64,000 bases of DNA, taken from NCBI GenBank assembly GCA_023078555.1, contig CM041203.1, forward strand, positions 3,143,981 to 3,207,980, in the 5' to 3' direction. Of this stretch, positions 1 through 64,000 are shown piece by piece. The number at the start of each line of letters is the position of its first letter. The stretch's first letter is position 1. The stretch comes from Ulva prolifera (lineage: Eukaryota > Chlorophyta > Ulvophyceae > Ulvales > Ulvaceae). The translations under genes and the position numbers were made by a program. Below the pieces are notes generated by a model. That model worked only from the letters and a program-made list of their open reading frames with translations. It searched no databases and was not told the DNA's origin.

Positions 1-2999
1 ATCAAAAGAGCAGCAAACAGCTGATGTGCACCTCTGCAACGTCCAGGAGCCCATCAGGTGGTGCCCGTTGCAAGCGGCGTGTGAGCCACTTGCAGACCAG
101 TTCGATGATGACATCGCTTGATGCGCATGGGGCTGCACTTTCAGGAGGCTGGAGATTGTATGCTCGGTCCACTACATGTGCGGCAACACTGATGTCGACC
201 ACAAATTCAACACCGGAAACCTGCACACTGCAAGTGCCCAGTGCAGGCCACACCCATGGTGCCTCTTGTTCTACGAGACTATCTAGAGACGCGTTCAGCC
301 GCTCCTGAGCAGCGGCACCACTATCTTGAACATCAACGATGCTCTGTGTGATAAGTGCGCTTGTGCGTTGGTGATGGCCGATAGGCAAGACACCCCTCTG
401 AAGCCTCATCTGCATGCAAGTAGACGCATGTGAACTCTGGGTCGCACTCGTAGAGGAGTTGAGTGCCTCTTTCACAAAGCAGCAACCTCCAGAGAACAGC
501 AAACACTGGCTACTGACTAGCATGCAAATCATCTGTGGAAAAACAGCATACTGCATAAGAGTTTGTGACGGGCTGTTCTAGCCCACCCGCAGCAAGCTGA
601 TCAACACATGACCGGAGTCCCGCTGTTGCAGCGGCTTGCACAACCATGCATGCTTGATTCATCCAGTGTTGAAGCTCTACTTGGTCCATCATCTTTCGCG
701 GGCCTTTGCCGGTCACATGTTGGGTCATGAACGCTTCGATATTTGCCTGTCTGAACAAGTTTGCCACCTCCCCACCAACGCTGACTGTCAAATCCTGGAG
801 GCATGGAACTCCTGATAAGTATTCAAGCTGACACAAGCTGGGACACGGCACACGTTGTGACAAGTGTGTCAAGTGAGCATCACATCGGTGAAGCAATGTC
901 ATCTCAGCGAACCTGAAGCATGACGGCATCTACTTATACATGAACTTGCATTGGGGCCAAATGGGCCATGATGCCGGTGAATGTAAGAACAGACATACAT
1001 CTTGACATGTGTGTGACAATAAGGCACCTGCGCTTCGTCCGATGTGGCTGCGCCTCGTGTCACAGGCCCTAGCTCCCCCACAAGCACATTTCCCACTTCA
1101 GCTGCCATTTCCACCGTGGCAGGAAGCGTCACTTGCCCGTCTGTGACCATACCTGGCCTTGCCTTGGAAGCAGCCACTCGGCCATCTGCACGTATAACAA
1201 ACATGTGGCGCTGCTTCTGCAGTGCAGCACGCTCCTCTGCAGCAGCCAGTGCGGCAGCCTCTGCAGCTGCTACTTCACGGAGTCTCCTCTCCTCGTTTTC
1301 TGCAGCTGCCTTCCGAGCGGCCTCCTGCAGACTGAAATCTTCTGATGCACCTTCCATACAAGTCGCGTAAGTGGAATCTGAGTTGCAGCCACATTGTTTT
1401 CGCACCATATGCAGCTGGAAACCCAGAGTGCTACCAAATCGACTGCAAGATTGTGCGCATAAAATAATCTCCCCATCTCAGCCACAAACAGTGCAGACCC
1501 AGACCAAGGCTAAAGATCACCAGAGGTGAACTGACGTGCCAATACCAACAGATCTCACAGGCCGAGAGGCACGTATATCTGCTCTGCGTTTTACCTCTTG
1601 AGATTTGCGAAGGGCTTGCTCTGCTTGGCGGCGATCTTCTGCACGCTGCCTAATTATCTCCTGCTCCACCGCTGTGCGTTTGGCTAAATCCTCTGCTTGC
1701 CGTGCCTCCGCTGCTTCGTACTCTTGCCGTGCTTTGTCACGACGCCGTTTCTGGCGGGCTGCCTCACGTGCAGCCACCTCTGCATACTCCTGCTGCTGTC
1801 TGGCCTGCTCCTTTGCTGCCTTGGCAGCCTGCATGATTATGAACGTGGATTTCAGTTGAAGGCAGGCTGTAGTGACATGCTCCAGACCTTGCACTTGTCA
1901 ATTGCGACTTGCAACGCAATGCAAGCGTGGAGTCTCTCTGTGGACAGCATACATAGGAGCATCTTGAAGAGCATGTGCTTGTCTGTAAACATTAAGCGAC
2001 AGGCAGACGGCAGATGCAGAAGCCATTGTAAAGTGAACAAAGCAGAACACACTTTTGCGCGTGCGGCCTGTATTCGCTGTTCTGTGGTCTGGTCATCAGT
2101 CTCACTGACGGCATGCTGTGCAAGGAAATCTTGGTGCTGACGCTGCCGCAGTAACGCCATTGCTTTCACACCGCTGCCATGCGCAATTGTCTCCGCCTGC
2201 TGACCCAGGTGTATGGCATAAAGCAGAATTCCGGTCAGCAGGCATGAACTGCCAAACGTCAGTGATGGTGCATCTGCGACATTATATGGACCTGCTGCGG
2301 CAAGAGATGGAATGTGCATGCTGGTACTGTTCCCCTGTACAGCTGAAGTAGTACCATAGCGTTGTAATTCTGGGCCATACTGCCACTGCACATCTGAACT
2401 GATTGCTAGCGTATCCTGCTCTGCACCACCGTCATTTTGACGAGACGATGTGCCTTGCTGATTGCCAAGCAGATCTGCTGCAGTAGTCCTCGCTGGCATC
2501 GCTGGAGGCCTTGCAGGCGGCAGGGGCTTCTCAGCTGCATCACGGAGGGGAGCCATTGGGGTGGCCCCCAAAGCCTGCTCTTCTATACTATTGATGATTA
2601 TATCTGCTGCCATATCGGAATTGAAAATCTGATCATGGGCCAGATGCCCGAAGACTTGATCGTCCTCCTTCAGCATGATGTGAACGTAGGTGACACATTT
2701 GACAGCCACGAGGCACAAGTGATGGAAAGCGCCAATCATATGTGGAACCTTGCAGCTTCAATTGACACAGGAATCAAAAGATAGGCTGGAAGTACCTGGA
2801 GATGATTCTCCGACTCTTCGACAATGACGCCTGCCGGCTGGACAGGCTGGCTGTGTGGCCTAGCTGAGACCGATACTGAAAGTGAACGGTACGTAAGGCG
2901 AGTTGGACTGAGTTTGATTGGCCACATACTGTCAAGTGCATCAAGCGGGAAGGTTCGCGAGAAGCCGCGCAGGCCAGGAGAGCGACTCGTGTATCGCAT
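1..2999 (-). CDS. Unrecognised coiled-coil protein, multi-exon, 3' end outside or at window edge
   Basis: Several minus-strand open segments read as exons of one gene. From the 5' side: about 2999-2787 (Ser/Pro/Val-rich, ending at a GT donor after the residues ENHLQ), 2739-2060 (Ala/Pro-rich, then Gln/Arg-rich, ending at AAAA|GTGTGT), 1850-1535 (a strongly charged Ala/Arg/Glu/Gln coiled coil with blocks such as RQKRRRDKARQEYEAAEARQ), 1345-1010 (more Ala/Glu coiled coil followed by a compact segment with FVIRADGRVAASKARPG), 880-570, and 500-1. The last segment contains VSGVEFVVDISVAAHVVDRAYNL and runs off the window. I do not recognise the family. The long single-helix composition and the neighbouring rotatin gene would suit a ciliary or cytoskeletal protein, but that is inference only. 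Exon borders are approximate and the start codon was not identified. Confidence 0.45.
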
Positions 3000-4980
3000 T
3001 GCCTAGCTGTTGCTAGCGGGCAGATCGCAGAAACTATAGCGGGGCTCAACAGACAACAATGGCACCCTGTATGTGGGGCCTACCTCGAGGGGTACAGGCA
3101 TAAGCCTCACCGTGGCAGGAAGTGATAGACAGGCTGGCGTTGTGACTTCATGATTGGGTGCAATGGCCGTTCAATGGCTCTGTAGCAGTCCATCAACACG
3201 TCCAGTGCATACAAGGGAGGCGTCGGTACGTTGTCTTTATTACCAGCCGGTGAACTGTCAATGGCAACCTTGTATGCATGTCTCATGTGCACAGGAACAG
3301 TGGGCATACAAATGAAAATGAAGAGCCATGGCTCACGATCTTCAGCCAGCAGGAGGCAGCAAGTCATAAAAACGACTGACCTCAGCGCTGCAAATGCGAG
3401 CGATGACCAGCCAGCGGTAGGAAAGCCCGTGCTGTGGTGTGCAATCAAGATCCGTTAGGAATGGGTCTAATGCATGCTACCTGGAGAGGTGCAAGGGACC
3501 AACTGGTCAACCATCCATAATAATACAATCCTCATTGCTTTTCTGAGGCACAGTTCAGGCCACACCAAATCTGCTGCTGTGACACACAGTTGACAAGCAC
3601 ATGTGCACCTGTAGAGTCTGCTAAGGTGACACTGTCAAGATGTGAATGCTTGAGGCAAAGATGATGTGGATATGCCTTCATCATGACACATGCAATGCAG
3701 TGCATGTGGTACTGAGTAGACAGCAGAAGCGCCGCACGCAAGCGGTGTGTTCTCGGGGACACAACATACGTCATATGCACAGCATCCACTGATTTCGATT
3801 GTGATTTCAAACCATGCGTCACAAACCGTCATGTGCATACAATGCCAAACAAGAAAATGTGATTGAGAGTCAGGAACAAAAATTTGTAGCGGGGACGCCA
3901 TCTCCACTGGCTGCCACGGTGTGACATGCTGTCAATCTGCTGGAATGCAGTGCTACCGACAGCAGCAGCACAGAAAGACGCAAGAGGGTGCCCTGGAATT
4001 GGTCGCGCCATGGCCAGGAGCCACGTTTCAAATGCGCCACTCCCTGCGTGCGAGACGGTGCCAACGGTGATGCAAACGGAGAGATGTTCTGCTCCTGTAG
4101 CACTGTCACACCATAGGTCGGCCTTATCGGCGTCCCTCGAAAGTTCGAGATAAGCGGAAATTTTAGAAGCACCTATATAAGGAAGAAGACCCTGATGTGG
4201 TGATGCGCTGAGGCATATGGACAAACATTCTACTGATGCATTCGTCATTGAAATGCTGCGTTATTGAATCAGTCTCTTCTCCGACTCTCTGCCACGCAAA
4301 ATGGTGGGACCACTGCGTCGGCAATACGATACACCGCGGTGTGCACCGGTACGGGTACTGGCATAACCTGTATTCGGTCGCCCAGAGCGCCATTACACGT
4401 CAGTACCACTCACGATCAGGGCTTCTGGTCACCTGGCTTGAAGCACCGGTGAGGGGCGGTAGTTCGACTGTCTTAGAACGCACCTAAACCATGTTTTTGA
4501 ACATGTCCGAATGCCGATCACGCGCCCGCACCGTCACCGATCGGCACTTGTATCGTCAAGCAAGGAATTCACACAAGTCTACAAGGCCACGTGCTTGATG
4601 TTGACATCTGTCCCGAAGTCTCTGTTTTTGAGGCTACGTAGGCAATCTGTCGGGACGTTTGACAGCACTGGTTGGGCAGCAGACGTCCGTCGGATCTTCA
4701 GTTTGGCATCTGAAGCCGAAAACTGATGCATGAGCATGGTAAGCATTGAAAGTAGGAAGCTTGTGAGGACAGGGGGTGCCACGAGCTACGTGCCTGCTGC
4801 GATCATGTGAGCCTGGGCTGTTGCAACAGTCCTGGGTAGACCAGAATCAGCGATCACGATGGCGATCACAGCAGAGACAAGACCAAGTATCATTTGTTCT
4901 CTTGTGCAGAGGCTAGGTATGTTTTCCACTTATCTGCTGACAGCATCTGCACTGTGTTGAAAACCAACCTTCCACTGCTG
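3000..4980. other. Gene-poor interval between two divergent genes
   Basis: No convincing long coding segment is visible. A 113-codon minus-strand frame at 3107-3448, with a segment reading YALDVLMDCYRAIERPLHP, could be an upstream exon of the minus-strand gene. A TATA-like stretch (cctatataagg, about 4171-4181) might serve either gene. The interval probably holds the divergent promoters and the first short exon of the rotatin homologue, but none can be fixed from sequence alone. Confidence 0.35.
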
Positions 4981-4982
4981 TG

Positions 4983-7900
4983 CCAGCGCAGATGCAAACA
5001 AATTGTCTGAGACCAAGCGGCGCGCGCTCGAGAGCTTGATGTTCAAGCTGTCTCATTCAATCATCTCACCTGCCGACTTCAAGGTGTGCGTTACAAGGGA
5101 TATCCTGCAACTGTGTAGGTGTGGCACTGCATCAAATTTTGTCAGTGCGCTGCTTATGCAGGATGATGCAAGCCTTATAGGAATCGTTGGTAAGTTTATT
5201 CTTACGCCGTGATGCTCGCAGGTCCATAGCTCAACTGCTTTGAATGTCGCCATACTGTATGTTGTCTTTCACACAAAATGTGAGATCTGTGGAATGATGT
5301 GTAGCTGCTGTCACACGGGAGGAAGAGTGTGACATCAGAGCAATGGCCTTAGAAATTCTTGATATCACAACCGACAATCAGCTGGTCGCAGCAACTGTAT
5401 CAGCTTTGCTGAGCAAATCCCAGCTTGAAGACCTCATCAGCTGCAGTCCTGTCCTGCTGCAGCACGCATTCAAGAAACTGCACGGAAAGCTCTTTCAAAA
5501 GGTGCGACCCCTAACAGATGCTTCTGCAAATTGCGCACAAGCTGTAAGCAGAACATCGTGGTGCCACGTGTCATCGTGCGAATATTCTGTTGCTGTTCTA
5601 TCCAAATCGTTTAGCTTGCTTCAGCGACATCGGGACTTGAGCTGGTGCAATCATGGTACCAACCGATCGGTATGCATAATAACCTAACGCATTATGCCTG
5701 ACGCATCATCTGAGTTTTAAAAATACTCATATCCATACTGGTCAGTGCAGCATGTGATGCTGTTGATGTGGAGGCGCTTGGTTTGTAGCATGGGTTATTA
5801 TATGCATTCATGCTGAGTACATACATGATCATGTGTATACGCATCAGTTGTGGTAAGTCCTAGCCGTTTCTCATGCAGGGCTTGCATGGCTCCAGACTCT
5901 CTGACCAGGCTGCCTCAGTGACACCTGTGCTGCCCGGAACAGCAGTGGGGCCTGCATCTGAGACTGAGACTGAGGCCAGCCGTGCCCACAGCGTCATGCC
6001 GCCGCTGATCACAGCAGAGCAGAATACGTGCCTGACTGTGGTACCTGATCCCCCATGTATGCCGGCACCTGACACCAGTCCACTATTCCACAACACATAT
6101 GAACTTCAGTATGCGGATGGATCAATTACTGGAGATGCATCCGTACATGCCTCCCTTTCCATCCCAGCGATATCTCCATCCATGCTCTTCAGTGTTCCTC
6201 CACCGACGATGGTATGCCATCATTGGGTTCTGATGCACACATAGCTTGACATCAGCGGACGTCCATCAGTGGGGTCCTTGCGAGCGCTTTCGTGTGCTGA
6301 CTGGTCAAGTGACATTGGCTGGTGCGAGTTATCGACGTAAGATTCTCAGGATGCAGGCAGATGTGCGCTGTCATGATGATCCGAGCGCGCCAAACACAGA
6401 TGTTGATCCTGATCCAATTCAAGGCACCGCCATGACAAGCACTGCAGGCATTGTGGGTAGCCTTGACTGCACTGAGGTCCACAGGCATGATGGGCAGCCG
6501 CCATGGAGGATAGCAGACAACTGCACTCTGGGAGTCGCACCACATGCTGCCGTAATGCAATCGAGTGACCTCAGGTTGAAGTTGAAGTCAAAGGCGGCGT
6601 CCGTCATCCTGGGGGGCCGCGATACAGCTCCAAGGCAAACCACATATATGCCTACCCAGCCGTCGAGAAGCCTAGCTTACAGTCACCATCAAGCAATGGC
6701 TAGTGTCGCTCTAACGCAGGGACCCCATCGAGTATTTTGCACGGGGAATGGACAGGAGTGTGACCAGAATACTCAGGGGGGGGCACCACAGACTGCCAAG
6801 CCACAGTTGACCGGAGCAGTGTGCGCCCTGGCACCGGGTGCGATCGATTCAAGCAAGCATCTTGTGACGCCTGCCCTGTGGGATAACTCCAGGCGAGGAC
6901 TTGAGCCGGATGGGAGTCAAGGCGTGCAGACAAGTCCACTTGACAGTGTGCTAGCTCAGCAGTCAAGGAGACCAGTGCGATTCGCAGAGGAAGTCTCTCT
7001 AGAAGCTATGTGCGCTGTGGATATGCGATTGGGCTCTACAGTTCAGCCACAGACACCCCTGTTGACCACTGCCGATGGGGAGGTTTCGATAGCAGTCAAG
7101 GTGGCAGAGCCGGTGGCCGCCGAATCCGTCGACAGCCACACGAAGCTCGGTCACTTAGGCGTCTGTCGATCACCAGGTTTGACCCAAGCTGTATGAGCCA
7201 AGGAATATGATGGTGTCAGGCCTGGTGTACATCTGGTCATGCGGCAATGTTTGTGCAGGAGAGCAGACTTTGACTTTGAAGGAGACAGCATGTGTGCTTC
7301 CCGGCATGCAGCTCTGCCAGTCAGATGACCAGCACCTCTTTGAGCTGACAGTGCGGCTGCATCACACAGAGAGTGAACACGATGCTCTTGCGGTTCTACA
7401 GCAGCTGGCCATGTGTACTGCTGAAGATTTCCCGGTGGAGTCTCTGTTGCAGCGCGGCGACATGCTCGATGGTGTGTTAGAGGTCATGTGCAGTCCGTTC
7501 ACACCAACGCTGTGCTGCATTTGGGCCGTTCGCTTCGTCCACACATTGGTGTTGAAGACGAAGCAAGCCTTGCTCCAGTCACACAACACCGAGCTGACGC
7601 CCTTGTACAACGGTGCGAGTCATGAACACTGCAGCCAATGAGTTAGCTGCTGCCACTGATCACTGCACTTTCACGAGCAGCTAGCTTGATGAAAACACAA
7701 ACAGTCCAATGTTGAGCTGCTGGTTGAGTTTCTGAGTCTACTGTTTGCCCAACATGCAGCTTTTGAGGGCCCTGAAAGCGCTGTGGGGCAGCTCAATGCA
7801 GAGGAAGAGGCACTCCTCCACAGCTACCCGCAGCCTTGTGGTCCAGGAGCGCTTCCAGATTGGCTACCGCATTCGGAAGAGACCATTGATATCATCAGCT

Positions 7901-10900
7901 GCAGCCACGTGATATTCTCGCATGCTGTGATCATGCTGCAACGCAGCAACGAGGTTACACCATTGGTGTTCTCTCTTCTCGAGGAGCTCTGGCCACTTCT
8001 GTTCCTTGGAAGAGGGATGAGCGGGATGCAGTCTTCATGCGATCAAATTAGTGAATACCTCACTCCACTCTCGGAAGCTCTGGAAGCTCAGATTTTTGAG
8101 GACAGCAAATGTGACTCGGATCCATCGTGTAGAGCTTCTGAATCTTACAATGCCATAGTTCCAGTGCTTGGGTGCTCGGCAGTCCATATCCTGTCTTTAA
8201 TCATGCGGTATGCCTCTGAAAGCTCGGCATCATCGCAGCCACCCTTGTATGCGTACTGTGGTTTTGTTCCATGGCAAGGCCCATGGCAGGCATTGGGGAG
8301 GACAATGTGAATGAGGTGGATACACAATGGTGCGTGCATCGAATCAGGGTGTCAGTTTGGATTGCTTGCAAGATTCGATGTCCAGGTCTCTCAGACTCAG
8401 TCGCATCTGCTTCATCCTCTGATGGTCCAGATGATTGACCAGTAGAAACTGAATAGTCTTGTGATGACCCAAGTCACTGAATTCATGCTGACACCATCCG
8501 GACCGCTGCAGGCTCATTGCATGTGTCCCGGTGGAGAATGCACGGAAAGTGGTTCCACTTGAGCTGGGAGAGCGACTTGGGCAGCTGTGGTGTAATCCAT
8601 GCATGGACATACTGATCCCAGGTTGGCGAAGCTGCTTGCGGCCCTACCTTGGCCAGCTGGCGCCGGCATCCGAACGAGCTGCCTCCTTAGCCAGCCTGGC
8701 CACTGACTCCATCGATCAAGCAGATGCCCTTCTGCACGCAGCAGCATGTGGACGAAGTGGTGAAGTCCCACCGCCACAGTGGCTCCAGAGCGTGCCTCAA
8801 GCGCTTCTTGCAATTGCGTTTGGGTCACACAAAGACATGCTGCAAGCCGTGGTGGAAGCCATTGCATTGACACATCGGGCAAGCAGGGAGCACCAGCTGA
8901 AGTGCTGCAGCGAATGGGTGCCACCCACTGTGACCGCCCTTGTTGCCGCCTTGCATCATCCGATCAGCGGCATCTCTGTGGCTGCATGGAGTACTGTGTG
9001 TCAGCACCTGCAAGGCGCAGACCGTGGCCTTCAGAGTGCACTTCTTGAGCTAATGACACACCCCAAGGCCTTGACGGCAACATTCCGCCTCATTGTGGAG
9101 GATGACATAGGTCACATCAAACCAGCTGCTGCTTTTGTGATCTCGAAAATTCTGACAGATGGGACAGCAAATACAAAACAAGGTACACCTATGACCTATA
9201 TATCACTGACATTTGCCGTCAATGCTCATTGAAGTATGTGTAAACAAGCCCCGATACTCATATGTTGACTTGCAGCCATTCTTCCATGGGTGCCATGGCT
9301 GGACTGTTATGCCACAGACCCGGTTCTCTGCCAAGCCTGTGCTCAGGCGGACGCTCTTCTGTTGCCTCTGGCTACAAACTCAGCGGTTGGTGAGGCTGGC
9401 GCGATGTGGGCATGGCCTCAGCTGTGCATCCTTCTGCAGCGGCTCTACTCAAAAACATATGGCACACGCAGGGCAGCTGCTGTTCAGCTACTGTCGCTTG
9501 TGGGGGGTCAGGGCATCTTGAATGACCAGCAGGTTGAAGGTGCGCCAGCATGCCTCGTGTCATCTGCACCTCAGCTTCATGCAAGCGCCCAGTTTGCGCA
9601 GGGACTACACCTTCCCTCCTGCGGGGAGCCAGATATCAAAGAATGCAATGAGCACATTGTGTACTTGCAATGCTGTGCGTATGTTTCTACGCGATGATAT
9701 TCATTGTGGTATCCTACCTTGATGCAGCATTTCAGAAAATCAGCGAGCGTGCCGTCTCAGGACATACTCATTGTCTGTGCTACTGTCCTTGCCGTCAGCT
9801 AGCGTATGGCTCCTGATGCTCCCACATGTCTTAATTTTGCAGAGGATCCATTCCACGGCCTGCTTGATAGCAGTTCATCCACTGTGGTGATAACCGATGC
9901 GGAGAACCATGTGGAGGTCGAACAGATGCTTGTCACTGATGTTCACAACATCATGGCGTGTGCTTGTAACACAGGCCTGCCTCCCAGTGTGCGGTGCAGC
10001 GCTTTGCAGCGCCTAACCACCATTTCACAAAACAGCCGCTGCCTGGCTGCTATGGCCGTGCCTTCATTCCTGATGGACTGTTTCCAGTGCAGCGAACAGA
10101 GTGTCATCATGGCCAGCTGCCAGGATGAAGACCAAGAGTTCGTGGGCAATGTGTCTATTTGCACGACCCAGCTGACAGCCGCAGCGCTTGTCCTACTGGG
10201 TAATCTTTGCTGCCAAAGCAAGGCTGTCCTGGTATGGCTGCCCCTTGCGACAGTATGTGTCAAAATTTCTGTCTCTTGAGCTCTCTGCTGTCTGTTCCCA
10301 TGCAGATTCTGTTTTGCACTGGTGCGGTCGTGTTCTGCAGGAGTGGGCGATGAAGCACACAGACAGGATGCTGAAATCTGTGCTTCCGCTCATGTTTCAT
10401 CCGCTGACCATGGTGCGGCGGGCAGTCGCAGTGTTCCTTGCACCGCTTCTGTTCCTTCCAGCCATGTGGCTGATCCAACCTGATTTTCTGCCCCCACAAA
10501 GTCATGTCAAGCGCACAGCCTCGCTTCCACTCACAGCCACCTTTCAGGGCAATTACTATGTGCCATTCCCTGTAACAGAGGTGTCCCTCAGCAGCGCTCC
10601 GCTGGATACTGGGCCAATGCCTCTAGGAGGGAACGACAGCAGTATGATTGCGGAGCTTCTTGGTGAAGAAGGTCAAAGCAAGCTGCACATGGTGCAACTG
10701 CTTGTGTCTCTGGGAAGACTGAAGGAGCGCACTGTCAGTAACAGGAACTCTGCTGGTCAGAGCAACATGACGGGCTCAAATTGTGCCGTGCAGACACAAC
10801 AAGGACAAATCAAGCGTTGCGCAGAAATCCTCGAGGCAGCTGGTACGGCTTCGCCGAGAAACTGAGGCCAGCATCCCAATCATGCACTGAGTGTGGTCAT

Positions 10901-13900
10901 GACTGATAGGGGGTCGCATAAACTTTGTCAGCGTAGGAGTCACACCGGGTCTGTGTATTGAATGAGCAAGGATATGTACTAGTTTCTGGGAATCTTTACC
11001 TTTTGCAGACGATACATCTCTGCCTCCTGAAGCAGCGTGGACGTTTGCTGCCAGCCTGAAGCTCAACTTAGTCCAAGAACGGGCTCAAGGCTATTGGAAT
11101 GGTCTGAAGGGGCATTGTCCTGATGAAGTGACACGGAGTCTCAGCGCAGAGCTGTGCAAGATGGCTCTGTCGAAGTCCCACACGGCACTGATCGTTGAAG
11201 CTGATGGGGCAATTGCCTGCCTGCGGGCAGCTTTCACCAACCCCCCTCCACAGGCCCCTGGCATGACGACCCTGCAGATATGGCTTCACCTGTGCAGACA
11301 CCTTCTGCTCAGCTGTGCAATGAAGGGCAAGGCTGTCACAGACGTCTTGTCATTCTTGGTTCCGGCAGCAGTGAACATGCTTGCACGATGGTGTCCAGGA
11401 TCGAACAGAAGCAAAGCTCAGCCTACTGATCGCTGTTCTCATGAGGTTTCCTCCCCCTGCTTGTGTGCATGCTACATGGTCTGATGTCACAATACATGCG
11501 CCGTTGCTGTCATACCGCTGATGAGATCTGCCTGAGGTGGCTTTGCGTGTCGTTTCTGTTAGACAGACATCTACATGTAATGATGGCTTACACCTGGCAG
11601 CAACAGTGGACCTGCTGCAGGAGCTCCTTCATGAAGCAGCTCTCCCAACCCAGCATGAACACAAACAAGTCCAGCCTGCTGTCACTTCCATCCTGGAAGT
11701 GGTAGCCCTAGCCTTGCAGCAGAGCCGGCTGCGGTGTTCAATCGAGGACCGTGTCGCCTGTGCACAGCTCTTAGCTGCCGTTGACTTTGTCGGGCTCCTG
11801 CTGAACAGCATACTCGCAAACTCACACGCTCGGCCTGAATGCCGCTATGCAGCAGCCGCCTGCCTGCGGGAGGTGACCTCCCTCTGCGGCTTACTTCGGG
11901 CATCTGTGCCGGCGCTGTCGGCGGCACCAGCAGGCAGGCGTGGCGGCGCTTGCGCAAATGAGTGTTGCTCAGCACTGCATGAGCTCGACCCGTCGCTCTG
12001 CTTGCTCCTGCAGCATATTGTGCGCCAGGTTGGCATGCCGGCACAGAATTCACAGTCCACAAGCGTCGCGGGTCGACAGATGCTCCGCCTAGGCCTGCAT
12101 ATGCTCACAACAATCTGTCAGGCGCTTCCCCCCGAACGTTGGTCCTCGTGCGCTTTTCCACAGCAGCGACGCATTCCACCTGCTCTACGACAACTCCAAG
12201 ACCCTCACAGTATCTTGTGGTGGTGTGCCTGTATGTCTGTTCTCACAGCCGCGTCCACGGGCAGTGTTTTGGACCGTGATCAGGAGTGTCAATGGAATCA
12301 CGCATTCCATGCGGTAAATATAGGTTGGGCTGTATGCAGGGCATGGGCAAACGCTGTGGGCGTTTTCTGGTTGACGCGGCTGCTCCGGCATCAGGACGTG
12401 CATGTGCGGTGCTCGACAGCACACCTCCTGGCCACCCTTGTGCATCCTGCAGCAGGGCAAATGCGCAGTGTGCTTCTGCGTGCATGGCCAGAGGGTGGCA
12501 CAGTGATGATGCGCCACGGCCTCAGCCGCCGCCAGCCACCAGCCTTCGCGGCAGCAGCACTGTGCTTCACTGCCGCATCGATGGCAACGTCATCAACTGA
12601 AGTGCCAAAATCTGGACATGACGCAGCCTCAAAGGTGCGCAGTGGCGCCACCACTCCCCGCATACCTCCAGGAGTATTTGGACTGGTGCTAGGGACGGTG
12701 GAATGTGGTGAACTTCTGCGGCCCGGGATGCAATGGCTATAATTTGCCTCTTATGTCATCTCATAGCGCATGTTTCAAGATTGTGCGAGTCTGGTACCTG
12801 TGCTTGCCATGAGGAAGGGTAGATGGTTGTGTGCTTACAGGCTTTGAGCGAGTCCGTGTCAGATTTTGGCTGTGAGGCTGTCCTGGCCCGGGAATTCTTC
12901 TGGGAGGGCCTCTTGGCACGCATGCCAGCATGCGGCCAAGCACCTACACTTGCTGCTGCAACCTGCACCCTGCTGTGCGTGCGGGCCACGTGCATGCCTG
13001 TTGAATTCCCAGGGTTTCTACGCTCGCATGGCCAGTCGCTGGAAATGCTTACACAGCAGCTTGACATTCAGAAGCATCTCACGCCGTGGATGCCGCCTGA
13101 ATGGAGGAGCCTGCAGTGTGATGCGCATTGTGGTGCGTAGCAAGCTAGTATTCGGATGATGCGTGACGGAGCCATCAGTGAAGCTTGCAAATGCAGCTCC
13201 TTTGTGTCGTGGCTGTCGGCAGTCCGACATCTCTCCACGAACACTGCCTGCTATTGAATTCAGGGCTTGGGTGATGCAGCTTGTGATCATTCGATCGTCA
13301 CAGCGGGTCATGCACAGATGCGTCAATATCTGCAGGGATTCAGTGTGTTTGCAGGACCAGGTTTTGCCAATACCCTCAATCCCGGAAGTGTCAGCCTCCG
13401 GGATGTTTGCATGGACGATTCCGGCCAGGTCGGGCCTGTCCAGACCCAATCAAGCACCAGAACCGCCTCTATTGAGCACGTCGCAGATGCAGCTGCTGCA
13501 GACAGCTGCTCCGTTCAGCATTCACTCAGCTCTGCAGCCGCCATAACATCAGGTGTACGGCTGCTCTGCTGTCTGGGCTGCCCGTTCACTCTTCCTGCCA
13601 TCCAAGCTGCAGGCAACGCAGCCGCAGTTCTGCAAGTAGCAGTTTGCCAGGCTGTAGCTAATGGCGAAGCTACCGCGGTGCCTGACAGTGCTTTACCAGC
13701 AGTGCTCGCAGCAGTTGCGACTCTCTGCCCCGCCGCAGGCTGCATGTTCGAATGCCACAAGACAGACCGGTCGCAGGCGCATTCCACAGCCGCCTCATCG
13801 GCCGCTGCTCAGTGCTGCCGTTGTGCAACGGCACTGCTACAGATCAGGCAAGTGTCCGCAGGCGAACTGAAGGTGGCCCTGGCGTGCGCGAAGGCGCACG

Positions 13901-15834
13901 CTGAAGTGGATGTCGCCGTAGCTCTTGCGTGCGCCCTGCGGAAGGGTGGCCTGGTGCTACCGACTCTGCGCGCAGAGGCCAGCAACCTCCTGGCAGCTCT
14001 GCTTGCGGAGCCGGAAGCAGCAGAGCCCGTACTGTGCAGCTGGGTCGACGAGGGAGAGTGGAAGTGCCTGTGGCCACAGCCTGCAGACATGCATGGCACC
14101 CAGATGGCCCCAGAGTGCAACGCAGCTCCCATCGGAAGCGCACTGCTAGACGGGTTGATGCCTCAGTGTAGTGACTCACAGTCGCGGCAGGTACTTGGCA
14201 GCCTGTCGCTGCAGGACAATGGCATTATGGAGCGCACTGGTGCTGCGGAGCAAAGTGGCAGTGGGATGCTGTGTGTGCACTGGACGGCGGTGCAACGCTT
14301 GCTAGCTCATAGTTCAGAGGCGAAGGACCGCGCCATCATGCGTGAGCTGCACCTCCACTGGGAGCAGCGAGCAGTTCAGGCAATGGACAGTCTGGGCAAG
14401 GACCAGGATCAGGTGTGCGCTGACCTCTTGACTCATCACTGCAGCCGCGGGGTGTCCCATGGCTTGGTTTGCAATGATGTACTTGCGAGGCGTTGCTTGT
14501 GGCCTTGTCACTGTTGCAAGAACCCAGTGCTCGAGATACGGCCTAAAGTGCGCCAACTGATGTCCATGGACTTGCAGATGCAGCGTTCAAACGGGGCGAA
14601 ACACTCCTGCGAGGTGCGGGCAGATGGTGAAAAGACCATGCTGCTGCATCAGTGGCTGAAGCTACTGCGGCACCTGGCGTACCGCAGTGCGTCCGCAAAG
14701 GCGGCTGTGTCCCGTACTGAGCTCCTTCCAGCCCTGCAACGTTGCTGGAAGAATCTGCTGAATGTGCCTACATGTTTACACGAAGCTCTACTCTTGGTGT
14801 CTGTTCTGGTTTCAGACAGCTTTGATGCACGGCACGCACTCTCCTCAGGCGGGGAGCCTTCGCTTCTGGTTCTCTTCGTCAGGGACTTTTTGCGGTGCGC
14901 GCTGTGGTGCCAGTGGTGGTCCACGCCATACCTTGTGGAATCCTCGAGCATGTGACTGCCCTGCGGGAACTCCAACTGCTTGTGTAATGTGACGTTTAAT
15001 TCAGGCTGGTGTCTTGGTTATCTCATACCAGGGGCTGCATACAGAGGTGGAGCGCGAACGGCTCGACAGGCGGCTGCCTGCCAGTTGCTCTGCAACTATG
15101 CAGGCTCTCTGGATGGAACTCTGGCGCTAATGAAATCGCCGTTCCTGACCGAGGCAACCCCTGCATTGCAGTCGGCACTGCTCCGGTCAGAAGATGTGAC
15201 AGCTTCCCAGATCATTCGCGTATGCTCGGCCATGGCATCTCATAGCATTGGGCAGAGACAGCTCTTGCGCACACCTGGAGCGCCTGCGTTTGTTGATGTG
15301 GTGGGGGAGTATGGGGGACACCCCCGGCTTCAATTGTCTTTCACTGCTATGCTGGAGCTCCTTCGCAACCTTGCATTCCTACATGATAACAAGCCGTACT
15401 ACCTGGCAGACCCCAGGTGAGCAATGCACCAAAATGCATCGTTCAGTTATCACTTGAAAGTCAGTGTCCACACTGTGCCAGAAATTTTGTTGATGTTCAT
15501 CATGTATGACCAAGATGCACACAGATGGTACAGGCTGCTTCCATGGCTATGCAGGGTGTTGAATTTGCTTGCGCAGCTGGTCAAGAATGCACAGAATGAC
15601 TGGGACCGGGCTGCGCTAGCGTTGTCGACTGTTTGGGCGCTGCTGCACAAAGGCGAACGTGTGAAGGCAACGCTGAAAGGGCTTCCAGATTTCATGTCCG
15701 CCATGCGGAGTTGCTCTGAGGTGGTCGAAAATCTGACTCAACAACACAACATGTCCAAATGCACTGTCAATGTGCACGTAGTCAAGCAGCTCGAGCAGTC
15801 TTCCAGGGTTGTGGCCAGAGTGTTGGACCTGTGA
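4983..15834 (+). CDS. RTTN: Rotatin (RTTN) homologue, armadillo-like centriole/basal-body protein
   Basis: Rotatin is a very large helical-repeat protein needed for centriole elongation and cilia. The first recognisable exon (about 4983-5188) follows a cag acceptor and carries the family N-terminal signature: KLSETKRRALESLMFKLSHS, then ISPADF, matching the animal pattern of a leucine/glutamate stretch, RALxS, then K-[IL]-xH and YADL. About 7258-7615 has the block AEDFPVESLLQR, like the animal DFPAEIFLQR. The C-terminus (about 15340-15834) has LLRNLAFLHDNKPYYLADP and ALSTVWALLHKGERVKATLKG, the conserved final armadillo repeats. Other apparent exons are near 5340-5500, 5877-6210, 6351-7170, 7735-8270, 8520-9180, 9275-9530, 9800-10235, 10305-10855, 11008-11445, 11550-12690, 12842-13135 and 13262-14815. 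Summed coding length (roughly 2,500 codons) suits the family, about 2,200 residues in animals. The start-codon exon upstream is not resolved. The 3' end converges on the TAD3 gene 115 bp away. Confidence 0.82.
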
Positions 15835-15948
15835 CCTCTTCCAGGACGTATGGTGCTGTGATGACCACATCACACATGTTCATGATGAATTGTGTATGTT
15901 TGTAAATTTGTTGAAATGATATGCAATTGTAGCCTGCTGAATCTGCTT

Positions 15949-17184
15949 TCATACATCCTCATCACTACATATCTGAAATACCTGCAAGTGATGGTTCAGA
16001 GACGCCTGGCTGTGTAACCGAAATGCACCGCCCAAGGCCCCCATGGCCTTGTCACACTTGATGTACACGACTCTCCGTACCCTGGAGTGAGTCAATGCCA
16101 TAGCACACATCACACATGGCTCTTGGATCATGTAACAGTCATATCCAGTACATAGGTACGGCATGTCACTCTTGTCCTGTCCCGCTAGCTCTGCCTTGCT
16201 TACACAGTGACGTGTCGTGGCAGTCTCATTCTTGCAACCATTTGCAGCAGAGCCCGCTTCCTTGTTCGCCCCATCACCTTGACATGTGCGACACCGTTTG
16301 TTTGGCGCTCCGTCAGCAGGGACGTCGTGTCCAAGCCGATCGGCCTGATGTGACCGTGCAAGGTGAGTTGTGGCCACAGCCTGAAGACACTGCATGACTG
16401 CGTGATGCAGAGGATGCCCCGAGCTGGTGTCGACTGCCCTTGCCACTTCAGCATTATTAACGGGATCTATCATCATGGCTGCATTGCCCTTGCCCTGTGA
16501 CTCCGCATGCTGCACGATGCTATCAGCGTGTAGCAGCATCTTTTCCCTCTCATATACAGTCAAGTCTTCTGCAAGACACCTTTCGCTTACTGTCTCATGC
16601 AAGGCCATGTAATCGCTCCATGTGTGGGTGGCGGCGTACTGGCTGCATCATGATATAGATCAGATGGTGGACGCCATGCAATAGGCCATATTTGCGTCCA
16701 CCGGGCCCAATGCTCGCGTGTTGGTGCTGGATGCTGTGGGACCTTGACTATCGTAGCACAATGTAGCAAATCCTTGGACAGCAAGAAGTCTTGCACCTGT
16801 GGCGCCACGCTACTGAGTATCTACTTGCGACCAAAGCAGATCTGACGATAGTTACCTCAGCGACCCGATAGGGCACACCGCCGAGGGGATATATCCAGTC
16901 ACTGGCTTATCATCTTGATTCTGAAATTCGTTATGCGCATTTTGGTCTTCACAATTTGTTGTGCCTGGTGTACTGGAAGTTACTGCAGGTGGTGGTGAGG
17001 CATGGTGTGGGTTTGCAGCACATATAATAACCTGCAGCTCAGTTGCGCCAGATTCCTTGCGCACACGCTTCACATGTGATAAATTCAGGGGCAGCCGGAA
17101 CAGTCTGCCGGCAGTGCCGATCACATCCGCAGCTTGTTGTGAACGGATCCGAACAGCAATCATGTCCGCTTCCTCCAGACCTGC
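15949..17184 (-). CDS. TAD3: tRNA adenosine(34) deaminase non-catalytic subunit TAD3/ADAT3
   Basis: TAD3 pairs with TAD2 to convert A34 to inosine in tRNA anticodons. Three exons are visible. About 17184-16857 begins after a tgtgtgcag acceptor, contains MIAVRI and LSHVKRVRKESG, and ends AG|GTAACT. About 16803-16640 contains the conserved WARWTQIWPIAWRPPS. About 16568-15949 begins after tgtcttgcag. The last exon is the deaminase domain: HPLHHAVM, in which Val stands where the catalytic Glu of HAE would be, the mark of the ADAT3 subunit; then PCVMCAMALTHSRVRRVVY, where PCxxC binds zinc; then GALGG and LNHH near the C-terminus, typical of TAD3. About 60 residues of low-complexity sequence separate the HPLHHAV and PCxxC motifs. 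The initiator methionine lies in a further upstream exon that I could not place. It is convergent with the rotatin gene. Confidence 0.88.
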
Positions 17185-17487
17185 ACACATAGTGTTTACG
17201 GCAACAAAGCAGTGATACGAGATTGTCCGCTGCAGCCCCTTCGATTCTTCAAGATGATCGCACGAGGTTGATCTTGGGGCGGGATGTGACGGATGTAGGC
17301 GTCCGCACACATACATGCACTAAAGGCAGGTTACCTGAACTAAGAAAGTCCGTCGAACATAACAAGAACATATCATTGCATGGTTACCTCACGGCGATAC
17401 GTGTGAGCAGTGTCTACGTGACTCAAACAAAGCAAGCGCAAGGCGAGCGATGGAAGCATCAAGGTGCGACTCGGCACGTCTTGCAAC

Positions 17488-18132
17488 ATGTCCTCCAACC
17501 AACGCAACTTCGCAATCCAGATATGTACTTCAGAGTGGTTGGAGCTGTCTACCGTTCCTTAGGCAAGCTGCCAAAGCTGTCGCACCTGTACACCTGACGC
17601 AGCAGGACTGCTAGCCAAACACCCTTTGCCTGAACATAATGGGGGACTGCCCATGTCAGCTCAGGGCCCTATTCCCCAACACAAGCATGCGAACAGCTAT
17701 ATTAACCGGCGACGACATTCACGTAATATATCAATTCCGTCTGTCAAGTCCCTGGCTCGTGTTACTCTTAGTCTAACGCGTGACCTACAGCCTGCACCCA
17801 GCCCCACTCGACTTACGTTCGCATAAAGGACGCAGGTGAGCCCCCACTCGTGATTAAGATAATATTTTGAGACGCTTTAGCACCTTGCGTCCTGATTCCG
17901 ATCAGGCAGCCAGTCCCTCACCCACTGTACATCGGCTTTTCCGCATGAACTATGTTGAGCGCCCTGTCGTAACGCCCGGTCGCGTCTAGAGCATGCCGTG
18001 GTGCTGCTGCTCAGCTGCTCAGCTGTGGCTGCGGCTCAGCCGTTGCTGCTGCTCCTCAGCTACTGGCCTGAGCTGTTCCTGAGACCTGAGCTTCTCAGTG
18101 TCGGATGCTACTGACATTCGCTGCCTTTGCCA
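17488..18132 (+). repeat. Left arm of a long inverted repeat bounding the transposon island
   Basis: This stretch is the diverged reverse complement of 53638-54645, once the 344-bp solo LTR in the other arm is discounted. Shared blocks include catgtcctccaaccaacgc at the outer end, a tract rich in CTGAG/GCTGA words, the tctagagcatgccgtgg block and the tgtcggatgctactgacatt block at the inner end. Its outer 110 bp (17488-17597) encode the C-terminus of a protein ending SHLYT-stop. The matching frame in the other arm ends SHVYT-stop, with two in-frame 6-bp indels and mainly conservative changes. The inner limit coincides with a likely splice acceptor (ctactgac...ttgccacag). Confidence 0.8.
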
Positions 18133-18424
18133 CAGGAAACAAGGCCAGATCCAGAGCCATTTGCTGTGCAGCGTTTGGAGCTCCGTAATGGCGACGAGGC
18201 CCCTTTCCGAGGTCTGGTGCCTCGCAATCCAGGACGGCCACCCACAGATGCTCTTTTCAGGCTCACCGTTCCAGAGTCGTGGCATGCACCGAATACCAGC
18301 ACGGAGTTTGTGGACTTTTGGGAGAAGATCGCGTCTGGACCCAATGTTGGTGCTCTCCGGTCTCCGGATAGATGCAACCCCTCCTTCGTGTCGAAGACGT
18401 TCGCGCAGTGTTCAGGGCTTTGAG
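18133..18424 (+). pseudogene. Unrecognised exon-like frame after a splice acceptor, possibly decayed
   Basis: After the acceptor at 18132, a frame opens reading ETRPDPEPFAVQRLELRNGD and continues to VPESWHAPN and FVDFWEKIASGP before a stop at about 18423. A second frame then reads VEDVRAVFRALSKPKLQRVY and, after one stop, YKEAMAAVLKDDSGAAVEDR up to about 18560. The protein-like composition across two frames suggests either one more intron or frameshift decay. I recognise no domain. Confidence 0.35.
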
Positions 18425-18570
18425 CAAACCGAAGCTACAACGAGTGTACTTGAAGCTCTGATGGGACATTTTATGGCCCGCTTACAAGGAAGCCATGGCG
18501 GCTGTTTTAAAAGACGATTCTGGTGCAGCAGTAGAAGACCGAGTCGAAGTTGAGTCGTTGTGGGTAGAAG

Positions 18571-19459
18571 ATGCCATCTCGTAGCGTTACACGAGGCTTG
18601 CATAGGACGCATCATCAATCAAAAGTTTCGGTTGCGGTCGACGCCATCATTAGTGTTGACGGCGTCATGGAGTCGGACATGGAGCACGTGTGGAAGACGG
18701 TATCCCGTGGAAACCGCATCGATCCGGTGGCGACGGCCTCTCGCGTGGCGGCTATGAACAATTGGGCGACGACGGGCGACCTTGATGCGTGGAGGGCTGC
18801 GCACGATGCAACGCCGCCGACGACGACCGCGGAGATCGTTTGACAACTGCGATTGGCAGCGGTTCGACCACCGAAAAAGCGTGACGAGCGCATGCCCGAC
18901 CGGGTCGCGTTGATGTTGCACGCCGCCCTACATGATCCGAACAACCTCACACATGTCAACCAGGGCCGCTCCCACCGAATCTGCAGCAAATCGGTGAGGA
19001 AGAAGCGGCGAGCGAGCCAAGGTGACTTGGACCTTGTCCGTAGCCCTGTGCCGCCAACTCGCCACAAAGGGCGATCCGCATATTGCGATTCCGTGTCGCG
19101 GGTTTCGGACCTTCTTCGGCGGGAGTTGGCGTGACAACGTCATGGACGTGGTGGTATTGGCGGGCCAAGTGATGGCAATGACCGCCGCGGCGGTTCGAGC
19201 GACCACGCTCGCTTTCCCGACACTGCTGCATGGGTGTGCGCGAACCACCGCGACCGACCTCGTCACGAGCCGCAAACCTGTCGGTGGCGCGGCACCCCAC
19301 GTACGGGGAACCATCGTCGTGTACGGCGGCGAGGACAGGAACACATTCCAAAATGTTCGGGAACCCACTTGTGAGGTTTCGCCTTGCAAGTGTGGCCGGG
19401 GCAACCCCGGTAACTAACGAAAGGCAACGTACGAATTCACGGTGGCGTGCTCGGACGAC

Positions 19460-19492
<33 letters not shown>

Positions 19493-19674
19493 CGGTGGAC
19501 ACTCGCATGCGAATTCTACACATACTGCGTTCGACCGGCGGCGGACTTTTTTCGAAGATTCAGCGCGGCAGAGATCGTCGGGACGCGAGGGGCCAAAGCA
19601 ATCGTGGATGCGCTCGCGCGCGCGGCTTCGACTGCTTCGCGCGGGACCGATGAGGCGGACGACGTCGTACGCTG
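18571..19674 (+). pseudogene. GC-rich decayed gene, 5' part, interrupted by the tnp2 transposon
   Basis: This GC-rich block has protein-like frames that switch phase: frame 1 at 18571-18843 and 18853-19134 (VAVDAIISVDGVMESDMEHVW; ERMPDRVALMLHAALHDPN), then frame 2 from about 19000. The latter reads through TWTLSVALCRQLATKG, WRDNVMDVVVLAGQVMAMT and, after one TAA at 19415, a homopolymeric C tract and ADFFRRFSAAEIVGTRGAKA, to DEADDVVR at the transposon edge. The frame resumes at 30775. The stop, the phase changes and the 31-C tract argue that it is no longer functional. Base composition is richer in G+C than the rotatin and TAD3 exons, which may mean a foreign, possibly viral, origin. No family is recognised. 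Confidence 0.5.
19461..19491 (+). repeat. Homopolymer of 31 C residues
   Basis: A run of 31 consecutive C lies inside the GC-rich decayed gene, where it would encode polyproline in any forward frame. Runs of this length are unstable and often misread, so the exact length is uncertain. Confidence 0.9.
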
Positions 19675-19760
19675 CACCATCACAGCGACTACGCGAGTTT
19701 TGGCTCACCCAGGTGCGCGTAAAGGTGGGTGCGCGACCTAAGGGTGCGCGGCTTGCAAAC

Positions 19761-20168
19761 TTCTGCGGGTTTGATGTAAAACGCCTTTTAAGGCCTTAGT
19801 TGGCTGTGTTTAGGTGTATAGTGAGTATGAATGTGATTTTGGTTCATATTTATGGTCTCTAGAGACGTTGTGGGGAGATCTTGTTTCGACGCTGCGCACC
19901 AAGCCGGTGCGCGACGGCTACGGGTGCGCTAAATCCAGGTGATCAGTGTACTGCCGACTGCCTGACTTCTGCGGGTTTGAGCTAAAACGCCTTTCAAGGC
20001 CTTAGCTAGCTGTATTTAGGTGTATTGTGAGGATTAATGTGATTTTGGTTCGTATTTATGGTCTCTAGAGACGTTGTGGGGAGATCTTGTTTGGACGCTG
20101 CGCACCAAGCCGGTGCGCGACGGCTACGGGTGCGCTAAATCCAGGCGATCAGTGTACTGCCGACTGCC
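19761..20168 (+). repeat. Tandem duplication, 206-bp unit, in the left subterminal region
   Basis: Two head-to-tail copies of a 206-bp unit begin at 19761 and 19967 (both start ttctgcgggtttga). Each includes ggtctctagagacgttgtgg, a short palindrome (tctctagaga) and the cluster ctgcgcaccaagccggtgcg. The copies differ at a handful of sites. The repeated GTGCGC words match those near the right end of the element, so the unit probably belongs to the transposase-binding array. Confidence 0.85.
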
Positions 20169-20516
20169 TTTTCGAGACGTTTTGTTGCAGTTCATGCAGC
20201 ACACGCTAGCATGATTAACTTCAGAGCACTTTGAGACGTTGCGAGGCTTGGAGATGGGGGGCGACTAAGTGTGTGTCCCTGACGGGAAAGTACGTGAGTA
20301 CCTGCCATTGTGGCGTCGGTGGATGAGTGTAGGAGGTTTTCACGCACCACCTTATAATAAGCGCCGTCGTCTGCAGCTGCGCATGCAAGACCAGAACGGC
20401 TTCGTGGCACCGTGGTTGATGCAACGTGCAAATTCTAGTGTTGCCTACACGGCAATGGGGCCTCGTGCATTGATCGTGTGACCTGGCAATGGATACTTCT
20501 CGGTGATTTTCAGCAG

Positions 20517-23500
20517 ATGCCCCGCAAGCGTGCTAAGACAACTGTCCCTAGTTCATCCGAATATATTCAATTAGCACACGGGTGGAAATTTTGCAACAAA
20601 TGCGACGGCAGTTGGCAACGCAGTGATCACCTCCGACGACATCTGGGAAGTGATCAGCACATCACTGCGGCTCTCGAGGCTCGCAACCGTCCAGACCTTT
20701 TATATCCTGAACCCGACATTGTTACAGCTGTTGCGTGTACCCGTTCGTATGATCTCCCCCCGCGCGGCCAAGCTGCGGCAGTCACTGAGCAATGTTCAAA
20801 AGATGTAGCAGAGGGTCTGCCCGTGCTCCATGCACACCATGAACCTCCTGATTTACCGAAACAAGACGAGTCCGAGGATGGTCCAAATGTTGGGCCAGAT
20901 CTTCCCCAGCTGCCCGAGCTTCTAGGAGACTGTCTTGATGACCGGAATGAAGATGTGCCCTTGTCTTGGGAAGGGGACTGCGATGCAGCGAATGAGCCCG
21001 AAGTAGCCGAAGCCTGGGATATTGCCGATGGATTGGATACATACGCAGTGCGTTCATCCGGTTGAGCTGTTGATCAACCCACAACGCCTTGATTGCGTTG
21101 TAGCAAACTCACCGCCTTGTTTCAGTGGCCAGCGATATGCACCGCCAATCAAGTTTTTATACTTATTCTCGCCTCCCTCTGTCCCTGATTGGTATGTGCT
21201 CCAGGACATTGATGACCTGGTGCAATTCGGGCTTGATGATTGCCGTGCCAGAGGTGGTGTCGATGTGGACGCCCTCATGCAAGCGGCCAGGGGGGCTGGC
21301 CTCAATGTTGCACCTGACATCAGCATGGAAGTTCTACGAGCTGAGCTTGAGAGTCAAATGGAATCGTCGCAAGGTTCCGATTCAGCCTCGGTTATGCGCG
21401 AGCCCCAGAAGGGCACGGTGCGTTGGTATCAGCAAAATGCAGACGAGCCTATTGCTGCCGGCGTGCCGGTTACGGTCAGGCAGGCTTGCTTTTGTATCGC
21501 AGCTCTTAAATTGCACGGAGGCATCACTGTGTCTGCCGTTGACACTATGTGCCGCTTACTGGCTTGTGGTGGATTTTTACATCCCGAAGCCAACATCATG
21601 CCAAGGTTTGCATATGCTCCCTGCCGTGATGAGTTGTGTTGTGTGCTTTTGTTTACTGGCTACCCAAGTTCGTACGTACTTGTAGGGAACCCCCATCCCC
21701 CGCCACGTGTGCAGGTCGGAGCATATAGTCAAAGGGATATTGGGCCTTCAGAAGCCAGATGCTTATGGGTGGGACATGTGTGATAACGGTCAGTGTCCTA
21801 CCGTGTATGGACCGCGGCTGCCAATGCCAGAACGCTGGAGCAGGCAAGGGGAGCGCTGCCAGCGCTGTGGGAACCTGTGGTTCCGGAAGCGTGGGCGCCA
21901 GATTCAGCCTGCCCGCAGGTACGGATCTCTGGTGACATATGTGTGTACGCATGCATGTCCACTGATGTGGCATATCGGCACGTTTGTTGCTGCAGTGCCT
22001 ACATTTTAAAGCTTGGGGATGTAGTACGCCACCTCTTTGGTGTTCCAATGTTTGCAAAGTTTGCTGGGACACGGACCGAGGCATTGCTGAACTCACCCTT
22101 TTACCAGCACATTGATCAGCTGCATGGCCACGCTGTATCTGGTCTCGCGTGTGGGACACCACCTGCTGCGACGTGTGGTGAGGCTGTTGAGGGACGGACC
22201 GTTGACGCAACATCTGCCGCCACCTCCACAAATCCAGCACCTTTTCCACAGACCGGTGCATCTCCATCGTCTCACGCCTCTGATGCTGGCCCGTCTCGTG
22301 ACACTCCTTTGGCAGCCCTGGCAGAGGATGAAGTCGACGCAGATCCAACTGATGAGGTCATGACAGGTGCTGGTGACTCTTTGACACTCATGTTTGCGGT
22401 GTTTGTGGATGGAGTCCAATTGCAACAACAGGGTAGAGGCACAACTACCGTGATCGGCATCAAGTGTCTAGATTTGCCTGGATTCTTGGCCAACACTGAC
22501 CTTGCATGTTATGCCCTCGCCTTCATTGGCGGTCCCAAGGAGCCCAGCAATCTGTCCGAGATCATGAGCATTATTCTGAAGCAGTTCAAAGATCACGAAC
22601 CTGTGGGTGAGAGGGATGACAAAGGTATATGTCCCCTACAGTGATTGCCATTATTGCTTGTGTAGGTGGTGCCTGCATGTGCGATGCGCAGACTCTGTGG
22701 CATGATCTGACTTTATGTTTGATAGTTGGGATATCTCTGCTTGTTGCTTTAGACCTTATGGCTTCTCACTGTCCCTCGTCTGCAGGGAACTTTGTTGTAC
22801 GAGGCGAGCCCATCACTGTGTGGGACAGTCACATGAAGGACGAACGGAAAGTGTTCCCAATTCTCGTATTTGCATTCGCCGACACCCCCGCCAGACGAAC
22901 CTGGGCACTCACAACTGGCCATTCGGGGAACTCGGGCTGTGATAAGTGCTTCATTCGTGGGGTGCGAGAACTTCCCGATGGTACACCTCTTGGATGGAGC
23001 GCCTTCTGTGGGTATTACCGCGAGTGCCCAGCGGTATACCTGAAGCCCGATCCCGTGGTAAGTCTCTCCGCATGCTATGTGTAGCAATGCCTTGTTTGAG
23101 GAGATTTAAGATGATGTGATATGCGCTGCTTGCAACGCCAGACGTTTGGCATAGTGTACTCTGCGGCTCCTCTCAACAGTGCTGGCATGTGTAACCTGAA
23201 TGGACAGACATAATGGAAATGCTATGCAGCTCCCAGGTCGCCTCCGCGCGATGAGAACCAAAGTGAAACTGGGCGCCAACGGTCAGCCGGACTTGGCAGT
23301 TGTAGCTCGTCTGGTGGTCTCTGATGAGCAACATCGCCAGAGGAGCGACGATGCCGAGGCCATCACCAGGCTATGGAGCAATAAGGTCCAATTGCCATGG
23401 CAAGCGCGGGGAGGGGGGCAGCCTTCAGTGAATCCGAACACCAAGGAACAAAGGCGGCTGACACGAGGTGCTGCGTGACCCCTACTTGTCTCGTTAGGTT

Positions 23501-25619
23501 GATTACTACGCTGCGCATTGACCCCATGGTGTTCACGAATCATGCATAGGTATGCTTGGACTCACCGTCCGTGTGTCAGAGTGTATTTGCCACAACTGCC
23601 ATTACTGGCCATGGGGTGTAATAGTGTCCAGTGAAATGGTTACATGTGCAGAGTGTGCTCAGAAGTGGGAGGAGCGTTACAAGGGCGCCAATGAAGAGCA
23701 CAAGAAGACTGGATGTCGCGGCGTCAACCCGTTCCAGTCCAGTGGTCTTCGCTCTTACCAGTAATTTGTTTGCCTCTTATACCATACGCGGTGCATACAT
23801 TCGGGTGCCTCTTGCGCAGTGTTGCATGTGGTGGTGGTTTGTGTAGTTACCAGCTCACCTTTGTGGATCCGATGTCTCACTCCATCTTGTACTCCTTGGC
23901 CAGAACGTTTTTGGAGCTGATCTCCCACCCCAGGAATGGTTTCATCGTGGGCGGACAGATGTTTTCCCTTGATTTCAAACTGCAAATCAAGCTGGACATC
24001 TTCGCCGAGAAGCTGGAGTACATCTCTGCCTACAACCGTCGCCCTCCGATATTCACTGGGTAACTTTCTTTTGTTTGAGTTCCTGCTGTCTGTGAACTGA
24101 ACTTTTTGTGTCTGCGATCTTGTACAAATGCATCGACTCAATTGCATGCAGGGACGTACCCATATCGAAGTGGCTCTTTGAAGAGCTCAATACATTTATC
24201 GAGATTACAGGAGCGATATGTTTTTACGTTGCAAGAGCCGAGATTCATCCCGGTATCTTGAAGATGTGGACACACCTCAGGAGATTCACGCTTTACTTCT
24301 TGCATTACAGGCCCGGGCAGCACACCGAGGCTCAGATCCGTGCTGCCCAGCGCGAACTGTTCCAATTCGGAGAGTATGCAGAACGGTACCTGAAGTGCAA
24401 GATGCTTACGTGTCTTGTGCATAGGTGCTTCGCCCACATTCCTGACCAGGTGAGTGGGACTTTGCCAGGAGCGTTTTTACGAGAGGACTGGGGAGAACGC
24501 CTTGTGCGGCACACGAAGGGAAGGATTACCGGCCACAACACAAAAGAGACGGAACGAGCAGCTGCCGGAGTCTGCCTTGACGAAATGTCTCTGCGGATCA
24601 CTCAGAAGAAGTATCCCGGAGTGGACGGGCCCCTGCTTGCAATCAGACCGCAGGGTAGTACAAGGCCTCAAGACAGCGGTGACGATTACGGGACCCTTCT
24701 GCATTCTCTGTGGCCAGCGTACACCGGAGAAGATAATGATGAGGTGTGTTCCATTTGCAGTTGCAGCTGGCGGAACTTTGATGTGTTGTAGCGCTGGGTT
24801 GGGATCTGCCTGAACACATCGGCAAACCATCCCTCTTGCTATATAGCATTCCAGTTCTGTGCATGTACCTATGCAAAAATACTTGGTCTCACCGATCGAT
24901 GAATGCAGGAAACGCGGTTGGCTCGCGTGCTGCGCCTTATGAAGGACAGGAGTGGCCGGGGGCACCAGGTGCAGGGCGAGTTGGCTATAGCTGGCAAGCT
25001 GACCGCTGAGCACATCACCGGAACCTGGAATGCAGAAGCTGGGGAGAGGGAGTACCCTGGGGACATTATCCCTACCGTGTCGGTGTCGGACACAGCAACC
25101 ATCCAATCAGGTGCCTTTCTTATCCGCACGATGGAAGGCAGTTCTTCGTTCAAACGTACGCACACCGATCATTATGTATACATCCCCTTCCACTCAGGGT
25201 CTGGTCACAATGTGTGTGTGATGCGTGTTGAGCAGTCGATCTTGATCAAACACAAGGGTATGGGCTGGCGGAATGGGGAGGCCCGTATAGCTGTGGGCAT
25301 GCTATGGGACCACCTGGCAATCAGGCGTGGGGCTGGCCTGGAAGTAGAGTTCAACGACGATCCCAGTAGGGGAGCTTGTAGTGTCCCCCGAGCCCTTCAG
25401 CTCACTCCTACAAGGAAGGCTATGGGCTATCAGCATGCTGTGTTTGTCCGGCAAATACATTGCCCGTGTGTTTACATTCCCGATCCCACTGGTGATATGT
25501 TCATGACTGTCAGCAAGATGGGATACCATGGTAGAAAAGACTTGTTATGGAAGGCTATTTGTGGTCAGCCTGTGGAACAGGCGGAGAAGGAGAGGTGGGA
25601 GATCTCCCGATCGGTGTAA
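20517..25619 (+). CDS. tnp2-like transposase (CACTA/Plavaka type), multi-exon
   Basis: The gene probably starts at ATG 20517 (MPRKRAKTTV) with an N-terminal C2H2-like finger (CNKC, then HLRRHLGSDQH) and a long acidic linker. The next segment has the tnp2 signature CIAALKLHGGITVSAVDTMC followed by EANIMPR. The exon at 21716-21917 gives IVKGILGLQKPDAYGWDMC and a four-Cys zinc site (CDNGQC...CQRCG). About 21994-22624 holds the first catalytic-like block FAVFVDGVQ, then LPGFLANTDLACYALAFIGG and PKEPSNLSEIM. About 22783-23056 has VWDSHMKDERKVFPILVFAF and GCDKC. Segments near 23220-23478 and 23640-24062 follow, the latter with VDPMSHSILYSLARTFLELI. About 24151-24750 corresponds to the DUF4218-like part (HRCFAHIPDQ, ERLVRHTKGRI). 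About 24909-25619 is a C-terminal domain ending EISRSV-stop. No internal frameshift is evident once introns are allowed. Exon borders are approximate. Confidence 0.83.
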
Positions 25620-26151
25620 CTTTATACAGTTATCGGCTTGGTTTCGCAATGTATACCTGAGTAGATTCTTTTATTTGTCTATTCCACTAACCGACGCAGC
25701 ACTGAATATTTTGTTTTTCGAGCTAGTACACCGACTGCAGTACCATGTACGAATATCAATTGTGTATACAGTGACACATGATGCACCAAGGCTTTCATTT
25801 GCTTTATCATGGCCGTTGCAACCATGGGGGGCACCTGTACACATGTACCAGTGACTCTCATGTGTCTACCTGCGGAAAACCGGGCAATTAAACAGTGGAT
25901 GACATAAAAAGGGAAACAACAGTCATCTCATACTCATAAGTTAAAGGTTGTGTTGAGCTTCTAGCACAACTGTGACAGCTACGACGTGCACTGGGTATAT
26001 TGCATGCATGCATTCGCAGGTTTAGGCCCGATTGCCGGCGTGCGCCCAAGCTGATGTACACATCTCACAACACAACTGTCGTCGTCAATTGCGCTACTGC
26101 GCACTTTCCACAAGTAGCGAGATCGTTCGCTTTGCTGGAAACTTGCTAGCC
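25620..26151. other. Spacer between the two transposon genes
   Basis: The interval is AT-richer than the flanking exons. It carries no supported coding segment and probably holds the transposase 3' end and the promoter or 5' UTR of the second gene. Confidence 0.5.
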
Positions 26152-29140
26152 ATGTCCGACGCAATAGCCGACACCGTCGGCGTGCATCAGTTGACTTCAT
26201 TGATGCTCGTGATTGACGGGAAGCGGTGTCAGTTCCCTGTCCGGAAGCCCAAAAAACAGTCTATTGATGATTTTATGATCAAAGTGCGCGGCGAGTTCAT
26301 TAGGAGAGTAAGTGCATGCACAAGTCGGCCATATCACAGCGTCATTGGATACCCAGCCCTGGAAGATGCTAGCATCGAGGACATTTTCGAGGAGGTGTAC
26401 CAGATTCCCTACGAGAATGAGGATCCTTGGCTTCTCCAGCGCGACAAGATGGCCGGGGTGATATTCCTGCAGTCCCCCAGGACCCCCGCAAACACCGATC
26501 ATCGGAATCAAAGCAGCAAGTCGACTAATAGTAGTCAGAAAGCACAGAGACTCGCATCAAAGGTCCTTTTCTTTCTTCGGGCTCCCGTGTATCGCTGGCC
26601 ACGTTGTCTGGCAGGTTGTTATTTAGGGCTCTGCGCGCCTACGTTGACAACGACGATTAGCTTCTGAATAGTAATTTTTTCGTTTCGCAGGCAGAAGAAA
26701 CCATGAACGACAGCTTCCAAATGTTCATGCCGCGCATCAGCATTACTGCTTTCATCTACCTTGTCGTTCACCTGGGCATCGCGTTGATCGTGAAGACACC
26801 GTCCCTGTGCATCGGTGCCGTCATGTCCCACAAAGTCCGGAGCATGCTGATGAAACCAGATGTAAAGGCGTGGGCTATGCCCGACAATATCGACGACACT
26901 GATGTGGGGTCCTTGATACCTGCGCCACCCACATATGTACAGGATAGACGCACACTGAACAATTATAATTGTTCATTGTGTATACTTATGCAGACGTCGA
27001 ACGAATGTGTTCATGCAGGATTACGAGGGACTTGCGCAGCTGCGGAATGGGTGGGCTATCAAGAAGGTCAAGAGCAGGGTGATCCGTATGGTTTACCTGT
27101 ACATTAGGCGCCGCAGTATTCTTGACCAGAGGCCTGAAGTCGCAGCCGATGCAAAAGGTGCGCTGAAGCACCTTTCCAAGAAGTATGACACGGACAACAG
27201 GCGGAAGGCTCAGGCATCCTCAGACCTATTGTTCCTGTCCTGGGCTTACATCATGCGGGGAGACGGGAAGCTGCAAAAGGCCCTACACGAGTCTGAGTGC
27301 TTGACAGGGGAAGAGATCCAAGCTGTCTTGAAACAGTTTGACAACATCTTCACCAAAATAACCAAGACCGACATTGCCACGTTGGCCAAGACGTTCAGGG
27401 AAAACCTCCGAGCTCACGTAATGGGTCTCGTTGCATCCAAGAAGACACAGAAGGTATGAATACCGCTCGTGATCTGCAGCATGCTGGCAGTACACTGCAG
27501 TGTACTACCACAGAATACTCAACAGAATGAAACGTATGACCCTGCCATCACCAACACGACGGTGTTGTCTCCACATGCGCAGTCGAGTGGCGTGCATTCA
27601 TCGATAGGCATTCACCAGAATATAGTGTAGGCAGTTCGCTTTCTATTTAGCTTCTTCGCAGAGACATTGCGGCAAGATCCCAGCTTTGAGCTGAGTGCGT
27701 GCCTCGAGAAGGCACGCCTCGTGGACTTCCGACAATTGAAGTCCTATCCGCCAACCTGGGGTACGCTGAGCAACAACAGCATCGACAGCCCCTTGGCGTG
27801 GGTGCATGACCTCCCCGAGATGCTGAAGGGGGACTCGCAGCTGGACATCACCTTGATAACAAGCCCAGGAGAGTGCACGATGAAGCGGTTGTTTGCTGCA
27901 GCTGGAGGAGCCGCAACATTCGGTTACCAGCTGCACCTACACTTACATGAGCTGTTTGTTTGGCCTGTTCCATACGCTGACTTTTACGATGGTGCAGTCC
28001 TCGGCTCCCAGAATGATAGTGATGAAGACGCCGCGGATGACACAGTAACCAACCCAACCAATGCCACCACTGGCCCTCCAGTGGCTGCTGCAGCCGAGAC
28101 AGAAAGAAACGCCACAGATGATCCCACTCTTCCTGGTGTGACGGTCGCAGCGGAGACGGATGTTGAAGTGCCATTGCCCCGGCAACAGCTGAATGTGGCA
28201 GGGGTTTTCATGCTGTTGCATATAGTCCCATGGGTGGTACGCATCACACACGAATGACAGTCATGATGTTACGTTTGTAGCGAGTTGACTTGAAACGGGC
28301 CAATCCGTGATCGCACCTTGTGTGGACAGCTCGGTGACATCAAGCACAAGTTTATGCTACCTGTGCTGTAGGTGTGCCCGGCTAATTTATTAACACCGTG
28401 TGCCTGCAGGAACAGCTATTCAAAGAGCACAATATGCCCCCACCTACCAACCTGATGCAAGCAGTTGAGTCGCTTGCAGCGTGTGTACCACAGAGGCCAG
28501 GCCACCTTGACGATGTCGACTTTGACTATGGCGATGATACCGCCGACTCCGGAGATGAGCTGATGTCTGAAGATGAAGCTGACCCAGCGACTGCTGCCAA
28601 CCAGACTACTTAGGGCACCAACAGCCGAGCAGCACGTGTGCAGAGGAGAGCAAAGAAGCCAAGGTGCAACACAGAGCATGCGGGGAGTGAGTCTGGTCAA
28701 GGCAGTGTTCCTGGCGCTGGTCCCTCACTTCCAGCTCCTAGGAGACGCAAGAGCAGGATTGTGCCAGCCACCAAGACAACTGCGTCAGAAACTGACACAC
28801 AGACGGAAGCGACCGGAACAGGAGACACCAGCACTCATGTACGTCTACACTTTTAATGCATTACATATGCATTTTACTGCAGTACATGTGTGGATCTCAC
28901 GATGGTTCATTAGCCTGTCCAATGCCCAGCCAACAGAAGCAATTTTGACCACCATGCTGGGAACCTGAGTTGACCCCATGCATATGATTGCAGACAAATG
29001 AGCAGTCATCAGAGGATGCAGCCATTCGAGCTCCCGTCCGTCCCTCGGCAACAAGGTCCAAGGCAACTAAGCGTCCTGCGAAGAGACCTAACACACGGGC
29101 GAACTCGATGCCCAAAAAGGCTAAGAACATTGACCGGTAA
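26152..29140 (+). CDS. Second gene of the tnp2 transposon, function unknown, possible DNA-binding accessory protein
   Basis: ATG 26152 opens MSDAIADTVGVHQLTSLMLV and continues to the first donor (RR|GTAAGT, about 26310). Later segments near 26345-26560, 26693-26935, 27017-27455, 27526-27629, 27661-28240 and 28409-28612 include a helical region (RNGWAIKKVKSRVIRMVYLY; QAVLKQFDNIFTKITKTDIA), a block DFRQLKSYPPTWGTLSNNSI, an Ala/Thr-rich linker and an acidic stretch (DDVDFDYGDDTADSGDELMS). The last segments are very basic (RPAKRPNTRANSMPKKAKN) and look like a nuclear localisation or DNA-binding tail. The TAA after KNIDR at 29138-29140 overlaps a possible donor (CGG|TAAGTG context), so more exons may follow. 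No known domain is recognised. Its place downstream of a tnp2 gene recalls the TnpA partner of plant CACTA elements, but no sequence similarity supports that. Confidence 0.6.
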
Positions 29141-30769
29141 GTGCTCTTATCAGACGTAAGTGTGTGTGGCCCTGTGTGCCTGTACATATGTGTATTCTGG
29201 GCAAGAGCATGCTCCACCTGCAGGTGACGACTATATGTCGACTGAAACTACAGGCAAGCCAAGGTCAGATGGTAATGTACATTCAGCTTCATGTTGTGTA
29301 TCTGTATCTGATCCTAGTTAGGCCTTTGGGCGTGTCCCGGGCAGAGTATGGCAGGTGCACCTGCGTGCAGCTGCGCATGGTGGGTGCAGCCGTGCACCCG
29401 CCACCAGTGCGATGGTGTAACAAGTATCACTACCATACCAGTATCGAGTACAACCTGTATTGATGTATTGTATGCACTGAAAGGATATATATCACTTCGG
29501 CAGTGACCTTGTTGCGCACCTGTGTAGCGCACCATGTGACAAAGCGCGCACCTACAATAGCGCACTCAATGGGTGCGCAAAATCAGTGGCGTTCGCATTT
29601 TAAAAAAGTGCGCAAAGTGTGGTGCGCAGTGCGGCACTGCAAACGCGACGCTCAATCCGCAGACGCTAATAAACGATATATAATGGATATACATCGACAT
29701 ACTATCATCCGATCGGTATTACACCGATCAAGGTAGCTGGCGGCTTACACCGTGATGGCACAGGTGGCAAGTGAGAGGAAGGTAATTGCGCTCTGCGCAA
29801 CACACTCAATAACGCGCCGATACAAGCAAACATACGGTGACCGATCATGTGTGGATGTTTTGGAACGGCGGCTGCCTGCGAAGGAGTCCATGTCGTTGCA
29901 GCTCCGGTGGTGGGTATATCCAGTATAGTACATGCGTTCCTCCCGGCATAGCCAGAGCATGCACGGTTGGAGGACTGCAAGCCCACGAGTTGCAGGAAAA
30001 TGACTATGTTTGATTCAAGGGGATACATTGTCAGTTTGTCGCGACCGAACGTGACTCTTGCGGCCCGAGTAATCAGATCACTAACTGAAGCACCAGGCTT
30101 CTCGGAGCCGCACAGGCACATCACAGTCACACAGGAGCACCATGAGTTCATCACAGCAGGAATTTGAACGTATTGTGATGGCTAAGTGGGTCCGGACACC
30201 CCCATTCCGTGCAATCGACGCACTGCAGCTCGGGCCACACCACGTAATCCGGACACGAAGCTAGGCGAACCGGACCGGATATGACATTTCCGCGCCCTAC
30301 AGAACCTCAATATGGTTATAGTACACAATATCCCCACTGCATGTAACCCGCCCTTACTCCTGATGGACTCTGGCCAGCGGAGCGCGCCATTCGTCTTCTT
30401 TGCCACGGCAGACACGCAAGACCACGAGCCCACCTATTAACCGCACTCACGCGCGGAACACCCCTCAAACAGCTGTTAGGATGCAATATTATCTTAGCTC
30501 CAAGCCCGCACGAGTATAGGCCTCGGGTATCGCAAATCACAATCTGTCCCGCGCGTGACGTGGCCCACGGCAACAGCTACAGAAGCATGCAAAGGTAGCC
30601 GATCGCGCCCGGAACAATTCGTACGGAGTCCCAATACATCTAGCTACCCACTGACTATGATTACAAACAGTTTAAAGCCTTCCCAGGCCCTGATCAGTTT
30701 CGGCCAAATCTGGCGCACCCATGTCGCGCACCAGGGTTGCGCGGCTTTCGGGTAGATGCTGTGATGGTG
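29141..30769. other. Right subterminal region of the tnp2 transposon, GTGCGC clusters
   Basis: No convincing gene is present. Between about 29505 and 29635 there are at least eight GCGCAC/GTGCGC words in both orientations. Another cluster lies at 30712-30775 next to the terminal inverted repeat. These match words in the left subterminal zone and are probable transposase-binding sites. The rest is unremarkable unique sequence. Confidence 0.6.
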
Positions 30770-31132
30770 CGCTGCGCGATCGAGTCAACCGCTTCGTACC
30801 CGTCCACGGGGCTTGCACGAAACGTCTTGTGCATGCTCGACGACCCAGGAACATGGGAATCATACTGCACGGCCTCAATGCGCGACCGGGGGTCCGATCC
30901 GGACGGCGCGGATGCGGAGGTGACCGCATTCGCCCTCAGGGCGGCGCTTGACGACATCGGACTCACGCGGAGAGGGTGCGCCGTGTCGCCCATCGTTATG
31001 GGCTCAATTCTAGGATTGGCGACAAAGTTTGTCGTCGAAATGGTCGACATGGCGAGGCGCGCCGACGTTGAGCGTGGAGTGGTCCTCGTCGGGTTCCCCG
31101 ATGAGGTCGACCGCGCCTTGCGCGCCTGACCC
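30770..31132 (+). pseudogene. GC-rich decayed gene, 3' part, beyond the transposon
   Basis: This continues the frame interrupted at 19674. With one CGCTG copy removed, codons run ...VVR-C-AIESTASYPSTG and on to a stop at about 31127. The C-terminal half is alanine- and arginine-rich with predicted helices (VTAFALRAALDDIG; VSPIVMGSILGLATKFVVEM; VDMARRADVERG). The segment SPxVMxxxxGLATKFVVEMVDMA faintly resembles the histone-fold helices of TAF10/TAF11-type proteins, but this is not strong enough to name the gene. Codon choice is strongly GC-ending. Confidence 0.5.
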
Positions 31133-31534
31133 GGGGGACACCGGACTGATGAGGGTCGTGCCGGGCGCCGATTAGACACGTGTGACGTGGTGGGAGGCAG
31201 TCCTTGAAGGGCGAGGTAGTAGAGGCAATCCCTGCAGGGGCCTTCGGATGGTGAAGAGATGATTTTTTTATTCGAAGAAATCATGAAAATCAGATTATTT
31301 TGTTCTACAAAATTCTTCGGATAGCTTTCAGGTTAGCTTTTCGCATACACACGCCTTTTTGGGGGAGTTGTCACGTTTCACGCCATGCCATTGACAGCGC
31401 AAAGCGTCGAATCTTAGTGGTGGAGGATCCGTGACTTGACATGCTTCGTTGTCGCCCATAGGCCTGTGATTAGGGCCGTCCTCGCGACGTGTGAGGAATT
31501 GTGCGGCAAGCGGTCTTCGGGGAAATCGCTAAAG
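31133..31534. other. Non-coding stretch downstream of the GC-rich gene
   Basis: GC falls sharply after 31250 and there are A/T runs (gattttttta, attattttgttctac). A 3' UTR or downstream flank of the decayed gene is likely. Nothing else is recognised. Confidence 0.4.
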
Positions 31535-31883
31535 TGTCACAATGCATGAGCCTGCGGGCAGCAGCGTGGTGACAGGTGCACTCATGCACGGACGATCCGC
31601 GGATCAAGTGTAGGGGTAAGCCGCCAACCGGGATTGTCTCGATGTAGTGAGGGAGATCCTGCGAGGGTTTCCCGCCGTAACCTTGAGTGCTCAATGTGCA
31701 TATAAGGATGTGCACACTATGATCTGTAACCATTCCTCTTACTGTTTCCCGGTGCTAGCACTCTCCTTTAAGCGTTTCCTCGGTTCTACCTCTGTGCGCA
31801 GCAGGTATGGAACGCTGGCTGCCCTGACCTGACCTGTACTTAAGACTGCGCGTCTGACCTGACAAGATAAAGCATTTCTGACA
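31535..31883 (+). mobile_element. Solo LTR of a Ty1/copia element, TSD TAAAG
   Basis: This 349-bp sequence starts TGTCACAATGCATGAGC and ends TTTCTGACA. It matches the LTR at 44481-44826 along its length and is flanked on both sides by TAAAG (31530-31534 and 31884-31888). No internal element sequence is attached, so it is a solo LTR left by LTR-LTR recombination. Confidence 0.93.
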
Positions 31884-32036
31884 TAAAGTTCGCTACAGTG
31901 CATGTTATAAACGAGAACCTGTTATGTGTGGATTAGGAGGTTAGTAGAGCCTATACCAAGTGTTGAGTGATCGGGTAGCGCTGGGAGCTGGGCACCCTTG
32001 CGAGCGTACAGAATAAGACGAGAGAAAAACAAGGGT

Positions 32037-32381
32037 TGTCAGAAACGCTATCCTATGCAGGTCAGACGCGCAATCCTTTTGAAGATCAAGTCATGTAGCC
32101 AGCATTTCCATACCTTCCGCGCACAGAGGTCGAACCGAGGAGATGCTAAGAGGAGATGCTAATACCGTGAAACAGTAAGAAGAATGGTTACAGCTCTTAG
32201 TGTGCACAGCCATATATGCACACTGAACAGTCAAGATTACGGCGGGAGACCCTCGCAGGATCTCCCTCGCTACACCGGGACAATCCCGCTGGCGGCTTAC
32301 CCCTGCACCCGATCCGCGGATCGTTCGTGCATGGGAGCACCTGTCACCACACTGCTGCCTGCAGGCTCACGCATTGTGACG
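32037..32381 (-). mobile_element. Copia LTR inserted in reverse orientation (solo)
   Basis: The sequence reads TGTCAGAAACGC at its left and TTGTGACG at its right, the reverse complement of the copia LTR. Comparison with the empty copy at 33130-33150 places the insertion within an aggggt motif, with about 5 bp duplicated (agggt / ggggt, imperfect). No internal region is attached. Confidence 0.85.
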
Positions 32382-32477
32382 GGGGTAACAATGCCGCACA
32401 CAGCTGCAGTGGAATGACTAGAACATGCCCAATTGACCATAAGTAATTGTGTCGATCACAACAAAATATTTGGAATA

Positions 32478-33052
32478 TACCGTAGTAAACGTAAAGAGGC
32501 GTTGATGTCCGTCCCAGAAAAGCTGAAAACGACGAAATTAAAAAAATTTGCCCGTCCTACGGACGGCGGAACGACGAAATGGGAACGTAATGATTTGTGG
32601 TGTCCCGGGTTCCTCGTCGCTAGCGCGACGAGTCACAAAACAATGATATCTGTCCTGTCCCGGTAGATGCCAGTACAACGACGGCTAACGAATGATTGTG
32701 GTATCATTCTCGTCGAAAGGTTTGTAGAAATCTGTTATCGAACGTTTTTGCACCTTTCTAACAGGCTCGTTGTCCACTGTCATGTCAACACAACTGGATG
32801 ACTCGCTCATAGTGACTACTCAATCTCACTACTCAATTACAAAGTGACGGGTTACTCGCAGCGTTGTAACGAGCGACCAATAAATGATTCCTTGTGTCCC
32901 GTCCGGCAGAGCTTGCAGCTGACGAGCTGTCAACAAACGATTTGACTGTCTATCCTCGTCGCCACCGAAACGACGGCTAAAAAACCGCTAAAAATTACTT
33001 CTGCGTCCCGTCCCTGCGGGGCTGGCAACAACTCTTTACGTTTACTACGGTA
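32478..33052. mobile_element. 575-bp MITE with 21-bp perfect terminal inverted repeats, TA-type
   Basis: Positions 32478-32498 (taccgtagtaaac...) are the exact reverse complement of 33032-33052. Both ends lie at TA, as expected for a Tc1/mariner-type duplication of TA. The interior has no transposase frame. It carries several inverted fragments (cgtcctacggacggcg; tcgtcgctagcgcgacga), so it could fold extensively. Confidence 0.8.
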
Positions 33053-33212
33053 TGTGCCCAGGCCCATCCCTGCTTTGTGTTGACTAGTCGGGTAGCGCAG
33101 GGAGCTGGGCACCCTAGCGAGCGTACAAAAACGACAAGAGAGAACAACAGGGGTAACAATGCAGCACACAATGGAATGACGGGAACAGAAGCGCCCCAAT
33201 CGACCAAAAGTA

Positions 33213-33554
33213 TGTCACAACGCATGCGCCTGCGGGCAGCAGTGTGGTGACAGGTGCACCCACGGATGATCCGCGGATCACGTGTAGGGGTAAGCCGCCA
33301 GTGGGATTGTCCCGGAGTAGTGAGGGAGATCCTGCGAGGATCTCCCGCCGTAATCTTGACTATTCAGTGTGCATATATTGCTGTGCACACAGAGAGCTGT
33401 AACCATTATTCTCACTGTTTCACGGTACTAGCTGTATCCTGTCTCCCCTTCATCTCTCTGGTTCTACCTCTGTGCGCAGTAGGTATGAGATGCTGGCCTC
33501 CTGACCTGACGTAAGACTGCGTGTCTGACCTGCGGATAGATAGCCTTTCTGACA
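33213..33554 (+). mobile_element. Copia 5' LTR followed by a tRNA-Met-like primer binding site
   Basis: This LTR of 342 bp begins TGTCACAACGCATGCG and ends CTTTCTGACA. The next bases, TGGTATCGATG at 33555, resemble the TGGTATC start of the initiator-Met primer binding site of plant copia elements, so this is a genuine 5' LTR. It is nearly identical to 49466-49813, differing by two small deletions and a few substitutions. Confidence 0.88.
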
Positions 33555-34690
33555 TGGTATCGATGAATGTTTGCGTTATGTCTTTACGGTCTTGTTCAGG
33601 AAGCCGTCGGCCAAAGTCTGTGCGCAGACACGGCGGGCATTCCACTGTTCTGCCGGCGCTCAGACCGCGGTCATAAGCGCAGGCATCATTAAGCTGTCTC
33701 GTAACACATTGTTATTAGATACAATTCGAGAAGCTTGTTTATAATGATCAGCGCTGGGAAAAGCGAACGCGTTCGCTTATTGTCTCAACCTGTCGGCTTG
33801 CGAGCCATCCCATTGGTTAGTTGCTGCGCGCGACAAACCACCGTCCGTCCTACTGCAGGATGTCTCACTCTGATCTCTCTAACGCCAACTCTCCTCGCGA
33901 GGAGAGGCAGGACGAGGCTGACCAGCAGCCAATCGTTGACAGGGACGCTGACCAGCAGCTCCCGGAAGGAGAACAGCCCGCGGGCATGTTGCTTCGTGGC
34001 GGACGAGTTATCCGACCACGTCCCTCTTCCCAGACTGGGCAGAGCAGCCAGCAGGTGCCTTTTTCCTCTCATGTTGTGAACGATCATGGTCACACTGAGT
34101 CTTATATCACACTCGAGACGTTGACCGAAGCGCTGCATGCATCTCGGGGGCGTAACAAGCCTGATGTATCGAAAGGAAAACTGCCTGAATGGAATTTTAA
34201 GACCGAAAGCTTCGTTGCGTACGAGCAGAAAGTCTTTTTGTGGTTAGGTCAATTCGAGCTAGACCATCTGTTGCAGCACGCACCGTCCGCGGACGAACAG
34301 CGTGTCCACGCAAGAGCAAGGACTCAAGTCCTCATGTCTTTGCCTGACGCGGATAGGACTACTGTCTATCGCATGTCACATCTGTGTGAAGCATGGGCCT
34401 ACCTGACTGCAAAGTATAGGCCTAGCACCGAACCCGAGATCCACAGACTGTGTGTCTAGGACGCGAGGTCCCTGGTCTCTGAGCGGAGTACCTTGGAAAG
34501 ATTGACAGTGGAAGCGTGGGCTTACGGCCAGGCACGAGGACCTATGCGGCGACAATAAACAGAGATTGGATGCGTGTACGCAGGACAAGATGGAAGAAAT
34601 GCTCAATAGAAGCGCCCCATCCGAACCAGTGCGAACTGTGTCGGACCCAGCAAGCGCGCAGTATAAATACTGCTTGTGATGCGCCCAGGA
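33555..34690 (+). pseudogene. gag: Copia leader and gag, truncated
   Basis: ATG 33860 opens a gag-like frame (MSHSDLSNANSPREERQDEA) with a Gln-rich region, then a copia Gag core (LPEWNFKTESFVAYEQKVFL; EIHRL). A stop follows at 34459 after RLCV, just where the related minus-strand copy at 50200-50440 continues with RFNSLSQ. Degenerate gag-like sequence continues to about 34690 (a WMRVRRTRWKK-like frame) before gypsy LTR sequence begins. Protease and integrase are absent. Confidence 0.75.
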
Positions 34691-35450
34691 CTACCCCCTG
34701 CTATGGCTGGCCTCGCCAAGATGCTGCGCACCCTACGCAGTCATCTGATGGAATCCCCAATAAGTGAGGGATCCCCAGTGACTTGTGGTGACACGCTGAA
34801 ATGCGTGAGTGTTTGACAGTGTTCTGTGCGCAGTGCGTGGTGCATGAGGATCTCTGAGGGAGGCTGCGCACGATGCTGCCCCATGGGCGGGCGTGGCGTG
34901 GTGCGAGCCAGAGATCGACACGCTGAAAGCTGGATCTCATCCCGAGATTGTGCGCGATAATGTGCAGCATCTTGACATAGCCGCCACAGTGTGTAACTAG
35001 AGGGGCGCCGGGACTGAGCTGTCCGTGCCTGTGTACATTTTGACGTGCACAGCTGAGTCTGACGGCGCGCAAGCGCACCGCGTCTCCGCGACGCGTGCGG
35101 CTGCCCGATCTGGCGGATGGTTGTAACCTGTCGCACAGGCGGCCTCATAAGCTGAGGTCACTTGTGTTCGCGTGCATGATTAGGTGCATGACCTTTTATA
35201 AGCTGACTTTGTGAAATGCAATAGAGTGTGTGACCATACAAGTGTGTGCGGCGCAAGCGCCACGTGTATGTATCTTGTGGGATTCTGACTTGGTGATCTT
35301 CGTGAAGCACGAGGATCTTAATATATACAAGTGTGCCATGACATGTGTCATGACAGGCACCTGTGTATGACTGTACATCATGACTCAATGCATGAGTTTC
35401 ATGCATTGTGACCACATGCCTGCGCTAGCGTGAGGTGCCATCTCACGACA
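34690..35450 (-). mobile_element. Presumed 3' LTR of the Ty3/gypsy element (minus strand)
   Basis: The minus strand reads a polypurine tract at 35463-35451 (gttaaggggggag) followed by TGTCGTGAGATGGCACC at 35450, the usual start of a 3' LTR after its PPT. Sequence from there down to about 34700 has no coding potential. The distal LTR end is uncertain because no second LTR copy survives in the window for comparison. Confidence 0.65.
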
Positions 35451-35716
35451 CCTCCCCCCTTAACAGAGGAACGAAGCTCAGGAGAGATGAGTGACAACCG
35501 TGCAAAGGCAGGTGGGGTCACGATGCAAAGCATGGCAACAAACATGCACAGCGCAGACTGACGTGCATGACATGATCTGATCGATATCACTGAGCGGCCA
35601 CCGAAGTGGGGCGACGCTGGGCCCTTGTAACAGGAGCCAGGACGCGACTGCTCTGCAACCAGGTTACAAGGTGGCTGGAGCGAGCGCTGACTGAAAGAAA
35701 GAAAGAAAAAAATGAC

Positions 35717-36091
35717 TTATTCGTAGAATTCGAACACAATATCCTCGAGATATGTTCCTACGACGCGGCCGCGGCTTGCGGCCGCCCAATTGATGAACTT
35801 GCTGACGGCAAGTGACCGCTCACGTGACGCCTCGACCTCGGCATGATCGGCCGCAGCGAGGAGACGAAGCTGCTCCTGGAGTTCGTCCGTTGTGACTCCC
35901 GGGAGTGGCATTTGACCAAAGTCCCGGAGAAGCCGCTTGACATTGTTGAGGAGGCGACGTGGGCGCCTGTCCGCCGAGGCCTGAGCTGGCCCGAAGGACG
36001 GAAGTGACTCAACTGCACGATCGGATGACGTCAGAGGTGCGTAATATGTGGCTGTGACGCACAACACGCGCAGAGCACGCGCAAACCCCAA
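35717..36091 (-). CDS. Small extra ORF between gypsy pol and 3' LTR, unknown
   Basis: A 124-codon minus-strand frame has a helical, charged C-terminal half (RRLLNNVKRLLRDFGQMPLP; DELQEQLRLLAAADHAEVEA; SRGRVVGTYLEDIVFEFYE-stop). It lies downstream of pol and upstream of the PPT, where some gypsy elements carry an additional gene. It has no transmembrane segment or signal peptide, so it does not look like an envelope protein. It could be a captured fragment or chance coding. Confidence 0.35.
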   Translation of the reverse strand: MGFARALRVLCVTATYYAPLTSSDRAVESLPSFGPAQASADRRPRRLLNNVKRLLRDFGQMPLPGVTTDELQEQLRLLAAADHAEVEASRERSLAVSKFINWAAASRGRVVGTYLEDIVFEFYE

Positions 36092-36385
36092 TGATCACGA
36101 CACCGCAAAGCGACCGGTGGGATCAACAGCATATTCAAGCCGTAGTTGATGTGGCATGTGGATGCCGCGCTGTGACAAAAGCGCGGGGAAGAGGCTGAGA
36201 TTGCATGTGGCAACTGCAGTGTGCACGACATGCTGGCAACTGGGAACTCGCCCAGCGGAGCGGGTGGGTGCCGGCGGCGCGGCCTTCCCACATCAAATCC
36301 GACTCCTGCGGCCAATGAAATAATGCTCTAAGTGCTATCACCGTGTTCAGACGTCTCCTAGCACGACAATGGCTGAGCGGTACTG

Positions 36386-39300
36386 TCACCAGTACTCCCC
36401 ACAAGAGCTGCACAATCTGCACACAGCAGAGGCAGCTTTGTGCACAGGGGGGGCGGCTTTGCGCAGCCTAGCTGACTCGCGACGCGTCTTGGTGGTCAAC
36501 CTGGGTGGCACCGACATCTGGTGCTGCCCCCTAGGCTGGCGTGAGGTGGACTGGCGTGCACGCTGCAAGAGATGTGTCAACTGCACACGCGCCTCACGCG
36601 GGAACTGATCAATGATGACTTCACGTTGCTGTGCTGTGGAGTTCTGAAACAGATATGCTGCCACCTTATCAAGGCAATTGACAAGCTCAGCAGGTGGAAG
36701 CCACAGGTCGTGGTGACTGGAGTATCCCTTCCACCGGACAAGGAAGTGGGGACTCCTAGACGGGCATGCGGACGGCGCCTCCGACTGAGGGTGATGCGTG
36801 CGCCTACAGTCCAGAACTGTCTCGACCTCAAACACTTCGTCTGAATCAGAACTAGGCTGAGGCTGTGGGTCTGTAGTGCATTCGTGATAATGTGCCTCGA
36901 TATATGGTTTCAGACAGGAGAAATGAAATACATCATGCATGTTCAATGCTGAGAGCGTGGTCGGCAGCTGAATTCTGGCAGCCCGTGAACCCACCAGCTC
37001 CAGAATCCGGCATGGTCCAACCCAACGCGCCGTGAATTTCCGACGCAGTGAGGGGTGATGCAAGGCGACTTTGGACAATGAAAGGAGCACCGGTTTGCCC
37101 ACTGCAAATTGACTGGAAGCAAGAGGCTGGGAAGATTTGGACCACATACTTTGCTTTGCCGCGGACAAGGCCTGTTTGGCCAAATGATAGTACATACGGT
37201 GCAGCAAGGACGTGTGCAGGCGACGGCCTTCAGGGATGTTAAAGGCCAGGGCTGTAGGTGATAGCGGTGGCGTGATTCTGTTCAACTGAAAAGGAGTGCA
37301 GCCAGTGCTCTCGTTTCTAGCATTATTGATGCTGAACTCGACGTGGGGCAGAAAGGTGTCCCAGTCGTCATGTGCCGGACTCACAAAATGGCGCAGAGCT
37401 TCCTCAATCACGCGGTTGAGACGCTCCACCTGCCCATTTGCTCGTGGGTGATACGAATACGTGAGACGCAGGTGTATGCCCATGTGATCACAGATGTGCC
37501 TGAAGAACTGATTGTTCCATTGGACACCACGATCGCTACAGATACCCAACGGGAGGCCATAGTGCGGGTAGATGTGCATGAAAAACAGCTTGGCAAAACC
37601 TGGGCCATTCAATGTGCTGACTGTGGGTATGAGCCTAACCATTTTAGAAAATTGGTCCACGAACACTACAATGCAGTCAAACCCATCTGATGTGCGAGGC
37701 AGTTGTGTAATCATGTCCAAGCTGATCACCCTCCAACATGCTGTGGGTACGGGAAGTGGCGAGAGGGTGCTGTCGGAGCAGCCCGGGGATTTCATGATCT
37801 GGCAAGAGTGACATTGTGACACAAATGATTTGATATCAGCAGATATGCGCGGCCAATGGAACGATTCCGTGATCAAGGCAGCTGTGCGCTGGACGCCCAA
37901 GTGTGCATGCCAAGGATGCACGTGATGCCAGAGCAAGATTTGCTTGCGGAGCTGGTCATGATCAGGCACCACCAGCTTGTGGCCTAAAAAGTATGCCTGC
38001 AAGTTCTTGTCGAACCTGTACTCCTCGTTCGGAGACTGGAACGCAGGGTCATGCGGATATCCGATGCGCACACGCTCCCAAAAATCGTCCAGAACAACAT
38101 CTAGTGACAGGTGTGTGTTGTGCTGATCTTGCAGGTTCGCACCCATTTCCTCGTAGACGGTCTGGTCAAGGACAATGTCCTCAGGGGGCTGGTCTGTCGC
38201 TGGCGAGGGTTGCTGCGAAATCCCGGCGCCGCTGATCAGCTGTTGCTGTGGGAGCGGCGGAGGCGGCGGCAACCCTGGCGGCGCCAGGGGGGCGGACAGC
38301 ATATCCTGGTCCCTGGTGGACACCAATGCGAACCGCCGGGGAGGCGGCGGAGGGAGCGCCGGCGGTGACGGCGGAGGGCTGCCCGGAAGACGTGGCTGGG
38401 GCCTGATTGTGTCCCGGAAGAACGAAGGCAGCAGATTGTGCTGGGCTGACGGGGCCGGCTGAAGGCAGTGGCTGCTCTGATGTCCGCTGCTGCTTGCGGG
38501 CATGGCGTGCTGACTTGCCGTTGGCCGGAGCTGAACAGAGTGGGCCTCCGAACGTGTAGATTGGATTCCTGGTGGTGCGATCAACCTGGATCCCTGTGGG
38601 GAAGTCCCCGGGGACATCGGGTGAGGTCCATGAGATGACAGCGATGAAGTGCGTAGCGGAGGGAACTCCTCCTGAGTCAGTGCTCTGCAAGCTAGAACGC
38701 TGGTGAGGGCCAATGGTTGATATGGCGCATGCGGCAGCTCTGCCGATAACGTGTCGCCGTCATGCAGTATGACGTCGGTGTGGGGCAAGTGTGTAGCTCT
38801 GCTGAGTGCGTCAGCCACATAGTTCTTGTCACCTGGAATGTATGTGATCTTCCAGTTGATACGTGACAAGGACTCAAGCCATCGGGCATGTTTGCCAGAA
38901 AGCTTTTTCTGAGTCTGTAGGAATCTGAGCGGGTTATGATCTGAATGGATAAAAACTGTCTGGTTGTTCTCCAAATAACAACGCCATTGTCTATATGCAA
39001 AGACAATCGCGCCCAGCTCTTTTTCAAGAGTGTAATAATTCTCCTCGGCTCGATTGAGCTTCCGCCCAATCCAGGCCACAGGAGCGAGGCTGCCCTCGTG
39101 TTCCTGAGTGAGGACTGCTCCATATGCATAATCCGATGCATCGGTGTAAATATGGTATGGTTGAGATGAATCTGGGTGCCTAAGAACTGTGGCATTGACC
39201 AAAGCTGCCTTGATATTATTAAATGATTCTGTGCATTGGGCAGTCCAAGGCTGATGGTCTTTGGTGCTGATTCGATGCAGTAGCGGGCCCGCCAATGTGG

Positions 39301-40400
39301 GGAATTTCGGCACGAATCTCCTGAAATACCCAGCGAGGCCCAGAAATGAGCGGATGTTGTTGGGTGATGACACCAGGTCTGCCATGGGCCACTGTTGCAG
39401 CACCTCGACCTTGTATGGGTCTGGTTTCACTGTATGTGCCGTGACAATATGACCCAAGTACTTTATTTCTTGTAGCGCGAATTGGCATTTGTCTGTGTTG
39501 CAGAAGAAATTGTGCTCGGCTAAACGCGTGAGGACCGTGTCCAGATTCACGGCATGCTGCTCTTCAGATTCTGCTAACACAATGATATCGTCCAAATATG
39601 CAAGACATATTTTGCCTATGAGTCCTTTCAGTACCACATGCACTGCTTGCTGGAATACAGATGGTGCATTTGACAGGCCAAATGGCATGACTGTCCACTG
39701 GTATAAGCCGTCGGGGGTTCTGAAAGCTGTTTTGGGTCCCGCTGAATCCGAAAGTTTGATTTGATGATATCCCGACTGCAGATCTAGTGCACTGAAGTAT
39801 TTGTGGCCCTTGAGTTGATCCAGAAGTGTGTCTATTCGCGGCAGCGGGTACGTGTTTTTGATGGTGTTCTCATTCAAATAACGATAGTCAATGCACAGCC
39901 TCAGTTTTCCGCCTGGTTTGGGAGCAAACAAGACACACGATGCCCATGGCGAGATGGATGGTTTGACCCATCCCATGTCAATGAGGTGCTGGAGCTGCTT
40001 CTCCAGCTCCAGCTGCTCCAGAGGTGTCAACCGATACTGCCTGGCCGCCTTGGGGCGTGCACCAGGAAGCAGATCGATGTCCATCTCAAAACCAGATGCT
40101 GATGTGTTGGGAGGGGCTGGGCCCAAGGGGCCGCCGTCTCCTGTGTGCTTATCAATGACTAGTCGGATTGCAGGTGGTATTGTATCAGCGGCCTGCGGCT
40201 GATGTGCAGGGGCCACCTGCTCCGACAAATATCCTTTCTTTCGTGTGTTTGCACAGCTGACATTCAATGATGCTGCGGTGGGTTTCACGTGTGCTATAAA
40301 CAGAGGGTGCTTGCCCATGCGAGCCTTCGCAGTCAAGTTCTTGAGTTCGCGCTGTGAGATAACAAAGTCATCCAGATCACTTGATTCTGTGGTGTGTTTG
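36386..40400 (-). CDS. pol: Ty3/gypsy chromovirus pol: RT, RNase H, integrase, chromodomain
   Basis: This is a 1,316-codon or longer intact frame. In order: reverse transcriptase (about residues 60-290: GWVKPSISPWASCVLFAPK, LDLQSGYHQIKL, VMPFGLSNAP, catalytic YLDD); RNase H (about 390-510: YTDASDYAYGAVL, HSDHNPLRFL, KNYVADALSR); a Pro-rich linker; integrase zinc domain (HVHPWHAHLG, CHSCQIMK); catalytic core (SLDMITQLP, GICSDRGVQWNN, YHPRANGQVERLNR), so the D,D,E residues are present; and a C-terminal chromodomain (FLVRWKGYSSHHDLWLPP). The chromodomain has Leu where the usual WEP Glu sits and a longer first loop. The frame opens upstream of 40336 as far as about 40480, where the protease frame ends in a different phase. 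No stop occurs inside. Confidence 0.93.
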
Positions 40401-40492
40401 TTGTGGTGAAGATGAATTGCAGCAAACCAAGGCGTGCCCTTTCTCCGCTTTTTGGAGTGGGCAGCGGGAGCAGGAATTGTGATCAGGATGTG

Positions 40493-41242
40493 TTACTTGT
40501 GGAAAGACAACTGCATGCCTACTGCAGAGATAACGTCAAGAGCAAAGAGTACCTCATTGGGCTCCAGCTCTGTGGCTGCGGTGGGCAAGGACTCAACCAC
40601 AGTGTATTTCACATTGATGATGTGTCTGCCCACGCGGCTCTCTAGGTGCACGGAGCCCAAACAAGCAGCCTCTGAGGCCGAAATTCCCAGAGTGACAGTG
40701 TGTTTGTGTGACCAGCTAATGTCATGTCGTGTCAGGAAAGAGCGTGTGATCATGCTGTGGTTGGATGCCGTGTCAATTAACGCCTTTGTGTAGTGGCCTT
40801 GGATTTTGGTTTTCATTGTGCAAACTAAATCCACAAATGCTGCTGGTTGAGTTGATACCGCAGATTTTAGCGCCGGCAAGACAGACGCGCGTTGATTCGT
40901 GACAAGTGTGCAAATATGATGTTTTTGTTTTCCTGGAACAGATGCACCCGATGTGTACTGCAAGATGTTACAGGCCTCATCAACTGTGGATTGTGTGTGC
41001 CGTCGCAGGAAAGGTGTGACAGCTGCTGAGTCAAAGATACGAGAGGGGATGACAAGAGTGACTTTATGCTGATTCATATCCAGTGTGTGAATGTGTCTCA
41101 TTGCAACATGTGCTTGGTCTGAGCAAGGCAGTGTGACGGAGATGTTGGTAGTGAGAATGTGCAGATCAAACAACAAGTCACGTCCAGACATCAAATCTGA
41201 ATCATAGTTAGTTGCTGACTGTGGACAAAGTGCCGGAATCAA
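40493..41242 (-). CDS. Gypsy aspartic protease-like segment
   Basis: A 249-codon frame lies directly upstream of the RT frame on the minus strand. It contains KALIDTASNHSMITRSFLTR in the position of a retroviral-type protease; the core is DTAS rather than the usual D-[ST]-G, so activity is doubtful. An N-terminal stretch (LPALKSAVSTQPAAFVDLVC) resembles the beta-strand entry of such proteases. It ends at 40493 (MQLSFHK-stop), and the RT frame starts in another phase. This means either programmed frameshifting or one inactivating indel. Confidence 0.7.
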   Translation of the reverse strand: MIPALCPQSATNYDSDLMSGRDLLFDLHILTTNISVTLPCSDQAHVAMRHIHTLDMNQHKVTLVIPSRIFDSAAVTPFLRRHTQSTVDEACNILQYTSGASVPGKQKHHICTLVTNQRASVLPALKSAVSTQPAAFVDLVCTMKTKIQGHYTKALIDTASNHSMITRSFLTRHDISWSHKHTVTLGISASEAACLGSVHLESRVGRHIINVKYTVVESLPTAATELEPNEVLFALDVISAVGMQLSFHK

Positions 41243-41900
41243 GATGTGTGGCTCTGCCGCCCACGAAGGGCACGTGATAGGCGGCTTGCCCGCATCTCAG
41301 CGGATATGTGCAGCGGCGTCTGTGGATGGCCGTGTCCGCTTTGGCTTGTTGAGGCCTTTGCGGATGGGGTCGTACCGATCGCGCTTGCCCTTGTCCGTCC
41401 TCTCGGCTGGGACTGCTGAGTCATAACCAGCCGGCATGGGGCTAAACTTGCGGCGGCGGTTGAACTCATTGGAGAAGAACTTCTTAGCGGCGGCAGGTGG
41501 CACGACGCGGCTGAATGTCGGGCACTGGTCGAGCGCATGCATGCCCGACGCTGGGTCTGCGCGGCAGGGTGGGCACAGCCCGCACTGCTTGTAACGGTAC
41601 AGAAAATACACTTTCAAGAGCAGTTGCATGCAGCTGATGAACGTGGTTTGACAGCAGTGAGTGGTTCACTGGCGTGCGCCAGCGCGCCGTGGAGAGACGT
41701 GTCGCCGCCTTTAAGCTCAAGGTCCAATGCGGTGTCGAATTCCGCTGTGAGGTTGGCGTCAGGGTTCGCACGGAGCGTGGTGACGAATGACCGCAGGGTT
41801 TGTGGGCTGTCGGTGTTGCATGCTTCCTTGAGATTAGGAATATGAGCAGGACGGGGACCCCCCTTTTGAGGCTGACGCTGCTGCACACGCAAATTTGGAT
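41239..41900 (-). pseudogene. gag: Gypsy gag remnant, truncated at its 5' end
   Basis: Three overlapping minus-strand frames hold gag pieces: NLKEACNTDSPQTLRSFVTT (about 41860-41640), then CGLCPPCRADPASGMHALDQC, a Cys/His cluster that may be a nucleocapsid-type zinc site (about 41590-41520), and a basic stretch (ERTDKGKRDRYDPIRKGLNK). The frames are shifted relative to each other. At about 41900 the gypsy sequence stops and copia pol sequence on the opposite strand begins, so the gypsy 5' LTR, leader and gag start are missing. Confidence 0.65.
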
Positions 41901-41902
41901 AT

Positions 41903-43449
41903 CTGGCGCGGGGGCAGTTGCTCAGCCCTTGCGAGGAGCTGAGGCGCCGAGGCCCTTCTGGGAGGATGAGCCAGATGAGGTGGAGACCGGGTCCGAATTA
42001 GGGGGAGAGGATCCGGACCCCTCAGCCGCAGGTGGGGTTGATTTGCCTGACGAGGTGAGGGCCATTCCAGCCGCCTTGCCTCGCATAAAAATCAATCCTC
42101 TTGTACGCAGACGCCTTGTTCCATTGGCTGCGGATGTAGCAGCTGTGCATATGCATGAGCCTGCGGGCTCTGACATTGCTAGTAGTGAGACAGTTGTAGC
42201 TGCTATTGATGTTTCAGCCTGCGACCAGGACACATCAGCCGCGGCTGACTGTGGAGTGTCCTGTGCAGGCCTGAAGCCTCAGCATGTGGAGTCTGGCGAG
42301 CAGCAGAATGCTCAGCGTCGTGGGTCGCGCAGAGCAGCTGCCGCCAGGAAGCAGAAGGCCTCCGACCCTGATATGCCTTCTTTGAAGGAAGCGCTCGCGA
42401 GTGCTGACAGGGATGCATGGTTGCGTGCCATGCAGGAGGAGGTGGATGCACTGGGTGAGCACGGAACCTTCGGGTTGTGCTATCTGCCTGCGGGCAAACG
42501 GGCTATCTCGGGCAAATGGGTGCTCAAGATTAAGCGTGGGCCTGCGGGGGAGATTCAGCGCTATAAGGCACGTTATGTAGCGCGTGGTTTTTCCCAAATA
42601 GAAGGGATTGACTTTTTTGAGACTTGGTCTCCTGTGGGTAGTTATGCGACACTGCGTGTGTTGCTGTCAGTTGCTGCTCAGGAAGATTTAGAGATTAGGC
42701 ATATAGACATTCAGTGCGCCTTTCTGAATGGTGAGTTAGAAGAAGAAGTGTTCGTTGAACAGCCCCCGTTCTTCACTGACGGGACAGCACATGTATGGCG
42801 ATTGCATAAAACCTTGTATGGCCTGAAGCAAGCCGCTCGCGAGTGGCATAAAGCTTTAATCAAGGTCTTAGCTGAGATGGGATTTGTGTGCGCACAAAGT
42901 GATCCCGGACTGTATGTTAGAACATCTGGTCGCTGCTTTATTTTCTTATGGGTCGATGACTTGTTCATATTCAGTAGCTCTGCGGGGTTACAAGAACTTG
43001 TCGACATCATTCTCACGAAATTCGAAGGCAGAGACTTAGGTGAACTTGCATGGGCACTTGGCACAGAGATCATGCGTGATCGCAAGGCCAAAACAATCAT
43101 CATGACACAACGAAACAAAATTCACAACTTGCTTGAAAAGTACAGTATGTCTGACTGTCGCAAGTCTCCCACTCCCTTAGTGCCGCGGCAACAACTAAGG
43201 AGTGCGAAAGAGCATCCTGACCTGGAAAAAGCCAGTGCTGCTGAGCATTCCAGGTTCATGAGTGCTGTAGGAAGTATCCAGTATATTGCAGGAGTGACAC
43301 GACCTGACCTGAGCTATGTGGCACATGCCCTGGCCCGGCACATGTCTAGTAGTCTGAAGGAACATTGGTCTGCCGTGCAACATGTTCTGAGATACCTGCA
43401 GTCCACGAAGAATTTAGGAATAAAATTTATAGGCTCTGAGGGACACGGG
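41903..43449 (+). pseudogene. pol: Copia copy 1 pol: reverse transcriptase part, 5'-truncated
   Basis: The frame begins mid-polyprotein in the acidic linker (PLRGAEAPRPFWEDEPDEVE) and runs through a full copia RT: KWVLKIKRGPAGEIQRYKAR, FFETWSPVG, HIDIQCAFLNGELEEEVFVE, LHKTLYGLKQAAREWHKAL, catalytic FLWVDDLFIF, and GVTRPDLSYVAHALARHMSS. Protease and integrase are absent, cut away where gypsy sequence abuts. At 43449 a MITE interrupts the RNase H. Otherwise the frame has no internal stop. It is closely related to copy 2 at 47420-49449. Confidence 0.88.
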
Positions 43450-43987
43450 CAGTGTTCGAATTTTGGGGAAAGTGTCGTTTAAAGGCCGCTCAAAAATAAG
43501 TTGTCCAAAATTTGGTCGGCTAATTGGTCCGATTTTGACTTGCCAGAGCGGCTAGCCACCGCCACATAATTCAGTGAAGTCGAGGCTCTGAGCGGCTAGG
43601 AAGCGCCACAAAAGTAATAATTTGCACACGACTGGCGCCTAATGGTCGTAATCTTAGTAAGGCTGCGTTTGCGTGTGTGTGCGTCAGCATGGATCCCGTC
43701 GTCTTCAGCCTGTCGAGCTCGCTACAAGCTGGACCGTCTTCGCGATCGGGGCACGACCAACGTACGAAACGGCCTCATTGCAATTTACTTTCAATTTTCT
43801 TTGGTAGCGCAGGAAAGGTGCTCACTTGGAGAACCGCCGAAAGCTAAAAATCCGTGAACACCGACGACACACAAACAGGAATTAGGTTTCGTCGGCTACG
43901 TCCGACACATAAATAAGTTTTTGTCAACATCTGTCGGCTAGCCCTCCGACAATTCATTATGCCGGGCAGATGAACTTTCGATCACTG
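43450..43987. mobile_element. 538-bp hAT-type MITE inside copia RNase H, 8-bp TSD
   Basis: Copia copy 2 (48978 onwards) lacks this block, which defines its edges exactly. It begins CAGTGTTCGAA and ends TTTCGATCACTG, short imperfect inverted termini of hAT type. It is flanked by 8-bp direct repeats GACACGGG (43442-43449 and 43988-43995). No transposase frame is present, so it is non-autonomous. It was inserted after copy 1 had integrated. Confidence 0.92.
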
Positions 43988-44463
43988 GACACGGGTGTTT
44001 ATTGGAGGCTTATTCAGATGCAGATTTTGCGAACTCTGCTGATCTGAAAAGCGTGTCCGGTATGGTTATTCGGGTGCATGGGAACTGTGTTCTCTGGCGT
44101 TCGAAGAAGCAGAGTATAGTGGCTGGGGATACAACAGAGGCTGAACTCATTGCGATGAGTGCAACAGCCAACGAGTTAATGTGGGTGAAGCAGTTGCTTC
44201 TCGAATTGAAACTCGTCCCACATAAGCCGACTCTGTGGGGTGACAATAAGAGTGCCAACATCTTGGCTGTGAATGCTGTGTCCACTGACAGATCCAAGCA
44301 CATTCGTGTGCGGCACTTGCGGGTGCGGGAATATGTCCAGATGGATGAACTGAAGGTAGCATGGGTAGGCACTGTTGATCAGTTAGCGGATGTGTTTACT
44401 AAAGTGCTGCCCGGACCTGCTTTGTTAGAAGTTCGTAATAAACTCCAGCTAGTGGAGACGTAG
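43988..44463 (+). pseudogene. pol: Copia copy 1 pol: C-terminal RNase H part
   Basis: The copia frame resumes after the MITE: LEAYSDADFANSADLKSVSG, VLWRSKKQSIVAGDTTEAEL, LWGDNKSANILAVNAVSTDR, then QLADVFTKVLPGPALLEVRN and stop at 44461-44463. Catalytic Asp and Glu of RNase H are present. The MITE separates it from the RT. A polypurine tract (ttatgggggag) follows just before the LTR. Confidence 0.9.
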
Positions 44464-44480
44464 CAGGGTTTATGGGGGAG

Positions 44481-44826
44481 TGTCACAATGCATGAGCCTG
44501 CGGGCAGCAGCGTGGTGACAGGTGCACCCATGCACGGACGATCCGCGGATCCAGTGTAGGGGTAAGCCGCCAGCTAGGATTGTCTCGATGTAGTGAGAGA
44601 GATCGTGCGAGGGTTCCCGCCGTAACCTTGAGTGTTCAGTGTGCATATAAGCATGTGCACACTGAGATCTGTAACCATTCTCTTTACTGTTTCCCGGTAC
44701 TAGCATTCCTCTTCAGCATCTCTCGGTTCTACCTCTGTGCGCAGCAGGTATGAGATGCTGGCTGTCCTGACCTGACCTGAACAAGGACTGCGCGTCCTGA
44801 CCTGCACAAATGATAGCTTTCTGACA
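44481..44826 (+). mobile_element. Copia LTR between copy 1 RNase H and copy 2 nucleocapsid sequence
   Basis: The LTR is 346 bp, TGTCACAATGCATGAGCC to CTTTCTGACA, with a TATA-like catataag near 44643. On the left it has the proper PPT and RNase H of a 3' LTR. On the right it is followed directly, with no primer binding site, by a gag zinc-knuckle coding region. It therefore serves as 3' LTR of copy 1, and the 5' part of copy 2 has been deleted or the two were joined by recombination. Confidence 0.9.
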
Positions 44827-46705
44827 GCTGGCAAGGCTCCTCGCGAGGAGACCAGGACCTGCTTCTTTTGCAAGAAGAAGGGACACTTGCGTGCGAACTG
44901 CCCCCAGCGCAAACAGGCCGCGGCCAAAGATGTTTGTGCTGTAGAACTGCCTGAAGAATTCCCGGATCACGATGCGTTGGCAACGTGGAATTTCATCATA
45001 GATAGCGGTTCTGACATTCACATTGTAGGCAATCGCGACATGTTTACCGAGTATGGTCCGTGCCAGAGAACTGCCAATCCCGCCGGACCAGGCAAGATTC
45101 CCATTATGGGCAGGGGAACCATTCAGGTGAACCTGGGCACTTATGTGGATGAGCATGGAAATAAGCATCCTCTGGATGTGGAAATCCTGGGTGTGTACTA
45201 TGCCCCTGAGTGTCCATACAACATACTGAGTACTATGGGTCTTCGACATGAGCAGATGTACTTAGACACGCGGAGAAATGTGTTGTATGTCCCCGGTTTC
45301 GGAGATATGGCTACTGGTATTGAGGATGCGTCCAAGTACCAGGAGCTGGACGAGGATAAATGTCGTGTCTTTGCTTTCAAAATGAGTTCCATCAAGAAGC
45401 CTGTTCTTGAGGGTCATCCAGTCAACAGGGGAGTGGTCTGGTCTGACCAGAGCAGTCCGACCTCTGTTGTGGAGGATCAATAACAGTGGTGTCATGTGGC
45501 CGCTGCGGCGATTGACCTGAAGCGCCCCAATGCTGGAGGAGCTGAGGTCCCACATGATGCTTACTTGCTGGAACCTGCATTCCTAGCTCATTTGTCGTTC
45601 CATCAGTCGACGTGGGTCTTAAAGCGGATGCAGTCAAATAGTGAATTTTATGGTGACTTGAATTTGAAAGTTGACCCCGTGCCAATGGGGAATCGTTGCC
45701 ACGGCTGCAGAATTGGCAAAGTGCCTGCGGGCAGAATCTCAGCCAATAATCGTGAGGTCTTAGGCCAGGCGAAATACCCTGGCCAGCAATTGCATGCTGA
45801 TTTGGCTGGTCCCTCCAGTTGGGATCGGCGGTGTGAAATATGTTTTGTTTGTGATGTGCGCCTTCACCCGTTATACTTTCATTGTCGGTTTGCGTAAAAA
45901 GAGTGAGGCTGCGGCCATGATCTCTTACATCATTGAGCGCATTCGGGTGAATGTGGTGAAGCCACGTGAACCGGGTGTGCGCATCCTTCACACCGACAAA
46001 GGGGGAGAGTTCATGGTTGAGGCCTTAAAGCTCTACCTCCAGCGTCGTGGCATCACTCACCGCACCACCCCCACAGCTGATCATCGCTGTAATGGCATGA
46101 TCGAGCGGAGGATTGGTATTGCCTTTGAGGCAGTCCGAGCTGTACTGCTTGCGAGCGGTCTCCCTCTGTTCCTGTGGATTGAATGCCTTGCCAGTGTCAT
46201 CCATGGTCACAATCTCACGCCGTGCTCGGCGCTGTGCCATGACAAACTGGCAATAATGATGAAGGCCCAGAAAGCTCAGCGTGATGCCAATACAGCTGCG
46301 GATGTACAGCAGGCTGAGCGGGCTAATAAGCGCATGAAAAAGGCCGAACGTGACAAGTTGCGGGAGGAGGAGAAGCGCAAGTGGGAGTTGCTCACTATGG
46401 CAGAGCTGGATGAGTTTTTGACCAGGTCTTGTGACAGGGATATTATTCCTTACATGTCCTTTTTCAGAGATACCTCCATTGAGGTTTTCCATGATTTGGT
46501 GAAGCAGCAGCGTCCATGGGGGGTTGAGGTGTATGCGTACCCTAGGGATGATAAGCTGCGGAAGTTGTCCGCGCGGGGTATGGTCGCATACTGGGTTGGT
46601 GCTGGGCTGGGGCCCATCATGCAGCGTGTGTACGCCCAGGATGTTCCTGGGGGTAGGGTTGTGGTGGTGCGGCAGATCATGTGCACCACGGATCAGATGA
46701 TCTGA
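44827..46705 (+). pseudogene. pol: Copia copy 2 nucleocapsid, protease and integrase, broken frame
   Basis: The frame opens with a CCHC zinc knuckle (CFFCKKKGHLRANC), then an aspartic protease (FIIDSGSDIHIVGN), and stops at about 45481. Continuing across frame changes are the pre-integrase zinc region (CHGCRIGK), then, after a shift near 45800, the integrase core (LHADLAGP, ILHTDKGGEF, CNGMIERRIG: D, D and E present). A charged coiled-coil insertion follows (46250-46400: KAQRDANTAADVQQAERANK) before the usual core-end motif KLRKLSARGMVAYWVGAGLG. Stop at 46705. The frameshift and stops inactivate it. Confidence 0.85.
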
Positions 46706-46735
46706 CACGTACGTAAGTACGATGCGTCCGCTGTT

Positions 46736-49449
46736 GTGGACAAGAGAGAACCTGCACAGTTTGCGAACTCCCTACAGGTTGTCTCTGAGGGAGATGACGA
46801 GGGTGTCCGCGTGACTGACAGTGATGTCCCCTCATTCTTGACTGACTCCACACATGACGGGGGAGTGCTGCGACGTCTGCGTGAATTCTCGCACGCCCCC
46901 CCAGGTCATGGTAGGGTCCCTGCAATGGACATGACGTTCAGACAGGACGCACTGCCTGATGAGGCAGTGTACTCTCCGCGTTTCGGCGCAGGCTCCTCTG
47001 CTGAGGTGCTCCGGCGTGACCCTGCGCGGGACACACCGGAGGTGGCCAGGCACACCATGCATCGCACGTGTGCGATTGCTCGTGCAACTGCCCACCCTGA
47101 CGCTGAAGTCCCTCCTCGGGTCCCAGGCCAGGCGCGCCTATCTGGGGCCCCTCCAGCACGCACTGTCGAGTATGTGGTGACTCGCAATGCGCAGCTCCAT
47201 GACCCTGGCATCGAAGCTGCATTCGTCCTGCCCATGCCTCCGCCATCGTCTGATGATCCGATGGACGAAGATGATGATGACGACGGCCCTGGAAACTACA
47301 GTGAGGACGATGCAGATGAGATGGAGGAGTACACCATCAGCGATGATGAACGGGCTGCGGCTCATCAGAATCGCGAGGCTCAGCGGGTCCGATCAGGGAG
47401 TAATTCGGCTGCGGCCTCAGCATCTGGCGCGGGAGCAGTAGCTAAGCCCCTGCGAGGGGCTGAGGAGCTGAGACCTTCCTGGGAGGATGAGCCAGATGAA
47501 ATAGAGATGGAGTCCGGATCCGAATTAGGGGGAGAGGTCCAGGCTGCCCCCTCTGCCGCTGTTGGGGTTGATTTGCCTGATGAGGTAAGAGCCATTCCAG
47601 CTGCTCTTCCCCGCATTAAAATCAATCCTCTTGTACGCAGACGCCTTGTTCCTTTGGCTGTGGATGTAGCTGCTGTGCATGAGCCCGCGGGCTCTGATCT
47701 TGCTAGTAGTGAAACAGTAGTAGCTGACATCAAGTCTCCAGGCTGCAATCAGGACACATCAGCCGCGGCTGACTGTGGAGTGTCCGGTGCAGGCCTGAAG
47801 CATCAGCATGTGGAGTCTGGTGAGCAGCAGAGTGCTCAGCGTCGTGGGTCGCGCAGAGCAGCTGCCGCCAGGAAGCAGAAGCCTTCCGACCCTGATCTGC
47901 CTTCTATGAAGGAGGGACTCGCGGGTCCAGACAGGGATGCTTGGCTGCGTGCCATGCAGGAGGAGGTGGAAGCACTGGGTGAGCACGGGACGTTTATGTT
48001 GTGCTATCTGCCTGCGGGTAAGAAAGCTATCTCGGGCAAGTGGGTGTTCAAGATTAAGCGCGGACCTGCTGGTGAGATTCAGCGTTACAAGGCACGATAT
48101 GTAGCTCGTGGTTTTTCTCAGGTAGAAGGAGTTGATTTCTTTGAGACTTGGTCCCCTGTCGGTAGATACGTGACACTGCGTGTGTTGCTGTCTATTGCTG
48201 CTCAGGAGGATCTGGAGATTAGGCATATAGACATACAATGTGCATTTCTGAACGGTGACCTGGAAGAAGAGGTTTTCGTTGAACAGCCCCCGTACTTTAC
48301 AGACGGGACAGCACGTGTATGGAAATTGCATAAGACTCTGTATGGCCTGAAGCAAGCCGCTCGCGAGTGGCACAAAGCTTTAGTAAAGGTCTTGGCTGAA
48401 CTGGGATTTGTGTGCGCACAGAGTGATCCTGGACTGTATGTCAGAAAACCGGTCGATGTTTTGTTTTTCTGTGGGTAGATGACTTATTCATTTTCAGTTG
48501 CTCTGCGGGGCTGCAGGAAATCATCAGTGTCATTCTCACAAAATTCGAAGGTAGAGATCTAGGTGACCTGTCTTGGGCACTTGGCACTGAGATCACGCGT
48601 GATCGAAAGGCCCAAACAATCACAATGACACAACGTAACAAAATCCAGAACTTGCTGGACAAGTACAGTATGTCTGACTGTCGTAAATTTCCCACTCCCT
48701 TAGTGCCGCGTCAACAGCTAGGCCTCCCGGGAGTGTGAAAGAGCATCCTGACCTAGAGAAAGCCAGTGCTGCTGAGCATTCCAGGTTCATGAGTGCTGTA
48801 GGAAGTATCCAGTATATTGCAGGAGTGACACGACCTGACCTGAGCTATGTGGCACATGCCCTGGCCCGGCACATGTCTAGTAGTCTGAAGGAACATTGGT
48901 CTGCCGTGCAACATGTTCTGAGATACCTGCAGTCCACGAAGGATTTAGGAATAAAATTTGTAGGCTCTGAGGGACATGGGTTTTTACTAGAGGCTTTTTC
49001 AGATGCAGACTTTGCGAATTCTGCAGATCTGAAGAGTGTGTCTGGTATGATTGTTCGGGTGTATGGGAACTGTGTTCTCTGGCGTTCGAAGAAGCAGAGT
49101 ATAGTGGCTGGGGATACAACAGAGGCTGAGATCATTGCGATGAGTGCGACAGCCAACGAGCTCTTGTGGATGAAGCAGTTGCTTCTCGATGTGAAGCTTG
49201 TCCCACATAAGCCGACTCTGTGGGGTGATAATAAGAGCGCCAATATCTTGGCTGTGAATGCTGTGTCCACTGACAGATCCAAGCACATTCGTGTGCGGCA
49301 CTTGCGAGTGCGGGAATATGTCCAGATGGATGAACTTAAGGTAGAATGGGTTGGCACTGTCGATCAGTTGGCAGATGTGTTTACCAAGGTGCTGCCCGGT
49401 CCTGCTTTGCGAGAAGTTCGTAATAAACTCCAGCTAGTGGAAACGTAGC
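46736..49449 (+). pseudogene. pol: Copia copy 2 reverse transcriptase and RNase H, broken frame
   Basis: A long acidic linker (DDPMDEDDDDDGPGNYSEDD) precedes a copia RT matching copy 1 (GFSQVEGVDFFETWSPVG; HIDIQCAFLNGDLEEEVFVE). The frame breaks at about 48470, exactly at the catalytic block, where VDVLFFCG-stop replaces FLWVDD. The WVDDLFIFSCSAG sequence continues in the next frame to about 48735. From 48735 the RNase H frame is open to 49449 (AFSDADFANSADLKSVSGM; QLADVFTKVLPGPALREVRN). Nearly identical to copy 1 in the C-terminal third. Confidence 0.88.
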
Positions 49450-49465
49450 AGGGTTTATGGGGGAG

Positions 49466-49813
49466 TGTCACAATGCATGCGCCTGCGGGCAGCAGTGTGG
49501 TGACAGGTGCACCCATGCACGGATGATCCGCGGATCACGTGTAGGGGTAAGCCGCCAGTGGGATTGTCCCGGAGTAGTGAGGGAGATCCTGCGAGGATCT
49601 CCCGCCGTAATCTTGACTATTCAGTGTGCATATATTGCTGTGCACACAGAGAGCTGTAACCATTATTCTCACTGTTTCACGGTACTAGCTGTATCCTGTC
49701 TCCCCTTAGCATCTCTCTGGTTCTACCTCTGTGCGCAGTAGGTATGAGATGCGGGCCTCCTGACCTGACGTAAGACTGCGTATCTGACCTGCGGATAGAT
49801 AGCCTTTCTGACA
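49466..49813 (+). mobile_element. Copia LTR shared by copy 2 (as 3' LTR) and a following partial copy (as 5' LTR)
   Basis: It is preceded by RNase H and PPT (gtttatgggggag) and followed immediately by TGGTATCGATG, the primer binding site, plus leader and gag start. One LTR therefore acts as 3' LTR on its left and 5' LTR on its right. This is the arrangement of tandem copia elements that share an LTR, generated by recombination. Confidence 0.9.
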
Positions 49814-50199
49814 TGGTATCGATGAATGTTTGCGTTATGTCTTTACGGTCTTGTTCAGGAAGCCGTCGGCCAAAGTCTGTGCGCAGACACGGCGGGCATT
49901 CCACTGTTCTGCCGGCGCTCAGACCGCGGTCATAAGCGCAGGCGTCATTAAGCTGTCTCGTAACACATTGTTATTAGATACAATTCGAGAAGCTTGTTTA
50001 TAATGATCAGCGCTGGGAAAAGCGAACGCGTTCGCTTATTGTCTCAACCTGTCGGCTTGCGAGCCATCCCATTGGTTAGTTGCTGCGCGCGACAAACCAC
50101 CGTCCGTCCTACTGCAGGATGTCTCACTCTGATCTCTCTAACGCCAACTCTCCTCGCGAGGAGAGGCAGGACGAGGCTGACCAGCAGCCAATCGTTGAC
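49814..50199 (+). pseudogene. gag: Copia leader and gag start, duplicated from 33555-33941
   Basis: The segment is almost base-for-base identical to 33555-33941, with one mismatch noticed (caggcatcatt versus caggcgtcatt), including ATG and MSHSDLSNANSPREERQDEA. It ends abruptly after QQPIVD at 50199, where minus-strand gag of another copy begins. Confidence 0.88.
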
Positions 50200-51139
50200 C
50201 TATTATTCTGTGACAATGAGTTGAAACGACTCCACAGTCTGTGGATCTCAGCTTCAGTGCTAGGCCTATACTTTGCAATCAAGTAGGCCCATGCTCCACA
50301 CAGATGTGACATGCGATAGACAGTCGTCCTATCCGCGTCAGGCGAAGACATAATGACCTGAGTCCTTGCTCTAGCGTGGACACGATGTTCGTCCGCAGAC
50401 GGTGCGTGTTGCAACAGATGATCTAGCTCCAACTATCCTAGCCACAAGCAGACTTTCTGCTCGCACGCAGCGAAGCTTTCGGTCTTACAGTTCCATTCAA
50501 GCAACTTTCCTTTCGTCAAATCAGGCTCGCTACGTCCCCGAGATGCACGCAGCGCACGTCAACGTCTCGAGCGTGATGAGCGACTCAGTGTGACTTGCGT
50601 CATTAATCATATGAGAGGAAAGAGGTACCTGTTGACTGCTGTGCCCTGTCTGGGAAGCGTTTGGCATTGGAATAATCCGACCGCCTCTGAGGAGCATGCC
50701 CGCGGGTTGTTCCTGCTGCATGTCGCTAGGCTGCTCCTCAAGCTGCTCTTCGACGGGCAGCTGCTGATCAGCGTTGCCCACTCCTTCCTTAAACAGTGGG
50801 TTCTGGTTCTGATTGGGAGACCGACGCCTGACATCCTGCAGTAGGATGAGCGATTCTTCGTCGCGCGCAGCAACTAAACCGATTGGTGGCTCGCAAGCTG
50901 ACAGGTTGAGAAATGAGCAAAAGGATTCGCTTTCCCCATCGCTGATCATTGAAAGCAAGCATCTCGATCTATATATAACAAACATATGCTATGAGACTGC
51001 TTAACGATGCATGCGCTTGTGGCCGCAGCCTGAGCGCCGACAGAACGATGGAATGCCTACCGTGTCTGCGTGCAGACTTTGGCCAACGGCTCCCTGAACA
51101 AGACCATATCAGACAGAACGCAAACATTCACCGATATCA
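50200..51139 (-). pseudogene. gag: Inverted copia leader and gag fragment
   Basis: On the minus strand, downstream of the LTR at 51478-51140, come a variant primer site (TGATATCGGTG), leader, and a diverged gag in shifted frames (PAGMLLRGGRIIPMPNASQT; LQHAPSADEHRVHARARTQV; EIHRLWSRFNSLSQNN). It meets the plus-strand fragment head-on at about 50200. It is more diverged from the plus-strand copies than they are from each other. Confidence 0.82.
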
Positions 51140-51478
51140 TGTCAGAACACCTATCTTATGCAGGTCAGACGGGCAGTCTTAGTTCAGGTTAGGTCAGGCC
51201 GCCAGCATTCCATACCTGCTGCGCACAGAGGTAGAACCAAGGAATGCTGAAGGGAGATGCTAATACCGTGAAACAGTGATGATAATGGTTTAGATAGTGT
51301 GCACATCAATATATGCACACATACAGGTCAAGATTACGGCGGGAAATCTGCGCAGGATCTCCCTCACTACTCCGGGACACCCCGCTGGCGGCTTACCCCT
51401 GCACACGATCCGCAGACCTATCCATGCATGGGTGCACCTGTCACCACATTGCTGCCCGCAGGCTCATGCGTTGTGACA
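51140..51478 (-). mobile_element. Copia 5' LTR in reverse orientation
   Basis: It begins TGTCAGAACACC and ends GTTGTGACA on the plus strand, the reverse complement of the copia LTR. On the minus strand it is followed by leader and gag, so it is a 5' LTR. Its other side abuts the coding linker of a different copia lineage at 51479. Confidence 0.88.
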
Positions 51479-53379
51479 GCAGCGGCGGAGGAGCATGCTG
51501 ATCAGAATGCTGCTGCACCTGATCAGGCTGATCAACATGCGGCTGCATCTGCGAATGAAGGCGCTTCTTCGAATTAAGGTGTGCATCACGACAGTAACTC
51601 TGAAGTGGCAGCTGACCCTGAGGTCAATGATCGTGAGCATGATGAAAGCTCTGAGGACAATGTACATGATGATCCAGCAGAGCCAGAGGTTCCAGAAGAG
51701 GAGTTGCAAATGCCTCAGAAGAGGGTGCTGCCTCCGCTGACCAGAGAGCCGTCCAAGAGACTCAGAGATGCGTATGCTCTGATAGCATTCGATGGGTTGC
51801 CTGATGAGCCGGAGCTTCATGTGGCTCAGCAGCAACCAGACTGGGCGCTGTGGGAGGGCGCTATTGATGATGAGATGCAGTCTCTGATTCAGATGAAAGC
51901 GTTTGAACTTCTTGAAACTTCGAAGTGATTGACAAGCCGGACGCAAAAGCTTTGAAGTGCAAGTGGGTTCTGAAGAGGAAGATGACCAAGGAGGGGCACA
52001 TCGAGGGGTACAAGGCTCGTCTCGTGGCCAAGGGCTTCACGCAGCAGAAGGGAATCAACTACGATGAGGTATTTGCCTCAGTAGTCAAACATTCCGCAGT
52101 GCGGGTAATGCTGGCCATGGCTGCAATGGAGGACCTCGAGATCGAGCAGATTGATGTGAATACAGCCTTTCTCAATGGGCCTTCGCATGAAGACATCTAC
52201 ATGGAGATCCCGGAGCTGTACGAATTCGGCAAGAACAAGGTGCTGCATCTCAAAGCATTGTATGGGCTGAAGCAGGCTGCCAGGGCATGGCATCAAGAGC
52301 TCAACGGTGTGCTGAAGCGATATGGCTTTGTCGTGTCATATGCTGATTCATCTCTCTTCGTGTTTGAGAGGAATGGCAGGTGCTCGTTCCTGCTGATCTA
52401 TGTTGATGATGGCCTCGTGATTGGCTGCAGGTAGATACCAATCACATCATCGACATTCTGGCTGTCGAATTCATTTGACATCAGGAAGCTGGGGGCTGCA
52501 TCGTACTTTCTGTCGATGGTGATACAGAAGTGCACGAACAATCACACTGCATAAGAGAAGTTCGCTGAGGAGATACTGCAGCGGGGGGGAATGGCCGAGG
52601 CTAAGCCCAAGTCCATACCGCTGGCGGTGAATCTCAAGCTCAGCAGCGAGGGTGATTAGATGGAAGATTCATCTGATTATGCTATGATCTTGGGCAAGCT
52701 AATGTATTTAGCTACATGCACACGCCCAGATCTGGCATATTCTGTGGGGCTGCTGGCTCGTTTCATGGCCAAGCCTCGGGAGGAGCATTGGCAGTGTTTC
52801 AAGTGGCCGCTCCAGTATCTCAAGAAGACTGTGTCATTGGGACTGAAGTATGAGGTACAGCAGCAGCAAGCTTGAGTTTGAGGGTTGAACTGACTCAGAT
52901 TTTGCTGCTGATCCGGACAAGTGCAGGAGCACAGGGGGCTGTGTGTTCCTGTTCGCTGGTGGAGCCATCGAGTAGATTCGAAGCTGCTCCCTACGGTAGC
53001 AACATCCACAATGAAGGCTGAGTACATGGCAGGTGCTGTTGTAGCCAATACAGCTTTGTGGTCAAGGAAGCTGATGGCAACAATCTGTGGAGATGTCAAG
53101 ATACAAGGCACAAAGCTGCAATGTGACAATCAAGCAGCGTTGGCTCTGGTGAAGAATCCAGTTCATCACCACAGGGCCAAGCATATTGATGTGTGTCATC
53201 ACTTCATCCAAGAGAGGGTTGCCAGAGGAGAACTGGCGGTCGACTATGCCAACCAAGGAGATGTATGCTAATATGATGACCAAGGCTTTACCAAAGCCAC
53301 AGTTAGAATATCATAGGAAAGCTAGGTTGTTTGATGTTTGCGAAGAAGCTGAATAGTTTAGATACTGATTCCGGAGGAG
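51479..53379 (+). pseudogene. pol: Second copia lineage: decayed RT and RNase H
   Basis: Acidic linker sequence (NDREHDESSEDNVHDDPAEP) leads into a copia RT: a frame break at about 51927, then KCKWVLKRKMTKEGHIEGYK, KGFTQQKGINYDEVFASVVK, QIDVNTAFLNGPSHEDIYME, LKALYGLKQAARAWHQEL and YVDDGLVIG, stop at 52434. RNase H pieces follow with further stops (MYLATCTRPDLAYSVGLLAR; STMKAEYMAGAVVANTALWS; LQCDNQAALALVKNPVHHHR; HIDVCHHFIQERVARGELAV). The sequence is clearly distinct from copia copies 1 and 2. The 5' part was removed or displaced by the inverted copia fragment at 51478. Confidence 0.87.
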
Positions 53380-53636
53380 TGTTGAAAGTGAGTCCGCAGC
53401 TAGAAGCTTCTGGTTACGTATGGTACTGGAGTGTATTGGAAGTATCCAGTTGGGGTCAGATAGGCCTGGATACTCTAGAGGACTCTGGATACATTGTGTG
53501 AGACTTGTGTGCTGTGAAGCACAGAACGAGACAGGCAAGTGGCGTGGCGTGCGGAACATATATAAAGGCGCGGTTGCGCTGGTGTTGTTTACTCTGTCTC
53601 TGTCTCCGTGTAACATCGATATACCGATTCAAAACA
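53380..53636 (+). mobile_element. 3' LTR of the second copia lineage
   Basis: After a purine-rich ccggaggag, the sequence TGTTGAAAGTG begins a 257-bp LTR ending aaaaca. It includes a TATA-like catatataaagg at about 53559. It abuts the inner edge of the right inverted-repeat arm (ctggcaaaagc...). Comparison with the left arm shows the insertion occurred next to tggca. Confidence 0.8.
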
Positions 53637-53637
53637 C

Positions 53638-54645
53638 TGGCAAAAGCAGCGAATGTCAGTAGCATCCGACACTGAGAAGCTCAGCTCTCAGTAACAGCTC
53701 AGCTCTCAGTTGCAGCTCAGGCCAGTAGCTCAGGAGCAGCAGCAACAGCTGAGTAGCTCAGCAGCAGCGCCACGGCATGCTCTAGACGCGACCGGGCATT
53801 ACAATAGGGCGCTCAACATAGTTCATGCGAAAAAGCCGACGCACAGTGGGTGAGGGTGTCAGAACACCCTTATATCCATGTGAGACGCGCAGTCCATGTT
53901 CAGGTCATGTCATGAGAGCCAGCACTCCATACCTGCTGCGCATAGAGGTAGAACCTTAGAATACTTGGGAGAGATACTAGTACCATGAAACAGTAGAGAT
54001 AAAGGTTACAGATCATAGTGTGCACATCAATATATGCACACCGACAGGTCAAGATTACGGCGGGAGATCGTCGTAGGATCTCCCTCACTACCCCGGGACA
54101 ATCCCACTTGTGGCTATCCCTTGCACACAATCCGCGGATCGATCCGTGCACGGGTGCACCTGTCACCACACTGCTGCCTGCAGGCTCGTGCATTGTGATA
54201 GAGGGACTGGCTGCCTGATCGGAATCAGGACGCAAGATGCTAAAGCATCTCAAAACATGCATTAAATTTATCATGAGTGGGCTCACCTGCATCGTTTATG
54301 CGAACGTAAAGTCGAGTGGGCTGTTTATGAAGGCTGTAGGTCACGCGTTAGACTCTAACTTAATGCAACACGAGCCAGGGACTTGACAGGCGGAATTGAT
54401 ATATTACATGAATGTCGTCGCCAGTTAATATAGCTGTTCGCATGCTTGTGTTGGGAAATTGGGCCCTGAGCTCACATGGGTAGTCCCCAATTATTATGTC
54501 AAAGGCAAAGGGTGTTTGGCTAGCACTCCTGCTGCGTCAGGTGTACACGTGCGACAGCTTGCCTAAGGAAAGGTTGATAGCTCCAACCATTCTGAAGTAA
54601 AAATCTGGATTGCTTTCACGAAGTTGCGTTGGTTGGAGGACATGG
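53638..54645 (-). repeat. Right arm of the long inverted repeat, with a solo LTR inside
   Basis: Reverse complement of 17488-18132, interrupted at 53857-54200 by a solo copia LTR. The outer end on the minus strand encodes LQPTQLRESNPDFYFRMVGA ... SHVYT-stop, preceded by a likely acceptor (gctgtcag). Relative to the left arm, the coding part has 6-bp in-frame indels, while the non-coding part has indels of other sizes, so the C-terminal exon appears to have been under constraint. Confidence 0.8.
53857..54200 (-). mobile_element. Solo copia LTR in the right arm, TSD GAGGG
   Basis: Starts TGTCAGAACACCC and ends CATTGTGATA (reverse LTR). It is flanked by GAGGG at 53852-53856 and 54201-54205. The left arm preserves the empty site (gtgagggactgg on the reverse complement), which proves the insertion and its 5-bp duplication. 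Confidence 0.95.
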
Positions 54646-55170
54646 AGGACATCGCTGACAGCATGCTTTAGTGTTAGCTCACTGATGTCAGTTGAGACAT
54701 TTAATCACGAAGTGTTATTGTGGTATTGTTGCTAATATGTGTCAGAGTCTCGGCGCGTTGTATCGAATCCAGGGGGGTCAAATGGCACATGAAGTGCCAG
54801 TGCCCCTCTGGCCACGGGCAAATGGTAGCTGGCCTGTTGACCCCCCCACCCCCTAAAACTAAGGCACAAGTTCGAGCCCACATGGGCGTCTCGAGGGGGA
54901 TCAGGATCGAATGGAAAGTCTGATGCGAGCCTTGTGCGAGCGGAGCGGGTATTCCTGCCTATATATATGCTATCGCAAGGAAACTGCGCCCAGTGCCCTG
55001 ATAGCCATGCACCGCATGTGGGACTGCCTACAGAGTAGATGTTAGTCGTAGCAAATCACTGCCTCCGGGTGATGGTGATTGCTGGGCAGATGCCTGTGGA
55101 CATGCGTGCGTACCAGACCTTGGTGTGGAGGGCCCATGTGTGAACCGCAAGACCTACATGCTCATCGAAG
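54646..55170. other. Spacer, no gene seen
   Basis: Contains a C-rich run (gaccccccccacccccta, about 54838-54855) and a TATA-like atatatatgc at 54962. It may include an intron of the minus-strand gene to the right, whose last exon could be the coding end of the right arm. No supported coding segment. Confidence 0.35.
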
Positions 55171-58100
55171 ATATAATAATCATTTTGGAGGAAATGGCTA
55201 CAAAGTTTGCTGCTGGGTTATGCAGGCGGCCTGCGCTTCCGTGGTGGCATTGTGTCCATAGCCTCTGGCGTTGCATTTGTTGGCTCTAGTCTCGAGCTGC
55301 ATGTCCCTATGTGTCTCTATGTGCCACTTGGACACCGTGCGTTCTACATATGAGCTCCGCAATAGTGAAGATAAGAGTGTTACCTGGCCTTTCAGAAACC
55401 ATGTGTGGCGTGCAAGTTCTACCACAGTTGGCAGTCTCTACGGACTCTGATGTATCAGGGAGAACAAGTTCGCGACCGAGGAACGCCTGGAACCCCAAGA
55501 TAGCAGATCAAAGCAATTCTTATGGCTGCCTGCTGGAGGCTGAAAGTTAGCATTATCACCCTCAGCATGTAATGCTATGATTGGCTCAACCATTTCATAC
55601 TTCAAATTGCAATACAAGCATACGCTGTAATTCCACGTACCACAGCCGTAAATGAAGGCACTCGAATCGCGTTGCAGGGCGTGTAGTCCTTGTAGATCAA
55701 ACACCAAAGGCAGGCACTACGGCTTCTTTTTCTACTATTCAGCGGGTATGCAATATTTCTAAGGAAGTGCATTTGTGCCTCAGCTATATGTTGTTAAGTC
55801 AGGTACTCGCCCATTTCTGCAACTTGATTGTCGCTGGTGCAAAGTCTGTGTCATCCTGGCGTGACAACGCATCTTGGACAATGCACTGCACTTCTGATAC
55901 ACATAGTGTGCTCACACGGCGCTTTGTCCCAGGAGGACACGTGCTGTTCATCAATATGTAACCTGCCAGCAACCCCACCAGGTTACGCACATCCTGCAAG
56001 CACCCTCCTGGCTGTCGTTCATCCTTACATGCTGCATCTCGGAGAGCTTCACGTGTGCAGTGTGCAGAAGCAAGCCGTCCACTGACAACGGCATCACACA
56101 AGTCCTCAAGGAGGGTAATGTGCGTGCCAGGTTGAGCGTCCTGGTTCACTCTGTCCCCATTTGCGCCACAACGCAATGTGGAATGCTTTGGCTTCTCTCT
56201 GCCAGCGGCCTTGCGCATCAGCGATGGACTCTGCAAGCACACAAATGTGTAATGCAAGCCCATGCTCCCATGCTCCCATGCTGAACGCTCTCCGACATTT
56301 CCCAAGTTTCAGAGCACCTGGAGTGCATTGACCTCGCTGCCGGTACAGCCTACCAGCCTTCAGTAGTTGTAAGATACCTGGTACGCCACGAAGCTAGCTG
56401 CGGTACAATAATCATCCGAGTGTGGGCAGGTGCGCACGCTGTGGGGCCTTGATGGCGATCGAGTTGGTTTGCTAGGTGCTGCAGGAGCTGAGTTTCGGGA
56501 CTGTGATGATCCAGTTTGATTCACAACCAGCAGGGGCCTGCGCCTGCCCCCGAGCGCACGCCTCTTGGTAGAAGGGCTGAGTTTAGGGCTTCTTGACAAC
56601 TTTTCAGATGTAATGAAGGTGAGTCGTGCATCCCCGCATGTGCACAAAACCAGCCCTCTGCTTTGTTTGGGTACTCTTGTGCACATGCAAGACTCTGTCT
56701 CTGACGTTCTACATTGAAACTGGGAGCCAAGCTGGAATTCTCCGAGAGCGGCCGCGCTGGCTGAGCACTGCTCGACAACATTGATGAGGATGCATAGTAC
56801 ACCAGATGCAAGAGCTTCTGGATCCGCAGGGCGCTGAGCTGTTGTAGTGCGCGATGCAGTGCACTTTTCTGTTTCCGCCAGAGCACTGCAGAGCACCACT
56901 GCCATGTGGTGGAGCTCCGTCCTTCCAAATTCATGCCCGGTAGCAGGGCAGTGGTGTGTTGCATTTAGCAACAGGCTGAGAGTGCTCATGATGAGCTGCT
57001 GAACTTCTGGGGCGAGATTCGATGCCACAGTCAGGGGCAACGACTGAACAACGAGCGAAAGGAATGGTACTTCATGCATTTCAGTCCTGGAGGACAGGCA
57101 ACAGAATGTGACTGGCTGTATAAGAAACCCAATCAGGCGGCTGCGCATGACATCAGACCCCATTGCTGCGCCTGCCATGATGGAAGTGATCCTTTCACAC
57201 ATCCTGCAATTGAGTCTCGTCAGCTGGAGTGCTGTGTAGATCCAACTTCACACATTCTGTACCCAGCATGCGTGGTGCCAGAAATTCAACGCGTCTTGCA
57301 TTGATGATTCTATCTTTCATGGAGGTTTTGGGCCAAGCGACATCCACCAAATGCACGGATCTTGTCAACGCCAAGAGTCTGTGGATTCGGAAGGAACGCC
57401 TCATACCTGTTTGCATGCGGGCCCGCCTTATTGTGGTCATATGTCTTATGCATGAGGTGAAGATTCTCCCACCATTCCATCCCTAAGCACTGCCACGTGG
57501 CTTCGGTGCAGACCTGGGCAGCACACTCGGCAAAGCCAGGGCTATGTACTAGGAGTATGATCGCATCTAAGGCTGCCATGTACGTACGCGATTGATTCTC
57601 CTGCACCATGTTCTCCTGTTGCCAAGGTGGACGCATGCTCCTGGACAAGTTCAACTCATTTGCCATGTGATGTGCCACACGATGTATGCCTAGTTGGCTG
57701 AGCTTCGATACAAGCTCACGATGCCGCTCACCACCTTGTGCATATTTGAGTTCTGTGATCCGCATTTCATCGAGGATTGCTGCGCACTTCTGGATACCAG
57801 TCCAACTTGGATGCCAGGAGGCTCTGCATTGATGCTACTACTGCTCGTGCTCGTTTGTTGCTGGCATGGAGTTCACTGCGCAGCGATGATTTCTCCCGTT
57901 GTATGGTCCCGGTTATGATTGTAGCTACCAATCTTGCATTCGCAGGGCTGAGCGAAACCTGGCCTTCGCCAAGCCAAAGACAAGCACAGCCTGTCAGCAA
58001 GAAGTTTATCGGGCCTTCATCTTCCGGTGCCCAACTGCACTGTTGTAGTTTGGTTATCGCGCGAGAGCACGCACGGGTGATCGACGCAGCATCTCTTGCT

Positions 58101-58264
58101 GGCGATTCGCCTTTTGACTCCGCGGCAGCAAGCGCCGGTTCAAGCAGAGCGACAACTTGGTCCCAATTCAAACGATAACACTGAGGATATGTGCCTCCCA
58201 TGGCTAGCTCATCCTCGTACGCGAGGCGAGCCGCTTGCGCTTTCATTCGTACGAGGGTAGCCAT
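55170..58264 (-). CDS. Alpha-solenoid (armadillo/HEAT-like) protein, possibly WAPL-like
   Basis: ATG at 58264 opens MATLVRMKAQAARLAYEDEL, and the helical frame continues to about 57780. A second frame takes over (MRITELKYAQGGERHRELVS; YMAALDAIILLVHS) until HAN|GTATGAG at about 57413. After an uncertain exon at 57300-57208, the frame MCERITSIMAGAAMGSDVMR runs through APEVQQLIMSTLSLLLNATH and EALASGVLCILINVVEQCSA, repeat-like helices whose spacing recalls the C-terminal WAPL domain (an LxNLT block followed by an LLxNLVE block). Then 56250-55800 (LQDVRNLVGLLAGYILMNST; CIVQDALSRQDDTDFAPATI) and perhaps 55700-55440. WAPL releases cohesin from chromatin; that assignment is tentative. The frame change near 57780 is unexplained (short intron, indel or error). 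The 3' end is not fixed. Confidence 0.5.
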
Positions 58265-58790
58265 AGCAATGTCTAGGAATGCAGGCGATTGAACTTCAGG
58301 TATAACAGGTCAAACGTATGTGGTTACAATCCGATTTCAAATTGTCCATATATCGGCCATAGAGGCAGGCGCTATCTATCCACCACCGATGCATCCTGCC
58401 AAGCTTGCCCCGTGTCCAGGAGTGGTGCTATTCTTCCAGCTTGAGCTATAGCGTGGCACGACTCGCGAAGTGAACAGGGCAGCTAGTGTGAACATCTCGG
58501 GACTGGGACGTCCACGCCGCGGACACTTTGATGTGTTAAATAGGCGATTTGCGAGGGCGATTGACGTCACGAGGGTGATACCAAAAACCCCCGTTTCCCG
58601 TTACCACGTAGTACGCCGGCCTGCATATTGGATACTGACCGCCGTCTGCGCTCAGCTCAGTTCATGCGGACAATATGGGCATATGACCATGCACGAATGA
58701 TACACGTGTTCTGAAGGTCGCAAAGAACAACACGAAAGTTCACAGAGCTGTTCACAGGCTCTGCTCGTAAAGTTTAATCGCAAATGCCCT
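58265..58790. other. Intergenic region upstream of the alpha-solenoid gene
   Basis: Presumed promoter of the minus-strand gene. No coding segment or clear motif is identified. Confidence 0.4.
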
Positions 58791-58959
58791 GTGTTACAAG
58801 GACAAAGCAAGCAAGGCAGGTAGCACCGCGAGCAACAACCAGAGGAACCCACACCACGCAACGAGCCACACGTACCGAGCCACACGCAGCACACACCAAC
58901 ACACCCGTGTGGAGGTGCGTGTGGGGGTTGGTTCGTGTGGGAGTGTGTGGGAGTGTGGG

Positions 58960-59855
58960 GGTGTGTGGGTGCTTGTTGTGCCTTGGCGTTGGCTGTGGCT
59001 CTCCTGCTGCGTGCGCGTTGCGTTTCTTGTGCTCTCCCTTTTGGTCCTGGCGGTGCTACCGGCCACGCACCCACAAACCCAAACCCACACACGCGCACGC
59101 ACATCTGAGGGCTCGGAGGGCTCAGCTCTCGGCGGCGCTTCCTGGAGAATGCGATGCGCGACATCTCCACGACGCTCTGCCGCGCCGTTGCACGCCAGGT
59201 TCACGCCGCTGCCCCGCTGATGGCGCGTCACGCGGGCAAGGCGGTACTGACGGGACTTGCGGTCCCATGTGATGATCTCTCGCCGCTCACTGGCCATCCG
59301 GCCTGAGCGGCGAGCCGCCCGCGGCGTCCTCGTCGCTCTCTCGCGGGCCGGGCGCCGTCCGAGGCTCGGACGCGCTGGTAGGCGGCGTGTGCTGCCTTGG
59401 CCGCGTGCCCCGACCCCCGCACACGGCGCGCCTCGGCCGTGCTCCGTTCGGGGTTTCGCGGATGGGGACGCCCCCGTGCGTGTTGTCCCGGCACCCGGGG
59501 CTGGCCTGTTCGGGGCTTTGGGGCGGGGGTCCTGGGGGCCCCCGGCGGCTTCCGTGTGGGGCCGGCGCCTGCCGGGCCGCTGCATGGGGCTGCCGCGGCC
59601 GCGCGGGCGGCGGGGTCGTGTGGCGTGTTGACGTGTGGGTTGTGTGGGGTGCTTGGGTGTGTGTTTGGGTTTGGGTCTGGGCCGCGTGCGGGTGCGTGGG
59701 TGCGTGGGTCGGGTTTCGGTGTGTGGTTCGTGTGGTAGTGTGTGGGCGCGTGGGGGTGTGTGGGTGCTTGTTGTGCCTTGGCGTTGGCTGTTGCTCTCCT
59801 GCTGCGTTCGCATTGCGTTGTTCGTGCTCTCCCTTTTGGTCCTGGCGGTGCTACC
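58960..59855 (+). repeat. Direct repeat of about 104 bp in the LINE 3' regions
   Basis: The block gtgtgtgggtgcttgttgtg ... ctggcggtgctaccggcc occurs at 58960-59063 and again at 59753-59855, with only a few differences. Both lie in GT-rich sequence next to LINE 3' ends, so this may be part of the LINE 3' UTR or a co-mobilised tail. Confidence 0.8.
59126..59308 (+). pseudogene. 5'-truncated LINE copy, C-terminal codons only
   Basis: The plus-strand frame reads SRRRFLENAMRDISTTLCRA, then HAAAPLMARHAGKAVLTG and ends LTGHPA-stop. It matches the C-terminus of the minus-strand LINE at 60466-60286 almost residue for residue. No more LINE coding is found upstream, as is typical of 5'-truncated retrotransposition. 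Confidence 0.85.
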
Positions 59856-60466
59856 GGCCCCTCCGGCTTTTTCCTTTGTAACACACTGACACCCAACCCA
59901 CGCACCCACGCACCCGCGCGCGGCCCAGACCCAACCCCCAACACACACACCCACACGCCAATACGCTACACGACCCCGCCGCCCGCGCGGCAGCGGCAGC
60001 CCCATGCACCGGCCTGGCCGGCGCCGGCCCCACACGGAAGCCGCCGGGGGCCCCCAGGACCCCCGCCCCAATGCCCCGATCAGGCCAGCCTCGGGCGCCG
60101 GAACAACACACACGGGGGCGCCCCCATTTGCGGACCCACACGGAACGGAGCACGGCCGAGGCGCGCTGTGTTCGGGGGTCGGGGCACGCGGTCGAGGCAG
60201 CACACGCCGCCTACCAGCGCGTCCGAGCCTCGGACGGCGCCCGGCCCGCGAGAGAGCGATGAGGACGCCGCGGGCGGCTCGCCGCTCAGGCCGGATGGCC
60301 CGTGAGCGGCGAGAGATCATCACATGGGACCGTAAGTCCCGTCAGTACCGCCTTGCCCGCGTGACGCGCCATCAGCGGGGCAGCGGCGTGAACCTGGCGT
60401 GCAACGGCGCGGCAGAGCGTCGTGGAGATGTCGCGCATCGCATTCTCCAGGAAGCGCCGCCGAGAG
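59126..60466. repeat. 1.34-kb palindrome made by two LINE 3' ends tail to tail
   Basis: 59126-59880 is the imperfect reverse complement of 59885-60466: for example, gagaatgcgatgcgcgacat on the left pairs with its complement near 60430-60455, and 59292 pairs with 60300. Both arms carry the LINE C-terminal coding end (FLENAMRDISTTLCRAVARQ ... PLTGHPA-stop), plus strand on the left and minus strand on the right, followed by G+C- and GT-rich 3' UTRs that meet near 59800-59880. A short unpaired centre contains ctttttcctttgtaacacac. Confidence 0.88.
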
Positions 60467-63400
60467 ACCGCGCCTGCCCCTGCAGCCACATCGGCGAGCC
60501 TGTTCAGGAATGCGAACGCCGCGGGGCCCACGCGCCCGTATGTTTCATGCGACAGCGGGACCAAGCTGAGCCCTCCGACTCCCAAGCGGCCGTACTTGTC
60601 GCGCTTCCGCCGGTCGGCGGCTTCCGCCGGTCGGCGGCTTCCGCCGAGGCGCCGTCGCACAGCGCAGCCGCGCGAACGTTGGAACCTGCAAGCGGGTGAG
60701 TGACACACACACGTCGCCGATCACCGGCGAGCCCGGAAAGAACGCGAGTATGTCGCCCCGCTGGGCGCCCACGCGCGACCTGGGGAGGCTGGTTGGCGGG
60801 GCGTCATGCGCGGGGCTCGCGTGCGGCTGTCCGACGCAAGGCTTGCGGGTGGCTGCCGGCGCACAGGGGAGGTCCCCTGCGGCCGCTGCGGGGCCTGCTG
60901 GGGCCGGCGATGCCGGATTGGGCCGGTCATCTCGACGTCATCCGTCAACACGACAGCAGCTGCGTAGGTGGTGGGAATGGGGACCTGGGCGCCAAGAGGG
61001 GTTGCGGGCGCGGCCGAGGCCAGGGAGGCTGAGGGATCGGGGGGGGCTGCTGTGGAAGAGGTTGGACGCGGTGCCGCGGGGCGCGCATCGGGGGACCCTG
61101 GGGGGGTCTGAGGGCTGAGGACGGCGGCGCTGAGCACAGCCGCGCCTAGCACGGCGGCGGCGTCATCGCGCGCGGGCGTGGCGGAGGTGTCGCTGGAGAG
61201 GGGGGGCCAAACCTGGGCGCCAAGAGGGGCTGAGGGCGCGGCCGGGGCTTTGGCGGGCGGGGAGGTGGCAGAGTGTGACGCGTTGCCGGCCGTGGAGGGA
61301 GCTGCGAGACCTTGACCGAGGCCCTTTGGGAGCCTGCTCAGGTGCGGCTCCACCGCCGATGCGATGCCGCTCCGCGCGATCACGCGCCTCCACGTCTCGA
61401 CGAGCAGGTTGTGACGTGCGACGACCGTTCCCCACAGGGAAGCGCAGACCAGCGAGTGCGTGCCCGCCGCCCCGCTCCGCCCGCATGGGCAGTCTCCATC
61501 ATCGGCAAGGCGCGGGAGGAGGGATTCCTCGAGCCGCAGCCGAGTGTACCCGCCGAACTCCATGTCGGACAGACCCGTGACCGGTCCGGGAAACGCTGTG
61601 AGCCATGCCGACGCGAGGGCCCCCATGCAGCTGCGCAGGCGGGCCATGGCCGCGCGTGCTTCTGCTGCCAGATGGGGTGAAGGCCCGTCGGCGGCCGCCC
61701 CGAGCTCCGCAAAGACCTCGGCTTTGCGAGCGTCAGCCTCGGCGCGCGCGAGCAGGCTCTGCAGCTGTGTCAACCTCACCTTTGATGCGTTGTCCTTCGC
61801 CCACGCCGCGACGCCGGAGGGGCACTCGGCTACGCCGGGGATGGCGGCGCTCCATGCCAGGCGCAGCCGGTCCACCGTCAGTTGCATCTCGACGGCCGCC
61901 TCGCCGCGGAACGGTTGGCCGCGCTCCACCCCCCCGGCCAGTGTGAGATGGCCCAGCGCTGCAGAGGACAGACGCGCCGCGTCTGCTGTGTCCTCACAGT
62001 AATGCCGGAGCCCCATCCCGCCGTGGCGGTGGGGCAGGGTCGCCTGTACGACTTGGGCAGGAGTGAGGGCGGACACTCCCATGATGCTGCGGAGGCCGCG
62101 GAGCGTGGCGCGCTCAACGGCAGGCAGGTGGTCCCGGAGCGCACCCCACGGCGAGTTCCGGAGAAGATGCGCGTCCCGGTGCTGGAGGCAGTGATGTAGG
62201 ATTGACCACTGCGCCTGCGCCGGCAGCGGCAGCTCCATCAGCCTGTCGACCAGGTCCGCCGTGAGCTGGGTGCGCTGCTGCACAAATGTCCCGACGAACG
62301 CCGGTGTGCCAAGCGTGGTGCCGCACACGACGATCCCGTCCGCCGCAACTGTGGCCTGCAGCTGTGCCGCCACATGGCGCGCTTTCTCCTGGTCAGCGCA
62401 GTACGCAACTGTCTTGCCCCGGTTGCATTCGTGCCGCGTGAGGATCGCATTGGCGGCGGACACCACACTGTCTGCTTTGCCCTGCACGTAGGTGTCATCG
62501 TGGCATGATATCACCAGGGTATCTGGGGCCTGCCGCTGCGCTTCCTGCAGGGTGGGGAGGTATGTGAGCGCGAACAGGAGCGGCCCCAGAGGGTCCCCCT
62601 GGCGCACACCCGCCTCACTGCGGAGCTCCGCGATGGAGCCATCCGGGCGCTGGGCGAGAAGCGGGCTGCTTTGACCGTACACCGTGCGGAAGTACGGGAG
62701 CAGCTGTGGGTGGGACTCCGCGAGCCGTGCCTGCATCGCCTCGCGTGACATCACATTGAACGCGTTCTGCAGATCTGTGGACACTGTGACCGTGTCGGGG
62801 TCTACAAAGTCCGGCCGCAAGGCATGGCCAGGGATCTCGGCGCCGCCCGGGATGCCCACGCCAATCTGGAGAGGGGCAAGCAGAGCGCCCGCGCCCGGTA
62901 CGCATGCCAGCGCGCAGATGCTTGCCAGGCGGATGAATGCTTCGCCGATCGCGATGGGCCTCGCACCTCCCGATGGCTTTTCGAGCGCAATAAGGCGCGA
63001 AGCCAGCAGGTGCTCAGCGTGAGGGATCCGACCTGCCAGGATGTTGTTGACAAATCGCCGCACGGCTTCGCCTGTGCGCTCATCACGGAGGGCGGCGACA
63101 CGGATGTGCTCGTACGTCCACCCGCTAGGCCCAGCAGGTGTCCCTGTCTTCAGATTGTGGAGGACGGCTTCGAACTGCTCCGCGTCGATCTGGACGGGCT
63201 GCGTCTCGGTGTCGCTCAGCGGCTGCCTGCCGCGCGCGAGAGGCGGGGCTTGCGGGTGCAGGTCCTCGAGCTTGCGGACCGTGGCATCGTCAACTTCCAT
63301 CACGGGGAGTGCGTTGATGCAGCGCAGGCCACGGGCTGGATTGCCATTGCGGCAGTGACGCACCATGCGGGCCGCTGTTGCCTCGTCGCCGACTATCTGT

Positions 63401-63885
63401 GAGGGGGTGCGGCCAGGGTCGAGACCCGCGGCTTGACCCAGTGTCATCGCTCTGCGGGATCGCTGTCTGCGTTCACCCACACGAGCGATCGTCCGGCGAT
63501 CCCGTCCTTTGCTGGCTTTCTTGTCTGCCAGGAGGTCGAGCGGCATGCCGAGCAGCTCGTCGATGCCCGCAAGGATGCTGAGCGCGTGTCCGCGCTCCAC
63601 CGCGTCATTCGTGGCGTCGACGGTGTCGACCACGGCCCCTGCCCATGATGGCCTGGCCCGCGGCGTCACCGTCTGTGTGAGGTGGCCTCTCCTGATGGCG
63701 GACTGCAGCTGGGGTGGGGCAGGGTCAGGCGTGTGGGGGGGCGGGGGGTCGTCGGCGACGTGGCTGTGCTCTGCAACGTCCCGCATGTGTGAGTCCATCG
63801 CCGATCCGCCGTGGATCTCGGCGCGCGTGATGTCCGGGGCTATGTCCCCAGGTTCCGGCGGGCGTGCGTGCGCATCCGTTGGCAT
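60286..63885 (-). CDS. LINE-type ORF: reverse transcriptase plus C-terminal restriction-like endonuclease, frameshifted
   Basis: ATG at 63885 (MPTDAHARPPEP) begins a frame of about 1,050 codons. The RT (about residues 250-650) shows TGTPAGPSGWTYEHIR, KPSGGARPIAIGEAFIRLAS, STDLQNAFNVMSREAM, GVRQGDPLGPLLFAL and the catalytic CHDDTYVQGK. A Cys/His cluster (CPCGRSGAAGTHSLVC, about residue 810) is followed by RHNLLVETWRRV and a long Pro/Ala-rich linker. The first frame ends at 60721 (SFRARR-stop), but a shifted frame carries RGDILAFFPGSPVIGDVCVS, the core of a restriction-like endonuclease. A third frame continues EAADRRKRDKYGRLGVGGLS, LVPLSHETYGRVGPAAFAFL and the C-terminus at about 60290. The copy therefore has at least two frameshifts near 60770 and 60640 and is probably inactive as read. 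No apurinic endonuclease is seen. Confidence 0.85.
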
Positions 63886-63977
63886 TGAGGCTGTCCCTGC
63901 GTGCAAGGCCCCGGATAGCGTAGGGGTGCTGGGGCCAGCCTGCTGTGGTAGCGGTGTGCCATGCGAGTGCCATGTCT

Positions 63978-64000
63978 TGTGTGTGTGTGTGTGTGTGTGT
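63978..64000. repeat. (TG)n microsatellite at the window edge
   Basis: An uninterrupted TG dinucleotide run begins at 63978 and continues beyond the window. It lies just upstream of the LINE start on the minus strand. Confidence 0.95.

Follow-up and report, generated by a model that had tools for sequence, protein, structure and literature searches.

The 64,000-nucleotide stretch of DNA analysed here (the window; bases 3,143,981-3,207,980 of contig C8, in a genome of 88.9 Mb and 44 contigs) contains a further CACTA/EnSpm-like transposon of the CMCT clade, which is ordinary in its mechanism. It occupies positions 19681..30763 on the plus strand (11,083 bp, CACAG...CTGTG) and is flanked by a duplication of AT, a placement that follows from the ends of other copies and from the target-site duplications (TSDs) of a sister family. 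We consider it very probable that this is an autonomous-looking cut-and-paste element with CACAG..CTGTG ends and a 2-bp TSD, the letters further out being target DNA. The first-pass annotation had described a structurally whole tnp2-type transposon with CACCA ends and a 5-bp duplication, and had seen in these last two features a distinct branch. By its motifs the element is indeed tnp2-like, an apparently complete CACTA-like DNA transposon, and it may be called whole in that both ends are present together with a stop-free ten-exon reading frame (a predicted model); its true ends, however, lie six bases inside the boundary that had been drawn.

The boundaries were located by searching the element's own genome with its left 288 bp and its right 370 bp. 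The left query returned five other ends, on C5, C9, C3, C8 and C1, which, placed side by side, match the window inward from CACAG (four ends) or CACGG (one) and all differ outside it. The right query gave 11 other matches, one of which (L023) stops inside, while ten reach within 30 bases of the terminus; four of these ten finish in CTGTG and six differ in their last bases, and four of them share no more than 71-74% identity with the window and are therefore regarded as members of close families. Similarity among the other ends stops at CACAG..CTGTG or a few bases before it. The conserved right-end word GCGCACCCATGTCGCGCACC, allowing up to three mismatches, has 62 genome matches against 8 in the control; among the 19 listed, seven end in CTGTG, two in ATGTG and ten lack such an end, and within one family the copies cease to resemble one another immediately past CTGTG. 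When one mismatch was allowed, the pattern CACAGNGACTACGCG showed no overall excess genome-wide (32 matches against 80 in the reversed control). Among its 30 matches listed, ten contain at least two array words, with L051 discounted, one being the window itself and seven already-known ends; L060 is a new end among those listed and L059 a fragment. With the patterns used, no left partner was found within 10 kb of C6:6169613, and a candidate partner of C6:7719447 (L062, about 5,580-5,610) looks rearranged and was left uncounted.

The length of the duplication emerges from the sister family, whose end CACAGGCCAGATGCC has 85 genome matches, 29 of them exact, whereas the control has 2. From 20 of the 29 exact ends, ten plus/minus pairs 3.5-11.6 kb apart were matched up by eye and compared over 111 bases at each end; the nine unpaired exact ends and the 56 one-mismatch matches were left out of the TSD count. 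All ten copies have CACAG..CTGTG ends, and all ten are bounded by a duplication of exactly 2 bp (AA, CC, AA, AT, AG, AT, AG, AC, CA and GC), an outcome with a chance probability of about 1e-12 if bases are equally frequent. Among the six long copies, the five on C1, C6, C4, C9 and C2 carry exons with homology to the transposase of the window, the best exon reaching about 69% identity. In the remaining one, C10:936098-945323, no homologous exon appears among the matches listed, 57 of 594 candidates having been scored. The window copy is flanked by AT at either end (19679..19680, directly outside CACAG and in the same place as in the sister copies, and 30764..30765, directly outside CTGTG), and a length of 2 is the sole fit among those from 1 to 11. 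Of three further copies of the window's own family with both ends, on C9, C1 and C3, 0/3 show a TSD of at least 2 bp, their flanks matching over 1 bp at most; the right ends of two are decayed, and in the third the ends lie 30 kb apart and may therefore stem from separate insertions. The sister family, which comprises long copies of 9.2-11.6 kb as well as copies of 3.5-3.9 kb, includes loci at C1:8800528, C2:1964660, C4:8446870, C6:1720671 and C9:973177 with near-identical ends, and it may have been recently active.

The letters behind the longer boundary are nonetheless present as claimed: CACCATCACAGC at 19675-19686 (+) pairs exactly with its counterpart at 30758-30769 (-), these being its only exact copies in the window, and CGCTG stands outside both. 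Taken at face value, these letter-perfect repeats would mark out a separate lineage whose ends are CACCATCACAGC and whose TSD is the 5-bp CGCTG, and the reading frame that the element interrupts is not at odds with such a lineage, since the 5-bp join keeps it open. We nevertheless judge this reading very improbable, because CACCAT is carried by none of the 15 other ends aligned (0/5 left; 0/10 right, as ATGGTG) and because the sister family, with its homologous transposase, has the 2-bp TSD in 10/10 copies and an outer 5-bp repeat in 0/10. When other copies were examined for the proposed boundaries, theirs proved to differ, lying at CACAG..CTGTG or a few bases inside it. Within the window CACCATCACAGC has 12 matches at up to two mismatches, against 12.7 expected by chance; across the genome it has 75 matches (the window's two counted) against 8 for the reversed control, and the eight loci inspected out of the 75 do not resemble element ends. 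Being missing from the other ends as well, it was rejected as a family mark.

Under the 2-bp reading, the pre-insertion site is CGCTGCACC-AT-GGTGCGCTG, and the element-free site would read CGCTGCACCATGGTGCGCTG; the outer CACCAT/ATGGTG and CGCTG would then be target DNA. Such a target carries CACCATGGTG between two copies of CGCTG (CGCTG-CACCATGGTG-CGCTG), and a site that was palindromic by chance would therefore have mimicked a longer terminus. The joint chance of the extra four inverted pairs and the CGCTG pair is about 4 in a million (an estimate, counted after the fact), and CGCTG-CACCATGGTG-CGCTG is unlikely to arise by chance at one target. This small chance coincidence would be accounted for if the 2-bp insertion had entered an older scar, in which an earlier visitor had left the inverted 10-mer between the direct CGCTG copies, for instance as an excision footprint of an element with a 5-bp TSD, and the shorter join (...CGCTGCGCG...) is likewise in frame; yet neither an empty nor an unscarred relative of the site was found in the element's own genome or in viral contigs, nor did any element having ends of this kind come to light, so that we hold this course of events to be unlikely. 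When the joined flanks were used as a query against the own genome, only the window's two flanks matched. The interrupted open frame has at least 183 codons (19492-19680 joined to 30766-31126); its halves have no Pfam match and no second copy in the own genome, and no relatives were confirmed in viral contigs. Because this frame stays open across the 2-bp join as well as across the shorter 5-bp one, it does not discriminate between them.

Perfect palindromes also lie right at several other element ends, for example in L010, L022 and L033, as might be seen if the family preferred palindromic targets. The sister insertions argue against such a preference: their joined sites have a mean of 2.0 complementary pairs out of 8, against 2.03 at 20,000 random positions in the fetched loci, and five pairs, as at the window site, occur in 1/10. 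The genome is, moreover, rich in palindromes overall (about three times the equal-base expectation, 155 rather than 50 across 206 kb of loci, some of them overlapping), and a targeting preference appears highly improbable. The 2-bp reading of the insertion, with CACAG..CTGTG ends, is the one used below.

Within these limits, the terminal inverted repeats are imperfect, the left (19681..19719, +) matching the right (30725..30763, -) at 26/39 bases. Subterminal GTGCGC arrays had been proposed for both ends, and this is borne out at the left end only. Nine GTGCGC/GCGCAC words at 19713..20135 (+) fall within the first 600 bp, a number reached in none of 2,000 first-order Markov simulations (mean 0.74), and a 206-bp tandem duplication lies at this array (19759-20169); the last 600 bp contain two such words, a number that 293 of 2,000 simulations reach. 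An inner right cluster of seven words lies at 29514..29627 (+; words 29514-29622), about 1.2 kb in and inward of the last 600 bp, and at the right ends C3:1522369 and C9:3579118 GCGCACCTGTGTAGCGCACC likewise occurs some 1.2 kb inward. A possible second gene at 26026..28257 (+), consisting of three long open reading frames (26026-26667, 26959-27459 and 27631-28257), none of which has a family match above cut-off, may encode a tnpA-like helper. In mechanistic terms, the transposase would bind the subterminal repeats, its putative RNase H-like D-D-E centre would cut at the CA/TG ends, and the element would be joined to the target with a 2-bp stagger, the repair of which would yield the 2-bp duplication.

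The transposase gene (20517..25619, +) is a ten-exon model of 1,293 amino acids, predicted from genomic sequence alone by means of reading frames and GT-AG junctions picked by score and by eye; its exons, all on the plus strand, lie at 20517-21047, 21205-21605, 21715-21918, 21996-22606, 22786-23057, 23230-23467, 23652-23760, 23847-24059, 24152-24743 and 24909-25619. The order of motifs is D, D, C(2)C, H(4)H, E, from which a D-D-E catalytic triad is proposed: a first D at residue 517 (FVDG; 22408..22410), a second at residue 615 (DTPAR), followed by C(2)C at 634 and 637 (CDKC, 634-637; together 22881..22949), and an E at residue 975 (GER), preceded by H(4)H at 950 and 955 (HRCFAH, 950-955; together 24420..24497). 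In alignment A1, which contains 23 sequences (the window's and 22 of 27 relatives), H109, H114 and E134, corresponding to H950, H955 and E975, are invariant. Exon relatives are also present in metagenomes, and dozens of related gene copies exist in the own genome; in viral contigs no relative of the transposase was confirmed.

One unusual trait is left: the protein falls short of the cut-off of every Pfam-A and NCBIfam model, while at least 135 exon matches occur in its own genome. The Pfam-A result holds for the spliced model and the core, in searches whose HMMER filters drop most weak matches, and single exon frames, A1 members, flanks and pieces likewise gave nothing over cut-offs for the element; the best Pfam match of the transposase itself is a C2H2 finger (E 0.13, below cut-off). 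Neither Transposase_21 (PF02992; spliced model or core, filters permitting) nor the Plavaka domain (PF18759) was detected, and a diverged form of either domain is possible. A six-frame genome scan with Transposase_21 produced two weak matches below cut-off, both elsewhere and none in the element, and in 14 control genomes the two models had matches in 0 and 1 (that one below cut-off); these genomes probably lack such elements, and the scans therefore show little about sensitivity. None of 6,446 candidates matched residues 500-1293 at E 0.001 or better, and an exon-8 profile found three sequences in the PDB, none meaningful (best E 0.11).

Transib elements duplicate 5 bp of target. The 5-bp TSD of Transib/RAG1 and the 8-bp TSD of KDZ (Zisupton) both differ from the 2 bp of the window element; mouse RAG1 has D-19-C and H-20-E spacings identical to those of the window transposase, with 108 residues between its first and second D compared with 98. 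A RAG1-type fold is possible, exon 8 giving a weak fold match. The residue spacing offers another point of comparison for RAG1/Transib relatives. Plant CACTA/EnSpm elements (tnp2, Transposase_21) typically have subterminal repeats as well as a second gene; the window element shares with them CAC..GTG ends and an intron-containing transposase, its own second gene being only possible. It differs from them in its CACAG rather than CACTA ends, in that no Transposase_21 match was found, and in its 2-bp TSD, that of plant CACTA being 3 bp (PMC4158355).

Duplications of 2 bp are described for the TRC element SmTRC1 (7/14 copies; PMC1636069), for the CACTA element ENS1_Cis, which also has CAC..GTG ends (PMC6004678), for Spongebob of Hydra (PMC4298943) and, in fungi, for PlavakaA (2 bp) and PlavakaB (2-3 bp) (PMC12730594). 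Compared by eye, the transposases of SmTRC1 and of the window share the D-G portion of motif I as well as motif III's CXXC, whereas SmTRC1 has CCC ends and Transposase_21; in the window protein the F/Y and W-P that come later in motif I are not seen, and no Transposase_21 was detected. PlavakaA/B share a TSD in the 2-bp range, C(2)C and H(3-4)H with the window element and differ in their ends (TGT..ACA or CATCA..TGATG against CACAG..CTGTG), and the Plavaka Pfam model finds nothing here. The CMCT clade as a whole (EnSpm/CACTA, Mirage, Chapaev, Transib, Plavaka, ESTA and Lanisha; Kojima 2025, PMC12730594) is characterized by a C(2)C and an H(3-4)H motif located between the second D and the last E, CA..TG ends in most cases and TSDs of 2-5 bp, and all three marks are seen in the window element (C(2)C/H(4)H, CACAG..CTGTG, 2 bp). 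Its transposase has no Pfam match above cut-off, and its lineage within the clade is unplaced.

Since 2-bp TSDs and CA..TG ends are already known, also among CACTA relatives, neither marks a new branch, and the claimed exception of CACCA ends with a 5-bp TSD is removed by boundaries taken from other copies, which is a caution against calling boundaries from single copies. In the licence-limited literature searched, with Repbase outside it, we found no paper on a CACTA transposon combining CACAG ends with a 2-bp TSD, and none on an algal CACTA transposon with Transposase_21. It is conceivable, and we put it forward only tentatively, that the element represents a deep unnamed CMCT lineage of a photosynthetic protist, with CACAG ends, 2-bp TSDs and a Pfam-undetected ten-exon transposase. 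An apparently intact CACTA-like family is in any case added, and because its transposase escapes standard domain models, algal genomes may contain more elements of this sort than their annotations show.

As to the host, 38 genome matches of the chlorophyll a/b-binding family above its cut-off make it very likely photosynthetic, and together with the genome size and the intron-rich genes they point to a likely alga. A 31-C homopolymer lies at 19461-19491, 189 bases outside the left end of the transposon. Copies of a repeat of about 350 bp, direct and inverted and roughly 79-99% identical, at 31533-34452, 43987-51478 and 53638-54644 (for example 33213-33940 against 49466-50199, 98.6% identity), are nested or duplicated mobile elements. 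An open frame of 1,092 amino acids at 60724-63999 (-), which runs off the window and has a weak RVT_1 match (E 0.00093, below cut-off), is probably a non-LTR retrotransposon.
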